From Pseudonocardia autotrophica (GTDB lineage: Bacteria; Actinomycetota; Actinomycetes; Mycobacteriales; Pseudonocardiaceae), in the NCBI RefSeq assembly GCF_000717175.1, contig NZ_JNYD01000025.1, positions 23,204 through 87,203 on the forward strand: DNA of 64,000 bases, in the 5' to 3' direction. Shown here one piece after another: positions 1-64,000 of the stretch; the first letter of the stretch is position 1, and every line of letters starts with the position of its first letter. Below the pieces are notes generated by a model that worked only from the letters and a program-made list of their open reading frames with translations, was not told the DNA's origin and searched no databases. A program made the translations under genes and the position numbers.

Positions 1-657
1 CTCGACCCCCCGATTGCGCCCTGCCATGCCGTGCCGCAGCACGAGGACCTCGACGCCGGCAACCACCGCCGTCGCCGTCCGGAAGAACGGGATGTCCGGG
101 GTCTCCCCCTCGACGACCTCGTCGAAGATCGCGCCGGCCTCCGGGCCATCGAGCTGGAAGCGGAAGCGGACCCGCCGACCGGTGGGGTTGTCGGCGGTGT
201 TGTGGTCCCGCACGACCGTCACATCCCACCCGCCGACGTGGGCCTGGTACTCGACCCAGTTCAGCAGGGGCATGCTGCTGACCAGCTCGTAGACCCCGCC
301 GGGCAGCGGGCAGAGGATGCAGTCGCCGATGATGCTCCCGTCGGGAGCGCAGCCGATGAACTGCTTGGCCCGACCGGGCGCCAGGTTCGCCAGTCGGTTG
401 ACCCCGACCCGGGACAGCAGGGCGAGGGCGTCCGGTCCGGAGAGGAACAGCTCAGGCATGTGGTGGGACTGGTCGAACAGGATCGCCGTCTCGTGCCAGG
501 CCCGCTGCTCGGACCGCCAGTTCGAGAACTCGGCGGGGACGGGGATCTGGTCGGTGCGGGTCCGGATCGCCGGCCCGGGGGTGTCGTTGCGGAGGTGCTC
601 GACGAGGTCCGGGACGGCGTCGACGACGTCCTGCAGCGAGCGCCGACCCCCCGTCAC
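1..657 (-). CDS. LigM-like THF-dependent demethylase (GcvT fold), 3' end outside window
   Basis: The N-terminal 219 codons of a protein that runs off the left edge. It reads with motifs FSNWRSEQRAW (about residues 44-54) and ILFDQSHHM (about 59-67), which match HSNWRDEQAAW and VLFDQSNHM of the complete paralogue at 15417-16778. Both belong to the aminomethyltransferase (GcvT)/LigM group, which moves a methyl group from an aryl methyl ether or related donor to tetrahydrofolate in the cytoplasm. The GTG start at 657 overlaps the stop of the upstream dehydrogenase gene (GTGA), so translation is coupled and this is the last visible gene of the gentisate operon. The substrate is unknown; a methoxybenzoate giving 3-hydroxybenzoate would suit the neighbours, but that is inference. 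Dimethylglycine-type N-demethylation is the alternative. Confidence 0.8.
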   Translation of the reverse strand, partial: MTGGRRSLQDVVDAVPDLVEHLRNDTPGPAIRTRTDQIPVPAEFSNWRSEQRAWHETAILFDQSHHMPELFLSGPDALALLSRVGVNRLANLAPGRAKQFIGCAPDGSIIGDCILCPLPGGVYELVSSMPLLNWVEYQAHVGGWDVTVVRDHNTADNPTGRRVRFRFQLDGPEAGAIFDEVVEGETPDIPFFRTATAVVAGVEVLVLRHGMAGRNRGVE

Positions 658-1481
658 CGCGGCCCCGTCCCCGGCGTCGGGTAGCCCTTGCGGAGCTTGA
701 ACGCCTTGACGGCCTCCTTGACCAGCCCGCCGACCGGCATCGCGAAGCGCAGCTTGTCGGCCTCCTGCTGCGCGATGACCATGTCCTTCTCCGCCCACGG
801 CACCGGACGCTCGTCCGCGCGCTCGATCAGAGCGAAGTTCGCCGCGCTGCTGACCACGAGCGCCTCCCGCAGGCGGTCCGGGTCGACGCCGAGCTCCTCG
901 GCGAGGCGCAGTCCCTCGTCGTTCGCGGCGACGCACGCCCAGAGGATCATGTTGTTGACCATCTTGGCGACCTGGCCGCTGCCGAACCCCCCGAGCGCGA
1001 ACACGTCGGTGGCGAAGGTGGCCAGCACGGGCCGGCAGGCGTCGAGGACCGCCGGGTCGCCGCCCGCGAGCACGAGCGCGGTCCCGCTCTCGACCGCCCG
1101 GTCGCTGCGGGTCACCGGCATGTCGAGCAGGTCGACGCCGCTGCCCTCGAGCCGGGCGGCCAGATCGCGCGCGTAGGTGGGCGAGACGGTGGACCCGAGG
1201 CCCAGCACCAGGCCCGGCCGCGCACCCGCCAGCAGGCCGTCGTCGCCGAACACGACGGACTCGACCTGCTCCTCGAACCCGACGACGATCAGGACGACGT
1301 CGCTCTCCTGCGCCACCTCCTTGGGGGAGGCCAGCCCGCGCACACCCACCTCCTCGGCGCGCCGCACGCTCTCCGCCGACGGGTCGTACCCGACGACGTC
1401 GAAACCGCCCGCCACGAGGTGGCGCCCCATCGGCCGTCCCATCGCGCCGAGGCCGAGCACGCCCACCGTCCGGATCGTCAT
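654..1481 (-). CDS. NAD(P)-dependent beta-hydroxyacid dehydrogenase (3-hydroxyisobutyrate dehydrogenase family)
   Basis: A 275-residue protein of the 3-hydroxyisobutyrate/6-phosphogluconate dehydrogenase family, which oxidises beta-hydroxyacids or reduces the matching semialdehydes. The N-terminal Rossmann motif GLGAMGRPMG (about residues 9-18) and the catalytic-lysine segment GSGQVAKMVNNMI (about 168-180, the Lys of KMVNN) are both present, and the length is normal. The ATG at 1481 overlaps the stop of the flavin monooxygenase gene by ATGA, so I start it there and not at longer in-frame openings upstream. It lies between the RutA-like monooxygenase and the LigM-like gene and may reduce or oxidise a semialdehyde from the same pathway. 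The actual substrate cannot be read from the sequence. Confidence 0.88.
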   Translation of the reverse strand: MTIRTVGVLGLGAMGRPMGRHLVAGGFDVVGYDPSAESVRRAEEVGVRGLASPKEVAQESDVVLIVVGFEEQVESVVFGDDGLLAGARPGLVLGLGSTVSPTYARDLAARLEGSGVDLLDMPVTRSDRAVESGTALVLAGGDPAVLDACRPVLATFATDVFALGGFGSGQVAKMVNNMILWACVAANDEGLRLAEELGVDPDRLREALVVSSAANFALIERADERPVPWAEKDMVIAQQEADKLRFAMPVGGLVKEAVKAFKLRKGYPTPGTGPR

Positions 1482-2611
1482 GCCCGCTCCTCCGCCGCCA
1501 GGCCGGCGAACGGCGCGCGCAGGCCGAGCCGTTCGAGGCGCGGGAGGATCTCGTCGCGCAGCACCGGGAACTCGTCGATGTAGTTGACGAGCCCGACGGC
1601 GACCCCGTCCAGGCCCGCCGCGTGCAGCGCCGCGAGCTTGTCGGCGACCTCGTCGTAGCTGCCCAGCAGGGGAAGGCTGCCGATGCCCGCCATGTGCCGT
1701 TCCTTGAGCTCTTGCATGCGGTCGGCCGGGAAGGAGCGCGTGCCCTGCGTCCGGATCGCCACGATGTGCTCGGCCCCCTCCCAGTCGCCGTTCTCGTGGA
1801 CGATGTAGTGGTAGTACTCCGCGGCCTCCTTCGCGGTCGGCCGGGTGAGCATGTGTGCGCTCGTGTAGCAGCCGATGGGCCGCGGTGCCGCCGCCGCACG
1901 CAGGCCCGCGACCTCGCCCGCCACCTTGTTTTGGTCGACGACCGCCATGAACAGGCAGTCGGCGTTGCGGGTGGCGAAGTCCCGCCCCGCCGGGCTCGAC
2001 CCGGCGCTCATGAGCAGCGGCCGCCGCCCGCCGAAGGGCTTCGGCTTGCTGAGCACGCCCTTGAGCCGGAAGTAGCGGCCGTCGAAGTCGAACGGCTCCT
2101 CCTCGCCCCAGATCCGCTGGGCGATCCTCACCCATTCCTCGGTGAAGGCGTAGCGCTCGTCGTGCTCGAGCATCGGCACGTCGAACATGCCGTACTCGCC
2201 CTCGTTCCAGCCCGACACGACGTTGAGCCCGAAGCGGCCCGCCCCGATGTGGTGCGCGGTGACCATCTGCTTGGCCGCGAACACGGGGTTGATCAGCCCG
2301 ACGTGGACGGTGCCGAAGACGTTGAGCCCGCGGGTGGCCGCGAGCAGGCCCGACGCCCAGGTCAGTGTCTCGAACGACGTGCCCTCGGTGTCCGTCTCCC
2401 CGCGGTAGCCGAGCCAGCGCCCGATGGGCAGGACGAACTCGAGACCGGCCTCGTCGGCGAGCCGCGCGGCGGTCAGGTTGTTCTCCCAGGAGGGGTGCCA
2501 GCGCTCGGGGGCCTTGGTCATCGTGAGACCGCCCGAGCAGTTCATGCCGAACAGGCCGAGCTTGAACGTGTTGTCACCGCGCATCGCGCCGGGCCGGAGT
2601 GGAGTGTTCAT
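1478..2611 (-). CDS. RutA-like LLM-class flavin-dependent monooxygenase
   Basis: 377-residue bacterial luciferase-like monooxygenase that would use reduced FMN and oxygen. Its pattern (KLGLFGMNCSGGLTM near the N-terminus, GRWLGYRG about 65-72, GRFGLNVVSGWN about 125-136, MSAGSSPAGRDFA about 201-213) follows RutA and its paralogue at 14240-15382 rather than alkanal luciferases. RutA opens the uracil ring, so a ring-opening or N/S-oxygenating role on a small heterocycle is possible; this is family-level inference. The start at ATG 2611 has a GAAGGGA ribosome-binding site 6-7 bases upstream. No flavin reductase gene is in the window, so reduced flavin must come from elsewhere. It follows the ABC ATPase gene by 42 bases and is coupled to the dehydrogenase gene downstream. 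Confidence 0.88.
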   Translation of the reverse strand: MNTPLRPGAMRGDNTFKLGLFGMNCSGGLTMTKAPERWHPSWENNLTAARLADEAGLEFVLPIGRWLGYRGETDTEGTSFETLTWASGLLAATRGLNVFGTVHVGLINPVFAAKQMVTAHHIGAGRFGLNVVSGWNEGEYGMFDVPMLEHDERYAFTEEWVRIAQRIWGEEEPFDFDGRYFRLKGVLSKPKPFGGRRPLLMSAGSSPAGRDFATRNADCLFMAVVDQNKVAGEVAGLRAAAAPRPIGCYTSAHMLTRPTAKEAAEYYHYIVHENGDWEGAEHIVAIRTQGTRSFPADRMQELKERHMAGIGSLPLLGSYDEVADKLAALHAAGLDGVAVGLVNYIDEFPVLRDEILPRLERLGLRAPFAGLAAEERA

Positions 2612-2653
2612 CGTGGTCCCTTCGTTCCTTCTTGCTCCCGAACGGGGCTGCGG

Positions 2654-3811
2654 TCAGCCGACGAGCTCGCGTTCGGGCACACCGTCGGTCGAGTCCGCTT
2701 CCGCACCGCTCGGGAGGACGATGCAGTCCCCCGGGGTGAAGCGGACGAGGACCCGGTCCCCGGGCGCGTGTCGGTTGTCGGGGGCGTGTCGAACACGCAG
2801 CTCGACCCGCCCGGCCTCCAGCACGGACTCGGCGGCGTCGCCGGTGAAGATGCTGCTCTTCACCACGGCCTCCACGGCGTTGGGCGACCGCGGGTCCGCG
2901 GTCTCGATGTCCTCGATCGCCATCTGTTCGGGCCGACAGGCCAGTACCGCCGGGCCGCCCCGCCGCACGCCGTCCGCACCCACGACCCCGCGGAGCGGAC
3001 CGAGCGCCGTGCCCACCGTCACCAGCCCGTCCACGCCGGGCTCGTCGAGCACGTCGCCGTCCCACAGGTTGGTCCGGCCGATGAACGACGCGACGAAGCG
3101 CGACGCCGGGCGCCGGTACAGCTCCGTCGGGGGGCCCACCTGGGCGATCACGCCGTCGTTCATCAGCACGATGGCGTCGCTGAGCGCCAGCGCCTCGGCC
3201 TGGTCGTGAGTCACGAACACGGTGGTGATCCCGAGCTCGGACTGCAGCCGGAGCAGCTCGAACCGCATCTCGTCCCGCAGCCGCGCGTCCAGGTTGGACA
3301 GCGGCTCGTCGAGCAGCAGCAGGGGCGGGCGGCCGACCAGCGCCCGGGCCAGCGCGAGCCGCTGCTGCTGCCCGCCGGACAGGTCCGTCGCACGGCGCCC
3401 AGCGAACCGCCCGAGCTGCACGAGGTCGAGGGCCTCCTCGACCCGGCGGATCTGCTCCGCGCGCGAGACCTGCTCCGAGCGGGGCAGCGTCTGCAGCGGG
3501 AAGCGGACGTTGTCGAGGACCGACATGTGCGGCCAGATCGCGTAGGACTGGAACACCATGCCGAGCCCGCGCCGGTGGACCGGGACGGAGACCCCTCGGC
3601 TGACCGAGTCGAGGACCCGGTCGGCGAGCACGATCTCGCCGGAGTCCGGCGTCTCGAGACCGGCGACGCAGCGCAGGGTGGTGGTCTTGCCGCAGCCGGA
3701 GGGCCCCAGCAGGCTGACCATCGCGCCGCGCGGCACCTCGAACGACACACCGCGGACGGCGGGGCTCGCCGCGCCCCGGTAGGTCTTGTAGAGGTCGGTG
3801 ATGGTCAGCAT
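2654..3811 (-). CDS. ABC transporter ATP-binding protein (FbpC/PotA type)
   Basis: 385-residue ATPase of the ferric-ion/polyamine (FbpC/PotA/CysA-like) class, energising uptake through the permease encoded next door. Walker A GPSGCGKT is at 36-43, the Q-loop is in MVFQSY (85-90), the signature LSGGQQQ is at 144-150, Walker B LLLLDEP is at 164-170 and the switch histidine is in VTHDQAEA. A C-terminal TOBE-like region of about 130 residues follows. It lies downstream of the solute-binding lipoprotein and the double permease in the same orientation, giving a complete importer. Because it sits inside a gentisate operon, the cargo is more likely an organic acid or aromatic compound than iron, but the family alone cannot decide. 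Confidence 0.9.
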   Translation of the reverse strand: MLTITDLYKTYRGAASPAVRGVSFEVPRGAMVSLLGPSGCGKTTTLRCVAGLETPDSGEIVLADRVLDSVSRGVSVPVHRRGLGMVFQSYAIWPHMSVLDNVRFPLQTLPRSEQVSRAEQIRRVEEALDLVQLGRFAGRRATDLSGGQQQRLALARALVGRPPLLLLDEPLSNLDARLRDEMRFELLRLQSELGITTVFVTHDQAEALALSDAIVLMNDGVIAQVGPPTELYRRPASRFVASFIGRTNLWDGDVLDEPGVDGLVTVGTALGPLRGVVGADGVRRGGPAVLACRPEQMAIEDIETADPRSPNAVEAVVKSSIFTGDAAESVLEAGRVELRVRHAPDNRHAPGDRVLVRFTPGDCIVLPSGAEADSTDGVPERELVG

Positions 3812-3863
3812 GAACGGCTCCAGCTCGGCGATGAGGGGGACGGGACGGGCGGGCGGGCCGGCC

Positions 3864-5582
3864 TCACAGCCGCACCCCGCCGGAGCGACGCAGAGGCACC
3901 GCCGCGAGGGCCCCGACCACCAGCAGGAACAGGACGAGCATCATGCCCATCGTCGCCGCCTCGCTCAGCGCCCCGTTCTGCCACTTCTCGAGGACCAGCA
4001 CCGGGAACACCTTGCTGTCCGACGAGTAGAGCAGGACCGGGGTAGACAGGTCCCGGAACGAGACGATCGCGATGAAGATCCAGCCGGCGACCAGACCGGG
4101 CCTCATCAGGGGCACGAGCACCCGCACGAAGGCCCGCCATCGCGATGCGCCGCTGACCCGCGCCGACTCCTCCAGGTGGTCGTCGATCTGGTACATCGCG
4201 TTCTGCGCGTACCGCACCCCGAAGGGCATGTACCGCGTCATGTAGGCGATGACGAGGATGCCGAGGCCGCCGTAGACACCGATGTCGGCGTTCACGTACA
4301 CGGTCAGCAACGCCACGCCGAGGATCAGCCCCGGAACCACCAGCGGCACGGTGGCGATGGACTCCACCACCCACGCCAGCCGCAGACCGGACCGGACCCG
4401 GATCCAGGCCACGACCGACATCAGGAACATCAGTGCGCTCGCCACCACGACCGACAGCAGGACGGAGTTGATCGCCGCGTCGGCGAAGTCGCGGGTGCCC
4501 GCCGCCGCTCGATAGGAGTCCAGGCTCGCCGTGGCGAGGGACTCCCAGGAGGGCGGCCGGTAGAAGGTCTGGGTCGAGGCGTACGCCAGCATCACCACCG
4601 GCGCCACGACGATCACCCCGACGTAGGCCCACGTCAACGCGCACACCGGCCACCGCCATGCGCCGAGCGAGAGCCGCCGCGCGCTGTGGCCCTTCGCGGA
4701 GATCGTCTGGAACGAGCGGGTGGCCCGCATGGCGCGGTTCTGCGCGAGGATGACCAGCGCGAGCGCCACCACCAACATCGTCGAGATCGCGCCGGCCACG
4801 CCGTAGTCCGGCGGGTACTCGCCGATGGCCTGGTAGATGAGGGTGGTCAGGGTGAACTGCTTGTTCGGCAGGCCGAGCAGGATCGGGATCTCGAAGCCCT
4901 CCACGGCGAGCGTGAAGCACAGCACCGTCGTGGAGAGCAGGGCGGGCCGGGCGAGCGGGAGCGTGACCCGGCGGAAGGTCCGCACCGCGGAGGCCCCGCC
5001 CACCCGGGCCGCCTCCTCCAGCGAGGGGTCCATCGACGTGAACGTCCCGGCGAAGGCGAGGTGGGCGAGCGGGGCCATTGCCAGCCCCTGCACGAGCGCC
5101 ATCCCGCCGACCGAGTAGACGTCCAGCGCGGTCCAGCCGAGGAAGTGCTCGAGGAGGCCGATCCGGGGCGAGGCGAGGAACACCCAGGCCATCGCGTAGA
5201 GCACGCTCGGCAGGATCAGGGGCACCAGCACGACGAGCGAGAGGGCCCGACGCGCCGGGACGTCGGTCCGCACGAGGACGAACGCCGTGGTGCTGCCGGT
5301 CACCAGGGCGATGACCGTGGCCAGTACGGCGAACACGACGGTCGTCCACAGCGCGGCCCCGAAACCGGGGTAGTTCACGGTGTCGGCGAACGCGGCCAGG
5401 CTGAAGGAGCCGTCCACGGTGAACGTCTTAACCAGCAGGAAGCCCAGCGGGACAAGCACCAGGACCGCGACGATGACGAACGTCAGCAGCGTGACCCCGG
5501 GCAGCACCAGGTCGGAGCGCCGTGCGGTCGGCGGCGGGCCTCCGGGGGCGGGGCCGGCGTCGAGGAGCGTCGGTTGTGGCAT
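3864..5582 (-). CDS. ABC transporter permease, fused double-domain (FbpB type)
   Basis: 572-residue inner-membrane protein with about twelve hydrophobic segments, formed by two homologous permease halves as in FbpB-type importers. Each half has its EAA loop for docking the ATPase: EEAARVGGASAVRTFRRVTLP in the first and EESARVSGASRWRAFVRVL in the second. The ATG at 5582 shares one base with the stop of the solute-binding-protein gene (TGATG), which fixes the start; the frame stays open far upstream, but that extension is the out-of-frame shadow of the binding protein. It works with the ATPase at 2654-3811 and the lipoprotein at 5582-6697. The N-terminal 40 residues are proline-rich and cytoplasmic. 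Confidence 0.9.
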   Translation of the reverse strand: MPQPTLLDAGPAPGGPPPTARRSDLVLPGVTLLTFVIVAVLVLVPLGFLLVKTFTVDGSFSLAAFADTVNYPGFGAALWTTVVFAVLATVIALVTGSTTAFVLVRTDVPARRALSLVVLVPLILPSVLYAMAWVFLASPRIGLLEHFLGWTALDVYSVGGMALVQGLAMAPLAHLAFAGTFTSMDPSLEEAARVGGASAVRTFRRVTLPLARPALLSTTVLCFTLAVEGFEIPILLGLPNKQFTLTTLIYQAIGEYPPDYGVAGAISTMLVVALALVILAQNRAMRATRSFQTISAKGHSARRLSLGAWRWPVCALTWAYVGVIVVAPVVMLAYASTQTFYRPPSWESLATASLDSYRAAAGTRDFADAAINSVLLSVVVASALMFLMSVVAWIRVRSGLRLAWVVESIATVPLVVPGLILGVALLTVYVNADIGVYGGLGILVIAYMTRYMPFGVRYAQNAMYQIDDHLEESARVSGASRWRAFVRVLVPLMRPGLVAGWIFIAIVSFRDLSTPVLLYSSDSKVFPVLVLEKWQNGALSEAATMGMMLVLFLLVVGALAAVPLRRSGGVRL

Positions 5583-6697
5583 CAGCCGGTGACCTTGCTG
5601 CTCGTCCCGCGCACGACCTGCGCGTACAGGTCCTTCCAGCGCGACTCGTCCACCGTCAGCGTCTTCTCGTCGACGGTGAGGACCTGGCCCGGGTACTGCG
5701 CGAGCACGCCGCCGTACTGCGGGTTGGTGGGGCTGAGCGCGAACTCGTCCGCCATGAGCTTCTGGGTGTCGCCGAGCCGCCACTCCGCGTAGAGGACCGC
5801 GCAGGCCGGGTTGTCGGTGGTGTGCGGGATCCCGAGGCCGAGCGGGAGGGCGACGATGGGCGTGACCGCGGGCTGCCAGTCGACCGGCGCGCCGGTCTTC
5901 TTCAGCACGTCGATGCGGTAGCCGAAGGCCGACGTGACGAAGGGGTACTGGCCCGCGGCGAGCAGGTTGGCGCCGAGTGTGTGCTGGTCGACCAGCTGCG
6001 AACCCTGGGCGGCCTGCCGGAAGAGGTCGACGGCGGCGTCCTCGCTCATCCCCTGGCGCACCATGTCCTGCACCAGTGTCGCGAACCAGTCGTAGTCGAC
6101 GTCGAAGATCGCGAGCCTGCCCTTGTACTGCGTCAGCAGCTCGGGCCACGACCGAGGCGGGGTGCGGACCTGGTCGACGTTCCATGCGGCGACGTAGGCG
6201 TACATCGTCGCCCCGATCCAGTCGGGCCGCACGAACGCGGGGTCGATGCCCTCCGCGGCGGGCGTGGGCAGCGGCTGCAGCAGGCCCTGCGCGCTGTAGA
6301 TCAGCATCTGCTTGTAGTCGTTGAACAGCACGTCCGCGCCGTCGGCGTAGCGGGCCTGGTTCTCGGTCAGCACCCGCTGGGTCAGGTCGGTCGCCGAGGC
6401 CCGGTAGCTCTCCACGCGCACCCCGGTGGCCTTGGTGAACGCCTCGACCTCGGCGTCGACCACGTCGCCGGAGCTCGCGCTGTAGAGCCGGAACGGCCGG
6501 TCCTCGGCTTCCGCCAGCTCGACCAGCTTCTGCCGCCGGGGCTCGCCCTGCAGGCCGTCGACCGCGGCCAGGACCTCGGCGACGGTCGTCGGTCCCTCCG
6601 CGCCCGAGCCCTGCCCACCGCCCGAGCCGCAGGCGAGCGTCAACGCCGCCACCATCGCTGTGCTGACCGCCAGACGGACAACCCCTGTGGTTCTCAT
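5582..6697 (-). CDS. ABC transporter solute-binding lipoprotein (iron/putrescine-type, class 2)
   Basis: 371-residue extracellular binding protein. A short basic N-terminus, a hydrophobic stretch and the lipobox LTLAC (Cys at residue 23) indicate export and lipid anchoring. A Gly/Ser-rich linker follows, then a type-2 periplasmic-binding fold (FRLYSASSGDVVDAEVEAF near residue 70 and FDVDYDWFATLV near 200). It would capture the ligand for the permease/ATPase encoded downstream. Start ATG 6697 gives a clean signal peptide. The protein resembles FbpA-type and organo-phosphonate/thiamine-type binders only at fold level, so the ligand is not known; position in the gentisate operon suggests an aromatic or carboxylic substrate. 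Confidence 0.87.
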   Translation of the reverse strand: MRTTGVVRLAVSTAMVAALTLACGSGGGQGSGAEGPTTVAEVLAAVDGLQGEPRRQKLVELAEAEDRPFRLYSASSGDVVDAEVEAFTKATGVRVESYRASATDLTQRVLTENQARYADGADVLFNDYKQMLIYSAQGLLQPLPTPAAEGIDPAFVRPDWIGATMYAYVAAWNVDQVRTPPRSWPELLTQYKGRLAIFDVDYDWFATLVQDMVRQGMSEDAAVDLFRQAAQGSQLVDQHTLGANLLAAGQYPFVTSAFGYRIDVLKKTGAPVDWQPAVTPIVALPLGLGIPHTTDNPACAVLYAEWRLGDTQKLMADEFALSPTNPQYGGVLAQYPGQVLTVDEKTLTVDESRWKDLYAQVVRGTSSKVTG

Positions 6698-6765
6698 CGT
6701 TCCCTCTCGTCGTTGAGGCCGTGGATCGGTCGGCGTCCGGCGACGTCGCCCGCGTGCTTGTCAGA

Positions 6766-7674
6766 TCACGTGCGGCTCGTGCGCGAGGCTCCGCCGAAGG
6801 CGCCGGCTCGCGGGAGGAGCGCCGGGACGCGGTAGCCGAGCAGCCCGGAGAGGAGGTCGGCGATCGGCAGCAGGGCATCGAGGTCCAGGCCGGTGTCGAC
6901 GCCCATGCGGTCGAGCAGGGCGACCAGGTCCTCGGTCGCGATGTTGCCCGTCGCGTTCGGTGCGAAGGGGCAGCCCCCGATGCCGCCGAACGACGAGTCC
7001 AGGCTGCCCACGCCCCACTCGTACGCGGTGACGGCGTTGGCGTAGCCGGTGTTGCGGGTGTTGTGGAAGTGCGCGCGGGTCGCGACCCCCGGCGCAGCCG
7101 ACCGCACACCCTCGAGCAGCTCGCGCACCTGGGTGGGCACGCCCACGCCGATGGTGTCCGCGACGGCGATCTCGCGGGCGCCCGCTCGGGCGGCGCGCTC
7201 GGCGATCGCGAACACCCGGGCTGGGTCGACCTCGCCGTCGAACGGGCACCCGAACGCGGTCGCTACGGTGACGGTGGTGAACAGCCCGGCCGCAGACGCC
7301 TCGGCCACCACCTCCTCGGCGACCGCGGTCAGCGCGGCGGTCGTGGAGTTCTGGTTCGCCTTCGCGAACCCGTCCGACGCCGGGACGACGACGTTGACCT
7401 CGTCGATCCCCGCCGCCACCGCACGCCGGTAGCCGCGCGGGTTGAGCACCAGCCCGATGAAGGACACCCCGGGCGAACGCGGCACCCGCTCCATGACGGC
7501 CTCGGCGTCCGCCATCACCGGCACCGCGTCGGGCCGCACGAACGACACCGCCTCGATGCGCCGAGCGCCCGCGGCGAGGGCCAAACTGATCAGCTCGACC
7601 TTCGCGTCGGTGTCGAGCAGTGCGCGTTCGTTCTGCAGGCCGTCCCGCGGCCCCACCTCGACGATTCCCAGCAC
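6766..7674 (-). CDS. Hydroxymethylglutaryl-CoA lyase-like enzyme (DRE-TIM family)
   Basis: 302-residue aldol-type lyase of the HMG-CoA lyase family, cleaving a 3-hydroxy-3-alkyl acyl-CoA to acetyl-CoA plus a ketoacid. Seen motifs: EVGPRDGLQNE (6-16, metal and substrate arginine), HFHNTRNTG (202-210, metal histidines) and the active-site cysteine in GGIGGCPFAPNATGN (Cys about 235). GTG start at 7674 is supported by GAGGAG eight bases upstream. It follows the CoA-transferase gene by 12 bases, so the pair probably activates an acid and cleaves its CoA ester, as in citramalyl- or HMG-CoA-like pathways. Which acid is not evident, since the gentisate route normally ends in pyruvate and fumarate or maleate without a CoA step. 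Confidence 0.88.
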   Translation of the reverse strand: MLGIVEVGPRDGLQNERALLDTDAKVELISLALAAGARRIEAVSFVRPDAVPVMADAEAVMERVPRSPGVSFIGLVLNPRGYRRAVAAGIDEVNVVVPASDGFAKANQNSTTAALTAVAEEVVAEASAAGLFTTVTVATAFGCPFDGEVDPARVFAIAERAARAGAREIAVADTIGVGVPTQVRELLEGVRSAAPGVATRAHFHNTRNTGYANAVTAYEWGVGSLDSSFGGIGGCPFAPNATGNIATEDLVALLDRMGVDTGLDLDALLPIADLLSGLLGYRVPALLPRAGAFGGASRTSRT

Positions 7675-7686
7675 GGTCGGAGCTCC

Positions 7687-8919
7687 TCAGATCACGTGGT
7701 CGGACGCGAGCGCGTCGAGGTCGGCGGCGGTGAGCCCGAGCTCGCCATAGACCTCGTCGTTGTGGTGCCCGGGGCGCGGCGGACCGGCCCACCGGATGCG
7801 TCCCGGGGTCGCGGAGAAGACGGGGACCACGCCCGGTCCCAGCACGTCGTCGTCGACCCGCTCGTCGTGATGCGGGACGAGCATGCCCCGCGCCCGCAGC
7901 TGCGGGTCGGTGACGAGCTCGGCGGCTGTACTGATCGGACCGCAGACGACCCCCGCCGCGTCGAGGATCGCGGCGACCTCCGCCGCGGGACGCTCGGACA
8001 CCCACTTCCCGACCAGCTCGTCGAGCTCGTCCTGGTGCTCGCCGCGCGCAACGTGGGTGGCGTAGCGAGGGTCGTCGGCGAGCTCGGGGGTGCCCATCGC
8101 GATCGCGAGCCTGCGGAACACGGTGTCCTGATTCGCGGCCACGACCAGCCACCGCCCGTCCCCGGTGCGGTAGACGTTCGAGGGCGCGATCCCGTCGAGG
8201 CGCGTCCCGCCCGGCTGCCGCACGCGGCCGAGCCGGTCGTACTCGGCGACCGTCGACTCCAGCAGCGCGAAGCAGGACTCGGTCAGCGCCACGTCGACGA
8301 CCTGGCCCTCGCCGGTGCGGTGGCGGTGGTGCAGGGCCGCGAGCACGCCCTGCGCCGCGAACATCCCGGCCAGCGAGTCACCGAGGCTGACGGCCTGGCG
8401 TGGTGGTGCCTGCCCGGGGTAGCCGTTGATCGAGCGCAGCCCGGAGAGCGCCTCGGCGACCGAGGCGTAGCCGGGCTTGTGCGCGTAGGGCCCGGTCTGC
8501 CCGTAGCCCGACACCCGCGCCAGGATCACCCGCGGGTTCCGCGCGCTGAGCTCCTCCCAGCCGAGGTTCCACCGCTCGAGGGTCCCCGGCCGGAAGTTCT
8601 CGATCACGACGTCGGCCGACTCGACCATGCGCAGGAGCAGCTCCCGCCCGCGTTCGCTGCGGAGGTCAAGGGTGATGCAGCGCTTGTTGCGCGCATGGCT
8701 CGTCCACCAGAGACGGTGGCCCCGGTAGGCGGCCTGCCCCCAGTCCCGCAACGGGTCTGGCCGCTCGGGCGACTCGATCTTCACCACATCGGCGCCGTAG
8801 TCGGCCAGCAGCCGGGCGGCGAACGGACCGGCGACGATGGAACCGAGCTCGATGACGCGCAGGCCGACCAGCGGCCCGGCGGGCGCAGGCCGCTCCTCCG
8901 GCCGGGCGGTCCCGGTCAC
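7687..8919 (-). CDS. CaiB/BaiF family III CoA-transferase
   Basis: 410-residue formyl-CoA-transferase-type enzyme that moves CoA between carboxylic acids. The N-terminus has the typical GLRVIELGSIVAGPFAARLLAD (from about residue 19), then IENFRPGTLERW (about 107-118), and the catalytic aspartate lies in SLGDSLAGMF (Asp about 181). The GTG at 8919 overlaps the stop of the FAH gene (GTGA), which decides the start; further upstream the same frame is only the shadow of the FAH gene. Coupled to the HMG-CoA-lyase-like gene, it likely makes the lyase substrate. Maleate, citramalate or a methyl-branched dicarboxylate are candidates by analogy only. Confidence 0.9.
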   Translation of the reverse strand: MTGTARPEERPAPAGPLVGLRVIELGSIVAGPFAARLLADYGADVVKIESPERPDPLRDWGQAAYRGHRLWWTSHARNKRCITLDLRSERGRELLLRMVESADVVIENFRPGTLERWNLGWEELSARNPRVILARVSGYGQTGPYAHKPGYASVAEALSGLRSINGYPGQAPPRQAVSLGDSLAGMFAAQGVLAALHHRHRTGEGQVVDVALTESCFALLESTVAEYDRLGRVRQPGGTRLDGIAPSNVYRTGDGRWLVVAANQDTVFRRLAIAMGTPELADDPRYATHVARGEHQDELDELVGKWVSERPAAEVAAILDAAGVVCGPISTAAELVTDPQLRARGMLVPHHDERVDDDVLGPGVVPVFSATPGRIRWAGPPRPGHHNDEVYGELGLTAADLDALASDHVI

Positions 8920-9833
8920 CGAGCACCGCCGCGGTCCCCCGGCGGCGGGGTCGGGCCGGAGTGGTGCCCCCGCGTGGGGCTCGGCGTCGTCGACGAGCCG
9001 TCGACCCGGACGGTCAGCGTGCCGATCCCGTCGGCGCGCATGCTGACCACGTCGCCGTCGAGCAGAGGACTGACGCCCGCGGGCGTGCCCGTGCTGAGGA
9101 TGTCGCCCGGGCGCAAGGTCAGGACGGTCGACACGTAGGCCACGAACCGGGCAACGCCCCAGATCAGGCCGCTCGTGCTCGCCTTCTGCCGCAGTTCCCC
9201 GTTGTTGGTGAGCGAGAAGGCGACGTCGGCGGGATCGGCGAGCTCGTCGGGCGTCGCGATCCACGGGCCGCAAGGCGTGAACGTGTCGAACGACTTGCGG
9301 ATCGAGCGGTCCTCACCGCCCCGCATCGTGATGTCGAGCAGGCCTGTGTAGCCGAACACGTGGTCGAGGGCGTCCGCCTCGCACACGTCCCGGGTCTTCC
9401 TGCCGATCACGACGGCGATCTCCGCCTCATGGTCGAACCTGCGGTCGCCATAGGGCAGGCGCACGGTCCCGCCGTCCCCGAGCAGCGACGATGGCGCCTT
9501 GAGGAAGAAGCCGAGCGCCCCCACGTCCGCCGACTCTCGCATCTCCTGCTGGTGGTCGAGGTAGTTGACCGGCGCCGCGACGATGACGCGGGGGTCGGGC
9601 ACGGGGGCCCGCAGCGTCACCTCCGCCAGCGGGCGGCCGGGGCGCGTCCTCGCCGCGACCGCGACCTCCTCGGGCCGCGGGTCCGCGATGTAGCGGCGCA
9701 TGCGGCCGGCGCCGAGGCCACCACCACCGGTGCCCCGAGTGTCGTCGGTGCCGTCCACGACATCGCTGACGTCCACGATGCGGTCGTCGAGGACGACGCC
9801 CAGCCGGTCGTCGTCGAACGTGGCGAGATGCAC
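8916..9833 (-). CDS. Fumarylacetoacetate hydrolase family protein (maleylpyruvate/fumarylpyruvate hydrolase candidate)
   Basis: 305-residue FAH-fold metal hydrolase. The metal-site segment FDHEAEIAVVIG is near residue 140, and ILSTGTPAGVSPLLDGD near the C-terminus is typical of the family. In gentisate pathways such enzymes cleave maleylpyruvate or fumarylpyruvate to pyruvate plus maleate or fumarate. GTG 9833 has AGGAG six bases upstream; longer openings lie inside the monooxygenase gene and were not used. It sits directly after the 3-hydroxybenzoate monooxygenase and gentisate dioxygenase genes. No maleylpyruvate isomerase gene is present in the window, so direct hydrolysis of maleylpyruvate, or an isomerase elsewhere, has to be assumed. 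Confidence 0.88.
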   Translation of the reverse strand: MHLATFDDDRLGVVLDDRIVDVSDVVDGTDDTRGTGGGGLGAGRMRRYIADPRPEEVAVAARTRPGRPLAEVTLRAPVPDPRVIVAAPVNYLDHQQEMRESADVGALGFFLKAPSSLLGDGGTVRLPYGDRRFDHEAEIAVVIGRKTRDVCEADALDHVFGYTGLLDITMRGGEDRSIRKSFDTFTPCGPWIATPDELADPADVAFSLTNNGELRQKASTSGLIWGVARFVAYVSTVLTLRPGDILSTGTPAGVSPLLDGDVVSMRADGIGTLTVRVDGSSTTPSPTRGHHSGPTPPPGDRGGAR

Positions 9834-9867
9834 AATGTCTCCTGCGTTGCGGTTCGGTTGGTGCTCG

Positions 9868-11043
9868 TCAGCGGTGGCCGTGCAGCCAGTCCGACTCCGA
9901 GTAGTCGTCGTGTGCCCGCGCCTCGAGCAGGCGGTTGCGCACGGTCGCGCCCATGCCCTCGAGGTGCAGCAGCTCGCCGAAGCTCCGGGCGGTCCGCTGC
10001 ACCCGGCCCGCCCGGGGGACGCGCAGGCGCTGGTACTCCACCAGGGCGGCGTCGATGTCGGGCTGCGCGCCCAGCACGCTCCCCAGGACCTGGGCGTCCT
10101 CGAGCGCCTGACAGGCACCCTGGGCCACGTACTGGAACATCGGGTGCGCCGCGTCGCCGAGCAGGGCCAACCGCCCCCGCACCCAGTTCTCGACCGGGTC
10201 CCGGTCGACCATCTTCCAGTGCCGGTCGCGGGAGATGAGTTCGACGCTCGCCCGCACGGGCGCACAGGCCTCGGCGTAGTGCTCGTCGATCTCGTCGGGT
10301 AGGCCCCAGTCCGAGTGCCCCGTGTCGAAGCGGTCGCTGCGGAAGCAGACGACCTGGTTGTACAACTCGCCGCGGCGGATCGGGTACTGCACGAGGTGCA
10401 TGCCCGGCCCCGCCCAGACGAGCACGTCGCGCCCGCCGGCCAGCTCCGCCACGTGGTCGAACGGCAGGGTCCCGCGGTAGCTCACATAGCCGGACGGGAC
10501 GGGGGCCGGGTCGCCGACCACCTGTTCGCGCACGGTGGACCTCAGCCCGTCGGCACCGATCACGAGGTCGGCAACGTGGTCGACCCCCTGCTCGGTGCGG
10601 GCGACGGCACGGGTGCCCTCGTCTTGGACGCCGGAGACCGTCTGTCCGACGCACAGCTCGACGTTCGCGCGTTGCTTGGCCGCGTCGACGAGGAGGTCGA
10701 GCAGGTCCCGCCGGTGCATCACGATGTAGGGCTTCCCGTACCGGCGTTCGTACTCCGCACCGAGGTCCAGCGCGGTGATCACCTCACCGGACAACGCGTC
10801 CAACATGACCAGGCGGCCCGGGCGGAAGGCATAGCGGTCGAGCTCGGCCGCGCCGATCCCCAACGCCTCCAGGGCGTGCTGGGCGTTCGGCGCGAGCTGC
10901 AGCCCCGCTCCGATCTCGCCGAACTCGTCCGACCTCTCGAGCACTCGAATGGTCTCGAAGTCCGCGGAGTGTGAGAGCGCCAATGCTGCGGACACGCCCC
11001 CGATCCCCCCGCCGACGATCACTGCGTCCCGGCTATCCGGCAT
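9868..11043 (-). CDS. 3-Hydroxybenzoate 6-monooxygenase-like FAD enzyme
   Basis: 391-residue class A flavoprotein monooxygenase that would hydroxylate 3-hydroxybenzoate to gentisate with NAD(P)H and oxygen. The FAD Rossmann motif VGGGIGGVSAA is at 10-20, and the second FAD motif LLGDAAHPMFQYVAQGACQA follows near residue 300. The C-terminal pattern SFGELLHLEG...SDWLHGH matches what I recall of the Rhodococcus 3-hydroxybenzoate 6-hydroxylase, which is why I prefer it to salicylate hydroxylase. It is transcribed just after the gentisate dioxygenase gene (33-base gap) and before the FAH hydrolase, a typical gentisate order. 6-Hydroxynicotinate monooxygenase is a less likely alternative. Confidence 0.85.
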   Translation of the reverse strand: MPDSRDAVIVGGGIGGVSAALALSHSADFETIRVLERSDEFGEIGAGLQLAPNAQHALEALGIGAAELDRYAFRPGRLVMLDALSGEVITALDLGAEYERRYGKPYIVMHRRDLLDLLVDAAKQRANVELCVGQTVSGVQDEGTRAVARTEQGVDHVADLVIGADGLRSTVREQVVGDPAPVPSGYVSYRGTLPFDHVAELAGGRDVLVWAGPGMHLVQYPIRRGELYNQVVCFRSDRFDTGHSDWGLPDEIDEHYAEACAPVRASVELISRDRHWKMVDRDPVENWVRGRLALLGDAAHPMFQYVAQGACQALEDAQVLGSVLGAQPDIDAALVEYQRLRVPRAGRVQRTARSFGELLHLEGMGATVRNRLLEARAHDDYSESDWLHGHR

Positions 11044-11076
11044 CGTCGCTTCTCCCTTTCGCCGCGATCATGTGGG

Positions 11077-12117
11077 TCAGTCCGCCAGGGCTTCCTCGCG
11101 CAACAGCTCCAGCGCCCGCAGAGCGGGGCGGTTGCTGTAGGCGAAGAGGACGACGTCGTCGGACGTCGAGGCGCAGTCGAGCCGGTAGCGCGCCCAGCCG
11201 GGCACGGCGAGGATGTCCTTCGGTTCGAGGTCGAACGTGGTGTCGCCGACCTCGACCGTCGCCCGGCCCCGCACCGCGTGCAGGATCGTGCTCGCGGTCG
11301 TCCTCGCGGGCCGACCGACGAAGCCGGGTCGCAGCCGCAGGATCCGGCAGTCGATCGTCGGCATCACCGGACCGCCGGTCCACGGGTTGGTGTACTCGAG
11401 CACGACACCCTCGGACTCGCTGCCGTCCACGTCGTCACCGATTGCCGCTAAGGCCCGCTCGGTCTCCGACCACGGGTAGTTGCCCACCGGGGAGGACGCG
11501 GTCTGCGGGGTCTCCCAGACCGGGTTGAGCCGGCCGTGGATATAGACGCGGCTGGAGAAGTCGTCGGGGACACTGCTCTTCTGGGTGCGGTCGCCGAACA
11601 GCTCGAAGAAGCCCGCCTCGAAGCTGTTGGTCAGCGGGAAGTCGAGCCCGTCGAGCCACATCATGGGGCCCGACCCCTCGTGGTAGTGGTCATGCCAGTG
11701 CCAACCAGGGGTCAACAGGAGGTCACCAGGGCGCATGTGGACGCGCTCGCCGTTGACCGTCGTGTAGGCGGACTCGCCCTCGATGATGAAGCGGAAGGCG
11801 TTGGCGGTGTGCCGGTGGGCCTGCGCGGTCTCCCCCGGCATGATGATCTGGATCCCGGCGAACAAGCTGTTCACGGTGGCGGGCGGGTCGGCCAACCCCG
11901 GGTTCACCAGCATCAGCACCCGGCGCTCCGCCTCCTCGAGGGAGAGCGTCTCGGTGAAGTGCAGCATGTACGGCCGCAGGTCGGAGAAGGACCACCGGTG
12001 CGGAACCGCCGCGCTGCGCGGCTCGGGGTGGAACAAGTCGCCGTAGTGGCGCCAGAGCGGCTCTGCGCCGAGCTTCGTGATCTGCGAGTAGGCCTGGTCG
12101 GTCGTTATCTCGGCCAT
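11077..12117 (-). CDS. Gentisate 1,2-dioxygenase (bicupin)
   Basis: 346-residue iron-dependent ring-cleaving dioxygenase that converts gentisate to maleylpyruvate. The first cupin carries the metal histidines in AQAHRHTANAFRFIIEGE (His 101 and 103) and TPGWHWHDH (about 137-145); the second, metal-free cupin follows after residue 240. ATG 12117 was chosen: GGAAGG lies about ten bases upstream and the protein starts MAEITTDQ, whereas an in-frame start at 12219 would overlap the operator. First gene of the eleven-gene operon. The palindrome at 12158-12181 lies 41 bases before the start, so expression is probably controlled there. Salicylate or 1-hydroxy-2-naphthoate dioxygenase are the alternatives within this family. 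Confidence 0.88.
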   Translation of the reverse strand: MAEITTDQAYSQITKLGAEPLWRHYGDLFHPEPRSAAVPHRWSFSDLRPYMLHFTETLSLEEAERRVLMLVNPGLADPPATVNSLFAGIQIIMPGETAQAHRHTANAFRFIIEGESAYTTVNGERVHMRPGDLLLTPGWHWHDHYHEGSGPMMWLDGLDFPLTNSFEAGFFELFGDRTQKSSVPDDFSSRVYIHGRLNPVWETPQTASSPVGNYPWSETERALAAIGDDVDGSESEGVVLEYTNPWTGGPVMPTIDCRILRLRPGFVGRPARTTASTILHAVRGRATVEVGDTTFDLEPKDILAVPGWARYRLDCASTSDDVVLFAYSNRPALRALELLREEALAD

Positions 12118-12157
12118 TGAGAGCCAACCTTCCCATCGGGCGAGCCGACGATCTGTC

Positions 12158-12181
12158 AGATGCTCAGTGTACTGAGCATCT
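12158..12181. promoter_or_regulatory. Palindromic operator in front of the gentisate operon
   Basis: A perfect 11-base inverted repeat with a 2-base centre (AGATGCTCAGT-GT-ACTGAGCATCT), 41 bases before the gentisate dioxygenase start and 73 bases downstream of the MarR stop. Size and symmetry suit a MarR-family dimer. The same core, ATGCTCAG-N4-CTGAGCAT, recurs at 29648-29669 in front of the aromatic-acid transporter. Binding by the MarR protein at 12254-12688 is inferred from position. Confidence 0.8.
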
Positions 12182-12253
12182 TGCGTGAACAGTTTCCGTG
12201 AACGGACGAGCCAGCACAAGCCTCGTGCGGGGGGCGGACCCCCCGCCCGGCGG

Positions 12254-12688
12254 TCAGAGCACCTCGCGCAGCCGTTCGAGCAGCGGGATGGCGGCGGCCA
12301 GGCGCCGCTGCTCCGCCGCCGAGAGCTCGGTGGCGATGACGGCGGCGAAGCGCCCGTTCCAGGCCTCCCGCGTGTCGGTGACCCAGTCGCTCCCCTTGGA
12401 CGTGACCTCCACGATCAGGCGCCGAGAGTCGTTGGGGTCGGTCCTCCGGTCGACATAGCCTTTCGCCTCGAGGGCCTGGACGACCTGGGCCGCCGACTGC
12501 GGCCGGATCATCTCGATGGCGGCCAGCGACGCCACCGTCGTCGGCCCTTTCTGCGCCACGCGCGCCAGCATGGAGGCCTGGCCGAGAGTCAGGTCCCCGT
12601 CCTCGCGCAGCCCCCTCACCTTCCGGACGAGCGGGCCGAGACAGGCCCGCAGCCGGGCGGCGACGTCCAGTGCGTCAGGAGTTGCCAT
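12254..12688 (-). CDS. MarR-family transcriptional regulator
   Basis: 144-residue winged-helix regulator. The helix-turn-helix lies around TTVASLAAIEMIRPQSAAQVVQALEAKGYVDRR (about residues 50-82), with the wing DPNDSRRLIVEVTSKG after it, as in MarR proteins that release DNA on binding an aromatic ligand. It is transcribed towards the gentisate operon and separated from it by the palindrome at 12158-12181. The most economical reading is that it represses that operon and the transporter at 28241-29587 and responds to 3-hydroxybenzoate, gentisate or a related acid. No copy of the palindrome was seen in front of its own start. Confidence 0.9.
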   Translation of the reverse strand: MATPDALDVAARLRACLGPLVRKVRGLREDGDLTLGQASMLARVAQKGPTTVASLAAIEMIRPQSAAQVVQALEAKGYVDRRTDPNDSRRLIVEVTSKGSDWVTDTREAWNGRFAAVIATELSAAEQRRLAAAIPLLERLREVL

Positions 12689-12779
12689 CGCCTTCGTCTT
12701 TCCTCTTCTGCCGGGCGTTCCGACCGCTATCGGACCACGGATCAGGACGACGGTACCGCCCGGGGAGCCCCACCCCTTC

Positions 12780-14243
12780 TCAACGGGTCATGGCGTTGAC
12801 GTGCACGAACTTTGGCTGGGTGTAACTGAACAGCTCGTCGATCCCTTCCTCGCGCCCGATCCCGCTGTTCTTCACGCCGCCGAACGACGTCCCGGGGAAG
12901 TGTGCGGACACGCCATTCACCCAGACATAGCCGGCGTCGATGGCGTGGACGGTGTTGAGCGCGGTGGCGAGGTCGCGCGTCCACACCGAGGCGGTCAGCC
13001 CATACTCCACGTCGTTCGCCATCGCGACCACCTCGTCCGATGTGGACCACCGCACGATCGACAGGACGGGACCGAACACCTCCTCACGGAAGATCCGCAT
13101 GCCGGGTGTGACGTCGGCAAACACGGTGGGGGCGACCCAGTAGCCCGTCGGGAAGCGCTCGCCGCGCAGGCTGCGGCCGCCCGCGACCAGCCGCGCCCCG
13201 TCCTCGAATGCGGTGTCGATGTGGCGCAGCACCTTCTCGTACTGCGCCCGCGAGTTCACCGGCCCCATGTCCGAGGCCGGGTCCCGCGGGTCGCCCACGG
13301 TCAGCCCGTCGACGAGCTCCGCCACCCGGGCGACGCCCTCGTCGTAGATGCTCTCGTGCAGGAAGAGCCTGCTCTGCGAGCCGCAGGACTGCCCCGCCCA
13401 GCTGAAGTTCATCCCCGCGACCGCCGCGGGCAGGGCCGCCTCCAGGTCCGCGTCCGGGAACACGACCATCGGGTTCTTGCCGCCGAGCTCGAGGCTGAGC
13501 GTCTTCACGTTCACCTCGGCGGCCGCCCGCTGCAGGGCCAGCCCCGTCGCGACGGAGCCGGTGAACGCGATGCGGCGGATCCGCGGGTCGCGCACGAGGG
13601 CGTCCCCCGCCACCGCACCCACGCCGGTCACGATGTTCACCACGCCGCTCGGCAGGACCTGCCCGCAGATCTCCCCGAGAACGCACGCGGAGAGCGAGGT
13701 CTGCTCGCTCGGCTTGATCACCATCGTGTTGCCGGCGGCCAACGGTGCCGCCATCTTCCCCGCGGCGAAGAAGATCGGGTGGTTGAAGGGCGTGATCCGA
13801 CCGACGACGCCGTAGGGCTCCCGCGTCGAGAAGTGCAGGCCGCGGGCGGTCGCCGGCACGGTCTCGCCCTTCAGCTCACCGGCTAGTCCGGCGTAGTACT
13901 CCAGGCTCTCGGCGGCGCGGGCGATGTCGAGGCGTAGCTTGCGGACCGTGCTGCCCGAGTCGCGGACCTCGAGGTCGACGATCCGGTCCCGTTCGGCGCG
14001 CAGGGCGGCCGCCACCTCGACCAGCGCCGTGGCGCGGTCGCGCGGGGGCAGCCCGGCCCACGCGGAGGCGGCTCGCTCCGCGGCGGCCGCGGCGAGCCGG
14101 ACGTCCTCGGTGGTGCCGGCGGGCACCCGCCCGATGACCTCCTCGGTCGCCGGGTCGACCGCGTCGAGGAACGCCCCGTCCGAGGCCTCTGCCTGTTTCC
14201 CGTCGATCAGCATCCGGCCGTCGAGGAACTCCGGCGCGCTCAC
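12780..14243 (-). CDS. NAD(P)-dependent aldehyde dehydrogenase
   Basis: 487-residue aldehyde dehydrogenase that oxidises an aldehyde to the acid. It has the general-base glutamate in LELGGKNP (about 253-260), the catalytic cysteine in WAGQSCGSQSR (about 285-295) and the cofactor motif FTGSVATG. GTG 14243 overlaps the stop of the RutA-like monooxygenase gene (GTGA). Third and last gene of the LigM/monooxygenase/ALDH operon that starts at 16778. In trigonelline and pyridine catabolism an LLM monooxygenase acts with an aldehyde dehydrogenase, so the pair may take apart a ring product; vanillin-like aldehydes are the alternative because of the LigM-like partner. Confidence 0.9.
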   Translation of the reverse strand: MSAPEFLDGRMLIDGKQAEASDGAFLDAVDPATEEVIGRVPAGTTEDVRLAAAAAERAASAWAGLPPRDRATALVEVAAALRAERDRIVDLEVRDSGSTVRKLRLDIARAAESLEYYAGLAGELKGETVPATARGLHFSTREPYGVVGRITPFNHPIFFAAGKMAAPLAAGNTMVIKPSEQTSLSACVLGEICGQVLPSGVVNIVTGVGAVAGDALVRDPRIRRIAFTGSVATGLALQRAAAEVNVKTLSLELGGKNPMVVFPDADLEAALPAAVAGMNFSWAGQSCGSQSRLFLHESIYDEGVARVAELVDGLTVGDPRDPASDMGPVNSRAQYEKVLRHIDTAFEDGARLVAGGRSLRGERFPTGYWVAPTVFADVTPGMRIFREEVFGPVLSIVRWSTSDEVVAMANDVEYGLTASVWTRDLATALNTVHAIDAGYVWVNGVSAHFPGTSFGGVKNSGIGREEGIDELFSYTQPKFVHVNAMTR

Positions 14244-15382
14244 GGCGCGGACCGCAGTCCGGCCTCGACCATCAGCGGCAGGACCTTCTCGTTGAACTCG
14301 GCCAGCCCCTGGGCCATGTCGACCCAGCCGAGGGCGATACCGTCGTAGCCGAGCTCCTTGTACGCGACGAGCCGCTCCACGATCTGCTCGGCGGTCCCGA
14401 CAAGCGGCATGCCGCCCCAGCCCGCCACCTTGTAGCGCGCCATCTGGAGGTGCACCTCGGGCGAGAAGCTCTGGCTACCACCGGCCATGGACCCGCGGAT
14501 CTGGTTCTGTGCGGCTTCGAGGTCGCCGAGCTCGTCGACGTACCATTCGAAGTAGCGCCAGGCCTCGGCCTCGGTGTCCGCCAGCACGACGGGTGCGAAC
14601 GTGATCCGTCCGCCGCGCACGCCGAGCTCTTGCGCCCTCGCCTCCGTCCGCCGGGCGATGCCCCCGACGATGTCGAGGTCCGGCCCGCCCTGGAAGGAGT
14701 AGTCGGAGTGCTTGAGGGCGAAGTCGAGACCCGCGCCTGAGGTTCCGGCGGACACGATGAGCGGACGCGGACGCTGCACCGGCTTCGGCTGAAGGTAGCC
14801 GCGCCGCACCGTGTAGTACTTCCCCTCCCAGTCCACTTCGTCCTGCTCTGTCCATAACCGCTCGACCAGCATCAGCCACTCCTCGGCGGCTGCGTACCGG
14901 TCCTCGTGCTCGCGCTGGTCGATCCCGAACATCCCGAACTCGAGGGCGTTGTTCCCCGCCACGAGGTTGAGGCCAACCCGGCCCGCGCTGATCGCGTCGA
15001 TGGTGGCGGCCATCTTCGCGGCGAGCATCGGGTGGAAGACCGGGATGTGGCAGGTGACGAACAGGTGGATCCGCTGCGTCACCGCGGCCATGCCCGCGGC
15101 CCACGTGAAGGTCTCGTACTGCTCGGCGTTGGCGTTCATCCGCCCGCCGTGCCCCCTCCACCGCCCGAGCGAGAGCAGGAACTCCCACCCGGCGGCATCG
15201 GCGGCCTGTGCGACCGCCACGGTGTCCGGCCACGACAGCACGTTGGGTGCCGCCTCGGACATCACCATCCCGCCACTGATGTTGAGGCAGAAGATGCCGA
15301 GCTTCATCGCATTGTCGCCGTACATCGCCGAGGTCGGCTGCGCGGCCGCGGCCGGGGTCTGAGTCTGGGTCGCGACGTCCAT
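14240..15382 (-). CDS. RutA-like LLM-class flavin-dependent monooxygenase
   Basis: 380-residue paralogue of the enzyme at 1478-2611. Shared landmarks are MKLGIFCLNISGGMVM (about residues 25-40), FLLSLGRWRGHGG (about 69-81), KMAATIDAISAGRVGLNLVAGN (from about 124) and VSAGTSGAGLDFALK (about 220-234). The RutA-like SISxGRxGxNLVxG pattern suggests a reduced-FMN and oxygen-dependent attack on a small, possibly N-containing ring; the substrate is not known. ATG 15382 has GAGGAGA seven bases upstream. It is preceded by the complete LigM-like demethylase gene (34-base gap) and coupled to the ALDH gene, so the three products probably act in series. Confidence 0.88.
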   Translation of the reverse strand: MDVATQTQTPAAAAQPTSAMYGDNAMKLGIFCLNISGGMVMSEAAPNVLSWPDTVAVAQAADAAGWEFLLSLGRWRGHGGRMNANAEQYETFTWAAGMAAVTQRIHLFVTCHIPVFHPMLAAKMAATIDAISAGRVGLNLVAGNNALEFGMFGIDQREHEDRYAAAEEWLMLVERLWTEQDEVDWEGKYYTVRRGYLQPKPVQRPRPLIVSAGTSGAGLDFALKHSDYSFQGGPDLDIVGGIARRTEARAQELGVRGGRITFAPVVLADTEAEAWRYFEWYVDELGDLEAAQNQIRGSMAGGSQSFSPEVHLQMARYKVAGWGGMPLVGTAEQIVERLVAYKELGYDGIALGWVDMAQGLAEFNEKVLPLMVEAGLRSAP

Positions 15383-15416
15383 GTCGTTCTCCTCGTTCCT
15401 CGTGACGACGAACCGG

Positions 15417-16778
15417 TCAGCGGATCGGAGCGGAGGTGTGCACCGTAGCCCGGATCTCGGTCTGGACGTGGCGCTCGACCCCGAGCTTGGCGGTCCCACC
15501 GTTCTCCTCGCCCCAGACGACGCTGACCTTTTTGCCGTCGACCGCCGCGTCGGCGTCGAGCATGCCGAGGGAGAAGAAGCCGCCGACGTTGACGGTGTAG
15601 CCGCACATCGCCGAGATGCCGACGAGCTCGTCCTGCGCACGGACCTGGTCGAACTGCACCCGTGCGTACCGACCCAGGGGCATGTCGAGGAACTTCGCCC
15701 CGGTGCCCCGCGGGGAGAACAGGCTGCTGGTGATGACCCGGGTGGCGTCCTCGTCGTTCCACCGCAGCCAGACCTTGCGCTTGCGCGGCTCGTCCTTGGT
15801 CGCCTCGAGCGCCTCCCGGCCGATGAAGTCGTGGTCGAACTTCATGATGTGGCCGTAGTCCATGTCCCACGGGGTCCGGAAGTAGTCCTCGATGTCCTCA
15901 GAGGCGAAGCTGCCCGCGATCGAGATCTTGGCCTCGTACCCGTCGGCCGGCAGCCACTCCCGGTACGCGCGCATCCGCTCGTCGGTGTAGATCCCCGGGA
16001 CCGGCTGCGAGAGATAGCCGGACTCGATCCCGGAGCTGTAGTAGGCGAGCGCGCCGCCGCGCACCAGGCCGAACTCCTCGCCCGCGGAGAGGAGCGCGTC
16101 GAGGACCCGCGGGCCGTCCTCGGACGGACCCCAGATCTCCAGGCCCATGTTGTCGTCACCGGGCGCGCCGGCCATCGTGTGCTTGAGCGCGCGCACCTGC
16201 GCGCCGCCCAGCTCGAACTCGGTCATGCCGAAGAAGCGGACTTCGGGCAGCGCCCCGTCTGTGGCCTTCTCGAGGATGCTCTTCGCGAGCGGGCCCTCGA
16301 TCTCGTACCGGAACAGCCGCCGGCGGGCGTCACTGTCCGCGGTCCGCCGGTCCCAGGTGACCTCGACGTCGTACCCGCCGATCTCCGCCTGGTACTGGAC
16401 CCAGTTGGCGCAGGCGCTGGGACCGACGAGGCTGATCTCGTCGTCCTCCAGGCCGAACAGCACCGACGTCCCGATCAGGTTGCCGTCGTATCCGCAGACC
16501 ATGAACTGCTTGGACTTGTTGCGACCGAAGTTCTTGAAGCTGTTGATCCCGGTGTCCGACATCAGCCGGACGACGTCGGGACCCTTGAAGTACGCGTCGT
16601 TCATGTGGTTGGACTGGTCGAACAGCACCGCGCTCGACATCCACGCCGCCTGCTCGTCGCGCCAGTTGGAGTGCTGCGGGGCGTAGGCGAGGCTGAACAG
16701 CTTGAGCGGGGCGTTCCGGAGCATGTCGACCGGCTTCGAGTACGTCGCCAGCTTCGCCTGCAAGCTCTCGTTGACCAT
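15417..16778 (-). CDS. LigM-like tetrahydrofolate-dependent demethylase
   Basis: 453-residue GcvT-fold protein of the LigM (vanillate/3-O-methylgallate O-demethylase) group, close to the normal LigM length. Landmarks are HSNWRDEQAAWMSSAVLFDQ near residue 40, the folate-domain run around YLSQPVPGIYTDERMRAYREW, and the C-terminal segment FIGREALEATKDE. I start it at ATG 16778, which has AAAGG about seven bases upstream; an ATG at 16811 lacks a site. It would transfer a methyl group from a methoxylated (or N-methylated) compound to tetrahydrofolate. First gene of a three-gene operon with the GntR-type operator candidate about 135 bases upstream. A second, partial copy starts at 657. Confidence 0.87.
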   Translation of the reverse strand: MVNESLQAKLATYSKPVDMLRNAPLKLFSLAYAPQHSNWRDEQAAWMSSAVLFDQSNHMNDAYFKGPDVVRLMSDTGINSFKNFGRNKSKQFMVCGYDGNLIGTSVLFGLEDDEISLVGPSACANWVQYQAEIGGYDVEVTWDRRTADSDARRRLFRYEIEGPLAKSILEKATDGALPEVRFFGMTEFELGGAQVRALKHTMAGAPGDDNMGLEIWGPSEDGPRVLDALLSAGEEFGLVRGGALAYYSSGIESGYLSQPVPGIYTDERMRAYREWLPADGYEAKISIAGSFASEDIEDYFRTPWDMDYGHIMKFDHDFIGREALEATKDEPRKRKVWLRWNDEDATRVITSSLFSPRGTGAKFLDMPLGRYARVQFDQVRAQDELVGISAMCGYTVNVGGFFSLGMLDADAAVDGKKVSVVWGEENGGTAKLGVERHVQTEIRATVHTSAPIR

Positions 16779-16913
16779 CGTCTGCCTTTCCGTCGTTGGC
16801 GTGCAAGACACGGGTTCCGGGCTCGGACAGCCGGCCCGGCGAAGTCACCTCGGCTGTTCCGCGCGCCGCCGACCTGCGGCCGCCGCGCTCCCAACCGGCT
16901 TGCCGACCCTAGA

Positions 16914-16936
16914 TTTCCGCAGGCTTGCCTGTCAAT
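16914..16936. promoter_or_regulatory. Candidate GntR operator before the LigM/LLM/ALDH operon
   Basis: Read on the minus strand, ATTGACAGG-CAAG-CCTG-CG-GAAA, an imperfect inverted repeat that overlaps the last codon and stop of the GntR gene and lies about 135 bases before the LigM-like start. It matches the site at 25013-25035 (ATTGACAGG-TACG-CCTG-TC-GAAA) at 19 of 23 positions. GntR/HutC-type regulators bind such short symmetric sites; assignment to the adjacent GntR is inference. Confidence 0.7.
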
Positions 16937-17747
16937 AAGGCAGCCGGACGGCGGCAGGCGGGACTGTCGGTACCGCCGCGCCCGGACGCCGCACGGTCTG
17001 CATGATCATCCGGTCGGCGCGGGTCCAGCCGATGGCGAACTCGCAGGTCCGTCCGTCGGCCAGCACGGTCACCTGCTCCTGGCGGATGACCGGGTCGCCC
17101 TCGGTGATGGCCAGGCTCAGTGCGACCGACGGCCCGGCGAGCGCGGCCGCGAGCGCCGTCCTGATCTCGCCGACCTCGCACCCGGCCATCGCCGCGACCG
17201 CCTGGTGCAGCGATCCGCAGGTGTCGATGTGGCCCGGCACGGCGTCGAGGTCGGGCGGGAGGTAGGAGGTCCAGAAGCCCGTCGGCTCGTCGTTGACGAC
17301 GGTGACGTGCTCGACCATCACGCAGCCCGAGCCGCCCGGCAGGCCGAGCCGCTCGCGGACGATCGGCGGGGCCGTCATGGACCTGGCCTTCAGCACCTCG
17401 CGGCGGGTGCGGACCTGCGCACCCTGAGGGTGGAAGCCGCCGAGGCGGTCGACCCGATGGTCGAAGCGCTCCCCGACGACGAAGGTCCCGGTCCCGGGGC
17501 TGCGGCGGATCAGCCCTTCGCCGCGGAGGCTGTCGAGCGCGTCCCGCACGACGTTGCGGCTCACCTCGAAGTGGCGCTGTAGATCGTCCTCGGACGGAAG
17601 CCGTCCGCCGTCGCCGGTCAGCAGGGCCGCTCGGACGAGGTCCGCGACCCGCCGCACGGCGGTCTCGCGCGCCCGTCTGGTGAGGGACTGCGCCCGGCGC
17701 CGCCGGAGCGCGATCAGTCGGCGGCGGCTCTCGTCGGGGATGGCCAT
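16932..17747 (-). CDS. GntR-family regulator with UTRA ligand domain (HutC type)
   Basis: 271-residue regulator. An N-terminal GntR helix-turn-helix (GRLPSEDDLQRHFEVSRNVV, then RDALDSLRGEGLI and the wing RRSPGTGTFV, about residues 39-80) is followed by a UTRA-like sensor domain (MTAPPIVRERLGL...FEFAIGWTRADR type). ATG 17747 gives MAIPDESRRR; upstream GTG codons in frame are possible starts. It is the last gene of the operon that begins at 24767, 71 bases after the SDR. Two near-identical palindromes, at 16914-16936 and 25013-25035, make it the likely regulator of its own operon's divergent promoter and of the LigM/LLM/ALDH operon. Confidence 0.9.
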   Translation of the reverse strand: MAIPDESRRRLIALRRRRAQSLTRRARETAVRRVADLVRAALLTGDGGRLPSEDDLQRHFEVSRNVVRDALDSLRGEGLIRRSPGTGTFVVGERFDHRVDRLGGFHPQGAQVRTRREVLKARSMTAPPIVRERLGLPGGSGCVMVEHVTVVNDEPTGFWTSYLPPDLDAVPGHIDTCGSLHQAVAAMAGCEVGEIRTALAAALAGPSVALSLAITEGDPVIRQEQVTVLADGRTCEFAIGWTRADRMIMQTVRRPGAAVPTVPPAAVRLPY

Positions 17748-17818
17748 GGCGCCAGTCTCGACCACGAGGACGCCGGACGACGAGCGTCCGGTGGCGCGCG
17801 CCGCGGTCGCGGACCGCC

Positions 17819-18547
17819 TCAAAGCCGGAGCACCCCACCGTCGACGACGAGGACCTGGCCGGTCACGAAGCTCGCGGAGAGCAGCGTCGCCGCCCCTTCC
17901 GCGACCTCCGCCGGGGTGGCCAGCCGGCCGAGCGGCGTGATCGTCGCTTGTGCGGCGAACCCGGCGTCGTCGACCGCCGCCCGCGACTGGTCGGACGGCA
18001 CGAGCCCGGGGACGAGGGTGTTGACCCGCAGCCCGAGCGGCCCCCACTCGAGGGCGAGGACCCGCCCGAGGTTGACGAGCCCGGCCTTGGCCGCGGCGTA
18101 GTGGGCGCCGCCCGCGAGGGGCCGAAACGCCTGGCCCGACGCCACGTTGACCACGGCGCCGGAGCCGGAGGCCTGCCGGGCGAACGCCTGGCACATCAGG
18201 AATGCGCCGGTGAGATTCACCGCGAGGACCTGCTGCCACTCCGCGAGGCCGATCTCCAGGGCGGCGCCGCGTGGGAAGACCGCGGCGTTGTTGACCAGCC
18301 CGGAGACCGGACCTGCCACGGCCAGTCGGTCCCACAGCGCGGTCACCGAGCCCGGGTCGCCGACATCGCAGTGGGCCCCCGTGGCCTCGCCCCCGGCCTC
18401 GCGCAGGGCCCGGGCCGTCTCCTCCGCCCGGTCCGCCAGGACGTCCACGCACCAGACGTGTCGCCCGTCGGCGGCCAAACGGTGGGCGATCGCCGTGCCG
18501 ATGCCCTTACCCGCCCCGGTGACGACCACGGTGTCGGCCGGGCTCAT
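17819..18547 (-). CDS. Short-chain dehydrogenase/reductase (classical SDR)
   Basis: 242-residue NAD(P)-dependent oxidoreductase. The cofactor motif TGAGKGIG is near residue 11, the NNAAV motif near 90, and the catalytic Ser and Tyr-x3-Lys lie in NVASGQAFRPLAGGAHYAAAK. The usual C-terminal VTGQVLVVDGG is intact, so it should be active on an alcohol or carbonyl. The ATG at 18547 overlaps the stop of the flavin monooxygenase gene (ATGA). Its position beside a RutA-like enzyme and an isochorismatase-fold hydrolase recalls the Rut pathway, in which a malonic-semialdehyde reductase works last, but the substrate is not shown by sequence. Confidence 0.9.
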   Translation of the reverse strand: MSPADTVVVTGAGKGIGTAIAHRLAADGRHVWCVDVLADRAEETARALREAGGEATGAHCDVGDPGSVTALWDRLAVAGPVSGLVNNAAVFPRGAALEIGLAEWQQVLAVNLTGAFLMCQAFARQASGSGAVVNVASGQAFRPLAGGAHYAAAKAGLVNLGRVLALEWGPLGLRVNTLVPGLVPSDQSRAAVDDAGFAAQATITPLGRLATPAEVAEGAATLLSASFVTGQVLVVDGGVLRL

Positions 18548-19572
18548 CGCCGGGCCACCGCCGGGTCGCGCGCCAGGACCGACGCCAGCCGGGGCAGCGC
18601 GTCGGGCTCCGGCACGTACTTGCAGAGCACGAGGTCCACACCGATCTCCGCATACGCCGCGACCCGCTCGCCGATCAGCTCGGCGGGACCCACAAGCTGC
18701 GCTCCCACCGCGCCGAGCTTCGGGATGACGAGCTCGGGCGACCGGGCGGTGGCCTCGGCTCGCAGCCGCGCCACCTCGTCCCAGCCGGCACGCTCGGTCT
18801 CCGCAGGCACCACGAAGGCGCTCAGCCCGAACCCGACGGTCCGGTTGTACCGCGCGGCGCGCTCCCGCATCCGTTCCACCGAGACCCGCGCGGTCTCCAG
18901 CACCTCGGCGAAGGGGCGCTCGGGGTCGGTGCCATAGTCGACGAACCAATGGTCGGCACAGCGTGCGACCATCTCGAGCCCGCGCGGGGAGCGGCTCACC
19001 GTGTGGAACGGCGGGGGCCCGCCCGCGGGGACCAGCGGCATCGGCGCCGCTGTGAACTCCTCACCCTCCTCGAGGTGCGCAGCGAGGTCGGCGTCCGCGG
19101 CCCACGTGGCGCGCATCGTCTCGATGTAGCGCTCGGCACGGGAGTACTTCTCCTCCTCCCCCGTGGGTCGCACAGTGCTGAAGAAGGTGTTCTCGGCGGT
19201 GTTCCAACCGGTGACGAAGTTGATCGCACTCCGGCCGGGGGCGACGCGGTCCAAGGTGGCGGCCATCTTGGCCGCGATGTTCGGGTGCCAGAAGTCCGGG
19301 TTCATCGCGGGCATGATCGTGATGCGGTGCGTGTGCGAGGCCACCGCCGCGGCCAGCACCCAGGACTCCAGGTCCGTGCCCAGATGACGCTCGGCGAACA
19401 GCGCGATGTCGAACCCCAGCGATTCCGCCTCGGTGACGCTGTCGAGCGCGAGCCGGTACCCAGGATCGACCGTGCCGGGGTCGAGCCCCCGCCGCCCGGC
19501 CGCGTCCACCTCGCCGAGCCGCGCGGAGTGCGCGGTCACGTGCGGGATCGGTACGTAGATGCCGGTCTTCAT
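18544..19572 (-). CDS. LLM-class flavin-dependent monooxygenase
   Basis: 342-residue luciferase-like monooxygenase. Motifs include FDIALFAERHLG (about 54-65), GRSAINFVTGWN (about 112-123) and FHTVSRSPRGLEMVARCADHW. INFVTGWN places it near the alkanesulfonate/RutA end of the family rather than the alkanal luciferases. ATG 19572 overlaps the stop of the deacetylase-family gene (ATGA), and the SDR start overlaps its own stop, so three products are translationally coupled. It is shorter than and distinct from the two RutA-like paralogues at 1478-2611 and 14240-15382. The substrate is unknown; the ABC importer and two amide-type hydrolases in the operon suggest an N-containing compound. Confidence 0.88.
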   Translation of the reverse strand: MKTGIYVPIPHVTAHSARLGEVDAAGRRGLDPGTVDPGYRLALDSVTEAESLGFDIALFAERHLGTDLESWVLAAAVASHTHRITIMPAMNPDFWHPNIAAKMAATLDRVAPGRSAINFVTGWNTAENTFFSTVRPTGEEEKYSRAERYIETMRATWAADADLAAHLEEGEEFTAAPMPLVPAGGPPPFHTVSRSPRGLEMVARCADHWFVDYGTDPERPFAEVLETARVSVERMRERAARYNRTVGFGLSAFVVPAETERAGWDEVARLRAEATARSPELVIPKLGAVGAQLVGPAELIGERVAAYAEIGVDLVLCKYVPEPDALPRLASVLARDPAVARR

Positions 19573-20432
19573 CGCTGTGTCTCCTTCCGGTAATGGCGGG
19601 CCAGGGTCGCCCCGTCGGTCCACCACACGTCGTCGTGGTCCCTGATGTGCCCCAGCAGCCGGCGCAGCGCGTCGATCCGGTGCGGCACGCCGATGAGGTA
19701 GGGGTGCAGCGCGATGGCCATCACCCGCGGTTCCTGCGCACCCTCGCGGTGGAGCACCTCGAAAGTACGGATCGCCAGGTCGGCGAACTGCTCGGGAGTG
19801 AGCAGGCGCTGGTCGAACGCGGGCTTGTCGTTCACCTCGAGGGTGTACGGCACAGTGACGAGCCCGGAGCGGGTGAGGTCCGGGCGGTCGTCGGTGGCCC
19901 AATCGGCCACGTAGTTGTAGCCGTTCTCGACGAGCCGGGCCTCCGTCGTCGAGCGCTCGGCGAGTCCGGCGCCGAGCCACCCCGCGGGCCGGGCGCCGAA
20001 AGCCGCGCCCAGGGTGTCGGTGACCCGGGCGATCTCCTCCCGCTCCTCCTGCTCGGAGAGCTGGTCGAGCCGGCGCGCGTTCGTCCACGAGTGGCCCATC
20101 ACGTCCCAGGAGGCCTCCCGCATCGCGGCGACGAGCTCCGGGTACGCCTCGACGACCGACGCGTTGACCGCGGCGGTGCCCCGGACTCCGACCTCGGTGA
20201 GCGCGTCGAGCACCCGGAAGAAGCCCACGCGCGCCCCGTAGTCGCGGACGGCGAACGCGAGCGTGTCGTGCGCGGCGCCGGTGCCTCCCGGGACCGGGCG
20301 GTCCAGCGGGAAGAACTCCACGTTGGGCACGACCCACACGGCGAGCCGCGCGCCGCCCGGCAGGGTCCAGCCCGTGCGAGCCCGTGCGGACCGGAACGGG
20401 ACCGGCCCGGTCGCGGCGGACCCCGCGGTCAT
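19569..20432 (-). CDS. Polysaccharide-deacetylase-family hydrolase (PuuE allantoinase/cyclic imidase-like)
   Basis: 287-residue protein of the NodB/polysaccharide deacetylase superfamily, in the metal-independent-looking branch that includes PuuE allantoinases and cyclic imidases. Typical segments are LAVWVVPNVEFFPLD near the N-terminus, MGHSWTNARRLDQLSEQEE in the middle and MAIALHPYLIGVPHRIDAL near the C-terminus. No signal peptide is seen, so it is cytoplasmic and unlikely to act on polysaccharide. ATG 20432 overlaps the isochorismatase stop (ATGA). In this operon an amide-ring-opening role is the natural guess: an imidase would yield a half-amide for the neighbouring hydrolase. That order is inference. 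Confidence 0.82.
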   Translation of the reverse strand: MTAGSAATGPVPFRSARARTGWTLPGGARLAVWVVPNVEFFPLDRPVPGGTGAAHDTLAFAVRDYGARVGFFRVLDALTEVGVRGTAAVNASVVEAYPELVAAMREASWDVMGHSWTNARRLDQLSEQEEREEIARVTDTLGAAFGARPAGWLGAGLAERSTTEARLVENGYNYVADWATDDRPDLTRSGLVTVPYTLEVNDKPAFDQRLLTPEQFADLAIRTFEVLHREGAQEPRVMAIALHPYLIGVPHRIDALRRLLGHIRDHDDVWWTDGATLARHYRKETQR

Positions 20433-21160
20433 CGCGGGGCCGCCGCGGAGAGCCGCTCCAGCAGGCCGATCACCGTGGCCGAGTCGAGGACGTCGGCGTA
20501 CTTGTGGTGGAGGTCGAACAGGTTGACCTGGTGGTTCAGCCACGAACGGTCGAACACGCCGTCCTCCACCACCACGGTGTGAAAGCCGTTCGAGCAAGCG
20601 TCGACGACGGTCGCCCGCACGCAGCCGGACGTGCTCTCGCCGACCACGAGGACGGTCGAGATCCCCCGCGAGACGAGCTCGGCCACCAGCTGCGTGCCGT
20701 AGAAGGCGCTCGCCCGCTCCTTTACCACGATCAGCTCACCAGGTGCCGGGGCCAGGGCGGGGTGGAAGTCCCACTGGTCCGCGGGGCCCGCGGGGTCCAG
20801 GCCACCGACTCGCCGGTTCGTCGCCGTGATCGGGCCCGCCGCCGCGTTCGCCGTGACGTGGATGACGGGGACGGCGGTGCGGCGGGCCGCCGCGAAGACC
20901 CGCGCGATGGGTTCGACGGCCGTGTGCGCGTACTTCCCGCAGCTGGAGGGGTAGGTGTTCTGGAGCTCGCTGGGCGGCAGCGGCCCGCCCTCGAAGGCCT
21001 TGTTGTAGAGATCGACGGCGACGACGGCGACGCGGCCCTTGAGCCCCAGCGTGCGGCGGTAAGCCTGGTAGATCGTCCGCATGTCGGGGTCAGCGACCTC
21101 GTCCCAGACGTGCCGCAGGGTGTCCCACTCGACGGATGCCGCGAACTCCGCGCCGCTCAC
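20429..21160 (-). CDS. Isochorismatase-fold cysteine hydrolase (RutB/carbamoylsarcosine-amidase type)
   Basis: 243-residue member of the isochorismatase-like hydrolases, which cleave amides, ureides or carbamoyl groups through a cysteine. The triad is visible: Asp in VVAVDLYNKAF, Lys in ELIVVKERASAFYGT, and Cys in GESTSGCVRATVVDA followed by the usual cis-peptide region. GTG 21160 overlaps the stop of the binding-protein gene (GTGA). RutB, which hydrolyses the product of RutA, is in this family; a RutA-like enzyme, this hydrolase and an SDR in one operon make a Rut-like pathway possible. True isochorismatase is unlikely since no siderophore genes are near. Confidence 0.87.
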   Translation of the reverse strand: MSGAEFAASVEWDTLRHVWDEVADPDMRTIYQAYRRTLGLKGRVAVVAVDLYNKAFEGGPLPPSELQNTYPSSCGKYAHTAVEPIARVFAAARRTAVPVIHVTANAAAGPITATNRRVGGLDPAGPADQWDFHPALAPAPGELIVVKERASAFYGTQLVAELVSRGISTVLVVGESTSGCVRATVVDACSNGFHTVVVEDGVFDRSWLNHQVNLFDLHHKYADVLDSATVIGLLERLSAAAPR

Positions 21161-22152
21161 CGCCCCACCGCCGACGCGGCGACGAAAGTCCTCATCGACG
21201 GCGCCCAGTACTCGTCGGAGGAGACCACGGCGGGCAGCGCGCGCTGCGACACCAGGATCTCCACGTTGTGCGCCCAGGCCTTCTCGTCCACGTTGTAGGA
21301 CCAGTTGTTCAGCGGCATGTTCGCCAGCAGCGCCGGGTCCAGCTTCGTGAAGGCCGCGACGGTCTGGCGGGCCCGCCCCTCGTCCTGGTAGAGCCAGTCG
21401 ATCGCGGCGCGCAGGGACTGCTGGAACTTCTCGACGCGATCCGGGTTGCCCTCCACCCACGCCCGGGTCGCCCACCAGGCGGACAGCGGGGCCCCGGGGT
21501 TGGCCAGCAGGTTCGGGTAGGCGACGACGGTCCCCGAACCGGACTGCTCGATCGATGTGGAGAACGGGTCGATGGTCATCACAGCGTCGACCTGGCCCGA
21601 GCGCAGCAGGTCGAGGTGACTGGCGAACGGGGCCTCGACGAACTCGATGCCGGAGGTGTCGATGCCCTGGCCCTGCATGAACCACAGCGCGCCGGCGTTC
21701 ATCTGGCTCCGGACCCCGCCGAAGATCGCCACCCGCTTGCCCGGCAGATCCCCCAGAGTGCTGATCCCGCTCGTCGGCGCCGCGATCACGGTGCCCGAGT
21801 CGGGGGGCTCGTACTTGGCGGCCTCGTTCTGAATGATGGCCTGGACGTCCAGCCCGGCGGCGCGGGCGGCGAGCGGCGGGCCGGGGATGGAGGACATCAG
21901 GTCGATGTCCCCGCGCTGCAGCGCCGCCGTCATCGCGGACGGGTCCTGGAACTCCACGCGCTCCACGTCGAGCCCGTGCTCGCGGAACATTCCCTCGGTG
22001 AGGGCCACGTACGTCGGGGTCTGGCCGCCGTTGGTGAAGAAGCCGATCCGGAGCCCGTCCAGGCCGGTGTTCACCTCCGACCCGCCCGAGCCGCACCCTG
22101 CGACGACCGCCAGTGCCGCGGCGACGACCGCGGCCACGAACGTCCTTCTCAT
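21157..22152 (-). CDS. NitT/TauT-type ABC transporter solute-binding lipoprotein
   Basis: 331-residue binding protein of the SsuA/TauA/ThiY-like family. The signal peptide ends in the lipobox VVAGC (Cys at about residue 20), so it is a lipoprotein. Fold markers are GLRIGFFTNGGQTPTYVALTEG at the start of the mature domain and IFGGVRSQMNAGALWFMQGQG in the middle. Such proteins carry sulfonates, nitrate, pyrimidine precursors or riboflavin. Together with the permease (22178-22936) and ATPase (22933-23790) it makes a complete importer, probably for the substrate of the flavin monooxygenase and hydrolases in the same operon. Confidence 0.9.
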   Translation of the reverse strand: MRRTFVAAVVAAALAVVAGCGSGGSEVNTGLDGLRIGFFTNGGQTPTYVALTEGMFREHGLDVERVEFQDPSAMTAALQRGDIDLMSSIPGPPLAARAAGLDVQAIIQNEAAKYEPPDSGTVIAAPTSGISTLGDLPGKRVAIFGGVRSQMNAGALWFMQGQGIDTSGIEFVEAPFASHLDLLRSGQVDAVMTIDPFSTSIEQSGSGTVVAYPNLLANPGAPLSAWWATRAWVEGNPDRVEKFQQSLRAAIDWLYQDEGRARQTVAAFTKLDPALLANMPLNNWSYNVDEKAWAHNVEILVSQRALPAVVSSDEYWAPSMRTFVAASAVGR

Positions 22153-22177
22153 CGGTCCGACTCCTTGTTCTCGTGTG

Positions 22178-22936
22178 TCACGCGGTCCGCCACCGCAGGA
22201 GGTGGCTCTCGACGCGGCCGAAGGCGAGGTTGAGCAGATAGCCCACGAGGGCGAGCGTGATGATGCCCGCGAACATCAGCGGGACCTGGAAGATCCGCTG
22301 GCTCTCCAGGATCAGGTAGCCGATTCCGGTGTCACCCGCCAACATCTCGGACACGATGCCGACGATCAGGGCGATGCCGAGCGCGACCCGCATCCCGGTG
22401 AGGGTCTCCGGCAGGGCGCTGGGCAGCACGATGCGCCGCAGCCGCCCGAGCGGCCCGTAGCCCAGCGTGCGCCCGGTGTCGACGAGGATCGGGTCCACCG
22501 AGCGCACCCCACCGCAGGTGCTCAGCACCACGGGGAAGAAGCTGGTCAGGGCGATCACGGCGATCTTCATCTCGCTGCCCACCCCCAACAGCAGGATGGC
22601 GACCGGGATGTAGGCGGCCGACGGAATCGGCCGCAGCAGCTCCGTGACCGGCTCAAGCAGGTAGTAGACGAACCGGCTCGTGCCCATCAGCGCCCCGACG
22701 ACCACGGCCGCGACGACCGCGACGGCGTAGCCGACCAGCACCCGGGAGAGCGTTTCCCCCATCGCCACCGGCAGTGTGCCGTCGGTGATCCCCCCGACCA
22801 GGGCCGCGACCGACGCCGAGAAGCTCGGGATGCTCGGCGAGTCCACGAGCTGGAGCCGAACGGCGAGCTCCCAGGCGACCACCAGAAGCACGATCAGCCC
22901 GATGCCGGTGGCCCGCAGGCTCAGCTGCCGGATCAC
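22178..22936 (-). CDS. NitT/TauT-type ABC transporter permease
   Basis: 252-residue membrane protein with about six transmembrane segments of the SsuC/TauC type. The ATPase-docking loop reads VDTGRTLGYGPLGRLRRIVLP (about residues 138-157), followed by the family sequence SALPETLTGMRVALGIALI. GTG 22936 overlaps the ATPase stop (GTGA); the longer frame upstream is the shadow of the ATPase gene. It forms the channel for the importer with the adjacent lipoprotein and ATPase. Confidence 0.92.
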   Translation of the reverse strand: MIRQLSLRATGIGLIVLLVVAWELAVRLQLVDSPSIPSFSASVAALVGGITDGTLPVAMGETLSRVLVGYAVAVVAAVVVGALMGTSRFVYYLLEPVTELLRPIPSAAYIPVAILLLGVGSEMKIAVIALTSFFPVVLSTCGGVRSVDPILVDTGRTLGYGPLGRLRRIVLPSALPETLTGMRVALGIALIVGIVSEMLAGDTGIGYLILESQRIFQVPLMFAGIITLALVGYLLNLAFGRVESHLLRWRTA

Positions 22937-23790
22937 CGGGCGCCGTCCTCGTAGCTCAGGCCCTCCTGGCGGTAGATGCTGTCGAGCAGCTGCCGGCGCA
23001 TCGCCAGAAAGCGCGGGTCCTCGCCGAGGGTCACGGGGTTGCGGGGATGTGCGAAGTCGACGCGCAGGTCGATGTCCACCGTGGCCGGCGACTTTCGCAG
23101 GGCGACCACACGCGTGGACAGCAGCAGGGCCTCCTCGATGTCGTGGGTCACGAACACCACGGTGATCCCCAGGCTGCGCCACAGGTCGAGCACCAGCTTC
23201 TGCAGCTTCGCCCTGGTCAACGCGTCGAGCGCGCTGAAGGGCTCGTCCATGAGCAGCACGCGAGGGCTGGTTGCGAGCGCGCGGGCGATGGCCAGCCGCT
23301 GCTGCATCCCGCCGGAGAGCTGGCTGGGGTAGTGGCGCTCGTAGGCCTCCAGGCCGACCCGCACCAGCATCTCGCGTCCGATCTCGGTCCGCCGCCTGCG
23401 GTCGATGCCGCGGTCGCGTTCGAGACCGAATACGACGTTGTCGAGCACCGTGCGCCAGGGGAAGATCGACTTCGCGAACTGCTGGAACACGTACACCACA
23501 CCGGGCGGTGGGCTCTCGACCACTGTGCCGGTGAATCGCACGGCGCCGGACGTGACCGGCGAGAGCCCCGCGAGTAGCTGCAGCATCGTCGTCTTCCCGC
23601 AGCCGGACGGGCCGACGATCGTGAGGAAGTCACCGTCCGCCATGTCGAGGTCCACGTGGTCGAGGACCACGGACTCCCCGCCCCGCGCCGGGTAGGACTT
23701 CACCACGTCGCGTGCCGCGAGCACGGGGTGCCCAGCCTGCTCGTCCGCCCGGGTCGCCCGGTCGGACGCCACGGTCTCCGGGAGCGTCAC
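22933..23790 (-). CDS. NitT/TauT-type ABC transporter ATP-binding protein
   Basis: 285-residue ATPase of the SsuB/TauB type. Walker A GPSGCGKT is near residue 60, the Q-loop is in YVFQQFAKSIFPW, the signature LSGGMQQRLAIARAL near 158, Walker B VLLMDEPFSALD near 179 and the switch His in VFVTHDIEEAL. The FQQ..IFPW Q-loop and the LSGGM signature are characteristic of this subgroup. GTG 23790 is preceded by a strong AGGAGGAGA ribosome-binding site and overlaps the stop of the aldolase gene (GTGA). Confidence 0.92.
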   Translation of the reverse strand: MTLPETVASDRATRADEQAGHPVLAARDVVKSYPARGGESVVLDHVDLDMADGDFLTIVGPSGCGKTTMLQLLAGLSPVTSGAVRFTGTVVESPPPGVVYVFQQFAKSIFPWRTVLDNVVFGLERDRGIDRRRRTEIGREMLVRVGLEAYERHYPSQLSGGMQQRLAIARALATSPRVLLMDEPFSALDALTRAKLQKLVLDLWRSLGITVVFVTHDIEEALLLSTRVVALRKSPATVDIDLRVDFAHPRNPVTLGEDPRFLAMRRQLLDSIYRQEGLSYEDGAR

Positions 23791-24767
23791 GTCTCCTCCT
23801 CGCTCGTCGTGCCTTCCTGCCGCGGCGGCGCCGCAGCCCGACGAGGGGGAATCCTGGAGGGCTCGTCGACCGTCTTGGGTTGCGCTGGAGTTACGCCGGT
23901 ATTTTCGACGGGAGTCCTGGTGCCGGCCGCCGCTACGCCACCCGTCGCGGCGCCCGACGGGGCGAGCTCGGCCCGCGCGGCGGTTGCGATCCTGCGGTAG
24001 GTGTTCATGACGAGCAGCGCGTCGACGCCGAAGACGAGGACCTGCGACCCGCGTCCGGCGGCGACCGCCACCCCGCCCGGCTCGTCGAACACGAGCTCCA
24101 TGACGGGCCGGCCGGCCGCCGCCGCCGCGGCCCGCACCCGACCGAGCTGCTCAGCGATGACCGGGTGCAGCCCGGAGGGCTGCCGCAGCCCCTGCACCAG
24201 TGCCAGGTCGCCCGCCCCGGGCAGCACCCCGCTCAGGCCGGGCACCGCGAGGATCTCGGAGATCGTGGCGACGGCGGCCGGGTGCTCGATGATCGCGAAC
24301 AGCACAACCTCGTCGTTCGCCCGGCGGACGTGCTCCATCGCCCCGCCGCGGCCGACGGCGTGGATCCAGCGGCCGTAGCCGATGCCGCGTTCGCCCCCGG
24401 GCGGGTAGTGGGCCGTCCGGATCGCCGCCGCCAAGTCGGCCGGGCCGGTCACGTGGGCCAGGACGGCACCTGTGGCGCCGGCGTCGAGGAAGCGGGGCAG
24501 CAGGTTCACGTCCGCGGCGTTTAGCCGGACCAGCGTGGGGACGTCCCGGGCGCGCGCGGCGAGGATCATCCGCTCGACGGTCTCCAGGTCGAGCAGGCCG
24601 TGCTCGTACTCGACCACCACGAGGTCGAACCCCTGCGCCACGGCGATCTCCACGACGGCGGGGTCGCCGAGCGCGTGGAAGGAACCGAGGAGCCGTTCCC
24701 CGGCCCGGAGCCGCTCGGCCAAGGTCTTCGCGCAGAGCGCCAGGAGGATCTTGATCGGTGTTCTCAA
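23787..24767 (-). CDS. HpcH/HpaI aldolase/citrate lyase family protein
   Basis: 326-residue class II pyruvate aldolase of the HpcH/HpaI family, cleaving a 4-hydroxy-2-ketoacid to pyruvate plus an aldehyde. Family signatures are VVVEYEHGLLDLETVERM (about 50-67), LVRLNA and GERGIGYGRW (about 127-136), and the metal/phosphate segment VLPGAGDLAL. The start is uncertain: TTG 24767 gives an extended N-terminus and has no clear ribosome-binding site. The last roughly 55 residues are an Ala/Pro/Thr-rich, probably disordered tail absent from typical members. First gene of the operon; its promoter region is shared with the divergent MFS gene and holds the GntR-type palindrome. Confidence 0.85.
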   Translation of the reverse strand: MRTPIKILLALCAKTLAERLRAGERLLGSFHALGDPAVVEIAVAQGFDLVVVEYEHGLLDLETVERMILAARARDVPTLVRLNAADVNLLPRFLDAGATGAVLAHVTGPADLAAAIRTAHYPPGGERGIGYGRWIHAVGRGGAMEHVRRANDEVVLFAIIEHPAAVATISEILAVPGLSGVLPGAGDLALVQGLRQPSGLHPVIAEQLGRVRAAAAAAGRPVMELVFDEPGGVAVAAGRGSQVLVFGVDALLVMNTYRRIATAARAELAPSGAATGGVAAAGTRTPVENTGVTPAQPKTVDEPSRIPPRRAAAPPRQEGTTSEEET

Positions 24768-25106
24768 TGCCCGGTGCCGTTCTCGGTCGTCGGCGACCGG
24801 ACCCTCGGCAGCGCACGCCGAGGATCCGGGTCATGTGGAGGTGGGGGGTGTCGACCGACCGGTCCGCCGCTCGTTCGTGGCGCGACAGCCGATCCGGAAC
24901 TCGTGGTCGCCGTGTGGTTCGACAGCCCTGTCAGCGACCGCCGCAACGGTAGAAATCGACAATCTCGCCTGGCAATCAATCGGCCGCCTGTTTACAAGGA
25001 CGACACCGCAAGATTGACAGGTACGCCTGTCGAAACCTACCGTCGGGTCACGGCCCGCCGCGGTGCCAGGTCGCCCATCGAACTCCAGGCCAGAGGAGCC
25101 CTCACC
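24768..25106. other. Divergent promoter region between aldolase operon and MFS gene
   Basis: 339 bases without a convincing gene between the oppositely oriented aldolase operon and MFS transporter. The half next to the MFS gene is locally AT-richer (around 24950-25020) and contains the palindrome at 25013-25035. Short open frames here have no family match and were not called. Confidence 0.7.
25013..25035. promoter_or_regulatory. Candidate GntR operator in the aldolase/MFS divergent promoter
   Basis: ATTGACAGG-TACG-CCTG-TC-GAAA; the core GACAGG-TACG-CCTGTC is a perfect 6-base inverted repeat. It lies 72-94 bases before the MFS start and about 250 bases before the aldolase start, and closely matches the site at 16914-16936. 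The GntR regulator encoded at the end of the aldolase operon is the likely binder, which would make the circuit autoregulatory. Confidence 0.75.
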
Positions 25107-26303
25107 GTGATCCCGCAGGTCGACGAGCGGGACCGGCTGGTCGTGTCGATCGCCGGTCTCGTCACCGCCACCCAGCTCGTGTGGTCCATCCTGACACCCG
25201 TCCTGCCCGCCTTCGCTCAGGAGCTGGGGATCGACCCGGTCGGCCTCGGCCTGCTCGTCGGCGGGTTCGGGCTTGGCCGCATCGTGGCCAACATCCCGGC
25301 CGGGTACGCCGGGACCAGGGTCAACCGGCTCCATCTCCTGGTCGGCGGCGCGACGGGCGTCGTCGTCCTCTCCTCCATGACCGGACTGGCCACCTCGTTC
25401 GGTGGGGTCCTGGCCCTGCGCATCCTCACCGGCGCCGCCGCCGGGGTGGCGATGACGAGCGGCCAGACCCTGGTCGCGGACTCCGTCCGCAGCGAGTCGC
25501 TCACCCGCGCGATGGCGACCATGCAGGGCCTGCAGCTCACCGGCGCGGCCGTCGGCCCCGCGATTGGCGGGGTCACCGCGTCCCTGCTCGGTCTGCGCGC
25601 GCCGTTCGTCGTGGCGGGCGCAGCGTGCGCGGTGTTCGTGCTGTGGATTGTGCTGAGCCCGCGGCTGCGCCGCCGCCTCGTCGACGCCGGCGCGGTAGCG
25701 CCGTCCGAGCCTGCGACCGCCGCCGCGCCCCCGCGCCGGACGGGGGGTCTGGTCGCGGCGTGCCTCGTCGGCTTCTCGGCCTTCTTCTGCCGGTTCGGCG
25801 TGCAGCAGGCGCTGCTCCCGCTCGTCGCGCTGCAGACGGTGGGCCTTTCGGTCGGGGTGCTCGGGCTGGTCTTCTTCGGGATCGCCGTAGCCAACGTGCT
25901 CTGCCTCCTGACGGTGGGCAGGCTCACCGACCGCCTCGGGCACCAGCGGACGATCGTCGGCTCCTCCCTCGGCGCGGCCGTCGTCATCGCCCTGTTCGTA
26001 CTCCCCGTCGGGCCCCCGGCATTCGTCGGACTGTGTCTCCTGTTCGGCGTTGCGACGGGGGTCGGGGGCCCGATCCCCGCCGCCTACCTCGCGCGGATCA
26101 CCCAGGACGTCCGACGGGGGCCCGCGATCGGCCTGTACCGCACCTGCGGGGACCTCGGCGGCGTCCTCGGCCCACTCATGGTGGGGGTCGTCGGCTCGTT
26201 GTGGGGGCTGCCCGGGGCGGCTCTCGTCTCGGCGGCCGTACCGACACTGGCTGCGGTGGGGTTCGGGCTTCTGACAACCCGCGCACGACCCAAGCGCGGG
26301 TGA
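25107..26303 (+). CDS. MFS transporter
   Basis: 398-residue major facilitator with about twelve transmembrane segments and a short arginine-rich central loop. Typical patterns are GFGLGRIVANIPAGYAGTR (motif A region, about 51-69) and GRLTDRLGHQRTIVG in the second half. GTG 25107 is preceded by GAGGAG with about eight bases spacing and the product begins at the first membrane segment; earlier in-frame starts lie in the promoter. Divergent from the aldolase/ABC operon and probably under the same GntR control, so it may export a product or carry an alternative substrate. The family does not tell the cargo or direction. Confidence 0.88.
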   Translation: MIPQVDERDRLVVSIAGLVTATQLVWSILTPVLPAFAQELGIDPVGLGLLVGGFGLGRIVANIPAGYAGTRVNRLHLLVGGATGVVVLSSMTGLATSFGGVLALRILTGAAAGVAMTSGQTLVADSVRSESLTRAMATMQGLQLTGAAVGPAIGGVTASLLGLRAPFVVAGAACAVFVLWIVLSPRLRRRLVDAGAVAPSEPATAAAPPRRTGGLVAACLVGFSAFFCRFGVQQALLPLVALQTVGLSVGVLGLVFFGIAVANVLCLLTVGRLTDRLGHQRTIVGSSLGAAVVIALFVLPVGPPAFVGLCLLFGVATGVGGPIPAAYLARITQDVRRGPAIGLYRTCGDLGGVLGPLMVGVVGSLWGLPGAALVSAAVPTLAAVGFGLLTTRARPKRG

Positions 26304-26329
26304 GTCACGCCGCGGCACTCCGGACGCCG

Positions 26330-27082
26330 CTACTCCGGGGTGCGGCCCGGCAGGTTCGCGAGGGCCTGCGACCGGGCCTCGAGCAGCTCTGCGTAGGTGC
26401 CGTTCTTCTCCGCCCAACGCAGCCGCTGCGCGGCCTCGACCACGACCTCGCGCGGGGTCGGGTCCGCGGACAGGAGCGAGAGAGCCTCGTCGAGGAACGG
26501 TCCCAGGTCCAGCGCCGCCGGGTTGAGCCGCTTGGCGTCCTCGGTCGTGGCGACCGCGGGCGGGACCAGCTCCGTGACCTCGACGCCAGTGCCCTTGAGC
26601 TGGGCTCGCAGCGACTCGGTGTAGGAGTGCACACCGGCCTTGGTCGCCCCGTAGGTCGGCCACAGCGGGAACGGCAGGAACCCGATCCCCGAGCTGACGG
26701 TCATGATCGTGCCTGTTCCGCGGCCGACGAGGTGCGGAGTGAAGGCGTCGATCACCCGGATCGTGCCCAGCAGGTTGACCGTGACGGTCGTCTCCGCCTG
26801 CTCGATGTGAGCGGGGTCGCGCAGGTCCTCGGCGAGCATGACCCCGGACATGGTGACCACCGTGTCGAGCTCGGGGTGGCGGGCGAGCACCTCGTCGCGG
26901 GCCCGGGCGACCGACTCCGCATCGGTGACGTCGACGGCGACCGTCTCCAGGTCCTCGACGCGGGCGGTGCTCCGGCCGCCGACGACGACCGTGCCCCCCG
27001 CCTCGACGAAGCGGCGGGCGAGCCCGAGGCCGATCCCCGACGTCCCGCCGACGACGAACGCGGTGCGGTTCTTGATGTCCAT
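26330..27082 (-). CDS. Short-chain dehydrogenase/reductase (DltE-like)
   Basis: 250-residue SDR with an intact active site: cofactor motif GGTSGIGLGLA (about 12-22), the ADLEDD-type region DVTDAESV, and Ser/Tyr/Lys in TVSSGIGFLPFPLWPTYGATK. LVPPAVATTE near residue 190 resembles DltE-type reductases. It is divergent from the MmyB-type regulator gene 125 bases away. SDR genes next to MmyB-like regulators are a common actinobacterial pair, and the regulator usually controls the SDR. Its 3' end converges on the MFS gene with only 26 bases between. Physiological substrate unknown. Confidence 0.9.
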   Translation of the reverse strand: MDIKNRTAFVVGGTSGIGLGLARRFVEAGGTVVVGGRSTARVEDLETVAVDVTDAESVARARDEVLARHPELDTVVTMSGVMLAEDLRDPAHIEQAETTVTVNLLGTIRVIDAFTPHLVGRGTGTIMTVSSGIGFLPFPLWPTYGATKAGVHSYTESLRAQLKGTGVEVTELVPPAVATTEDAKRLNPAALDLGPFLDEALSLLSADPTPREVVVEAAQRLRWAEKNGTYAELLEARSQALANLPGRTPE

Positions 27083-27207
27083 CTGTGTCTCCTCCTCAGT
27101 GACGATGTCGAGGATCGTCCGGAGCGCGATCGGGTCGGTAGACCCCGTCGATCCGTAGGAGTGGCAGGGCCCCCCATCGGTCGTCCGCCCGCGGCTACCT
27201 TGAGCCG

Positions 27208-28041
27208 ATGGTCAGTGATCGGGATGCGAACAGCCTCGGCGAGTACCTCCGCGCCCGGCGAGACGCGGTCACCCCGGACCAAGTGGGCCTGCCCGTGCAG
27301 GCGAAGCGGCGGGCTCCGGGGCTGCGCCGCGAGGAGGTCGCGATGCTGGCCGGGATCAGCTCCGACTACTACCTGCGACTGGAGCGCGGGCGCGACAGGA
27401 ACCCTTCGCCGCAGGTCCTGCAGGCGCTAGCCCGGGTGCTCCGGCTGGACGAGGTGGAGTCGGAGTACCTGCTCGGCTTCACCAGTCCGCGCCCCCGCCG
27501 ACCCCGCCGCCGGCGCACCGAGCCCGTGTCCTCCCGCCTGCACCACCTGCTGGCCGCCGTCGGCGTCCCTGCCTTCGTCGAGAGCCGATACTTCGACGTG
27601 CTGGCGTCGAACCCCCTCGCCATGGCGTTGTCGCCACGCCTGCGCCCCGGGGAGAACCGGCTGCGCTCGCTTCTGCTCGATCCCGAGGAACGCGAGTTCC
27701 ACAGCGACTGGGAGGCCGCGGTCGCGGACTCGGTCGCCTGGTTCCGCCAGGCCATCGGAACCGACGTGGAGGACGCCCGCGCCGTGGAGCTCGTCGGGGA
27801 GCTGTCCCTCGCCAGCGCCCGCTTCCGGTCCCTCTGGGCGCGCCACGACGTGCGGCGCCTCGAAGGCGGAACCGCGGTGGTGGAGCACCCATTGGTCGGG
27901 CCGCTACGACTGCACCGGGACAAGCTCCCGGTGGGTGAGCACCTCCTGGTGCTCTACTACCCGAGCGAGCGCGCTGAGGACGCCGAGAAGCTGCGGCTCC
28001 TCGCCGCCCTCAGCGCCCCGGGCGAGGTCGACACAGGGTGA
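27208..28041 (+). CDS. MmyB-type XRE-family transcriptional regulator
   Basis: 277-residue regulator. An N-terminal XRE helix-turn-helix (LGEYLRARRDAVTPDQVG, then RREEVAMLAGISSDYYLRLERG, about residues 11-62) is followed by the MmyB ligand-binding domain (FVESRYFDVLASNPLAMALS near 118 and HPLVGPLRLHRDKLP near 230). ATG 27208 fits the usual family N-terminus. It faces the SDR gene across a 125-base intergenic region and probably represses or activates it; fatty-acyl ligands have been proposed for the MmyB domain. A decayed copy of its C-terminal part is found at 29757-29905. Confidence 0.92.
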   Translation: MVSDRDANSLGEYLRARRDAVTPDQVGLPVQAKRRAPGLRREEVAMLAGISSDYYLRLERGRDRNPSPQVLQALARVLRLDEVESEYLLGFTSPRPRRPRRRRTEPVSSRLHHLLAAVGVPAFVESRYFDVLASNPLAMALSPRLRPGENRLRSLLLDPEEREFHSDWEAAVADSVAWFRQAIGTDVEDARAVELVGELSLASARFRSLWARHDVRRLEGGTAVVEHPLVGPLRLHRDKLPVGEHLLVLYYPSERAEDAEKLRLLAALSAPGEVDTG

Positions 28042-28240
28042 ACCGTCGCCGTCCGCCGATCCGCGTGTAGCGGGTGACGGCGGAGAGCTCATCGCGACGT
28101 CAGTGTGGCGTCTCTTCATGGCCCCGGAGGTGCACGCCGCGCTCGGCTGGTCCACATCGCCGGCGCCCTCGAAGCCGCCGAGGACCTCGACGACGAGGTC
28201 TCCAGGCCAATGCTCACCAGTCCCCCGCGTACCGCGCCGT

Positions 28241-29587
28241 CTAGGAGTCTCGCCGTGCGCCGCGGCGAACCGTCAGGAGCACGAGCCCTGAGACGACGGC
28301 GAGGGACCCCATCACCACGGCGATCTCCGTCCGACCACCGCCGGCGGCGAACAGCGCTCCGGCGAGCGCGGGCGCGGCGGCACTGCCGATTCGGCCGATT
28401 CCGAGCACCACGCCGGTGCCGGTCGCCCGGATCGGCGCGGCGAATGCGTCCGCCGTGGTGATCATGAGCCCCAGGGTGCCTGCGGCGACGGAGCTCGCGG
28501 CGAGCACACCCGTCAGGATGACGAGGACGGGCACCGAGGGCACCAGGCCGAACGCGATCACGAGGATCCCGAGCCCGAAGATGCCGACGGCCGCCAGCAG
28601 ACGCCCGTCGACCCGACGGGAGAGCAGACCGAACACCGCGCAGACGAAGGCGCCCAGGAAGCTGCCCGCGCTCGCGACCGAGGCGGCTGCGGAGGCGTCG
28701 AAGCCCGCGCTCACCAGCATCGTTGGCTGCCAGCTCAGGAAGAAGTAGATCGTCATGTACAGCAGGAGGCTGATCACGCACACCTGCACGGTCGTCAGGA
28801 GCTGCCGGCCCCGGACGATCTCCCGGTAAGGGGTTCGCCGCCGCTGCTCGACCGGCGGTAGGGCAGCGAGCGCGGTGTGCCCGAACCTGCGCAGCAGGGA
28901 GTTGACGCGCCCGAGGCTGTCCGCGCGCCTTCGGGCCAACAGGAAGGCGAGCGACTCGGGCAGTGCCTTGGCAGCGAAGGGCACGACCAGGAGGGTGAGC
29001 ACGGCGCCGAGCAGGAACACGGAGTGCCAGCTGACATGTCGCAGCAGGAACGCCGAAGCCAGGCCGCCGAGTGCGCCGCCGAGCGGGTAGCCGACGGCCA
29101 ACATCGCGATGGCCAGCGAGCGCGTGCGCCGGTTCGCCACCTCGACCGCGGCCGGGTTGACCACGACCATCATCGCGCCGATGCCAACGCCGGTCAGGAC
29201 CCGCACGATGGCCAGCAGGAAGACCGAGTCGCACAACGCGGACAGAAGCATGCCCACGACCATGACCGTGAGGCTGGCCAGCACGATCGGGCGGCGGCCG
29301 ACGATGTCGGCCAGGGGCGCGAGGGTGATCGAGCCGAGGAGGGCGCCGACCAGGCCGGCCGACAGCAGGATCCCGATCGCGGCGCTGTCGACCTGGAAGG
29401 CCCTCGCCAGCGCCGGGGCCACGAACGTGACGGACAGCAGGTCGAACCCGTCGAGCGCGGAGATCACCGCCGCGAGCGCGACGGCCCGCTTCTGGGCGCC
29501 CGACATGGGCGAGTCGAGGATGAGGTCGCGCGGATGGACGGGCCGATCGCCCTGGGTACCCGCGGCATTGTGCGCATGCTCGGTCAA
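28241..29587 (-). CDS. MFS transporter, aromatic acid:H+ symporter (AAHS) type
   Basis: 448-residue major facilitator with about twelve membrane segments. The pattern ILDSPMSGAQKRAVALAAVI, then SALDGFDLLSVTFVAPALA, is that of AAHS proteins such as PcaK and BenK, whose first helix carries a functional DGFD. I use TTG 29587, which has GGAGAG five bases upstream and includes the conserved pre-helix; an ATG at the PMSGAQ methionine is the alternative. The palindrome at 29648-29669, identical in its arms to the one before the gentisate operon, lies 61 bases upstream. It probably imports 3-hydroxybenzoate, gentisate or a methoxy-aromatic precursor for that operon; this is inference from the shared site. 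Confidence 0.88.
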   Translation of the reverse strand: MTEHAHNAAGTQGDRPVHPRDLILDSPMSGAQKRAVALAAVISALDGFDLLSVTFVAPALARAFQVDSAAIGILLSAGLVGALLGSITLAPLADIVGRRPIVLASLTVMVVGMLLSALCDSVFLLAIVRVLTGVGIGAMMVVVNPAAVEVANRRTRSLAIAMLAVGYPLGGALGGLASAFLLRHVSWHSVFLLGAVLTLLVVPFAAKALPESLAFLLARRRADSLGRVNSLLRRFGHTALAALPPVEQRRRTPYREIVRGRQLLTTVQVCVISLLLYMTIYFFLSWQPTMLVSAGFDASAAASVASAGSFLGAFVCAVFGLLSRRVDGRLLAAVGIFGLGILVIAFGLVPSVPVLVILTGVLAASSVAAGTLGLMITTADAFAAPIRATGTGVVLGIGRIGSAAAPALAGALFAAGGGRTEIAVVMGSLAVVSGLVLLTVRRGARRDS

Positions 29588-29647
29588 GTCGCTCTCCGTT
29601 GGGCGTGACGAGGGGATGTCCACGTCTTGACGGGACCGCGTACGCGG

Positions 29648-29669
29648 GATGCTCAGCACACTGAGCATC
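29648..29669. promoter_or_regulatory. Palindromic operator before the aromatic-acid transporter
   Basis: GATGCTCAG-CACA-CTGAGCATC, a perfect 9-base inverted repeat with a 4-base centre. Its arms are identical to those of the site at 12158-12181 upstream of the gentisate operon. It lies 61 bases before the transporter start and presumably binds the same MarR protein (12254-12688). Confidence 0.78.
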
Positions 29670-29756
29670 ACCCGGGGGCCACTATCGTCAGCCGCCGCCC
29701 GGTGCACAAGTCTTGACTTCGCGGGGCTGAGCCGAGACCCTGCGGTCGCGCTCTGC

Positions 29757-29905
29757 CCTCGCTGGGCGCGCGACGACGTGCGGCCCAGTAGACGCGGCTG
29801 CAGTGGTGCAGCACCGACGGTCGGGCCGCTACGACGCCAACGGCACAAACCCCCAGTCGGAGAGCGCCTCATGGTGCGCTCACCGACCTTCGAGCGGCCT
29901 CGCCT
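29757..29905 (+). pseudogene. Decayed C-terminal fragment of an MmyB-type regulator
   Basis: The DNA aligns without long gaps to codons of the intact regulator at about 27830-27960. Both share GCGCG(C/A)ACGACGTGCGGC-like and TCGGGCCGCTACGAC blocks. Translated in pieces it gives WARDDVR, VGPLRR and PVGERLMV against WARHDVR, VGPLRL and PVGEHLLV. A 2-base deletion and several changes break the frame, and neither the DNA-binding half nor a start is present. It is either an old duplication of the neighbouring gene or the end of a second MmyB gene whose remainder was lost beside the insertion sequence. Confidence 0.6.
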
Positions 29906-30231
29906 TCGGTCGGCGCGGTGCACCGCGTGGTCGCCGCCGGGTTCCGCCGGCTGGTCGGCGCAGGGCCAGCACATACCGACAGCTTCCGCCTGCCAGCCGG
30001 TGCCCCGCGTTCGACCGGATCTCGGCCTGCACCGTGAGGTGGTCTCGATCCCGCTGAACGACCCAACCACACGACTCCGCCTCGCCCCGAGCCTCGTTCA
30101 TCAGCGGTGAGACGACGAGTTCGGTGCCTGCAGTATCGAGCGACGCACCCTGCGACATCACGGCAGCGGCCGCGCGACTCATCGTGGTGAGCAGGACGGT
30201 AGCGGCACTGCGTAGACGGCGACATCCGCTA

Positions 30232-30252
30232 AGCTTGATCTTTAACCTGCTG
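30232..30252 (+). repeat. Left terminal inverted repeat of the insertion sequence
   Basis: 21 bases starting AGCTTGATCTTTAACC, exactly complementary to 31803-31823. The transposase reading frame runs through this end into flanking DNA without an internal stop codon. Confidence 0.88.
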
Positions 30253-31776
30253 CCGTCGGGCCTGTAGCGCTGGCGGGGTGTTTGCCGACGTCGTGGCGGG
30301 TGGTCGCGTGCTCGGTTACGGGAGCCGGGCGGGCGTCCGGGGCCTGGTCGGCCCTGTTTCGGTGCCCTGGCGGGACGCGTGGTCGTTGCGCGGAGGTGGC
30401 GAAACCCGCGTCGGATCCGCGCGGGGGTCAGCCGGCCCGGGTCGACGGGTTTCTCCCAGGGACGCCGCAGGTCGACCGCGAGGGGCCGGGCCAGACGCAG
30501 CTGGGTGTAGGCGCTGATGATCAGCCAGGTCCAGCGGTCCGCCGCGGCCGGGGTGCGGATCTTCGGCGCGGTCCAGCCCAGGGTCTGCTTGAACAGCCGG
30601 AAGGTGTGCTCGAGGTCGAAGCGGCGCAGGAACCCCTGCCACCGGTCCACATCCGCTGCCGTGGCGCCGGTGGCCGAGGACCACAGCCACACCGGTTTTG
30701 GGGCGTGATCACCAGGAAGACGCTGCACCTGCAGACAGATCAAGGTGCCGGCGACGACCGGCAACTCACCGGGGTGCTCGGCCCACACGCCGCGGTGAGT
30801 CAGCCGCGGGTAGAGCCCATCCCAGGCGGTGGCGACCGCCCGGCCGTAGCGGCTGGTGTCGGTGGCGGTGAGCTGCGCCGGTGTCCACCAGGTGTCGGGG
30901 GTCGGCCAGGGCGAAGTCCGGGCCGTGCCGCGGCGGGCGCCCGGTGGCGCGGGCAGCCCGCAGTGGGTGCGGGCCGCGTAGGACCCGATCGGAGCGGATC
31001 CGGCCGAGCAGCTCGACCGGCAGATCCGCCAGCACGTAGGCGAGGCGGGTGATGTCGTAGCCGGCGTCGGCCACGATCAGGATCGGCGGGTCCCAGGGCC
31101 GCCACTGACCCGCCTGCTCGAGCCGGTCGACGACCTCACGCAACTGGGCGGCGGTCACCGCGGTGGCGTCCTGTCCCGGGCCGATCCGGACGGCGTCGAG
31201 TAGCGCGGTCCACGAGCTGCGGCCGGGTTCGAGGGCGGCGACGAACGAGTACGGCCAGCCCGGGACCATCTGCGCATTGCCTCTGCCGCGGCCATAGACG
31301 TGGCAGAACGACCGGTCCGCGCTGGTCGGGGCGTCCGAACGCAGCCACGGCGACACATCAACCGCCAGCACAATCCGCCCGTCACGCGCCCGCGGGACGG
31401 GTAGCCCGGCCAGTACCCGTCGCAGCCGCTGCGACTCGATCCCGCCCTGGGCCAGCGCGTCATACATCGCGCCGTGCCCGCGACGGTGCTCGGCCACCAG
31501 GGTCAACTCCACCAGCGAGCGGACCGGACCGTCGGCGCACAGCACGGCATCGGTCAGCTCGAACAACGCGTCCGCTCGCGCCGTGCACGAGCGGTAGAAC
31601 TCGTGCCGGAACCAGCCGAGATCCCCCCGCCGGGACGGGGTGTCGACCCACCCCTCGGACCGGACATGGGCCACACTGAGCACCACGGCCACCGCCTTCG
31701 TCTTCGAGCTCTGTGAGAGGAACCCGAAGAGGATTAAGCGGTGGCCGTTCCATGTCCCGAAGACACGCCGCACCAC
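30240..31776 (-). pseudogene. DDE transposase (IS4/IS701-like), frameshifted
   Basis: Two minus-strand frames together cover a complete transposase of about 480 residues. The N-terminal part (to about 30900) has RADALFELTDAVLCADGPVR, the first Asp in IVLAVDVSPWLR and the second in ILIVADAGYD. The C-terminal part, in another frame, continues DTWWTPAQLTATDTSRYGRAV and holds the Glu in FDLEHTFRLFKQTLGW. The switch falls at a run of five G (30897-30901), where one extra base explains it. The change may be a true mutation, a sequencing error or programmed slippage. No stop codon lies inside the element at its 3' end, so the frame runs out of the left terminal repeat. Confidence 0.82.
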
Positions 31777-33065
31777 CAGTCAAAACGACCCTGACCAGAA
31801 GCCAGCAGGTTAAAGATCAAGCTGAGTTCCAGAAGGAGCTCGACTGGATCGACGCGTTCGTGCGCGAGCGCGTCCAGCCGCTGGACCACCTGCTCGGCAG
31901 CCAATGGAACATCCACGATCCCGAGTTCGTCCGGCTCGTCCGGCCGCTCCAGCAGGAGGTCAAGGACCGCGGGCTCTGGGCCTGCCATCTCGGCCCGGAG
32001 CTCGGCGGACGCGGGTACGGGCAACTCAAGCTGGCCCTGATGAACGAGAAGTTCGGTATGTCCCGCTTCGGGCCCATCGTCTTCGGCGCCCAGGCCCCGG
32101 ACACCGGCAACTCCGAGATCCTCGCCCACTACGGCACCCCGGAGCAGAAGAAGCTGTGGTTGGAGCCGCTGCTGGCCAACGACGTCGTCTCCTGCTTCGC
32201 GATGACCGAGCCACAGGGCGGCGCCGATCCCCTGCAGATCCGCTCCACCGCCGTGCGCGACGGCGACGACTGGGTGATCAACGGCGAGAAGTGGTTCGCC
32301 TCCGAGGCCGCCACCGCCGCGTTTTACCTCATGATGGTGCAGACCGACGCCGAGGCGGAGAACCCGTACCGTCGGATGTCGATCTTCATCGTCCCCGCGG
32401 ACACCCCTGGCATCGAGATCCTTCGCATGTACGGCTTCTACGGCGAGCCCGAGGACACCCACGCCCACCTGCGCCTGACCGACGTCCGGGTGCCCGCCGA
32501 GAACATGCTCGGCGAACCCGGTGACGGCTTCGTCGTGGCCCAGACCCGGCTCGGCGGCGGCCGCATGCACCACGCGATGCGCACCCTCGCCCAGGCCACC
32601 CGCGCCTTCGAGATGATGTGCGAACGCGCCGTCTCCCGCACCACCAAGGGCGAACAGCTCGCCGCCAAGCAGATGGTCCAGGAGAAGATCGCCGACAGCT
32701 GGGTCCAGCTGCGCCAGTTCCGGCTGCTCATCCTCGAGACCGCCTGGCTCGCCGACCAGGGCAACGACTGGAAGGCAATCCGCAAGAACGTCTCCGCTGT
32801 CAAGGCCACCATGCCCGGCGTCCTCCACGACATCGCCTCCCGCGCCCTGCAGATCCACGGCTCGCTGGGCATCAGCCACGAGATGCCCTTCGCCGAGTGG
32901 GTCATCAACTCCTTCCACATCGGGCTCGCCGACGGCCCCACCGAGGTGCACAAGGTCGTCGTCGCCCGCGAGGTGCTCAAGGCCGTCGAACCCGCGAAGG
33001 AGATGTTTCCGGACTACCTGCGGCACAAGGAGACCGCGCGGGCGCGGGAGCTGTACGGGGCATGA
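31752..33065 (+). CDS. Acyl-CoA dehydrogenase, 5' end replaced by insertion-sequence DNA
   Basis: FAD-dependent acyl-CoA dehydrogenase of about 430 residues, catalysing alpha,beta-desaturation of acyl-CoA. Family signatures are CFAMTEPQGGADPLQI (FAD/substrate loop), INGEKWFAS, and the C-terminal ALQIHGSLGISHEMPFAEW. The native protein should begin a few residues before AEFQKELDWIDAFVRERVQPLD; here everything upstream of that is the right end of the insertion sequence, and the first ATG in frame (31752) lies inside the element. It therefore encodes about 24 foreign residues and depends on the element for start codon and perhaps promoter. Only about eight native codons appear lost, so activity may survive. 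No ribosome-binding site of good quality precedes the ATG. Confidence 0.82.
   Translation: MSRRHAAPPVKTTLTRSQQVKDQAEFQKELDWIDAFVRERVQPLDHLLGSQWNIHDPEFVRLVRPLQQEVKDRGLWACHLGPELGGRGYGQLKLALMNEKFGMSRFGPIVFGAQAPDTGNSEILAHYGTPEQKKLWLEPLLANDVVSCFAMTEPQGGADPLQIRSTAVRDGDDWVINGEKWFASEAATAAFYLMMVQTDAEAENPYRRMSIFIVPADTPGIEILRMYGFYGEPEDTHAHLRLTDVRVPAENMLGEPGDGFVVAQTRLGGGRMHHAMRTLAQATRAFEMMCERAVSRTTKGEQLAAKQMVQEKIADSWVQLRQFRLLILETAWLADQGNDWKAIRKNVSAVKATMPGVLHDIASRALQIHGSLGISHEMPFAEWVINSFHIGLADGPTEVHKVVVAREVLKAVEPAKEMFPDYLRHKETARARELYGA
31803..31823 (-). repeat. Right terminal inverted repeat of the insertion sequence
   Basis: 21 bases exactly complementary to 30232-30252. In the plus direction it is read as codons for QQVKDQA, which join directly to the acyl-CoA dehydrogenase sequence starting EFQKELDW. 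Confidence 0.88.
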
Positions 33066-33645
33066 GCGCGCTCCGCCGATCAGCCGGCAACGGCGGGGTG
33101 GCACAGGTCGACGGAGGGGGCCGCGGCCCGGTCGTGAGGCAGGTTCCGGCCCGCGGCGAGCAACCGGCGCACGGCCATGTGCTCGCACGGGCGGTCTACC
33201 GAGTCGCCGCCGACGAGGTCCCCCTCCTCGAAACAGAACGAGGCGTCGATCCTCGAGTGTCTCTGCACGCCCTGGCCCGACGACCGCCTGCTCTCACCCC
33301 GGTATGCGAGGTGTGAGCGGACTACGGGCAGGGGTGCCGTCCGCGGCGATCGTGGGGTCGGCGCCGGTCCGCTGGAGCCAGTACCACAGGGGCCCCGCAT
33401 GATCTCCAGGCCCTCGGGGATGCCGCGGACCGTCGCACCCGGAGCGGATTCAGACAACAACTCGACGGCGTATCGAGCCAAGTCGCGGCGGACAACCACT
33501 CGCCGGGTAACCGGGAGCGCCGGACGCGTAGGCGGCGCCGAAGGCCTCAACGGGTACTCGTCAAACAAAGCACATCGAGCTGACGTACTGACCGTGAGCG
33601 GTCGGGCTCGCGCGGCTCGGCGTGTGATCGGGAGCGGGCGGAGGG
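33066..33645. other. Gene-poor stretch after the acyl-CoA dehydrogenase
   Basis: 580 bases with no intact gene. A ferredoxin-reductase C-terminal remnant lies at 33080-33280 on the minus strand. Further right the minus strand reads GPLWYWLQRTGADPTIAADG around 33330-33390, which looks protein-like but matches nothing I recognise and is interrupted. The remainder to the MHS transporter stop shows nothing clear. Confidence 0.6.
33080..33280 (-). pseudogene. C-terminal remnant of an FAD-dependent ferredoxin reductase
   Basis: The frame reads IDASFCFEEGDLVGGDSVDR, then PCEHMAVRRLLAAGRNLPHDR, then AAAPSVDL before a stop. That is the end of the reductase C-terminal domain of Rhodocoxin/terpredoxin-reductase-like proteins (compare ...SVNRPADHMAARRLLAAG...). 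No FAD- or NAD-binding half is present upstream; the frame decays into unrelated sequence. It is the leftover of a gene that once fed electrons to a P450 or ring hydroxylase, cut down by rearrangement in the same zone as the insertion sequence. The 5' limit given is approximate. Confidence 0.65.
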
Positions 33646-34980
33646 TCACCGCGGCGCGCCGTGCAGGTCCCCGGTGGCCGCTGGGGGCTCTACCGTGGCC
33701 ATTTCGACGTTCCGGGTGTCGCCCAGCCCGAGTGTGCACAGCGTGCTGATCAGCGCCAGGAACGCGAGGTAGAACCCGAGCGCGATGCTGCCGAATGCGT
33801 CGACGAGCAGTCCAGCGACCAGCGGCGTGATCGCGCCGCCGAGCACGCCGGCGAGGTTGTACGACAGGCCCGCACCGGTGTAGCGGTACTGCGCGCTGAA
33901 CAGCTCGGGCAGCATCGCGCCGACCGGGCCGTAGGCGAAGCCCACCACGCCGAGGACGAGGCACAGGCCCAGGCCGAAGGCCCATGCCGTGCCGATGTCC
34001 AGCACCGGGAACGCGATGACGCCGACGACGATCGAGGCCAGGTTGCCCCACAGCACGAGCTTCTTGCGCCCTGCCCGGTCCGACCAGATCGCGCCGACGA
34101 TTGTTGTCGCCGCAAAGGCGAGTCCGCCAAGGATGCCCAGGGCGAGGACCGTGGTGCGCGGGTGCTTCAAAACGGAAGTGCCGTAGGTGGTCAGGTAGGT
34201 GACTCCGATGTAGAAGAAGCCGAACACCGTGGTCGTCATGAACGAGGCGAGGAGGATCTCGCGCGGCTGGCGGGTGATCACGTCGAGCACGGGCAGCTTG
34301 GCGATCGAGCCGGAGTTCTTGGCCGCCCTGAACGACTCGGTCTCCTCGATCTTCAGGCGGACGAACAGCCCCAGACCGACGAGCAGGATGCTGCCGATGA
34401 AGGGCAGCCGCCAGCCCCAGCCGAGGAACGCCTCGTTGGACATTGTGAGGGCGGTGACCAGGAAGGTCGCACTGGACAGTGCGAACGCGACTGACGGACC
34501 CAGCTGGGGGTAGAGCGCGTATTTGCCGCGCTTGGCCTTCGGGGCGTTCTCGGCGGCGAGCAGCGTCGCACCGGCCCACTCACCGCCCACGGCGAGACCC
34601 TGCACGATGCGCAGGGCGACCAGCAGAATGGGCGCGAGGACGCCGATCGTGCCCGTGGAGGGGAGGATCCCGATTGCGACCGTGGACAGACCCATCATGA
34701 GCAGGGTCGTGACCAGGGTGCGCTTGCGGCCGATCCGGTCGCCGTAGTGCCCGAACACGATGGAGCCGAACGGTCGGGCCACGAACGCGACACCGAACGT
34801 CGCGAGCGCGAGAAGGGTGCCCTGAGCGGCCCCGAGCTCCGGGAAGAACACCTTGTTGAACACGAGCGCGGCGGCCGTACCGTAGACGAAGAAGTCATAG
34901 AACTCGATCACCGTGCCGGTCATGCTCGCGAACGCGACACGGGCCATGGGATTGCGCTGCGCTGCGCTTGTCGAGGTCAT
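33646..34980 (-). CDS. MFS transporter, metabolite:H+ symporter (MHS) family
   Basis: 444-residue symporter with about twelve membrane segments. The MHS N-terminus ASMTGTVIEFYDFFVYGTAAAL (from about residue 18) and the motif A-like FGHYGDRIGRKRTLV (about 76-90) are clear, as is QGLAVGGEWAGATLL in helix 4-5. Relatives carry shikimate, alpha-ketoglutarate, proline/betaine and aromatic acids. Last gene of the operon starting at 42416, 90 bases after the small hotdog gene; it probably imports the aryl acid or ketoacid used by the CoA ligase and oxidoreductase upstream. Start ATG 34980 has GAAAGGGA nearby. Confidence 0.9.
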   Translation of the reverse strand: MTSTSAAQRNPMARVAFASMTGTVIEFYDFFVYGTAAALVFNKVFFPELGAAQGTLLALATFGVAFVARPFGSIVFGHYGDRIGRKRTLVTTLLMMGLSTVAIGILPSTGTIGVLAPILLVALRIVQGLAVGGEWAGATLLAAENAPKAKRGKYALYPQLGPSVAFALSSATFLVTALTMSNEAFLGWGWRLPFIGSILLVGLGLFVRLKIEETESFRAAKNSGSIAKLPVLDVITRQPREILLASFMTTTVFGFFYIGVTYLTTYGTSVLKHPRTTVLALGILGGLAFAATTIVGAIWSDRAGRKKLVLWGNLASIVVGVIAFPVLDIGTAWAFGLGLCLVLGVVGFAYGPVGAMLPELFSAQYRYTGAGLSYNLAGVLGGAITPLVAGLLVDAFGSIALGFYLAFLALISTLCTLGLGDTRNVEMATVEPPAATGDLHGAPR

Positions 34981-35070
34981 GGTTCCCTTTCGAGGAGGGT
35001 CGAGCTGGACTGTGGGTGGAGCCGACTGCGGGTTCCCGGCGGCGTCGTGCCCCGGATCGGCGGGGTCGGA

Positions 35071-35391
35071 CTAGTCGACGTCGGTGTAGTGCCGCACTAC
35101 GGCGACGACCGGGAGGCCCGCACTCTCGTGGCGGATCACTGTGTCGCAGACGACCTGGTGATCTGTGTCGGCGGTCAGGGTGGACTCAGCCAGCAGGACG
35201 GCGCCGGCTCCGGGTAGGGGCCCCAGAACGTCGATGACATACCGGGAGGTGCTGGACGCGCCTGGGGCCAGCACCGCCATGGTCGCCGTGTTGGTGAGGA
35301 CCAAGAGATATCCGCTCAACACGATGCCGTCGTCGTCGAGCATCACACTCGTGACGGTCATCCTGGCCGAGGGCTTGTCAGTCTCGATCAT
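35071..35391 (-). CDS. Small hotdog-like protein (PaaI thioesterase-like), hypothetical
   Basis: 106 residues without a firm family match. The middle, NTATMAVLAPGASSTSRYVIDVLGPLP, then LLAESTLTADTDHQVVCDTVI and GLPVVAVVRHYTDV, resembles the second half of PaaI-type hotdog thioesterases (central helix plus four strands). The N-terminal strand and active-site helix with the usual HGG are missing, so it may be a shortened or non-catalytic hotdog. ATG 35391 is four bases after the CoA ligase stop, so it is probably translated with it. A role in proof-reading or binding acyl-CoA is conceivable but not shown. Confidence 0.55.
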   Translation of the reverse strand: MIETDKPSARMTVTSVMLDDDGIVLSGYLLVLTNTATMAVLAPGASSTSRYVIDVLGPLPGAGAVLLAESTLTADTDHQVVCDTVIRHESAGLPVVAVVRHYTDVD

Positions 35392-35395
35392 GCCG

Positions 35396-37057
35396 TCAGG
35401 CCTTCACCGGCGCGGGTAAGCCGATCTCCGGCCGGTTCTCGTCCTCCGGGCCGGCACTGCCGGTCAGCTCTTCGATGATGATCTGCCGCATGCGGAACTT
35501 CTGGATCTTCCCGCTTGCGGTGGTGGGGAAGGTGTCCGTGAAGCGCCATAGCGCCGGGATCTTGGAGCGGCTGATCCGCCCTCGGCAGAACGAGGTCAGC
35601 TCGGTGGCGTCGAGCTGTGTTCCGTCCTTCGGTCGTACCCAGGCCATCACCTGCTCTCCGTAGCGCTCGTGCGGGACCCCGATCACGTGGGCGTCGCCGA
35701 CGTTCGGGTGGCTGCGCAGGAGCTCCTCGACCTCTCGGGGGTAGATGTTTTCGCCCCCGCGGATGATCACGTCCTTGATGCGGCCGACGATCCGGACCGT
35801 GCCCTGCTCGTCCATCACAGCCAGGTCACCGGTGCGCATCCATCCCGTGGAGCTGATGGCCTCGGCGGTCGCCTCGGCGTTCTCCCAGTAGCCGCGCATG
35901 ACGCTGTAGCCTCGGGTGCACTGCTCGCCGGGCGTTCCGATGGGCACGATCTGACCCGTCGCTGGGTCGGCGATCTTGACCTCGACGTGTGGGGTCGGCC
36001 TGCCGACTGTGTGGTCTCGGATTTCGGGAGGGTCCGAGGGCAACGTCTGGGTGGAGATCGGGGAGGTCTCCGTCATGCCGCACACCGTGGACAGGTCCGG
36101 GACGTGTAGGCGCGTGCGGATCGACTCGAGCAGGTCCGGGGGGCACGGCGCCCCGCCGATCAGTCCGGCTCGCAGCGAGCTCAGGTCGATGCGCTGCAGT
36201 TCGGGGTGCTCGAGCATCGCCAGGTACATCGTCGGCACTCCGTAGACGGCTGTGCACCGCTCGCTCGCGACGGCCTCCAGGGTGCAGAGCGCGTCGAAAG
36301 CGCCTCCTGGGAGGACGAGCGTGGCCCCGTGCGTGCTGGCCCCGAGGGTGCCGAGCACCATCCCGAAGCAGTGGAACAGCGGTACCGGCACGCAGATGCG
36401 GTCCTGCTCGGTGAAGCCGGCCTGTGCGCCGATGAGGTAGCCGTTGTTGAGCAGGTTGTGGTGGGTCAGGGTGGCGCCCTTCGGGCGGCCCGTGGTGCCG
36501 GAGGTGTACTGGATCGCCACCGGGTCGTCGATGTGGACTCGGCGCTCGGCCTCGGCGACCGGACCGGGGTCTCCGGCCTCGAACTGCGCCCAGCCGTCTT
36601 CGAACACAACGGCCTCGCGCAGCTGCGGGCACTCCCCCGCGATCTCGGCGACGACCGCGGCGCAGTCGGTCTTGCGGTACCACGCGGAGTGGAACAACAC
36701 CGAGGTCCCCGAGTGCCGCAGGGTGTAGGCGAGCTCCGCGCTCTCGTAGGTCGGGTTGAGCGCGACGAGCACCGCGCCGATCCGCGCCGTGGCGAACTGC
36801 AGGACGATCCACTCGTACCGGTTCGCCGCCCACACGCCGACTCGGTCGCCGTTGGCGACGCCCCGGGCCAGCAGCGCGCCCGCGATCCGCCCGGCGCGTT
36901 CCCACAGCTCGGCGTAGGTCGCGCGGACGCCGAGTGTCACGTCGACGAGCGCCGTGCGCTCGCCGCAGCGCTCGACGATCCGCCGCAGGTTCTCACCGAT
37001 GGTCTCGCCGAGCAGTGGCAGGTCCGCCCGGCCGCAGGCGTAGGAGGGGAGGTTCAC
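35396..37057 (-). CDS. AMP-forming acyl-CoA/aryl-CoA ligase
   Basis: 553-residue ANL-superfamily ligase, activating a carboxylic acid to its CoA ester with ATP. Signatures: IQYTSGTTGRPKGATLTHHN (P-loop region, about 180-199), VCGMTETSP (A5), TGDLAVMDEQG (A7), IKDVIIRGGENIYPREVEE (A8) and the C-terminal catalytic lysine in TTASGKIQKF. GTG 37057 has GGAG seven bases upstream and lies four bases after the thioesterase stop. In this operon an arylacetate is a likely substrate because both the oxidoreductase product and the DpgC-like substrate are arylacetyl-CoA-type compounds. A fatty-acid substrate cannot be excluded. Confidence 0.88.
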   Translation of the reverse strand: MNLPSYACGRADLPLLGETIGENLRRIVERCGERTALVDVTLGVRATYAELWERAGRIAGALLARGVANGDRVGVWAANRYEWIVLQFATARIGAVLVALNPTYESAELAYTLRHSGTSVLFHSAWYRKTDCAAVVAEIAGECPQLREAVVFEDGWAQFEAGDPGPVAEAERRVHIDDPVAIQYTSGTTGRPKGATLTHHNLLNNGYLIGAQAGFTEQDRICVPVPLFHCFGMVLGTLGASTHGATLVLPGGAFDALCTLEAVASERCTAVYGVPTMYLAMLEHPELQRIDLSSLRAGLIGGAPCPPDLLESIRTRLHVPDLSTVCGMTETSPISTQTLPSDPPEIRDHTVGRPTPHVEVKIADPATGQIVPIGTPGEQCTRGYSVMRGYWENAEATAEAISSTGWMRTGDLAVMDEQGTVRIVGRIKDVIIRGGENIYPREVEELLRSHPNVGDAHVIGVPHERYGEQVMAWVRPKDGTQLDATELTSFCRGRISRSKIPALWRFTDTFPTTASGKIQKFRMRQIIIEELTGSAGPEDENRPEIGLPAPVKA

Positions 37058-37061
37058 CGGC

Positions 37062-37481
37062 TCACTCCCCGGCTGCGGTTGCGTGCCCGGCCTTCTGCGC
37101 CAGGCGGGCCCCGAAGTCGTCCTCGTCCACCACGAACCGCTCGTGGCGGCCGTGCGCGATGCGCTCGACGTCGTCGAACACCTCAATTCTCGTCGCGACT
37201 CGGCGCCGGTCGACCTCGACCACGGTCGCTGTGGCCGTGACCAGTTGGCCGCGCAGTGTCGGGCGAACATGGACGATGTCGACGGTGGATCCGACCGAGC
37301 TCTGACCCGACGCCAGCAGCGGCTCGATCGCGATCATCGCGGCCTCCTCGAGGAGCCGTACGACCGATGGGGTCGCGAGGACGTCGTACCCGCCGCGGTG
37401 CACGCAGTCCCCGGCGTCGACTCGGTGTTCGATCGTGCCGGGCTTGAGGGCGGCGGGCACGGTGGTGTTCGGGGCGCTCAC
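37062..37481 (-). CDS. Hotdog thioesterase (FlK-like)
   Basis: 139-residue thioesterase of the fluoroacetyl-CoA thioesterase-like group. It shows DVLATPSVVRLLEEAAMIA (the helix with the catalytic Thr/Glu-type region), SVGSTVDIVHVRPTLRG and the strand VEVDRRRVATRIEVFDD. ATG 37481 overlaps the stop of the DpgC-like gene (ATGA). It may release the product of the dioxygenase or clear dead-end CoA esters. The exact acyl group is unknown. Confidence 0.83.
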   Translation of the reverse strand: MSAPNTTVPAALKPGTIEHRVDAGDCVHRGGYDVLATPSVVRLLEEAAMIAIEPLLASGQSSVGSTVDIVHVRPTLRGQLVTATATVVEVDRRRVATRIEVFDDVERIAHGRHERFVVDEDDFGARLAQKAGHATAAGE

Positions 37482-38827
37482 TTCACACCACCGCGGCGCT
37501 TAGGGTCCCAGGCCAGCTCGAGATTACGGATGATCGCCGGCGAGTACATGCACTTGGCCTGGCCGATGGACAGGTTCGCCATGTAGGCGCGGAAGGTCTC
37601 CAGCGGCTCGGCGCCGACGCGGACCTGGGTGCGGTTGGCGTTGATGCCCACCGTACCGGTGGCGGTCAGCGCGTCCACGGCATTGGCGATGGCCGCCTGC
37701 ATGCCCGCCTCGTCGACGACCAGGTCGTCGACGATCTGGCGGCCCTCGGGCGAGTCGACGTAGATGTCGCGGTTGAAGAAGATGCCCTGGCGGGCCACCT
37801 TCTCGCCGACGAAGCGCGGCAGGCGCATGTTGCCGCAGCCGGGCAGGAAGCCCTCGCGGCGGGCCGGCAGGTTGACGTAGGCGCCGGAGCGGGCGATGAC
37901 CCGGTCCATGACCAGCAGGTACTGGCAGCCGCCGCCGATGGCGAAGGAGTCCACCGCCGCGATCCACGGCTTCTCGTGGCGGCGCTCCACGACCGACACC
38001 TCGCCGTTGCCGATCGAGTGCCCGCGGAACCACTTGTTGATCAGGCCCAGCTCCCGCTCGATGAAGAACTCGATGAGCGAGACCTCGCCGTGGTAGAGCC
38101 GGGTGAGGTTGACGCCCGCGTCGAATACCCGGCGGCCCAGATACTTCGGGTGCTGCGCCTCCGCGCCGCGCAGCAGCCCGACGTCGATCCGGTCGTCGAG
38201 CAGGATGAGGTCCGTGGCGATCTCCATCGCCCGGGTGGACTCGTCGTCCTCGGCGTTGAGGTACTTGTGGTGCTGGATGGTCAGGTGCCCGACGTTGCCC
38301 TTGCGCTCCACCAGGCTGGTGCCGAGGTCCACGCGGTCGGTGCGCCGCAGCTCGTCGAGCAGCTCGAGGGCCTCCGGCAGCGGCTGCGCCATGGCGTGCA
38401 TGAGGTGGTAGCCGGCGACCGGGTTGTCGAGGACGCGGGAGATCAGGATGCCCTGGTCGTACTCCCAGCCCTCCTTGTGCTTCTGCGGGTGCGTGCGCTC
38501 CTCGGCGATCCGCTCCCGGGTGGGCACCAGGCCGGGAATCAGGCCTGCGGCGGCGTAGGCCAGCTCGGCCACCCGCAGCAGCCGGGTGCGGTTTTCGGTC
38601 AGGGTGTCGTACAGGGTCGCGACGTGCACCGCGAGGAAGTCCTCGCGGGCGGCGCGGCCACGGTCCAGGATCGCCGACGCCGCCGCGTCCTGCTCCTCGG
38701 TGCGATCCGCCTTGGCGGGCAGCTTCGCCAGCTCGGCGTCCAGGCCGGCGAACAGTTCCGAGACGAGCGCGGCGTCCTTGTCGAAATCGCGGGTCAGCTC
38801 GATCGGGCTGTGAGAGGTGTCGACCAT
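37478..38827 (-). CDS. DpgC-like cofactor-independent arylacetyl-CoA dioxygenase
   Basis: 449-residue crotonase-superfamily protein, much longer than enoyl-CoA hydratases. It follows DpgC, which turns 3,5-dihydroxyphenylacetyl-CoA plus oxygen into the arylglyoxylate and free CoA without metal or flavin. Shared landmarks: the helical N-terminal domain with GLVPTRERIAEERTHPQKHKEG (about 114-135), FDAGVNLTRLYHGEVSLIEFF (about 240-260), and the oxyanion-hole segment VDSFAIGGGCQYLLVMDRVIA (about 293-313). It starts one base after the fused indolepyruvate oxidoreductase gene. DpgC is known mainly from glycopeptide-antibiotic clusters; no peptide synthetase is here, so a catabolic use is suggested. 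The ring substituents of the substrate are unknown. Confidence 0.83.
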   Translation of the reverse strand: MVDTSHSPIELTRDFDKDAALVSELFAGLDAELAKLPAKADRTEEQDAAASAILDRGRAAREDFLAVHVATLYDTLTENRTRLLRVAELAYAAAGLIPGLVPTRERIAEERTHPQKHKEGWEYDQGILISRVLDNPVAGYHLMHAMAQPLPEALELLDELRRTDRVDLGTSLVERKGNVGHLTIQHHKYLNAEDDESTRAMEIATDLILLDDRIDVGLLRGAEAQHPKYLGRRVFDAGVNLTRLYHGEVSLIEFFIERELGLINKWFRGHSIGNGEVSVVERRHEKPWIAAVDSFAIGGGCQYLLVMDRVIARSGAYVNLPARREGFLPGCGNMRLPRFVGEKVARQGIFFNRDIYVDSPEGRQIVDDLVVDEAGMQAAIANAVDALTATGTVGINANRTQVRVGAEPLETFRAYMANLSIGQAKCMYSPAIIRNLELAWDPKRRGGVK

Positions 38828-38828
38828 G

Positions 38829-41800
38829 TCAGCTCTCCGTCGTCGTCAGCAGGGGCAGGGAAAGGGTGTTCTTGAGCCGGCCGCGCAGGACCTCCGCGCG
38901 CTCGATGGCCTCGGCCGCCGACCGCAGCTTGATGTCCTCGTAGCCGCGGATGCCGTCGGGCAGCCGGGCGATGTCCAGCACAGCGGCCTTGTTCTGCAGC
39001 TTGAGCTCGTCCATCGAGGTGCGGACGAGGTCGATGTACCAGTCGATGAGGCGGCGCTCCTCGACGCGTATCCGGTCGCGGCCGAAGACGTCCAGCTTGG
39101 TGCCACGGACCTTCTTCATCCCGCTCAGCACGGCGAAGACCGGGTCGAGCACGCGCGCGGGCAGCTTGAGCTTGTTCTTCATGCCCATCGAGCGCAGCAT
39201 CGGCGGGTGCAGGTTGTAGGTGACCTTCACCTTGCCGGCGAACTGGCTCGACACGCGGTGCTCGCGGCTGGCGCGCAGGTGCAGGCGGGCCACCTCGTAC
39301 TCGTCCTTGTAGGCCATGAGCTTGTAGAGGTTGCGGATCACCTCGCGGGTGATCGGCAGGCCCGCCTTGTCCCCCAGGCGCGCCCGCTCGCAGCGGGCCA
39401 CGTCCAGCACGACATCGACGTAGCGCCCGGCGTACTCGGCGTCCTGGAAGGCGATCAGCTCGCCGATCCGGACGGCCAGCAGGCGCCGGTCCTCCGCGGC
39501 CAGGTCCGCGACCTTCGCGACGAGCGCGTCGTAGCCGGCGCGCTCCTTCTCCGCCAGCTGGCCGCGGACGTGCTCGCGCTCCTGCTCGGCGTCGCGCGGC
39601 GGCGGCGAGATCAGCGCGGCGACCCGGGCCGGGTCGGCCACGGCGAGCCGCCCGTAGCGGAACGCCTGCTGGTTCTGCACCCTGGCCGTGCCGTTGAGGC
39701 GAATGGCTTCCTCGATCGCGGCCGACGAGATCGGCAGCAGGCCCGCCTGGTACGCCGCGCCCACGGCCACCATGTTCGTCGCCATGTAGTCGCCGAACAG
39801 GGTCTCGGCGATCGCCCGGGCGTCCACGGCGACCGTGCGGGCGGTGAACCGGGAGATCGAGTCGATCATCGGGTCGACCGACACGTCGAGGTGGCTGTTG
39901 CGGATCATCTCGCCACTGGGCAGCAGGCCGGTGTTCACCAGCGCCGTGGTGTGCTCGGGCGAGCAGCGGTCCAGGTTGACCGGGTCGGCAGCGGCCATCG
40001 CGTCGACGGCCAGGTAGAGGTCCGCGCAGCCGATGCCGACCTTGTTCGAGTCCGCCCGCTCGCCGCGGGGGCTCAGCACCAGGCTGCTCAGCACGGCGCC
40101 CCACTTCTGGGCGGCCCCGGTCTGGTCGTAGCTGACCGCCTCGGCCCCGTCCACGAGCGCGGCCCAGGCCAGCATCGAGTTCAGGGTGAGCACGCCGGTG
40201 CCACCGACGCCGGGCACGAACACGTGGTAGGGCCGGTCGAGCGAGGGGCGCTTCGGCTCGGCCACCGCGTCGACCTCGAGCGGGGTGTAGACCGGCGCCG
40301 CGAAGCCCTCCTCGCTGTGCACGGTGAGGAAGGACGGGCAATCGCCCTTGAGGCACGAGTGGTCCTGGTTGCAGGACGACTGGTGGATCGCCGTCTTGGG
40401 CCCGAACTCGGTGTCGTTCTTGTGCAGCGACATGCAGTTCGTGACCTCGCCGCAGTCCCCGCAGTTCTCGCAGACATCCTCGTTGATCACCACGAACGTG
40501 GTGGCCTTGGGCGCGGTGCCCCGCTTGCGGCGGCGGCGGCGCTCGTTGGCGCACTCGCCGTCGTAGAGGAAAACCGTGACGCCGTCGACCTGCTCGAGGT
40601 CCTTCAGGACCTTCTGCACGTCCCCAGCACCGTGCACCGAGGCGATCGAGGGCAGGTCCGCCCTGCGGTAGACCGCCGGGTCCTCGGCGATGATGCCGAT
40701 CTTCTTCACGCCCTCGAGGGCGAGCAGGCTGGCCAGCTTCGGGACCTCGGCCTGGCCGATCGGCTCCTGAGCACCGGTGTTGGCGACCGCGCCGTTGTAG
40801 AGGATCCGATAGGTCATCTTCACGCCGGCGGCGACCGACCAGCGGATGCTCAGGTAGCTGGAGTGGAACAGGCTGCCGTCACCCTGGTTCTGGATGACGT
40901 GCTCCAGGTCGGTGAACGGGCTGAGCCCGATCCACGCGACGCCCTCGCCGCCGAGCGGGAAGGTGGCGTCGATCTGCCGCTCGGGCTGGTCCATGACCGC
41001 CGCGAAGATGTGGCAACCCGGTGCGCCCCAGGCAACCCGGCCCTCGGGCACGATCGTGGACACGTTGTGCGGGCAGCCGGAGCAATAGTTCGGTGAGCGC
41101 TTGAGGTTCGATGAGTAGTCGCGGGCCTTGACGGCTTCGAGCTGCTCGGTGCGCCGGTCCAGGATGATCTGCTCGCGCAGTCGCGGGCGCAGCACCGGAG
41201 CGAGCCCGCGCGCGACCGCGTCGGCGTCGAGGCTGCCGTACTCGGCGAAGCGCACCCGGCCCTCGAGGTCGCGCTTGCCGTGCACCCGCGGACCAGAGGC
41301 CACGTTGCAGAGGACGACCTTGATCGCGTCCTCGAGGATCGGCCGCTTCTCCTCCACGACCACGACCTCGTCGAGGTCGCGGGTGGACTCACGGACGAAC
41401 TCCGCGTCCAGCGGGTAGATCGCGCCGATCTTGACCAGCCGGACCCCGGCCGCACGCAGGTCGTCCTCTCCGATGCCGAGGTCACGCAGCGCCTGCAAGG
41501 TGTCGGCGTAGCTCTTGCCCGCGGTGACCAGGCCGAGCGTGTCGTGCGGGCCCCGGATCTTGATCTCATTGAGCCCGTTGACCTTCGCGTAGGCCACGGC
41601 CGCCGGGTGCCGCTCGGTGAAGACGTGCCGCTCGGTCTCCACGACCTTGCCGGGGAAGAACGCGTGGTCCTGCCACTTACGGAACGGGCGCCCGTCGATC
41701 TCGAACTCGGGCACCACGATCTTCAGCCGCTCGGGATCGAGGTCGATCGTCTGGCCCCCGTCGCACAGCTGGCCGATCAGCTTCATCGCCACCCAGCACC

Positions 41801-42416
41801 CCGAGTAGCGGGACATACCGATCGCGTGCGCCGAGTAGGTCAGGAACTCCTCGACCGACGAGGGGTACAACACCGGGATCCCGGCATGGGCGAAGGCGTA
41901 CTCCTGCTCGTACGGCAACGACGAACTCTTCGCCTCGTGGTCCTCGCCGGAGAGCACGACCACCGCGCCGTGCATGGTGGTGCCCGCGAAGTTGCCGTGC
42001 CGCAGCGAGTCGCCCGCACGGTCGAGACCGGGGCCCTTGCCGTACCAGAAGCCCGTGACGCCGTCGTAGCGGCTGTGCGGGTAGCGCTCCAGCAGCTGGG
42101 TGCCCATCAGGGCGGAGGCGGCGAGCTCCTCGTTCTGGCCCATCTGGTGGACGATGCCGTGCTCGCCGAGCAGCGTGCGGTTCTGCTTGAGCGAAAGGTC
42201 GTAACCGCCGAGCGGCGAGCCCGGGAAGCCGGTGATGAAGCCACCGGTGCGCAGGCCGGCTCGACGGTCGCGGCGCACCTGGTCGAGGGGCGCCCGCACG
42301 AGCGCCTGAACCCCAGTGAGGAAGACCCGGCCCTCGTCGAGCCGGAACCGGTCGCCGAGCGAGACCGTGCTCGCCGGGCGAGGCTCCTCGACACGCCGGG
42401 CTTCGACTGTCGTCAT
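38829..42416 (-). CDS. Fused indolepyruvate:ferredoxin oxidoreductase
   Basis: 1195-residue fusion of the IorA and IorB parts, oxidatively decarboxylating aryl-pyruvates to arylacetyl-CoA with thiamine diphosphate and ferredoxin. The order is an N-terminal pyrimidine-binding domain (GFPGSPLGGYD, GQNEELAAS), then thiamine-diphosphate/Fe-S binding around NYCSGCPHN (about 450) and NQGDGSLFHSSYLS. An Fe-S segment follows, with CENCGDCGEVTNC and CLKGDC (about 640-690), then the gamma-type domain VPGVGGTGVLTLNS (from about 720). An unusual C-terminal extension of about 250 residues ends the chain, as in other long fused members. ATG 42416 follows the Crp gene by 109 bases. The pairing with a DpgC-like enzyme is not something I know from other clusters. 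Confidence 0.9.
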   Translation of the reverse strand: MTTVEARRVEEPRPASTVSLGDRFRLDEGRVFLTGVQALVRAPLDQVRRDRRAGLRTGGFITGFPGSPLGGYDLSLKQNRTLLGEHGIVHQMGQNEELAASALMGTQLLERYPHSRYDGVTGFWYGKGPGLDRAGDSLRHGNFAGTTMHGAVVVLSGEDHEAKSSSLPYEQEYAFAHAGIPVLYPSSVEEFLTYSAHAIGMSRYSGCWVAMKLIGQLCDGGQTIDLDPERLKIVVPEFEIDGRPFRKWQDHAFFPGKVVETERHVFTERHPAAVAYAKVNGLNEIKIRGPHDTLGLVTAGKSYADTLQALRDLGIGEDDLRAAGVRLVKIGAIYPLDAEFVRESTRDLDEVVVVEEKRPILEDAIKVVLCNVASGPRVHGKRDLEGRVRFAEYGSLDADAVARGLAPVLRPRLREQIILDRRTEQLEAVKARDYSSNLKRSPNYCSGCPHNVSTIVPEGRVAWGAPGCHIFAAVMDQPERQIDATFPLGGEGVAWIGLSPFTDLEHVIQNQGDGSLFHSSYLSIRWSVAAGVKMTYRILYNGAVANTGAQEPIGQAEVPKLASLLALEGVKKIGIIAEDPAVYRRADLPSIASVHGAGDVQKVLKDLEQVDGVTVFLYDGECANERRRRRKRGTAPKATTFVVINEDVCENCGDCGEVTNCMSLHKNDTEFGPKTAIHQSSCNQDHSCLKGDCPSFLTVHSEEGFAAPVYTPLEVDAVAEPKRPSLDRPYHVFVPGVGGTGVLTLNSMLAWAALVDGAEAVSYDQTGAAQKWGAVLSSLVLSPRGERADSNKVGIGCADLYLAVDAMAAADPVNLDRCSPEHTTALVNTGLLPSGEMIRNSHLDVSVDPMIDSISRFTARTVAVDARAIAETLFGDYMATNMVAVGAAYQAGLLPISSAAIEEAIRLNGTARVQNQQAFRYGRLAVADPARVAALISPPPRDAEQEREHVRGQLAEKERAGYDALVAKVADLAAEDRRLLAVRIGELIAFQDAEYAGRYVDVVLDVARCERARLGDKAGLPITREVIRNLYKLMAYKDEYEVARLHLRASREHRVSSQFAGKVKVTYNLHPPMLRSMGMKNKLKLPARVLDPVFAVLSGMKKVRGTKLDVFGRDRIRVEERRLIDWYIDLVRTSMDELKLQNKAAVLDIARLPDGIRGYEDIKLRSAAEAIERAEVLRGRLKNTLSLPLLTTTES

Positions 42417-42480
42417 GAATGCTCCACGTCCTCGTCAGTGATGACCGGCGAAGCCTGGCAAGGAGTGCCGCACACCGTCG

Positions 42481-42494
42481 GTAACACGTGATAC
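42481..42494. promoter_or_regulatory. CACGTG-centred palindrome before the oxidoreductase gene
   Basis: GTAACACGTGATAC, matching its own complement at 12 of 14 positions, lies 65 bases before the oxidoreductase start and 32 bases after the Crp/Fnr stop. It could be a control site for the operon; no second copy was found, so the assignment is weak. Confidence 0.35.
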
Positions 42495-42525
42495 GGACCG
42501 CCGAGAAAGTGCAGCAGCAACCGGC

Positions 42526-43254
42526 TCAGGGCCGGTAATCCCCGGCAACAACACGCAGGGCCGCGACGTCCGGGACGACGATCTCCCGTCCACGGCGGAT
42601 CACCAGCCCGTCGTCGATCAGACGAGCGAGCTCCCGACTCATGGTCACCCGGGTCACGCCGATCATGAGTGCGAGCTCGTCGAGCGAGTACTGGACCCGC
42701 AGGCGCACGCCTTCCGGGCAGGGGATCCCGTAGGCCTCGACAAGGTGGTCGAGTATGAGGGCGACGCGGCCGCAGGCCGGGAGGCCGTCAGCCGCGATGT
42801 GCATGGCGAAGAGTCGGGCCTTGCGGGAGATCCGTCGGGTCATCTCCACGAGGATCTCCGGCTCGAGCCGGCCCGCGTCGAGCACCGCGCGCTTGCTGAC
42901 CGCCAGCAGTTCGCTGTCCACCATCGCGACACATGAGGCGTAGCGCGGCAGCCCGTCGAAGCAGGTCGACTCCCCGATCCCCGCGCCGGGCTCGGCGTAG
43001 GAGAGCACACGCTCGGTCCCGTCGGCACGAGTGAGATAGATCCGCAGGCGCCCCCTGACCACCTGGAAGAAATAGTCGGACAGGGAGCCCTGCCGGTAGA
43101 CGAACTGCCCCGCCCGGTACCTGCGCGGCTGACCGAGCGCGGCGATTTGCTGAGCGATGGTGGGGTCCTCGGTCAGCAGGAACGGCGAGGTGATCGACAC
43201 CGACGGGGCGCGCCCGTACCCGCCCGATTCGTCGAGTTCCTGCTGTCCAGTCAT
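42526..43254 (-). CDS. Crp/Fnr-family transcriptional regulator
   Basis: 242-residue regulator. An N-terminal cyclic-nucleotide-binding-like barrel (RRYRAGQFVYRQGSLSDYFF, GAGIGESTCFDGLPRYASC) joins a C-terminal winged helix with the recognition segment YSLDELALMIGVTRVTMSREL (about residues 186-206). The barrel phosphate-binding arginine motif is changed (GESTCFDGLPRYAS instead of GE.AL....RAA), so cAMP may not be the ligand. No N-terminal Fnr cysteine cluster is seen. It is transcribed towards the oxidoreductase/DpgC operon and likely controls it. Confidence 0.88.
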   Translation of the reverse strand: MTGQQELDESGGYGRAPSVSITSPFLLTEDPTIAQQIAALGQPRRYRAGQFVYRQGSLSDYFFQVVRGRLRIYLTRADGTERVLSYAEPGAGIGESTCFDGLPRYASCVAMVDSELLAVSKRAVLDAGRLEPEILVEMTRRISRKARLFAMHIAADGLPACGRVALILDHLVEAYGIPCPEGVRLRVQYSLDELALMIGVTRVTMSRELARLIDDGLVIRRGREIVVPDVAALRVVAGDYRP

Positions 43255-43397
43255 GAGGCCCTCCTGGCGTCATTGCCTGGGCGCGTATCAGTGATCGTCA
43301 GCGTGTGAGCATGTTGTCAGACCGCTAGGTGGTCACGCCGCGGGCGATCGGCTACATCAGAGGAAGGCCGGGCCCGTCCATAACGCGGCGAAGTAAG

Positions 43398-43413
43398 CCC
43401 GAACGCCTTCGGG
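43398..43413 (-). terminator. Hairpin downstream of the cox-like operon
   Basis: CCCGAA-GGCG-TTCGGG on the minus strand, a perfect 6-base stem with a 4-base loop, 107 bases after the last gene (small Fe-S subunit) and 144 bases before the Crp start. The sequence after it (CTTACTT) is mildly T-rich. It is a reasonable transcription end for the nine-gene operon. Confidence 0.5.
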
Positions 43414-43519
43414 TCACCTTTGCCGGTCCTCCAGCCCGGACCTCCCCCGACGAGGCAACAGTCCCCTGTAAGCGCTGACACCTGGCCGGATCGCGACGTC
43501 GAGCGCGGGCGTGCGTTCG

Positions 43520-43990
43520 TCAGTGTTGCTTCATCGCCGATGATGCCGCCTCGATCGCGTCGACAATGCCTTGGTAGCCGGTGCAGCGACAGATGTTGCC
43601 CGACATCTCGTCGCGGATGGTCTCCCGGTCGGCGTCGGGGTCGGTGTCGAGCAGGTGCAGGGCGCTCATCAGCATGCCGGGTGTGCAGAAGCCGCACTGC
43701 AGGCCGTGGTGGGCGACGAACGCCTCCTGCAGCGGATGCAGCTGGCCGTCGGTTCCCTCCAGGCCCTCGATCGTGGTGACCGAGGTCCCGTCGGCCTGCA
43801 CGGCGAACATCAGGCAGGCACGGGCCGGCTCCCCATCGACGAGGACGGTGCAGGCGCCGCACACCCCGTGTTCGCAGCCGAGGTGCGTGCCGGTGAGACC
43901 GCAGTCCTCACGGAGAGCGTCGGCCAGGGTCCGGCGGGGCTCGACCTGCAGATACGTTATTTCGCCGTTGACGCTGAAGCTGATGTCCAT
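43520..43990 (-). CDS. Molybdenum hydroxylase [2Fe-2S] small subunit (CoxS-like)
   Basis: 156-residue electron-transfer subunit. The plant-type cluster ligands are in GCEHGVCGACTVLVDGEPARAC (about 38-59) and the C-terminal all-helical cluster ligands in CGFCTPGM (about 99) and CRCTGYQG (about 133). All eight cysteines are present. ATG 43990 has AGGAG seven bases upstream. It partners the FAD subunit (44000-44809) and the molybdenum subunit (45542-47929). Last gene of the operon. Confidence 0.93.
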   Translation of the reverse strand: MDISFSVNGEITYLQVEPRRTLADALREDCGLTGTHLGCEHGVCGACTVLVDGEPARACLMFAVQADGTSVTTIEGLEGTDGQLHPLQEAFVAHHGLQCGFCTPGMLMSALHLLDTDPDADRETIRDEMSGNICRCTGYQGIVDAIEAASSAMKQH

Positions 43991-43999
43991 CAGTGTCTC

Positions 44000-44809
44000 C
44001 TACTCGATTCCGGCGCGGACGAGGGCGCGGCGCACCATCTCTCCCGCGATTGCGCGACGGAAGGGGGCCGAGCCGTGCAGGTCCGCGGTCGGATCGATCT
44101 CGGCGGCGGCCGCGCGGGCGGCGTCATGGGCAGTGCCCTCATCGGCAAGGACCTGCTCGGCAGCAAGGGCCCTCTGCGGAACGGCCGCGACGCCACCGAG
44201 GGTGATCCTCACCCGGCCGTCGACCTCGGCGACAACTGCCGTGACCAGCGCAAAGTCGCCGTGCCGGCGGGAGAACTCGGCAAAGCCCCACCGCGTCGGC
44301 AGCGGAAAGCGAACCCCGACGATCATCTCGTCGTCGTCGAGCGAGGTCACCAGGGCGCTCACGAAGAGCTCGTCGGCGGCGACTGTGCGCTCTCCGGTCG
44401 GGCCGGCCACCGTCGCGCTCGCCCCGACACCGACTGCGACGACCGGTAGCTCCGCGGACGGGTCAGCGTGAGCGATGCTCCCGCCGGTCGTGCCGCGGGT
44501 CCGGATCGCGGTGTGCCCGATCCAGCGCGCGGCCTCAGCGAGCAGCGGGTGGTGGGTCTGCTCCACGAGCTGGCTGTGCCGCACGAGGGCACCGACCTCG
44601 ACCGCGCCCTCCACGGGGCGGATTCGGCCCATGCCCGGGACCCGGTTGACGTCGACGAGCACGCTGGGCCGGGCCATCCGTAGGGCGAGCACGGGCACCA
44701 GGCTCTGCCCACCCGCCAGGATCTTGCCGTCGCCGTCGGCCTCGCCGAGGACCTTGACGACCTCCTCGACACTGTTGGCGCAGACGTAGTCGAACGGGGC
44801 GCACTTCAT
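44000..44809 (-). CDS. Molybdenum hydroxylase FAD-binding medium subunit (CoxM-like)
   Basis: 269-residue flavoprotein subunit of the xanthine-oxidase family. Both FAD motifs are visible: AGGQSLVPVLALR (about 32-44) and TTGGSIAHADPSAELP (about 107-122), followed by the CO_deh_flav_C region. ATG 44809 lies four bases after the enoyl-CoA hydratase stop and nine bases separate it from the Fe-S subunit gene. It passes electrons from the Fe-S subunit to an acceptor that is not known here. Confidence 0.93.
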   Translation of the reverse strand: MKCAPFDYVCANSVEEVVKVLGEADGDGKILAGGQSLVPVLALRMARPSVLVDVNRVPGMGRIRPVEGAVEVGALVRHSQLVEQTHHPLLAEAARWIGHTAIRTRGTTGGSIAHADPSAELPVVAVGVGASATVAGPTGERTVAADELFVSALVTSLDDDEMIVGVRFPLPTRWGFAEFSRRHGDFALVTAVVAEVDGRVRITLGGVAAVPQRALAAEQVLADEGTAHDAARAAAAEIDPTADLHGSAPFRRAIAGEMVRRALVRAGIE

Positions 44810-44813
44810 GCGC

Positions 44814-45545
44814 TCACTTCCCTCGGAAGACGGGCGGACGCTTCTCGGTGCGGGCGAGGCGGCCCTCGGCGAAGTCCTCGCTCGCCCAGCACCCCTCGAA
44901 CGCCGCGTTCAACTGCTTGCCCAGGAGCTCGTCGAACTCGGGCTCGAAGATCTCGTTGAGCACGCGCTTGGAGTAGGCCTGCGTGAGTGGGGCCAACGAG
45001 ATCATTCCCTGCGCCCAGGTCAGAGCCTGTTCGAGCGTGCCGGACAGATCAGCTAACCCGCATGCCAGAGCGGTGTCGGCGTCGATCTGATCGCAGGCCA
45101 CCAGCAGCCGCCGTGCCACTCCGTTGCCAGCCAGGAGCGCGAGCCGGCGGATGGTCCACGGATCGACGGCCAGCCCGATCCGTGCCGTTGGCACTGCGAA
45201 GCGGGCAGGCGCGGCGACCACGCGGAAGTCGGCAGCGATGGCGAACTGGGTGCCCGCCCCGATGGCGGCGCCGTTGACTGCCGCCACCACGGGGACCGGG
45301 GCGTCGGTGACGGCGTGCAGCATGCTGTACAGCGCATCCCGGAAGTCCGCGGTGTAGACCTCGTCGAGGTCCGCCCCGGAGCAGAAGCTGCGGCCGTTGC
45401 CGGTGAGGACAATCGCACGGGCCGCACGGGCGTCGCCGAGCGTGGTGCGGATGCGGTGGCAGAGCTCGATGTTGAGCGCGTTGTGCTTCTCCGGCCGGTC
45501 GAGGGTGATGACCGCGACGCGGTCATGCCAGGTCAGCTCGATCAC
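44814..45545 (-). CDS. Enoyl-CoA hydratase/isomerase family protein
   Basis: 243-residue crotonase-fold protein of normal length. Oxyanion-hole segments are GNGRSFCSGADLDE (about 55-68) and AAVNGAAIGAGTQFAIAADF (about 95-114). The usual hydratase glutamates are not obvious: the segment after the second loop reads FAVPTARIGLAVDPWTIRRL, with Val/Asp where Glu often stands, so isomerase or hydrolase chemistry is possible. GTG 45545 overlaps the large-subunit stop (GTGA); an ATG 18 bases upstream is an alternative. It is inserted between molybdenum-hydroxylase subunit genes, so it likely acts on the same CoA-linked pathway. Confidence 0.83.
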   Translation of the reverse strand: MIELTWHDRVAVITLDRPEKHNALNIELCHRIRTTLGDARAARAIVLTGNGRSFCSGADLDEVYTADFRDALYSMLHAVTDAPVPVVAAVNGAAIGAGTQFAIAADFRVVAAPARFAVPTARIGLAVDPWTIRRLALLAGNGVARRLLVACDQIDADTALACGLADLSGTLEQALTWAQGMISLAPLTQAYSKRVLNEIFEPEFDELLGKQLNAAFEGCWASEDFAEGRLARTEKRPPVFRGK

Positions 45546-47929
45546 GGGTGCAGCTCCTTCCACACGCTCGCCGGGCTGATCGGCAGGGTGTTCACGTCGA
45601 TGCCGAGCGCGTCGCGCAGCGCGCCGGCGAGGACCGCGTTCGGGCCGAGTGTGCCGCCCTCCCCCACGCCGCGGACCCCGATCGGGTTCGCGGCCGGGTG
45701 CGAGACGTGGCCGATGACCATGTCGGGTACCTCGGCGCTGGTGGGCATCAGGTAGTCCAGCAGCGTGCCGGTGGACAGGTTCCCGGCGTCGTCATAGACG
45801 AGGTGCTCGTAGAGCGCCCCGCCGAGGCCCTGGGCGATGGCGCCGGCGATCTGTCCGTCGACGATCTGCGGGTGCATGGCCCGGCCGGCGTCCTCGACGC
45901 AGACGTACTTCAGGATGCGCAGCTCGCCGGTGGTCCGGTCGACCTCCACGGCCGCGGCCTGGGCGCCGGCGGCGAAGGCGCCGCGGATGGGGTCGAAGAA
46001 GGTGGTGGCGTCCAGCCCGGGGTCGATACCGTCGGGTAGCCGGTTGGACTCCAGGTAGGCGACCCGAGCGAGCTCGGCGACCGAGATCTGGGCCTTGGGC
46101 TCGCCGACCACGTAGACCTCGCCGTCGACGACGCGCAGGTCGGCCTCGGCCGCCTCGATGAGCTCGGCGGCCAGCTTGACCAGCTTCTCCTTCACCGCGA
46201 CCGCGGTGTTGTGGGCCGCGCCCCCGCCGATGACGGCTTGGCGGGAGGAGAACGCGCCGAAGCCCCAGAGGGCCTCGTCGGTGTCGCCGATGCGGACGTC
46301 GACGTCGTCGTAGCCGACACCGATCGCGTCGGACACGATCTGCGCGATCATGGTCTCCGAGCCCTGGCCCTGGGAGGTGATGCCGGAGATCACGGTGACC
46401 CGCCCGTCCGGGTTGATCCGCACGGTGCAGGCGTCGTGCCCGGTGCGGAAGGGCATCCGGGGCCCGGCGCTGGCGGCGCGCCCGAGCCCGGTGAGCTCGT
46501 TGTAGAGCGCCACCCCGATCCCGATCGGGTTGTCCCCGGCCTCGCGGCGGCGGGCCTGCTCGGTGCGGAACGCGGGGTAGTCCAGGGCGTCGAGGGCCTT
46601 GTCGAGACACTCCCCGTAGTGACCGGAGTCGTCCACGAGACGGGAGGGCATCTTGTACGGGATGTCCTCGGGGGTGATGACGTTTCGGCGGCGGATCTCG
46701 ATGGCGTCGATCCCGAGTCGCGCGGCGGCGTCGTCGAACATCGCCTCCATCGCGAACACGCTGGCCGGGCGGGCGACGCCGCGGTACGGGCCGGCCGGGG
46801 CGGTGTTGGTGGCGACACCGCGCACGGTGCACCGGTAGTTGTCGAGCTTGTAGGGGCCCGAGAGCAGCCCACCGGCCATCAGCGGCTCGATGCCGGCCGT
46901 CCACGGATAGACCGAGTAGGCGCCGACGTTGCACGTGACGTCGGCCTCCAGGGCCAGCAGCGTGCCGTCGGAGGCGAACCCGGCCTTGATCAGGTAGCGG
47001 TGGTCGCGGGCGTGGGCGGCCGCGAGCAGGTGCTCGGCCCGGTCCTCCACCCACTTCAGCGGGATCCCCGGCATCTCCCGCGCCATCAGGCACAGCGCGA
47101 CGTCCTCGGGGTAGAGCACGGCCTTGACCCCGAACCCGCCGCCGACGTCCGGGGCGACGACCCGGACCTTGCCCTCCGGCACGCCCATCAGCTCGGCGAT
47201 CATGTTCCGCACGATGTGCGGCACCTGGGTGCCGTTGTAGAAGGTCAGCTTCCCGTCGGCGGCGTCCCACAGCGCCACCCCGGCACGGCACTCCATGGGA
47301 TTGCCGGCGTGCCGGTTGGTGACGAGCTCACGCTCCACGATCAGGTCGGCCGCGGTGAAGGCGTCGGTCACCGAGCCGGCGTCGAAGGTGCGCTGCAGGA
47401 GCACGTTGTCCGGGGCCTCCGGGTGCACCGGTACCTCGGGCTCCTGCCAGGCGCAGACGGTGGCCGGTAGCGCCTCGTAGTCGATGTCGACGAACTCCAG
47501 TCCGTCCTCGGCGCGGTAGCGGTCCTTCGCGACGACGGCGGCGACCGGCTCCCCGGAGAAGCAGACCTTCTCGTGGGCGAGGACGGGCTGGTCGGTCTCG
47601 ACGTAGGAGGGCAGCGCCGACTGGGCTCGCAGCACGACGTGCGAAAAGTCCTGGCCGGTGAACACCCGGTACCCGGCATCGCGGGCCGCTGTGACGTCCA
47701 CGCCGGTGATCCGGGCGTGGCCGTAGGGACTGCGCAGGAACGCCACGTGCCGCATACGCGGCAGCTCGATGTCGGTGACGTAGCGGCCGTGCCCGGTGAT
47801 CAGCCGCCGGTCCTCCTTGCGCCGGACGTTGCGGCCGAGCGAGCCGGACTTGTCTTCCGTCGCGCCCGCCGGAGCCGCCGCTGTCGCCTGCGGCGCGGCC
47901 GCGGTGCCGTCCGCCCTGTCCACGCTCAT
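45542..47929 (-). CDS. Molybdenum hydroxylase large subunit (CoxL/xanthine-oxidase family, not form I CO dehydrogenase)
   Basis: 795-residue molybdopterin-cytosine-dinucleotide subunit. Family markers are the N-terminal RRKEDRRLITGHGRYVTDI, DVGGGFGVKAV (molybdopterin loop, about 262-272) and the C-terminal GVGEGGTLGPNA with the catalytic Glu. The active-site loop reads TAPAGPYRGVARPASVF; the AYxCSFR loop with the copper-binding Cys that defines form I CO dehydrogenase is absent. It is therefore a hydroxylase of an unknown organic substrate. A 30-residue Ala-rich N-terminal extension precedes the conserved domain. ATG 47929 has AAGGAGGACAG directly upstream. Coupled to the crotonase gene and grouped with dehydrogenases and CoxG. 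Confidence 0.92.
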   Translation of the reverse strand: MSVDRADGTAAAPQATAAAPAGATEDKSGSLGRNVRRKEDRRLITGHGRYVTDIELPRMRHVAFLRSPYGHARITGVDVTAARDAGYRVFTGQDFSHVVLRAQSALPSYVETDQPVLAHEKVCFSGEPVAAVVAKDRYRAEDGLEFVDIDYEALPATVCAWQEPEVPVHPEAPDNVLLQRTFDAGSVTDAFTAADLIVERELVTNRHAGNPMECRAGVALWDAADGKLTFYNGTQVPHIVRNMIAELMGVPEGKVRVVAPDVGGGFGVKAVLYPEDVALCLMAREMPGIPLKWVEDRAEHLLAAAHARDHRYLIKAGFASDGTLLALEADVTCNVGAYSVYPWTAGIEPLMAGGLLSGPYKLDNYRCTVRGVATNTAPAGPYRGVARPASVFAMEAMFDDAAARLGIDAIEIRRRNVITPEDIPYKMPSRLVDDSGHYGECLDKALDALDYPAFRTEQARRREAGDNPIGIGVALYNELTGLGRAASAGPRMPFRTGHDACTVRINPDGRVTVISGITSQGQGSETMIAQIVSDAIGVGYDDVDVRIGDTDEALWGFGAFSSRQAVIGGGAAHNTAVAVKEKLVKLAAELIEAAEADLRVVDGEVYVVGEPKAQISVAELARVAYLESNRLPDGIDPGLDATTFFDPIRGAFAAGAQAAAVEVDRTTGELRILKYVCVEDAGRAMHPQIVDGQIAGAIAQGLGGALYEHLVYDDAGNLSTGTLLDYLMPTSAEVPDMVIGHVSHPAANPIGVRGVGEGGTLGPNAVLAGALRDALGIDVNTLPISPASVWKELHP

Positions 47930-47966
47930 CTGTCCTCCTTGCTGCAGTGTGGCCGACCCGGACTGC

Positions 47967-48731
47967 TCAGGGCATCGCGTAGCCGCCGTTGACCGAGACG
48001 ACCTGCCCGGTGGTCCAGGACGACAGCGGCGAGGCGAGCAGCAGCACCATCGGGGTGATGTCGTCCGGATGCCCGACCCGCCGCAGGGGGTACTGGGCGA
48101 GGATCTTCTTCATCTGCTCGGCCTCGGGCGTGCCGGCGTGGGCGTCGAAGTTGTCGGTGCGGACCAGCGCGAGGGACACGGCGTTGGCGCGGATCCCGAA
48201 CCGGGCCAGCTCCTTGGCCAGCGAACGGGTGAGCCCCACCGTGGTGGAGCGAGCGGTGGCGGTGACCAGCAGACCGGACTCCCCCACCCGGCCCGAGTCG
48301 CCCATGAGGTTCACGATCGACCCGGACCTGCGCTCGGCCATCCGCGTGGCGACGGCGTGGGTCAGCTGCAGCGTCCCGGTGACGGTGACGTCGATCTGCG
48401 GTGCCCAGTCCTGGGGGGTCGACTCGAGAAAGCGCTGCTTCTTGGTCACCGCCGAGTTGTTGACCAGCACCTCGATCGGCCCGAGCTCGGTCTCGACGCG
48501 CTCGACGATGCCGGCCACGGCGTCGACATCGCGCAGGTCACCGCCGACGGCGATGGCCTTGACGCCCAGCTCGGCGGCTTCGGCGGCGGCCTTCTCGGCG
48601 CCGTCGGCGGAGGAGTTGTAGTGGAACGCGACGTTGGCGCCCTCGCGGGCGAAACCGAGCCCGAGCGCCCGGCCCAGGCCCTGCCCGGCACCGGTGACCA
48701 GGACGTTCGTTCCGGAAAGCTGAAGATCCAT
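47967..48731 (-). CDS. SDR-fold protein with an altered catalytic site
   Basis: 254-residue SDR with a normal cofactor motif TGAGQGLGRALG (about 13-24), NNSAV near 90 and the C-terminal TTGQVVSVNGGYAMP. The active site is unusual: where FabG-like enzymes have Ser, Tyr and Lys (SS..G, YxxSK), this reads NLMGDSGRVGESG and LVTATARSTTVGLTRSLAKEL, with Thr for Tyr and Arg for Lys and Gly at the Ser position. It may bind NAD(P)H without classical reduction, use other residues or act as a decoy subunit. ATG 48731 has AGGAG upstream. It sits between the metallo-beta-lactamase-fold hydrolase and the molybdenum large subunit. Confidence 0.87.
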   Translation of the reverse strand: MDLQLSGTNVLVTGAGQGLGRALGLGFAREGANVAFHYNSSADGAEKAAAEAAELGVKAIAVGGDLRDVDAVAGIVERVETELGPIEVLVNNSAVTKKQRFLESTPQDWAPQIDVTVTGTLQLTHAVATRMAERRSGSIVNLMGDSGRVGESGLLVTATARSTTVGLTRSLAKELARFGIRANAVSLALVRTDNFDAHAGTPEAEQMKKILAQYPLRRVGHPDDITPMVLLLASPLSSWTTGQVVSVNGGYAMP

Positions 48732-48744
48732 GACGTGGTGTCTC

Positions 48745-49542
48745 CTAGACGATCTGCTGGAAGCGGCGGTTGCCGAATGTCGTGATCACCCGGCCGAAGC
48801 GCAGCCCGGGGAAGTGGGCACCGACGACGAGGTCGGTCGAGTCGGCCACCTCGTCGGCGAGGGCGTTGCGCACCGCACTCGCGGCGACCGGGTCGACGTC
48901 GAAGACCGCCTCCCAGTCCCGCTCGTGCAACTCCACCACCGAATGCACAACGTCGCCGAGCAGCAACGCCCGCTCGTCGCCGTCCGAGACGACGTAGACG
49001 GTGGAGCCGGGCGTGTGGCCGGGGGTGTGCCGAGTGCTCAGGCCGGGGGCGATCGCTCGGTCGGCGTCGAAGGTCTCCAGCCGGCTCTCCAAGGGGCTCA
49101 GCTTGCGCACCGCACCGGGATCTGCATCGGCGGACTCGACGAAGTGCGCCCAGTCGGCTGTGTGCACCCGGTAGGTCGCGTTGGGGAAGACGACCTGGCC
49201 CTTCTTCGTCGCCCAGCCGACGTGGTCGAAGTGCAGGTGGGTGAACACGACGTCGGTCACCTGCTCCGGTCCCACGCCCACAGCGCGCAGCGAGTCCAGG
49301 AAGGCCCCACCGGAGTACTTGCCGTTGTTGATGGTGCCGACGCCTGTGTCGACCAGCACGAGCCGGTGACCGGTGGCGACGAGGAACCCACCCAGGTCGA
49401 GATGCAGGGATCCGTGCTCGTCCAGATGCTCGGAATGGCACGCCCAGGCGTCAGGGACCCCTGGGCGGGTCAGGACCTCGTCGGCCTTTTCGCGGCCGAC
49501 CCCGTCGAGCAGGGGCACGATCTCGATGGCGCCGATCTTCAC
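48745..49542 (-). CDS. Metallo-beta-lactamase-fold hydrolase (lactonase-like)
   Basis: 265-residue metal hydrolase. The metal motif VVFTHLHFDHVGWA (HxHxDH, about 98-111) and later HTPGHTPGSTVYVV (about 170-183) and LLGDVVH give the full two-metal site. It resembles N-acyl-homoserine lactonase and related lactonases, so hydrolysis of a lactone or thioester is likely. In a regulon with a Baeyer-Villiger enzyme, opening a lactone product would be fitting, but the family is broad. ATG 49542 overlaps the alcohol dehydrogenase stop (ATGA). Confidence 0.87.
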   Translation of the reverse strand: MKIGAIEIVPLLDGVGREKADEVLTRPGVPDAWACHSEHLDEHGSLHLDLGGFLVATGHRLVLVDTGVGTINNGKYSGGAFLDSLRAVGVGPEQVTDVVFTHLHFDHVGWATKKGQVVFPNATYRVHTADWAHFVESADADPGAVRKLSPLESRLETFDADRAIAPGLSTRHTPGHTPGSTVYVVSDGDERALLLGDVVHSVVELHERDWEAVFDVDPVAASAVRNALADEVADSTDLVVGAHFPGLRFGRVITTFGNRRFQQIV

Positions 49543-50681
49543 GACGGCCCGCCGGGGGTGAGTAGGGTGCGAACACCGCGGCCCGCGGCGAGCTCGTCGA
49601 GGGCGTGATTGACGTCGGCAAGGCTGCCGTGTCCGGTCACCAGGCCGCGCAGGTCGAGTTCGCCGGAGCGGACCCAGTCGAAGAATCGGGGCATGTCGGC
49701 CTCGGCGTCGACTGAGCCGGCCACACAGCCCTGCAGGGTGCGGGCGAAGTGGAAGAGCTCGAGCGCGGAGAAGCTGACCGTGTCGTCCTTGCCCCCGATG
49801 CCGACGACGACGGCCGTGCCGCCGCGCCGGGTGAGGCCCCAGATGTCGCGGATGGTCCGCGACGAGCCCACGCAGTCGAAGGTGAAGTCGGCTCCGCGGC
49901 CGCCGGTCAGGCCTCGCACGGCCTTCTTGGTGCCCTCGTCGGCGGGCACGAAGTGGGTCGCCCCTGCCGCGGTGGCCTGCGCGGCCTTGTCCACGTTGCG
50001 GTCCACGGCGATGACCGTCGAGGCCCCGGCCAGCCGCGCGCCCTGCAGCACCGACAGCCCGACACCACCCAGCCCGACGACGAGCACGGACGCGCCCTCG
50101 GTGACCTTCGCGGTGTGGGTGACCGCGCCGACACCGGTCATGACCGCGCAGCCGAGCAGCGCGGCGTCGGCGGTGTCGATGTCATCGGGCACCGGGACCA
50201 GCGCGCCGCGCGGCACGACCGTCTCCTCGGCGAAGGACCCGACGGTCAGACCCGGGTAGACCGGCTCCCCGTCGGCCGTCACAGCGTAGGGCTCGGTCGA
50301 GCGGCTCGACCCGTTCTCACACAAGTGCGGCTGGCCGTGGGTGCACGGGTAGCAGCCGCGGCAGGGCGTGATCCACAACAGGATCACCCGCTGCCCGGCC
50401 TGGAGGTCGGTGACCTTGGGGCCGGTTTCGACGACGGTGCCGCAGGCCTCGTGCCCGAGCACGGCGGGCAGCGGCTGGGCCAGCTTGCCGGTGGCCAGCG
50501 AGAGATCGGAGTGGCACACGCCGGTGCGTTCGATCCGCACCCGCACGTCCGTCGGCCCGACGGCCTTGAGCCGGATCGTCTCCACCGACATCGGCGCCCC
50601 GGCCTCGCGCAGCACCGCGGCGCGGACCTCGTGGGGATAGTCGCCCGCGGTGTCCGTGGTGTGCTGGGTTTCCACGCTCAT
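49539..50681 (-). CDS. Zinc-dependent alcohol dehydrogenase (MDR, class III-like)
   Basis: 380-residue medium-chain dehydrogenase. Catalytic zinc ligands are in GVCHSDLS (Cys about 53) and GHEACG (His about 76); structural zinc cysteines in CRGCYPCTHGQPHLC (about 105-119); the Rossmann motif is VVGLGGVGLSVLQGA (about 205-219). ATG 50681 overlaps the aldehyde dehydrogenase stop (ATGA). It probably oxidises the alcohol whose aldehyde is the substrate of the ALDH just upstream in the operon. A 20-residue N-terminal extension is present. NDMA-dependent relatives have this layout, so the cofactor may be tightly bound. Confidence 0.9.
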   Translation of the reverse strand: MSVETQHTTDTAGDYPHEVRAAVLREAGAPMSVETIRLKAVGPTDVRVRIERTGVCHSDLSLATGKLAQPLPAVLGHEACGTVVETGPKVTDLQAGQRVILLWITPCRGCYPCTHGQPHLCENGSSRSTEPYAVTADGEPVYPGLTVGSFAEETVVPRGALVPVPDDIDTADAALLGCAVMTGVGAVTHTAKVTEGASVLVVGLGGVGLSVLQGARLAGASTVIAVDRNVDKAAQATAAGATHFVPADEGTKKAVRGLTGGRGADFTFDCVGSSRTIRDIWGLTRRGGTAVVVGIGGKDDTVSFSALELFHFARTLQGCVAGSVDAEADMPRFFDWVRSGELDLRGLVTGHGSLADVNHALDELAAGRGVRTLLTPGGPS

Positions 50682-52096
50682 CGCTGCACCGCCTTGATCT
50701 CGCACACGTCGGCGATGCCGTACTCGCCGATCTCCCGCCCGGTGCCGGACTGCTTGTACCCGCCGAACGGCGCGCCCGGGTTGAACGCGCCACCGTTCAC
50801 GTCGACCTGCCCGGTCTGCAGCCGCGCCGCGACGTCCAACGCCGCGTCGTCCGGACCCCACACCGCTCCACCCAGGCCGTAGATGCTGTTGTTGGCCAGG
50901 GCGACCGCGTCATCGTCGGAGCCGGCGGCGAGGATCGACAGCACCGGACCGAACACCTCCTCCTGCGCGAGGCGGGAGTTCGGGTCGACCCGGGAGACCA
51001 CGGTGGGGCTGACGTAGTAGCCCCGTTCCGGCAGCTCGACCTGTGACGTCACGGTCACCGCTTGCGCTCCGCCGGCGCCCGGCTCCAGGAACGACTGGAC
51101 CTCCTTGCGCTGCTCCGCGGAGATCAGCGGGCCCAGCCGGGCGCCGGGGACGTACTTCGCGGCGGCCGCGGCGGCGAGCTCCTCGACCTGCGCGAGCCGG
51201 TCCGCCGGCACGATCAACCGGGACAGAGCGGTGCAGGTCTGGCCGCCGTTGAGGAAACAGTTCGCCACGGTGACCTTGACCGCGGTCGCCAGCTGGTCGT
51301 CGGAGGCCCCGGACAGCACCACACTCGGAGACTTCCCGCCGAGCTCCAGGGTGACCCGCTTGAGGGTCTGCGCCGCCGTGGCAGCGATGGTGCGGCCCAC
51401 GGGCGTGGACCCGGTGAACGAGACCTGGTCGACGTCCGGGTGCCGGGTGAGCAGGTCCCCCACCACCCGGCCGCTTCCCGGGACGAGGTTGAACACGCCC
51501 GCGGGCAGCCTGGCGGCGTCGAAGGCTCGGGCCAGCTCGAACGCAGCGAGCGGGGTCAGACCCGCGGGCTTGAGGACGACGGTGGCGCCCGCGGCGATGG
51601 CGGGCACGACCTTCACCACGACCTGGTGCAGGGGCAGGTTCCACGGCGTGATCGCGGCGACGACGCCGACCGGCTCGCGCCGGATGATCGAGTTGCCGAG
51701 CTCGGCGGTGAACGGGAACTGCTCGAGGGCGTCGATGGTGGCGTCCACGACGGCGATCGGGGTGTCGACGTGCAGCGCCCTGGCGACTCTGGGCGGCGAG
51801 CCCTGCTCGCGGTTGACGATGTCTGCGAACGTGTCCGCCCGCCCCTTGAGCACCTCACTGAACCGGCGCAGGAACGCGGCCCGCTCGGCCACCGGCGTCG
51901 CGGCCCAGGCGGGGAACGCCTTCTTCGCCGCGGCCACCGCCGCCTCGACGTCGTCGGTCGAGGCCTGCGTGATCCGGCCGGTCACCTCCTCGGTGACCGG
52001 GTTCTCCACGTCCAGGTCGGCGCCGCCGCCCGGGGCCCAGCGGCCGTCGATGTACAGCTTCGGCTCGTGGATCAGCTCCACGGTCCCGTCGCTCAT
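50678..52096 (-). CDS. Aldehyde dehydrogenase (NAD(P)+)
   Basis: 472-residue aldehyde dehydrogenase with ITPWNLPLHQVVVKV (about 146-160), the glutamate in LELGGKSPSVVL (about 245-256) and the nucleophile in FLNGGQTCTALSRL (Cys about 282). C-terminal GGYKQSGTGREIGEYG is typical. ATG 52096 overlaps the CoxG stop (ATGA). It oxidises an aldehyde produced by the neighbouring alcohol dehydrogenase or by ester cleavage. Paralogous to, but clearly different from, the ALDH at 12780-14243. Confidence 0.9.
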   Translation of the reverse strand: MSDGTVELIHEPKLYIDGRWAPGGGADLDVENPVTEEVTGRITQASTDDVEAAVAAAKKAFPAWAATPVAERAAFLRRFSEVLKGRADTFADIVNREQGSPPRVARALHVDTPIAVVDATIDALEQFPFTAELGNSIIRREPVGVVAAITPWNLPLHQVVVKVVPAIAAGATVVLKPAGLTPLAAFELARAFDAARLPAGVFNLVPGSGRVVGDLLTRHPDVDQVSFTGSTPVGRTIAATAAQTLKRVTLELGGKSPSVVLSGASDDQLATAVKVTVANCFLNGGQTCTALSRLIVPADRLAQVEELAAAAAAKYVPGARLGPLISAEQRKEVQSFLEPGAGGAQAVTVTSQVELPERGYYVSPTVVSRVDPNSRLAQEEVFGPVLSILAAGSDDDAVALANNSIYGLGGAVWGPDDAALDVAARLQTGQVDVNGGAFNPGAPFGGYKQSGTGREIGEYGIADVCEIKAVQR

Positions 52097-52926
52097 CGGT
52101 CTCCCTCCACGTCGTGCACGGTCGTGTTGCGGGTCGGCGGCAGCACCAGCTGCAGCACCAGGGGCGCCGCGCCGGCGGCCGCGGCCGGCCCAACACCGGC
52201 GACCGGCACGCCGCCCGCGGGCGAGCGCCGGCTCACGCGCGCCAGCAGCCAGCCGAGCAGCAGCCCGACCAGGCCCGCGCCGAGCGGCAGCGCCTGCTGC
52301 CTCAGCAGGCCGAGTACGGCACCGCCGCCGGTCGCCATCAGGTCCAGCGGCTCGACGTCGTCGACCGACCGGGGTCGCGCCACGGTCGGCGTCTGCGTCG
52401 CGACCGGTGCCGCGGGCCGCGCAGCGGGCCGTGCAGCGCCGCCTCCGGCCGCCGCGGATCCCTGCCCGGGCTCCTCGCCGGGCTCGCGACCCATCTCCTC
52501 CTCGAGGCGACGGGCGAACTGCCCGATCAGTTTGCCGCTGACGTCGGCGATGACCCCGCGCCCGAACTGGGCGACCCTGCCGGCCAGCTCGAGCTCGGTC
52601 ACCACCACGACCTCGGTACCGTTGCCCTGCGGGTTGAGCTGCAGGTCGATGGTCGCCGCGGCGTTGCCCTGGCCGCGCACGTCGCGACCCTCGGCGCGCA
52701 GCACGGCGTGGTGCTTGTCGTCGTCGCGCTGGGCGAACCTGGCCACGCCCTCGTACTGGGCGGTGACCGGGCCGACCTTGATCTTGACCGCACCCTTGTA
52801 GTCCTCGCCGTCGATCCCCAGAAGGGCCGCACCGGGCAGACACGGGGCCACCCGCTCGAGGTCGGTGATGACTGCCCAGGCGCGGTCGACCGGCTCGGCC
52901 ACGCTGAACGTGTTCGTCAGCTCCAT
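52093..52926 (-). CDS. CoxG-like SRPBCC protein with C-terminal membrane anchor
   Basis: 277 residues. The N-terminal 150 residues are an SRPBCC/CoxG fold (FSVAEPVDRAWAVITDLERV, LPGAALLGIDGEDYKGAVKIKVGP). A low-complexity Ala/Pro/Arg linker follows, then hydrophobic segments (GAVLGLLRQQALPLGAGLVGL, AAAAGAAPLVLQLVLP) that can anchor it in the membrane. In CO dehydrogenase operons CoxG helps place the enzyme at the membrane; the same role is likely for this molybdenum hydroxylase. First gene of the nine-gene operon; the operator candidate at 52945-52968 lies 19 bases before the ATG, partly where transcription would start. Confidence 0.85.
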   Translation of the reverse strand: MELTNTFSVAEPVDRAWAVITDLERVAPCLPGAALLGIDGEDYKGAVKIKVGPVTAQYEGVARFAQRDDDKHHAVLRAEGRDVRGQGNAAATIDLQLNPQGNGTEVVVVTELELAGRVAQFGRGVIADVSGKLIGQFARRLEEEMGREPGEEPGQGSAAAGGGAARPAARPAAPVATQTPTVARPRSVDDVEPLDLMATGGGAVLGLLRQQALPLGAGLVGLLLGWLLARVSRRSPAGGVPVAGVGPAAAAGAAPLVLQLVLPPTRNTTVHDVEGDR

Positions 52927-52944
52927 TGCTTCTCCGCGCTCCTC

Positions 52945-52968
52945 ACTAACTAACGCTCCTTAGTTACT
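52945..52968. promoter_or_regulatory. Candidate TetR operator before the CoxG operon
   Basis: Contains TAACTAA-CGCTCC-TTAGTTA (52947-52966), a perfect 7-base inverted repeat around six bases. The core CTAACG-N2-C-N2-TAGT recurs at 56633-56657 and 57003-57024. It lies in the 85-base gap between the acyl-CoA synthetase stop and the CoxG start, so the CoxG operon has its own control point. Confidence 0.72.
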
Positions 52969-53011
52969 ATAGGCCGACGAGGGCCTCCAGCCAAACGACA
53001 GGTGCGCTCGG

Positions 53012-54646
53012 TCACCCGGCTGTCGAGCTTGGCGCCGGCTCACGAGCGTGCGAGTCTCGGGCCATCTCCCCGTTCGTGGTGCCGTCTTCCTCGGCGAGTT
53101 GCTCCTGGAGCCGGAAGCGCAGGATTTTTCCGGAGCCGGTGCGAGGAATGTCCTCGCACTCGATCAGACGCTCGGGCAGCTTGAACGACGACAGGCGGGC
53201 CCGCGCGACAGCCAGGACTGCCTCGTGGTCGAGATGGCCCGGCGTGATGGGCACCACGAACGCGACCGGTATCTCGCCGAGGTGCAGATGCGGCATGCCC
53301 ACGACCGCAGCGTCCTTGACCTGATCGGAAGCGATGAGCGCGTCCTCGACCTCGGCCGGGTAGATGTTCTCCCCGCCGCGGATGATCAGCTCCTTGGTGC
53401 GGCCGCTGATCCGCAGGTAGCCGTGGGCGTCGCGGCGCGCGAGGTCACCGGTGCGGTACCAGCCGTCGACCAGGACCGCTGCGGTGGCCTCAGGCAGGTT
53501 GTGGTAGCCGGGGGTGACGTTGGGGCCCTGTACCCACAGCTCGCCCTCCTCCCCCGGCATGACGTCCTTGCCGGACTGCGGGTCGACCAACCGCACCGAC
53601 AGCCCCGGCAGCGGCAGCCCGCACGACCCCATCACCCGGGTCCCGGTGGGCCAGTTCATCGTGACCATCGTCGAAGTCTCGGTGATGCCGTAGCCGTCGA
53701 GCAGGCGGATGCCGAAGGCCGCCTCGAACTTCTCGTTGACCGCGGCCGGCAGGATCGCCCCGGCGGACACACAGGCACGCAGGGCGGGCGCGCTGAAGCC
53801 CTGGTCGCCGACGCGGTCGAGCAGATAGTGGAACATCGTCGGGACGCCGGGGAAGACAGTGACGTCGCCTTCCGGTCCACCCGTGAAGCGCGACGCGGTG
53901 TCGGTCACCGAGAACCGCGACAGGAGCCGCGTCGTCGCACCGACCGCGAACACCCCCAGCACACAGAGCACCAGGGCGTAGGAGTGGAACAGCGGCAGGG
54001 CGCTGAGCACGACGTCGTCGGGCCCGAGTCCGAGGATGGGCGCCCAGCAGGCCGCGACCACCCAGAAGCAGCCGCGCTGGGTGAGGTAGACACCCTTCGG
54101 CCGGCCGGTGGTGCCGGACGTGTACAGCATCCAGGCAGTGTCGTCGAGCCCGAGGCAGTCCCGCGGAGCTTCGATCGGCAGGGCGGCGAGCAGATCCGCG
54201 TAGGCGACCTCCTCCACCGGGCCTGGTGCACCCTCGGCGTCGCCAACGACGACCACGGCGAGCAGGTCCGCGCCCCGTGCGAGCTCACGCACGATCGCCA
54301 GGTGCGCCGCGTCGGTGATCACGACTCTGGAGCCGCTGTCGGTCAGGATGTGCGCGACCTCGGCGGTGGCAGCCTGCGGGTTGGCACACACAGCCACTGC
54401 GCCCGCCCGCGGGACGGCCAGGTAGGACTCGGCGACCTCGACCCGGTTGTCCAGGTAGAGCAGGACGCGGTCGCCGGGCCGGACACCCATGCGTTGCAGA
54501 TGCCCGGCGATCTGGGCGGTGGTCCCGGCGAGGTCGCCGTAGGTGAGGCTGCGCTGGTCGTCGATGTAAGCAATCTGGTCGGGCCTGGTCTCGGCATGGC
54601 CGGCCAGGAGTTCGGGCACGGTGGCGATGTACTCCGTGCGCAGCAC
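53012..54646 (-). CDS. AMP-forming acyl-CoA synthetase
   Basis: 544-residue ANL ligase activating an acid to its CoA ester. Signatures are MLYTSGTTGRPKGVYLTQ (about 172-189), GYGITETSTM (A5), YRTGDLARRDAHGYL (A7), KELIIRGGENIYPAEVEDA (A8) and the catalytic Lys in RTGSGKILRFRL. GTG 54646 has a very strong GAGGAGGAA site. About 58 bases separate it from the symporter gene upstream, so it is probably in that operon; the CoxG operon follows after an operator. It may activate the acid left by Baeyer-Villiger/ester cleavage and ALDH oxidation. Confidence 0.9.
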   Translation of the reverse strand: MLRTEYIATVPELLAGHAETRPDQIAYIDDQRSLTYGDLAGTTAQIAGHLQRMGVRPGDRVLLYLDNRVEVAESYLAVPRAGAVAVCANPQAATAEVAHILTDSGSRVVITDAAHLAIVRELARGADLLAVVVVGDAEGAPGPVEEVAYADLLAALPIEAPRDCLGLDDTAWMLYTSGTTGRPKGVYLTQRGCFWVVAACWAPILGLGPDDVVLSALPLFHSYALVLCVLGVFAVGATTRLLSRFSVTDTASRFTGGPEGDVTVFPGVPTMFHYLLDRVGDQGFSAPALRACVSAGAILPAAVNEKFEAAFGIRLLDGYGITETSTMVTMNWPTGTRVMGSCGLPLPGLSVRLVDPQSGKDVMPGEEGELWVQGPNVTPGYHNLPEATAAVLVDGWYRTGDLARRDAHGYLRISGRTKELIIRGGENIYPAEVEDALIASDQVKDAAVVGMPHLHLGEIPVAFVVPITPGHLDHEAVLAVARARLSSFKLPERLIECEDIPRTGSGKILRFRLQEQLAEEDGTTNGEMARDSHAREPAPSSTAG

Positions 54647-54703
54647 CGTTCCTCCTCGAGTGGGTTGGTGTGGATGTCTCGGATGTCCGTCGCCCCGGGG
54701 CGG

Positions 54704-56260
54704 CTAGTGCGTAGTCGGAGTCGGCTCGGACCCGATCCCGGTCTGGGCGCGGACCTGCAACTCGTCGAAAGTCCGCTGTGCGCCGCGCTCCGAGGACAGC
54801 AGCGTGCCGATCCAGCAGGCCAGGAAGCCGAGCGGGATTGCGAGCAGCGTCGGGTACTCGACGGGGTAGGGCGCCGTCTCGGGGCCGCCCGGCCATACCG
54901 ACGGGCCCAGCACGATGCACACCACTGAGGTGACGAGCCCGGCGACAATCCCGGCGATCGCGCCGGTCGTGGTGAACCTCCGCCAGGTCAGGGCCAGGAG
55001 CAGGGCGGGGAAGTTGGCCCCGGCGGCGACCGACAAAGCCAGCCCGACCAGGAATGCCACGTTGAAGTTCGGGCCCATCAGCAGCGTGATCACGATCGCG
55101 ACGATCCCGATCCCGGCGGCGGCCACACGGGCCACGGCCGTCTCCCCACCGGTGTCCGATCCGCGGCGCACGACGTTGGCCCACAGGTCGTGCGCGACCG
55201 CGCCGGAGGCCGAGAGCACCAGGCCGGCGACCACGGCGAGGATCGTCGCGAACGCCACCGCGGACACGAACGCGACGAACAGATCGCCGCCGAAGGTGCC
55301 CGGCCCGCCGCCGAGGAACTCCGCGAGCAGGGGCGCGGCGAGGTTGCCGCTCTTGCCGACCGCCGGGCCGGCCTCGGCCGGCAACAGGGCGCGGGCGCCG
55401 AACCCGATGACGGCGGTCATGACGAAGAAGACGCCGATCAGACCGGTGGCCCAGCCCGCCGAACTGCGCGCCTGGCGGGCGTCGGGGACGGTGAAGAAAC
55501 GGATCAGGATGTGCGGCAGCGCCGCGGTGCCAATGGCGAAGGCCAGGGCGACGGAGACGGTGTCCAGGAACGAGCGCCCAGAACCACCCGGGGCGAGGAA
55601 GGCGTCCCCGGCGGGGCTGTTCGCCGCCGCGGTCGTGAACAGCAAGCCGAGGTCGAACCCGGTGCGCATCAGCACGCCGAGCGTCAGGGCCGCGCCCGCC
55701 ACCAGCAGCAGCACAGCCTTGATGATCTGTACCCAGGTCGTGGCGAGCATTCCGCCGAAGACCACGTAGGCGAGCATCGCCAGCCCGGTCAGGATCACCG
55801 CGGGGACGAAGGACAGCCCGGTCAGCGCGCGGATCAGCACGCCGGCACCGACGAGCTGCGCCACGAGGTAGATGACCGCGACCAGGACGGTCGAGGCCGC
55901 GGTGGCCGCCCGCACCGGGCGGTCGCGCAGCCGGAAGGACAGCACGTCGGCCACGGTGAACCGGCCGGCGTTGCGCATCCGCTCGGCGAACAGCAACAGG
56001 ATCAGCACGAACGCGACCAGGGTGACCGACGGCATGATCCAGCCGTCGAAGCCCGACAGGTACATCAGCCCGGTGAACCCGAGGAAGGTCGCCGCCGACA
56101 TCAGGTCGCCCGCGATGGCCAGGCCGTTCTGGGGCCCGGAGATGCTCCGGCCGGCGGCGAAGAACTCGGTCGCCGAGCGGGTGCGCCGCGACGCCCAGAC
56201 GGTCACCGCGAGCGTGACGCCGACCAGCACCGCGAAAGCAATCAGGCGGGTGGCGTTCAC
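54704..56260 (-). CDS. Sodium:solute symporter, acetate permease (ActP)-like
   Basis: 518-residue SSS-family symporter with about thirteen membrane segments. Landmarks are SATEFFAAGRSISGPQNGLA (about 28-47), AGDLMSAATFLGFTGLMYLSG (about 49-69) and ALPHILIRFFTVPDARQAR (about 260-278), as in ActP and related monocarboxylate carriers. GTG 56260 overlaps the DUF485 stop (GTGA), the standard DUF485-ActP arrangement. It likely imports acetate, propionate or another short acid, which fits the synthetase gene downstream. Confidence 0.92.
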   Translation of the reverse strand: MNATRLIAFAVLVGVTLAVTVWASRRTRSATEFFAAGRSISGPQNGLAIAGDLMSAATFLGFTGLMYLSGFDGWIMPSVTLVAFVLILLLFAERMRNAGRFTVADVLSFRLRDRPVRAATAASTVLVAVIYLVAQLVGAGVLIRALTGLSFVPAVILTGLAMLAYVVFGGMLATTWVQIIKAVLLLVAGAALTLGVLMRTGFDLGLLFTTAAANSPAGDAFLAPGGSGRSFLDTVSVALAFAIGTAALPHILIRFFTVPDARQARSSAGWATGLIGVFFVMTAVIGFGARALLPAEAGPAVGKSGNLAAPLLAEFLGGGPGTFGGDLFVAFVSAVAFATILAVVAGLVLSASGAVAHDLWANVVRRGSDTGGETAVARVAAAGIGIVAIVITLLMGPNFNVAFLVGLALSVAAGANFPALLLALTWRRFTTTGAIAGIVAGLVTSVVCIVLGPSVWPGGPETAPYPVEYPTLLAIPLGFLACWIGTLLSSERGAQRTFDELQVRAQTGIGSEPTPTTH

Positions 56261-56601
56261 CGCGCCACCTCCGGTCCCTCCGTCGCCGCGGCCTCGGTGA
56301 GGGCCCGCACCTGGTCCTCCAGCGGCGCGAACCGGGTGTTGGCAGCGCGCAGGTAGAGCCAAGTCAAAAACCACGCCAGCACGAACTGGCTCAGGCCGAG
56401 CAGGAACCCGACGCTGAGCCCCGCGAACACCACCGTGCCCGCGAAGTCGGGAGCTGCGCCGATGACGGCGAGGAACACCACGAACCAGCAGAGCAGGACA
56501 GTGCTGGCTGCTCGAACGAACCGGCTCCGGTGTGCCAGCAGTTCTTGGAACGGCTCGGACGCCCGGAGGGTCGTCCAGTCGACTTCCTGCGATCTCGTCA
56601 T
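56257..56601 (-). CDS. DUF485 membrane protein
   Basis: 114-residue protein with two hydrophobic helices (STVLLCWFVVFLAVIGAAPDF and SVGFLLGLSQFVLAWFLTWLY) and a short acidic tail. The N-terminal FQELLAHRSRFVRAAS matches DUF485 proteins, which accompany acetate permeases and may assist their assembly. First gene of this operon; ATG 56601 is 31 bases from the operator-like site at 56633-56657. Confidence 0.9.
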   Translation of the reverse strand: MTRSQEVDWTTLRASEPFQELLAHRSRFVRAASTVLLCWFVVFLAVIGAAPDFAGTVVFAGLSVGFLLGLSQFVLAWFLTWLYLRAANTRFAPLEDQVRALTEAAATEGPEVAR

Positions 56602-56632
56602 CGAGGTCCTCCGACGTTGGAACGGCCACGCT

Positions 56633-56657
56633 AGACTAGCTAACGCTCATAAGTCTG
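56633..56657. promoter_or_regulatory. Candidate TetR operator before the DUF485/symporter operon
   Basis: ACTAGCTAACGCTCATAAGT (56635-56654) matches ACTAACTAACGCTCCTTAGT at 52945-52964 in 17 of 20 positions. Its own inverted symmetry is weaker (outer AGACT/AGTCT). It lies 31 bases before the DUF485 start. Confidence 0.62.
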
Positions 56658-57002
56658 GGTCGGAAACGTAGTGCCGCTTGCGAGCCCTGGCAAGGGGTTG
56701 CGCCGCTCCACCTGAAGGAATGTCTTTGCGATGCCCAGCCGACCAGGCAGGGACAGGTGTCCGGCGCGGGCGGCGGCTGCGCCCTGAAACCAGGCCACCT
56801 GCGAGAACGCTCGGGATGCCGCAGCTCCGGGCCCAACTACGGGAGCCTCCCGCCAGGGAGCGGCTGAGCCGGGAACCCCGATTCACGCACGGTCGACCCG
56901 TCGCGTCGCGCCTACGAGTTCAGTACGACCACCTGGCTGCACGTCAGCGCGCAACGAGACGTTGACATCCATACGAGGTGCTGATTCACTCCTTCACCGG
57001 GA

Positions 57003-57024
57003 AGCTACTAACGACCGCTAGTGA
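57003..57024. promoter_or_regulatory. Candidate TetR operator before the esterase/Baeyer-Villiger genes
   Basis: ACTAACGACCGCTAGT (57007-57022) has the same centre and arms ACTA/TAGT with an 8-base spacer as the site before the CoxG operon. It is about 190 bases before the esterase start, so the promoter for the plus-strand genes would lie near it. Confidence 0.6.
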
Positions 57025-57211
57025 GCCCCGAAACGGCAGGCAAGCCGCACTGCGTCCCGTCGGCCGCGAAGGCTGGAGACCCGGCGAGCACCTGTCGTCT
57101 GTCGGAATAGCTCGGCAGGGTCGGCGCAGCCCCGTGTCCTCACGACATCGCCGACCTGAGGGTGACGATCTCGGCAGCTCAGGTCAATCTCAACGAGGAG
57201 TAGCCATCAGG

Positions 57212-58147
57212 ATGTTGGATCATGAAGCAGCTGCTCTGCTGGCCGCGATCACCGAGCAGAATCTCCCCCCGCTCGCCGAAGGAAGTGTCGCTGACGCGCG
57301 GCTGAGGGTTCCCGATCCGAGCTTTGCCCAGGGTCCTCCTCTCCCGCTGGCCGCAGTTGTCGACCGCGCAATCCCCGGTCCGGCCGGCGAGCTCCCAGTG
57401 CGGATCTACACCCCGGAGGGAGACGGTCCGTTCCCCCTCGTCGTCTACTTCCACGGCGGGGGCTTCGTGATCGGTTCGATCGCGACGGCTGACCAGGGGT
57501 GTCGGCTAATTGCTCGGGAAGCAGGCGCCGTCGTCATCTCGGTCGGGTATCGCCTTGCCCCGGAGCACCCGTACCCGGCAGCGCCCGAGGACTGCTACGC
57601 AGCGGTGAAGTGGGTGGCGGCGCACGCGCCGGAACTTGCAGGAGATCCACAGCGACTCGTGGTCGCCGGCGACAGCGCAGGTGCCAACCTGGCGGCAGTC
57701 GTCTCGATCATGGCGAGAGATCGCGGCGGCCCCGAGATCGCACATCAGGTCCTGCTGTATCCCAACGTCGACCTCACGAACAACGAGTATCCGTCGAAGG
57801 ACGTCGAGAACGCCAAGGGGTACATGCTCGAGAAGGAGGACATCGACTGGTTCTACTCGCACTACCTCACTGATCCAGCGAGAGCGGGCGAGGCGTACGC
57901 GTCGCCGCTTCTGGCAACGAGCCACGCAGGCCTTCCGGCGGCGACCGTGATCACAGCCGGCTTTGATCCGTTGCGTGACGAAGGCGCTGCCTATGTCGAC
58001 GCGCTGCAGGGATCGGGCGTTCCGGCTGAGCACCTTTCGTACCCGTCGCTGATCCACGGTTTCTACTGGTTCCCTGCTCTCATCACCGAAGCGCACGGTG
58101 TCGCCGCTGAGATCGGCCGGCGCCTGCGCTCTGCGCTCTCCAACTGA
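57212..58147 (+). CDS. Alpha/beta hydrolase, hormone-sensitive-lipase type esterase
   Basis: 311-residue esterase. The oxyanion motif YFHGGGFVIGS (about 80-90), the nucleophile elbow GDSAGAN (Ser about 156), the aspartate in GFDPLRDEG (about 249-257) and the histidine in HGFYWF (about 282) complete the HSL-type triad. No signal peptide is seen, so it is cytoplasmic. ATG 57212 lies eleven bases after GAGGAG; an upstream in-frame opening is not protein-like. It precedes the Baeyer-Villiger monooxygenase by 44 bases and probably hydrolyses the ester or lactone that enzyme forms. Confidence 0.88.
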   Translation: MLDHEAAALLAAITEQNLPPLAEGSVADARLRVPDPSFAQGPPLPLAAVVDRAIPGPAGELPVRIYTPEGDGPFPLVVYFHGGGFVIGSIATADQGCRLIAREAGAVVISVGYRLAPEHPYPAAPEDCYAAVKWVAAHAPELAGDPQRLVVAGDSAGANLAAVVSIMARDRGGPEIAHQVLLYPNVDLTNNEYPSKDVENAKGYMLEKEDIDWFYSHYLTDPARAGEAYASPLLATSHAGLPAATVITAGFDPLRDEGAAYVDALQGSGVPAEHLSYPSLIHGFYWFPALITEAHGVAAEIGRRLRSALSN

Positions 58148-58191
58148 CCGCGCGACCCCAGTCGGGGCCACTATCATTCAAGGAAGAACAG

Positions 58192-59829
58192 GTGGACAAT
58201 TCCAACGACGTCGACGTCCTGATCGTCGGCGCTGGTTTCGCTGGCCTCTACCAGCTCACGAAGGCGCGGAAACTCGGCCTGTCAGCTCGAGTGATCGAGC
58301 GTGGTTCCGGAGTCGGGGGGACCTGGTACTGGAACCGCTATCCCGGCGCTCGCTGCGATACGCCGAGCATCTTCTACTCGGCGTCCTACCTCCCGGATCT
58401 CGACCAAGAGTGGAAATGGCCTGAGATCTACCCGCGCCAGCCGAAGATTCTCGAATACCTCGAGCATATCGCCGAGCGCGAGAACCTGTACCCGCAGATC
58501 ACGTTCAACACCTCCGTGGTAGCTGCGGAGTGGGACGACGACTCCGGCCGCTGGACCGTGCGAACGGACAGCGGGGAACGCATTGTCGCGCGGTATGTCG
58601 TCATGGCGACCGGAACGCTCACCGCGGCGAAGACCCCGGAGGTCCCGGGCCTCGACACGTTCGAGGGACGATGGTTCCACACCGGACGCTGGCCGCATGA
58701 GGAGGTCGACTTCCGCGGTCGACGGGTCGCCATCATCGGCACGGGCTCGACGGCCGTACAGGCAATTCCGGTGGTCGCCGACGCTGCCGAGTCGCTTACC
58801 GTGGTCCAGCGAACTCCGAAATTTGTGGTGCCGGCGGCAAATCGCCCGCTGACGGCGGAAGAGTGGCTCACCACGAGGGTCAACTACCCGCTTCTTCGAG
58901 CCAAGGCGCGGTACGCGGACTTCGGTACTCCGCTGGACTCTCCGGAGGTCGAGCTGGACAAGATCTCCGAGGAGGAGCGGACCGCGATCCTCGAAGAGCA
59001 CTGGCAGGCCGGGACGTTCATTCTGTTCGTCACGTCCTACCGGTCGAACAGCGGCATCATGAACCCCGCCGTGAACGACATCCTCGCCGAGTTCGCTCGC
59101 GCAAAGATCCGCGAGATCGTCAAGGATTCCCGCACTGCGGAGACGCTGACTCCGCACGGCTACCCCATTGGGGTCAACAGGCTCTGCATTGGGACAAACT
59201 TCTACGAGACGTTCAACCGGGACAACGTCAGCCTCGTCGACGCCCGCGAGGAGCCGATCGTGGGGATCACCCCTGAGGGCTTCCAGACCTCGCGCGGCCA
59301 TTACGCGGTGGACGACTTGATCTTTGCGACGGGCTATGACGCGATGACCGGTGCTCTCACCTCGATCGACATCACCGGCCGATCTGGGCTCCTGCGTGAG
59401 ACCTGGAGCGAGGGGCCGTCCACCTACCTAGGCGTACTCGTATCCGGCTACCCGAACCTGTTCCTGGTCACCGGCCCCGGAGGCCCGTCGGTGCTCTCTA
59501 ACGCCGTGGTGACCGGCGAGCAATCTGTCGACTTCATCAGCACGCTCATTCGACACGCGGAGCTGAGCGGTCACCAGGTTGTCGAGGCGGACTCCACTGC
59601 TGAGAAGTCGTGGATGGAGCACGTCGCCGAGGTCGCCCAACGGTCGCTCTACCGCGAAGCATGGAAGGCCAACGCCTGGTACACCGGTCGGAACGTGCCC
59701 GGCAAGAAGGTCGTCTTCATGCCTTACGCGGGCGGCGTCGGAACCTACGAGCAGATCTGGCGCGAGGTCGTCGCTGATGACTTCCGCGGGTTCTCCTTCG
59801 CCTCAGCCGCCCCTGGACTCCAGGGCTAG
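58192..59829 (+). CDS. Baeyer-Villiger monooxygenase (flavoprotein)
   Basis: 545-residue class B flavin monooxygenase that inserts oxygen next to a ketone to give an ester or lactone, using NADPH. The FAD Rossmann motif is VGAGFAGLYQL (about 13-23), GTWYWNRYPGARCD follows (about 43-56), the fingerprint FEGRWFHTGRWP is at about 159-170 and the NADPH Rossmann motif IGTGSTAVQAI about 182-192. This is the cyclohexanone-monooxygenase-like subgroup. GTG 58192 has AAGGAAG five bases upstream. Between the esterase gene and a strong hairpin, it is the core of a ketone-degrading set with NDMA-type alcohol dehydrogenase downstream. Confidence 0.92.
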   Translation: MDNSNDVDVLIVGAGFAGLYQLTKARKLGLSARVIERGSGVGGTWYWNRYPGARCDTPSIFYSASYLPDLDQEWKWPEIYPRQPKILEYLEHIAERENLYPQITFNTSVVAAEWDDDSGRWTVRTDSGERIVARYVVMATGTLTAAKTPEVPGLDTFEGRWFHTGRWPHEEVDFRGRRVAIIGTGSTAVQAIPVVADAAESLTVVQRTPKFVVPAANRPLTAEEWLTTRVNYPLLRAKARYADFGTPLDSPEVELDKISEEERTAILEEHWQAGTFILFVTSYRSNSGIMNPAVNDILAEFARAKIREIVKDSRTAETLTPHGYPIGVNRLCIGTNFYETFNRDNVSLVDAREEPIVGITPEGFQTSRGHYAVDDLIFATGYDAMTGALTSIDITGRSGLLRETWSEGPSTYLGVLVSGYPNLFLVTGPGGPSVLSNAVVTGEQSVDFISTLIRHAELSGHQVVEADSTAEKSWMEHVAEVAQRSLYREAWKANAWYTGRNVPGKKVVFMPYAGGVGTYEQIWREVVADDFRGFSFASAAPGLQG

Positions 59830-59850
59830 GCGGCACGGGTTCCTGAGCGA

Positions 59851-59887
59851 CACCGGGCTGCGGTCGTCCGTCGACTGCAGCCCGGTG
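59851..59887 (+). terminator. Hairpin terminator after the Baeyer-Villiger gene
   Basis: CACCGGGCTGC / GCAGCCCGGTG, a perfect 11-base GC-rich stem with a 15-base loop, starting 22 bases after the stop codon. No T-tract follows, as is common in actinobacteria. Confidence 0.7.
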
Positions 59888-60078
59888 CGCCCACTCGGAC
59901 CGCCTGTGGCTGACACCGGCCCGCTTACCCGGCCATGCCACGCACTCATCTGCACCGGCACCCGGGGCCTCCCGGTGATCCCCGGGGCGAGGAAACCGTT
60001 CTACCGCGCTGCTCGCTGCCGAGGCAGGGTCTGCTATCAGCGGCGCAACAGCTGGCGAGGTCGGGGCCGATGGAGCTG

Positions 60079-60092
60079 GCTAACGGCCTAGC
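60079..60092. promoter_or_regulatory. Weak CTAACG-type operator before the alcohol dehydrogenase
   Basis: GCTA-ACGGCC-TAGC resembles the CTAACG sites of the neighbouring operons but has a 6-base instead of an 8-base spacer. It lies about 70 bases before the alcohol dehydrogenase start. Listed because of its position; low confidence. Confidence 0.3.
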
Positions 60093-60160
60093 GAGCGGTC
60101 CCGGGCCTCGGACCAGCCCCTGCTCACCAGGAACATCGCTACTCCGACGTCAGAGGATTC

Positions 60161-61288
60161 ATGAAGACCAAGGGTGCCCTGCTGTACGAGCCGAACACCG
60201 ACTGGAAGGTCGAGGAGATCGAGATCGGGGATCCGGTCGCGGGCGAGGTGCAGGTCCGGCTCGCCGCCACCGGCCTCTGCCACTCCGACGAGCACGTCCG
60301 CACCGGGGCCAATGAGCTGCCGGTCTACCCGGTGCTGGGCGGGCACGAGGGCGCCGGCGTGGTGACCCGGGTGGGCCCGGGCGTCGTCGGGCTGGAGGAG
60401 GGCGACCACGTCGTCCTCGGTTTCATCCCCGCCTGCGGCGTCTGCAAGCCCTGTTCGAAGGGCATGCAGAACCTGTGCGACCAGGGCGCGAACCTGCTGA
60501 CCGGCAAGGCGATCGCCGACGACACGTTCCGGATCACCGCATCCGGCAACCCGGTGTCGCCGATGTGCCTGCTCGGCACGTTCTCGCCGTACGTCTGCGT
60601 GAACCAGTCGTCCGTCATCAAGATCGAGAAGGACGTCGACCTGGCCACCGCGGCCCTGCTGGGCTGCGGCGTATCCACCGGCTGGGGCTCCACGGCCTCG
60701 ATCGGCGGCACGAAGGCGGGCGACGTCGTGGTGGTCGTCGGCGTGGGCGGCGTCGGGATCAACGCGGTGCAGGGCGCCGCGGCGGCGGGCGCCCGGATGG
60801 TCGTCGCCGTGGACCCGGTGGCCTACAAGCGCGAGTGGGCCCAGGAGTTCGGTGCCACCCACACCTTCTCCTCCATGTCCGAGGCGCTCGAGCCGCTGCG
60901 CGACCTCACCTGGGGCACCATGGCCGACACCGTGGCGCTCACCGTCGGTGAGCTGGAGGGCGACATGATCCAGCCGGCGCTGGACCTCACGGCGAAGGGC
61001 GGTCAGGTCGTCGTCACGGCGATCGCGGACATGCAGCAGGTCGACGCCAAGGTCGGGCTGTTCGAGCTGGCCCTGCTGCAGAAGCGGATCCAGGGCGCGA
61101 TCTTCGGCGGGATCAGTCCGCGTACCCAGATCCCCCGGCTGCTCGACGAGTACCGCGCCGGCCGGCTCAAGCTCGACGAGCTGGTGACCCGCACGTACAC
61201 CCTGGAGGAGATCAACCAGGGCTACCAGGACATGCGCGACGGGAAGAACCTGCGCGGCGTCGTCCGCTACGCCGAGGCCGACTGGTGA
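60161..61288 (+). CDS. NDMA-dependent alcohol dehydrogenase (MDR)
   Basis: 375-residue zinc-dependent alcohol dehydrogenase of the actinobacterial NDMA-dependent group, in which NAD(H) stays bound and is recycled by an unknown electron carrier. Zinc ligands are in TGLCHSDEHVR (Cys about 38) and GGHEGAG (His about 61), structural cysteines in CGVCKPCSKGMQNLC (about 89-103), and the cofactor motif is VVGVGGVGINAVQGA (about 188-202). The start ATG 60161 is followed by the usual MKTKGAL. It would oxidise the secondary alcohol to the ketone used by the Baeyer-Villiger enzyme, or the alcohol released by the esterase. It is probably separate in transcription from the upstream gene because of the hairpin. 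Confidence 0.9.
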   Translation: MKTKGALLYEPNTDWKVEEIEIGDPVAGEVQVRLAATGLCHSDEHVRTGANELPVYPVLGGHEGAGVVTRVGPGVVGLEEGDHVVLGFIPACGVCKPCSKGMQNLCDQGANLLTGKAIADDTFRITASGNPVSPMCLLGTFSPYVCVNQSSVIKIEKDVDLATAALLGCGVSTGWGSTASIGGTKAGDVVVVVGVGGVGINAVQGAAAAGARMVVAVDPVAYKREWAQEFGATHTFSSMSEALEPLRDLTWGTMADTVALTVGELEGDMIQPALDLTAKGGQVVVTAIADMQQVDAKVGLFELALLQKRIQGAIFGGISPRTQIPRLLDEYRAGRLKLDELVTRTYTLEEINQGYQDMRDGKNLRGVVRYAEADW

Positions 61289-61462
61289 TGCACCGTCCGG
61301 TGGCCGTCATCGACAGCAGGGGCCGCGAACACGGACTTGCGCTCGGCCCCCTCCAACCGCCTGGCCACCACCGCGGAGCTCGCGTCGACCGACGCCAGCG
61401 GGCTTGACCGTCTGGTGTGCAGGTAGGCTGTCAGAGCCGTGCTGAAATAGAGGTTGTATCGC

Positions 61463-62077
61463 ATGCCGTCAGCAGATGTCCGCACTGCCGAGTCGGCGGT
61501 CCGGCCCGCGGTGACAAGTGAGGCCGTGCTCGACGCTGCGCTCACCTTGTTTGCCCAGCGCGGGTACCACGGCACGGCACTGAGCCAGATCGCGGAGAGG
61601 CTCGGCATCCGCACCCCCAGCCTCTACAACCACATGCGCTCGAAACAGGAGCTCCTCGAGACCATCGTCGAGCAGACGCTCAACCATGTCTTGGCTGACT
61701 TCCACGCCGCGACTGCGGGGGCGGACGACCCCGTCGTTCTGCTTCGCGAAGCCACAAGGGTCTACGCGCTACGCCATGCGACCCACCGCCGCGAGGCGCT
61801 GATCGTCAACCGGGACACCACCAGCCTGCCGGAGCCCGCACTTTCCGCCATGCGGCAGCTGCGGCGCGACCACGAGCGCGCCGTCCGCTCGATCATCGCC
61901 CGAGGCATCGAGTGTGGAGCCTTTGCGGTCGGCAACGCCGCCCTCGCCTCCTTCGCCATCCTGGAGATGAGCGTCAGCATTGCTCGCTGGTTCCGAGAAG
62001 ACGGCCCCCGCACCGCCACGCAGGTCGCCGACGAGTATGCCGAGTTCGCTCTCCGAATCGTGAGGTATCGCCCGTGA
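61463..62077 (+). CDS. TetR-family regulator, first of a tandem pair
   Basis: 204-residue TetR regulator. The helix-turn-helix is YHGTALSQIAERLGIRTPSL followed by YNHMRSKQELL (about residues 38-68). The C-terminal domain has RHATHRREALIVNRDTTSL and SFAILEMSVSIARWF. ATG 61463 follows AGAGG by nine bases; a TTG nine bases earlier is an alternative. Its stop overlaps the start of the second TetR gene (GTGA). It is the best candidate, with its neighbour, to bind the CTAACG-type sites in front of the surrounding operons. Ligand unknown; an acyl-CoA or ketone of the pathway is likely. Confidence 0.9.
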   Translation: MPSADVRTAESAVRPAVTSEAVLDAALTLFAQRGYHGTALSQIAERLGIRTPSLYNHMRSKQELLETIVEQTLNHVLADFHAATAGADDPVVLLREATRVYALRHATHRREALIVNRDTTSLPEPALSAMRQLRRDHERAVRSIIARGIECGAFAVGNAALASFAILEMSVSIARWFREDGPRTATQVADEYAEFALRIVRYRP

Positions 62078-62670
62078 CCAGCGCCGCCACCCGTGACACA
62101 GTGACCAGTCGCGCCGTCCTCGACACCGCCCTGACCCTGTTCGCGGAACGCGGCTACCACGGCACAGCCCTAAGCCAGATCGCCGACACACTCGAGGTCC
62201 GTACCCCGAGCCTGTACAACCACATGCGCTCCAAGCAGGAGCTGCTGCAGACGATCGTCGCCGACACCGTCCGCGGGGTACTGAACGACTTCCGCACAGC
62301 CACGGAGGGCCGTACCGACCCCGTTGACCGGCTTTACCACGCCGTACTGGTCTACGCCCGGCGGCATGCCACCCACCGGCGGGAGGCGATCGTGGTCAAC
62401 CGGGACACCTCAAGCCTGGACGAGCCCTTTCGTTCACAGATGCAGGCGCTGCGGCGCGAGCACGAACACGCGCTCCGCGCGATCATCAGCGACGGCGTCG
62501 CGGCCGGCCGGTTCACCGTCGACTCCCCCGCCCTGGCCTCGTTCGCAATCCGCGAGATGTGCGTCAGCATCGCACGCTGGTACCACGACGACGGCCCGAT
62601 CGGCCCTGATCAAGTCGCCCGCGAGTACACCGAGTTCGCTCTCAACATCGTGGGCCTGGGGCGAAGCTGA
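62074..62670 (+). CDS. TetR-family regulator, second of a tandem pair
   Basis: 198-residue paralogue of the preceding gene, with about two-thirds identical residues by eye: YHGTALSQIADTLEVRTPSL, YNHMRSKQELLQTIV, RHATHRREAIVVNRDTSSL, SFAIREMCVSIARWY. GTG 62074 lies in the GTGA overlap with the first gene, so the two are made together and could form heterodimers. The recognition helices are nearly identical, so both should bind related sites, while the ligand domains have diverged more. Confidence 0.9.
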   Translation: MTSAATRDTVTSRAVLDTALTLFAERGYHGTALSQIADTLEVRTPSLYNHMRSKQELLQTIVADTVRGVLNDFRTATEGRTDPVDRLYHAVLVYARRHATHRREAIVVNRDTSSLDEPFRSQMQALRREHEHALRAIISDGVAAGRFTVDSPALASFAIREMCVSIARWYHDDGPIGPDQVAREYTEFALNIVGLGRS

Positions 62671-63095
62671 CGCACGTCCGGGCACTGCCGGTTCGAGCTG
62701 GTGCCACAACGACGCCTGCTGCTGCATCGCGCTGCGTCGCGGAATGCTGACCGCTGCTCAGCGGTAGCTCGGAACGCTCCTAGCCTCGTGCTTCACCTCC
62801 TGACGTCGCGGATCCAGGACCGCGAGCGCTGCGCGGGGCCCCGCGCCTGCACAGGAAGAACGGTGCGCGAGCGCGCTCTACCGGATCGGACGCAACCCAC
62901 ACCCGGCTGCCAGCCCTTGCCCGATTCCGGGTGCCCGCCAGGAAATCAGGTCAGGGTCCGTGCGCAGACGCCGAGCGAACTGTCGATCGTTCGACCGTGT
63001 AGGCCGGAGATGAACGGCTGCCTGGTGACGAGGCACAGCACAGCAGCCACCCATCTGCGGCCCACCCTCAAGCAGTACGAGCGCAGCCCTGGACC
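62671..63095. other. Non-coding stretch after the TetR pair
   Basis: 425 bases between convergent genes. A short hairpin lies at 62750-62765; otherwise I see no gene, RNA or repeat. Confidence 0.65.
62750..62765 (+). terminator. Possible terminator after the TetR pair
   Basis: ACCGCT-GCTC-AGCGGT, a perfect 6-base stem with a 4-base loop, 79 bases after the second TetR stop. No T-tract. Confidence 0.4.
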
Positions 63096-63980
63096 TTACG
63101 GCGTCAGGACGATACGACCGACGATCCGACCTGCCTCTAGGTCATCGAACGCCTGCACCCCGTCTTCGAGGGTGTACGGCACCACCTCGATATCGATCTT
63201 CCCGTGACGCGCGAGGTCGATGACCTGTCGCTGGTCGGACCGAGTGCCTGCAAAGGAGCGGCGCACGTCAACCCCCCAGGGGAGAGGAACTGTGGAGGGT
63301 TCTGCTGCGTAAGTAAGTGACCCGCCCCCCAGGCCAACCAGGCGGAGCGCACCGTCCGGGGCTATCACCTGAGCCGCCAGGTCGACTGTCGGCTGCACGC
63401 CAACGAAGTCGAACACCGCGTCAGCACCGTATCCCTGGGTGAGCTCGAGGATCTGCTCGGCCGCCGTGGCGTCGCTCGCCAGCACCACGTCGGCGCCATA
63501 CCGGGAGGCGGATTTGAGCTTCTCCGCGTCGGTGTCCAAGGCGATGATCCGAGTCCCGGTTGTGGCAGTGAGGATCTGCAGTCCGAGGTGTCCGAGCCCG
63601 CCGAGGCCAATCACGACGGCGGTTGCTCCGGGTGTGAGGCGGTGTCGCGCCCCGTTGATCGCGTGCATCGGGGTGAGCCCGGCGTCGGCTAGCGGGGCCA
63701 CGCGAACCGGGGCAAGATCGCCAAGGGGCTCCAGGAAGCGAGCTTCCACCTTGATGAACTCTGCCATTCCGCCCTGCGGGCCGAGACCCGGGGTCGTGGG
63801 GTAGCCGTTTCGGCCGCCGACGGTCGAGCAGACGTTGTCCCGTCCCTCCACGCATGGCCGACAGTGCCCACATGCCCAGACCACGTACACCAACACCGGG
63901 TTGAGCTTGGCCCCTGACGCCGGACACCTGCCCTGAGGCGGACGCCGTCCGCCGGGAAGGATGTCGTCCGTGCCCGCTCC
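63096..63980 (-). pseudogene. 5'-truncated NAD-dependent alcohol dehydrogenase (MDR)
   Basis: The frame encodes the last roughly 265 residues of a zinc alcohol dehydrogenase: VYVVWACGHCRPCVEGRDNVC (structural zinc), EARFLEPLGDLAPVRVAPLADAG, the Rossmann motif VIGLGGLGHLGLQIL and a complete C-terminus PYTLEDGVQAFDDLEAGRIVG. The N-terminal GroES-like domain with the catalytic-zinc cysteine and histidine (about 80 residues) is missing: upstream of GTG 63896 the frame reads ASGAKLNP and non-family residues, then hits a stop at 63981-63983. It is therefore a truncated, probably inactive gene unless a frameshift reconnects it beyond the window edge. Confidence 0.72.
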
Positions 63981-64000
63981 TCACCCGCCGGAGTTCCGGC

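Follow-up and report, generated by a model that had tools for sequence, protein, structure and literature searches.

A candidate aerobic route from arylacetates to aroyl-CoA, centred on a DpgC-like protein and a fused 2-oxoacid:ferredoxin oxidoreductase in Pseudonocardia autotrophica

Introduction

Accounts of aerobic phenylacetate breakdown usually centre on the Paa epoxidase route, in which the aromatic ring is epoxidised while the two-carbon side chain stays on. The enzymes of the anaerobic phenylacetyl-CoA pathway are named Pad. An anaerobic precedent in which phenylacetyl-CoA is converted through phenylglyoxylate to benzoyl-CoA is given in an excerpt of PMC9765128. DpgC is the (3,5-dihydroxyphenyl)acetyl-CoA 1,2-dioxygenase of glycopeptide antibiotic clusters (2np9, 4ylh); the DPGC of anaerobic phloroglucinol degradation is, from an excerpt of PMC10470551, an unrelated enzyme with the same abbreviation.

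Here we describe a locus within a 64,000-nucleotide stretch of Pseudonocardia autotrophica DNA (the window; contig NZ_JNYD01000025.1) in which a DpgC-like protein is encoded beside a fused indolepyruvate-type 2-oxoacid:ferredoxin oxidoreductase (IOR). From comparison of sequences we propose, with a probability of roughly 0.5, that the locus is an aerobic catabolic module that would remove one carbon from an arylacetate side chain.

Results

Organization of the locus

On the minus strand a Crp/Fnr-type regulator (42526..43254; Pfam cNMP_binding and HTH_Crp_2) precedes the 1195-residue IOR (38829..42416), whose stop at 38829 lies one base from the start, at 38827, of the 449-residue DpgC-like protein (37478..38827). 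Downstream of this pair are, in order, an FlK-type hotdog thioesterase (37062..37481; Pfam PF22636, 99.7 bits), which shares four bases with the DpgC stop, an AMP-forming acyl-CoA ligase (35396..37057; Pfam AMP-binding), a small protein of 106 residues (35071..35391) and an MHS-type metabolite:H+ symporter (33646..34980), the last a call that scores below the curated cut-off (TIGR00883, 399 versus 443 bits). The true start of the ligase, a candidate arylacetate-CoA ligase, is likely the GTG at 37057, right behind the thioesterase stop, the list of open reading frames (ORFs) starting the gene too early. A first-pass annotation of the window had named these genes and the one-base gap correctly, and its ligase, transporter, regulator and one of its two hotdog proteins stand; the other, the 106-residue protein, matched no Pfam or NCBIfam model, its homologues being found in L010, L013 and L021.

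Adjoining these genes, on the same strand, are a three-subunit molybdenum hydroxylase with an enoyl-CoA hydratase-like gene inside the unit (43520..47929), and a block encoding an SDR, an MBL-fold hydrolase, alcohol and aldehyde dehydrogenases and a second CoA ligase (47967..54646). The hydroxylase unit is also linked to DpgC in L013, L014, L015 and L021, parts of the second block are linked to DpgC in relatives, and a Crp/Fnr homologue precedes the IOR in the five other Pseudonocardiaceae IOR-DpgC loci (L010-L013, L021). The record L009 is the window's own, identical to it over the genes of 33646-43254.

The DpgC-like protein

The NCBIfam DpgC model NF042432 aligned to residues 30-435 of the window protein with 430.5 bits (E 8e-129), below the equivalog cut-off of 530 bits, and the protein is therefore treated as a homologue and not called the same enzyme. 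It matched the solved DpgC 2np9 over residues 14-433 (E 5e-99), and contains both the N-terminal helical region and the crotonase core of full-length members of the family. The best structural match of its AlphaFold model (pLDDT 91) was DpgC 4ylh, with TM scores of 0.88 by query and 0.94 by target and 44% identity in the structural alignment. Of the DpgC residues compared, R254, A319 and V425 were taken from PDB titles, and E189, H222 and Q299 are residues that we take to be functional. The window protein has R258, A322, E193, H226 and Q302 at the equivalent positions, with V425 replaced by I432.

In a phylogenetic tree a 76-row DpgC-type group containing the window protein split from all 21 DpgB-linked rows (SH-aLRT 100). 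With eight rows that belong to neither group set aside (L086, L090, L092, L094, L096, L106, L109 and L113), the glutamate, arginine, glutamine, alanine and histidine were retained in 75, 75, 76, 76 and 59 rows of the group, and in 21, 21, 21, 21 and 20 of the DpgB-linked rows. The V425 position, isoleucine in the window protein, is leucine in 61 of the 76 group members, and the group has signature residues T242, C301 and C426 where antibiotic-type DpgC has mostly K, M/T/A and R, respectively. DpgB itself had no match in L009, although it lies beside DpgC in 21 of the loci searched. The window protein is placed by its sequence in a separate, well-supported group that keeps most of the catalytic residues, and we propose that it is a cofactor-free arylacetyl-CoA 1,2-dioxygenase. 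The DpgC-type identity, the likely arylacetyl-CoA substrate and the role outside antibiotic synthesis suggested by the first-pass annotation are supported by the match to 2np9, the tree, the residues and the gene neighbourhoods described below. Two of the outcomes that would have refuted that annotation were not seen: the DpgC residues are present, and the IOR-DpgC adjacency also occurs in other genomes.

The fused IOR

The IOR exceeds the cut-off of the fused subfamily NF009589 (1229 versus 816 bits) and contains a CxxCxxC motif from residue 649 and a GDG motif at 512; no solved IOR structure was matched at E <= 0.001 for comparison of the active site. The IORs of seven of the eight IOR-DpgC loci form one group in a tree (100/99), and the window IOR groups with others that adjoin DpgC. 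Family members have been linked to 2-oxo acids other than arylpyruvates, an example being EdcC in an excerpt of PMC7793797. IORs of the same broad type also occur in phyla beyond the loci compared, an observation that weighs against the pathway proposed below.

Gene neighbourhoods of DpgC relatives

Neighbours were counted in 80 DpgC loci, the window's own record included, some of them on short contigs. In eight of them (Pseudonocardiaceae and two Myxococcota) DpgC has an IOR upstream in the same orientation, so the adjacency is not unique to this genome; 72 of the 80, some on short contigs, have no IOR within 2.5 kb. In 17 loci the phenylacetate-CoA ligase PaaK is encoded no more than 2.5 kb from DpgC (13 of these 17 have both genes on one strand), two matches of 23 and 26% identity (L009, L013) having been removed before counting. 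An AMP-type ligase is near DpgC in 15 of the 80, some of these in Streptomyces, and an FlK-like neighbour in 12. The benzoyl-CoA epoxidase gene boxB lies within about 2.2 kb of DpgC in 4/80 loci, accompanied by an IOR in L036 and L038 and by PaaK in L037 and L056; both Myxococcota IOR-DpgC pairs adjoin boxB and boxC. Genes over curated cut-offs comprise boxC, boxB and a boxD-like gene in L038 (also L119), and boxC and boxB in L056 (also L151). In L037 (also L150) the end of boxB, paaK and dpgC are consecutive on one strand, the first two genes being four bases apart and the last two overlapping by four bases. The ligase, DpgC, IOR and box genes occurred together in none of the 80 loci; the partial sets are IOR-DpgC-box (L036, L038), box-PaaK-DpgC (L037, L056) and IOR-DpgC-ligase (the window). 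PaaK and boxB as neighbours of DpgC point to a catabolic role and to a route longer than the first-pass annotation envisaged, from arylacetate to the box pathway.

Genome-wide distribution

Across genomes with this type of DpgC or IOR, boxB was over its cut-off in 14 of 16 handles, equivalent to 13 of 15 strains because one strain is represented by both G000 and G431. Over the same 16 handles paaA exceeded its cut-off in nine; four gave no match, namely G450, G454 and the two Myxococcota that carry the IOR-DpgC pair, G458 and G460. The P. autotrophica genome has paaA and also boxB, the latter on another contig than the window, in which no box genes were found near the locus; boxB was absent from five Streptomyces members of the DpgC group. 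Co-occurrence with boxB within Pseudonocardia was uninformative, the gene being over its cut-off in 36 of the 60 relatives searched (own genome included). In a 289-genome sample of the class of G448, boxB was found in 5/9 genomes with DpgC (E <= 1e-60) versus 49/280 others (Fisher p 0.013), or 4/8 versus 49/280 without the centre genome (p 0.04), a weak association uncorrected for relatedness.

The presence of paaK did not discriminate between directions of the IOR, as all eight IOR-DpgC genomes have PaaK-family matches. Five of the genomes (G432-G435, G443) have matches that exceed the cut-off, and in the window's own strain the best matches are half-length only, at contig ends. DpgC at E <= 1e-60 was found in 4 of 195 Myxococcota genomes and in 24 of a sample of 397 Mycobacteriales, in which, apart from the window's own, no match exceeded 47% identity. 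Relatives on 15 plasmid records were all under 60% identical.

Discussion

In the proposed pathway the MHS transporter would take up the arylacetate and the AMP-forming ligase would activate it to arylacetyl-CoA. The DpgC-like enzyme would then deprotonate the alpha carbon and, using neither metal nor cofactor, add O2 to yield arylglyoxylate and release CoA. The IOR, which we propose to be an arylglyoxylate (and perhaps arylpyruvate) oxidoreductase, would most likely decarboxylate arylglyoxylate oxidatively, with aroyl-CoA, CO2 and reduced ferredoxin as products, rather than (or besides) producing arylacetyl-CoA; it may also accept arylpyruvate, thereby feeding the dioxygenase. Finally, aroyl-CoA would be cleaved by the FlK-type thioesterase or enter the box pathway. 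Each of these reactions, the direction of the IOR and the ring concerned (phenyl, hydroxyphenyl or other) are predicted from gene content, family membership, conserved active-site residues and conserved linkage. The IOR cannot be the sole enzyme of the decarboxylation step, because a fused IOR (E <= 1e-60) was absent from 3 of the 13 PaaK-locus genomes searched and 72 of the 80 loci have none nearby. Also weighing against the pathway are the lack of box genes near the locus in the window, the paaA of the same genome, and the five Streptomyces group members that lack boxB, at least one of which adjoins a peptide synthetase.

The principal alternative, which we regard as unlikely though not negligible, retains the order suggested by the first-pass annotation: the IOR would make arylacetyl-CoA from arylpyruvate only, and the arylglyoxylate formed by DpgC would pass to enzymes encoded elsewhere (a decarboxylase or aminotransferase). 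There is precedent in excerpts of two reports, in which Aromatoleum IorAB turns phenylpyruvate into phenylacetyl-CoA (PMC9765128), and the supply of phenylglycine for pristinamycin is proposed to run from phenylpyruvate through phenylacetyl-CoA to phenylglyoxylate via PglB/C, PglA and PglD (PMC7089894). Moreover, no ligase was found beside the two Myxococcota pairs, the L036 contig ending just before the IOR. The gene run in the window, however, contains a ligase, many DpgC loci have a ligase and no IOR, and PaaK-family ligases lie elsewhere in both Myxococcota genomes, albeit below the cut-off (567 and 546 versus 646 bits). The arylpyruvate-first order also provides no route to benzoyl-CoA, which is needed given the boxB and boxC beside both Myxococcota pairs. 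Taken together, the neighbours PaaK (17/80), AMP-type ligase (15/80), IOR (8/80) and boxB (4/80) make it likelier that the route leads from arylacetate to aroyl-CoA than from arylpyruvate to arylglyoxylate, with the IOR more likely to follow DpgC in the route, or to accept both 2-oxo acids.

It could also be argued that the enzymes have other substrates, namely a heteroaryl or non-aryl acyl-CoA whose alpha carbon is acidic for the DpgC-like protein and an unusual 2-oxo acid for the IOR. Molybdenum hydroxylases and MBL-fold hydrolases, which are linked to DpgC in Pseudonocardiaceae, also feature in heterocycle degradation, and T242, C301 and C426 are consistently unlike antibiotic-type DpgC. 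In an excerpt of PMC7793797, EdcC, which belongs to the same IOR family, is tied to a ring-cleavage 2-oxo acid in aerobic oestrogen degradation. Linkage to PaaK and boxB in the wider group, in contrast, suggests plain phenylacetyl-CoA and benzoyl-CoA, and we consider a different acyl-CoA distinctly improbable. Least probable is a biosynthetic role like that of DpgC in glycopeptides, in which the pair would provide a secondary metabolite with arylglyoxylate or arylglycine. DpgC's known function, the 21 DpgB-linked loci and a Streptomyces locus of the same group, L018, where a peptide synthetase and an aminotransferase-like gene are both encoded, are in keeping with this role, but the window ORFs scanned yielded neither a peptide synthetase (as the first-pass annotation had noted) nor an aminotransferase, and the closest relatives carry ligases, several also a transporter and aldehyde and alcohol dehydrogenases.

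In this soil bacterium, the DpgC relative thus looks like an enzyme of side-chain trimming before ring breakdown. No description of such an aerobic route was found in the open-licence literature searched. At a little under even odds, we suggest that an undescribed aerobic arylacetate route, comprising O2-dependent alpha-oxidation of arylacetyl-CoA without metal or cofactor, oxidative decarboxylation of the arylglyoxylate to aroyl-CoA and the box pathway, exists in Actinomycetota, Myxococcota, Pseudomonadota, Chloroflexota and others, where it would parallel the anaerobic phenylacetate route under oxic conditions and offer a second option beside Paa. If correct, there would be a second aerobic route whose key oxygenation needs no metal, with one benzoyl-CoA pathway serving arylacetates too. 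The reading of many genomes would change (362 genome stretches encode a relative, antibiotic-type included), and proteins that currently carry the names enoyl-CoA hydratase or thioesterase DpgC would acquire a function. The family would be larger than its antibiotic branch and mostly catabolic, which offers an origin for antibiotic DpgC that can be tested.

With respect to known systems, the window protein shares with antibiotic DpgC the fold and the equivalents of R254, A319, E189, Q299 and H222, whereas its group is separate in the tree, has residues of its own and has ligase, IOR and box genes as neighbours. Of the usual companions of DpgC in Dpg antibiotic clusters, DpgB had no match in L009 and a peptide synthetase was not encountered in those window ORFs that were scanned. 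The pristinamycin enzymes PglA-E, in the excerpt of PMC7089894, share the proposed passage from phenylpyruvate through phenylacetyl-CoA to phenylglyoxylate; that route differs in being biosynthetic, in using the pyruvate dehydrogenase-like PglB/C in place of an IOR and in ending with an aminotransferase. EdcC and other fused IORs in aerobes are, as in the excerpt of PMC7793797, IOR-family enzymes in aerobic catabolism, as proposed here, although the substrate and partners of EdcC differ from those of the window IOR. The anaerobic conversion of phenylacetyl-CoA to benzoyl-CoA has the same intermediates as those proposed here (PMC9765128, in the excerpt), but oxidises the alpha carbon without O2 via phenylglyoxylyl-CoA, where the window route would use an O2-dependent, cofactor-free enzyme. 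The Paa (phenylacetyl-CoA epoxidase) and box pathways are likewise CoA-bound aerobic aromatic catabolism; unlike Paa, the window route would shorten the side chain first, and box would receive its product.

The putative operon and its DpgC-like protein

The cluster, on the minus strand, opens in transcription order with a Crp/Fnr regulator (42526-43254), followed 109 bases downstream by a fused indolepyruvate-type 2-oxoacid:ferredoxin oxidoreductase (IOR; 38829-42416) and, a single base further on, by a relative of DpgC (37478-38827), the cofactor-free dioxygenase of glycopeptide antibiotic clusters; the first-pass annotation had noted this one-base gap. An FlK-type thioesterase gene (37062-37481) overlaps the DpgC-like gene by four bases and precedes a CoA ligase (likely GTG start at 37057, running to 35396), a 106-residue protein (35071-35391) and an MHS-type transporter (33646-34980). 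The spacing suggests that IOR through transporter form a single operon. All window genes compared are 100% identical to those in the Pseudonocardia halophobica VKM Ac-1069 record (L009, the window's own locus). Two ORFs at 29880-31776 give partial matches to NF041680-family transposases; on one side of them lies a gene for an MFS transporter of the aromatic-acid type, on the other the acyl-CoA dehydrogenase that flanks the cluster.

Solved DpgC is matched by the window protein over its full length (E 5e-99; 44% identity in structural alignment), and DpgC chains align with its AlphaFold model (pLDDT 91) at query-based TM scores of 0.87-0.89 and target-based scores of 0.93-0.95. Ordinary crotonase-fold proteins match the core only, at 0.40-0.51 by query among the matches listed. 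The NCBIfam DpgC model gives 430 bits, under its equivalog cut-off of 530. The DpgC residues compared are largely in place: R254, A319 and V425, named in PDB entry titles, correspond to R, A and I, and E189, H222 and Q299, which have functional roles in DpgC, are retained.

Relatives are encoded in 362 stretches detected by a genome scan, the best (nearest) 80 of which provide all neighbourhood counts. Among 105 rows placed in a tree (these loci plus further ones; built by a quick method with midpoint rooting, and leaving several forks open) the window protein falls in a 76-row group (SH-aLRT 100) that spans Actinomycetota, Chloroflexota, Pseudomonadota, Myxococcota, SAR324 and others and contains none of the 21 rows linked to DpgB, the partner of DpgC in antibiotic clusters. 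Within the group E and R are each conserved in 75/76 rows, Q and A in 76/76 and H in 59/76, with L (61), I (8) or V (4) at the V425 position. Three signatures mark it, in counts that exclude eight rows belonging to neither group: T242 (76/76; K in 19/21 DpgB-linked rows), C301 (75/76; M, T or A in DpgB-linked rows) and C426 (73/76; R in 21/21). Retained active-site residues together with these differences suggest that the group probably keeps DpgC chemistry on an altered substrate.

Other settings of the family were also seen. Five Streptomyces loci (L017-L020, L022) belong to the window's group, and in L018 the neighbours of DpgC include a 3213-residue peptide synthetase (Pfam) and a gene resembling aminotransferases; recruitment toward arylglycine-type products may thus have occurred in this group as well. 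In L144-L146, from three genomes of the class of G448, the DpgC relative adjoins an acyl-CoA dehydrogenase-like gene and boxB is absent, perhaps another use of the family. A 150-residue gene of one family follows DpgC in six loci (L046, L048, L050, L051, L080, L082); the L050 member is a hemerythrin (PF01814), and BoxR/BenR regulons include a hemerythrin-motif protein (PMC6449761). In the DpgC tree the two Bradyrhizobium sequences, L071 and L074, sit together on a long branch.

Linkage to IOR, ligases and box genes

IOR lies upstream of DpgC on the same strand in 8/80 loci, six from Pseudonocardiaceae (L009-L013, L021) and two from Myxococcota (L036, L038), so the adjacency that the first-pass annotation wished to see elsewhere recurs. 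In five more cases a DpgC and an IOR come from contigs of exactly equal length (8607, 20801, 6872, 14689, 9704), which suggests without proving that these too are linked pairs. The IOR match is in pieces in L011 and L021, which accounts for their larger gaps. L021, a frame-broken copy in another Pseudonocardia assembly (L021/L154 in G443), and L002 (G029) have DpgC pieces 86-91% identical, reflecting either decay or sequencing error. IORs from seven of the eight loci (without L021) cluster together (support 100/99), adjoined by IORs of four further DpgC genomes, there not adjacent to DpgC; 14 others, hand-picked from lower-identity matches, fall outside. Because of this hand-picking, and because IORs 54-60% identical among the matches listed come from phyla such as Rokubacteria, the IOR group may not be specific to DpgC.

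Phenylacetate-CoA ligase (PaaK; at least 45% identity to the L041 PaaK, two matches of 23 and 26% being dropped) lies within 2.5 kb of DpgC in 17/80 loci, on the same strand in 13; of five scored with the curated model, L037, L039 and L041 exceed the cut-off and L025 and L056 do not. An FlK-like gene is near DpgC in 12/80 loci (Pfam-confirmed in the window, L026 and L151), and L024, L026, L034 and L035 keep the window order of DpgC, FlK-like gene and ligase. As no PaaK above 220 bits was found in these four genomes (G446, G448, G456, G457), the DpgC-adjoining ligase is the best candidate for their arylacetate ligase.

Genes of the benzoyl-CoA epoxidation (box) pathway provide a further link, boxB being near DpgC in four of the 80 loci. 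A boxC-boxB-boxD-like run (749, 791 and 675 bits, each over cut-off) faces IOR-DpgC in L038/L119, as does boxC-boxB in L036/L152; in L056/L151 boxC-boxB (907, 901 bits) is followed by PaaK and DpgC, then an FlK-type gene, and in L037/L150 the boxB end (C-terminal half, 365 bits), paaK and dpgC come one after another on the same strand. Across genomes boxB exceeds its cut-off in 14/16 entries (13/15 strains, G000 and G431 being one) and in 22/34 other locus genomes, three more having partial or split copies only; Streptomyces gives 0/5, and the background is 36/60 relatives and 54/289 genomes in the class of G448. The phenylacetyl-CoA epoxidase gene paaA exceeds its cut-off in 9/16 entries and has no match in G450, G454, G458 and G460, many of the genomes being drafts. 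The window's own genome has a boxC-boxB run on contig C17 (L148, 6236-9299), near which, on the opposite strand, lie two more genes of molybdenum-hydroxylase type, a pair sharing 43 and 40% identity with that of the window.

Beside the operon (43520-56629) are a molybdenum hydroxylase, SDR, MBL-fold hydrolase, alcohol and aldehyde dehydrogenases and a second ligase, parts of which are DpgC-linked in Pseudonocardiaceae loci L011-L015 and L021; Actinomycetospora L014 and L015 have ligase-MBL-SDR-hydroxylase-DpgC in one run with no adjacent IOR. Another gene family lies near DpgC in L010, L011 and L021, its L010 member being a PLP-dependent decarboxylase (Pfam). An arylethylamine or arylethanol feeding arylacetate would fit this set, the molybdenum enzyme and MBL hydrolase falling outside such a reading.

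Proposed order of steps and relation to known pathways

The order originally proposed, in which IOR converts arylpyruvate to arylacetyl-CoA before DpgC acts, has real precedent in IorAB (PMC9765128) and PglB/C (PMC7089894). It leaves out, however, the CoA-dependent oxidative decarboxylation required to reach benzoyl-CoA. This reaction is within reach of the IOR superfamily, to which the phenylglyoxylate oxidoreductase of the anaerobic pathway belongs. The DpgC-like enzyme would produce an arylglyoxylate, which IOR would then decarboxylate oxidatively, with CoA, toward benzoyl-CoA, an order of intermediates that the anaerobic pathway shares (PMC9765128); IOR may perhaps have a second role on arylpyruvate. 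Speaking against a fixed role for IOR, L014 and L015 lack an adjacent copy and fused IOR (E <= 1e-60) is absent from 3/13 genomes searched (G445, G447, G478) among those with the 17 PaaK loci.

The listed open-licence papers plainly on this DpgC by title, among them PMC10548524, concern glycopeptide or other natural products or the reaction mechanism. An O2-dependent phenylacetyl-CoA/phenylglyoxylate/boxB pathway was not found among the open-licence PMC papers listed and may be described elsewhere, for instance in subscription papers or preprints. The original observation stands, and it applies more widely than sequence alone could tell. With enzymes assigned by homology and linkage, the best reading is that the window-type pathway is catabolic and, in contrast with the anaerobic phenylacetate route of which it would be the counterpart, dependent on oxygen.
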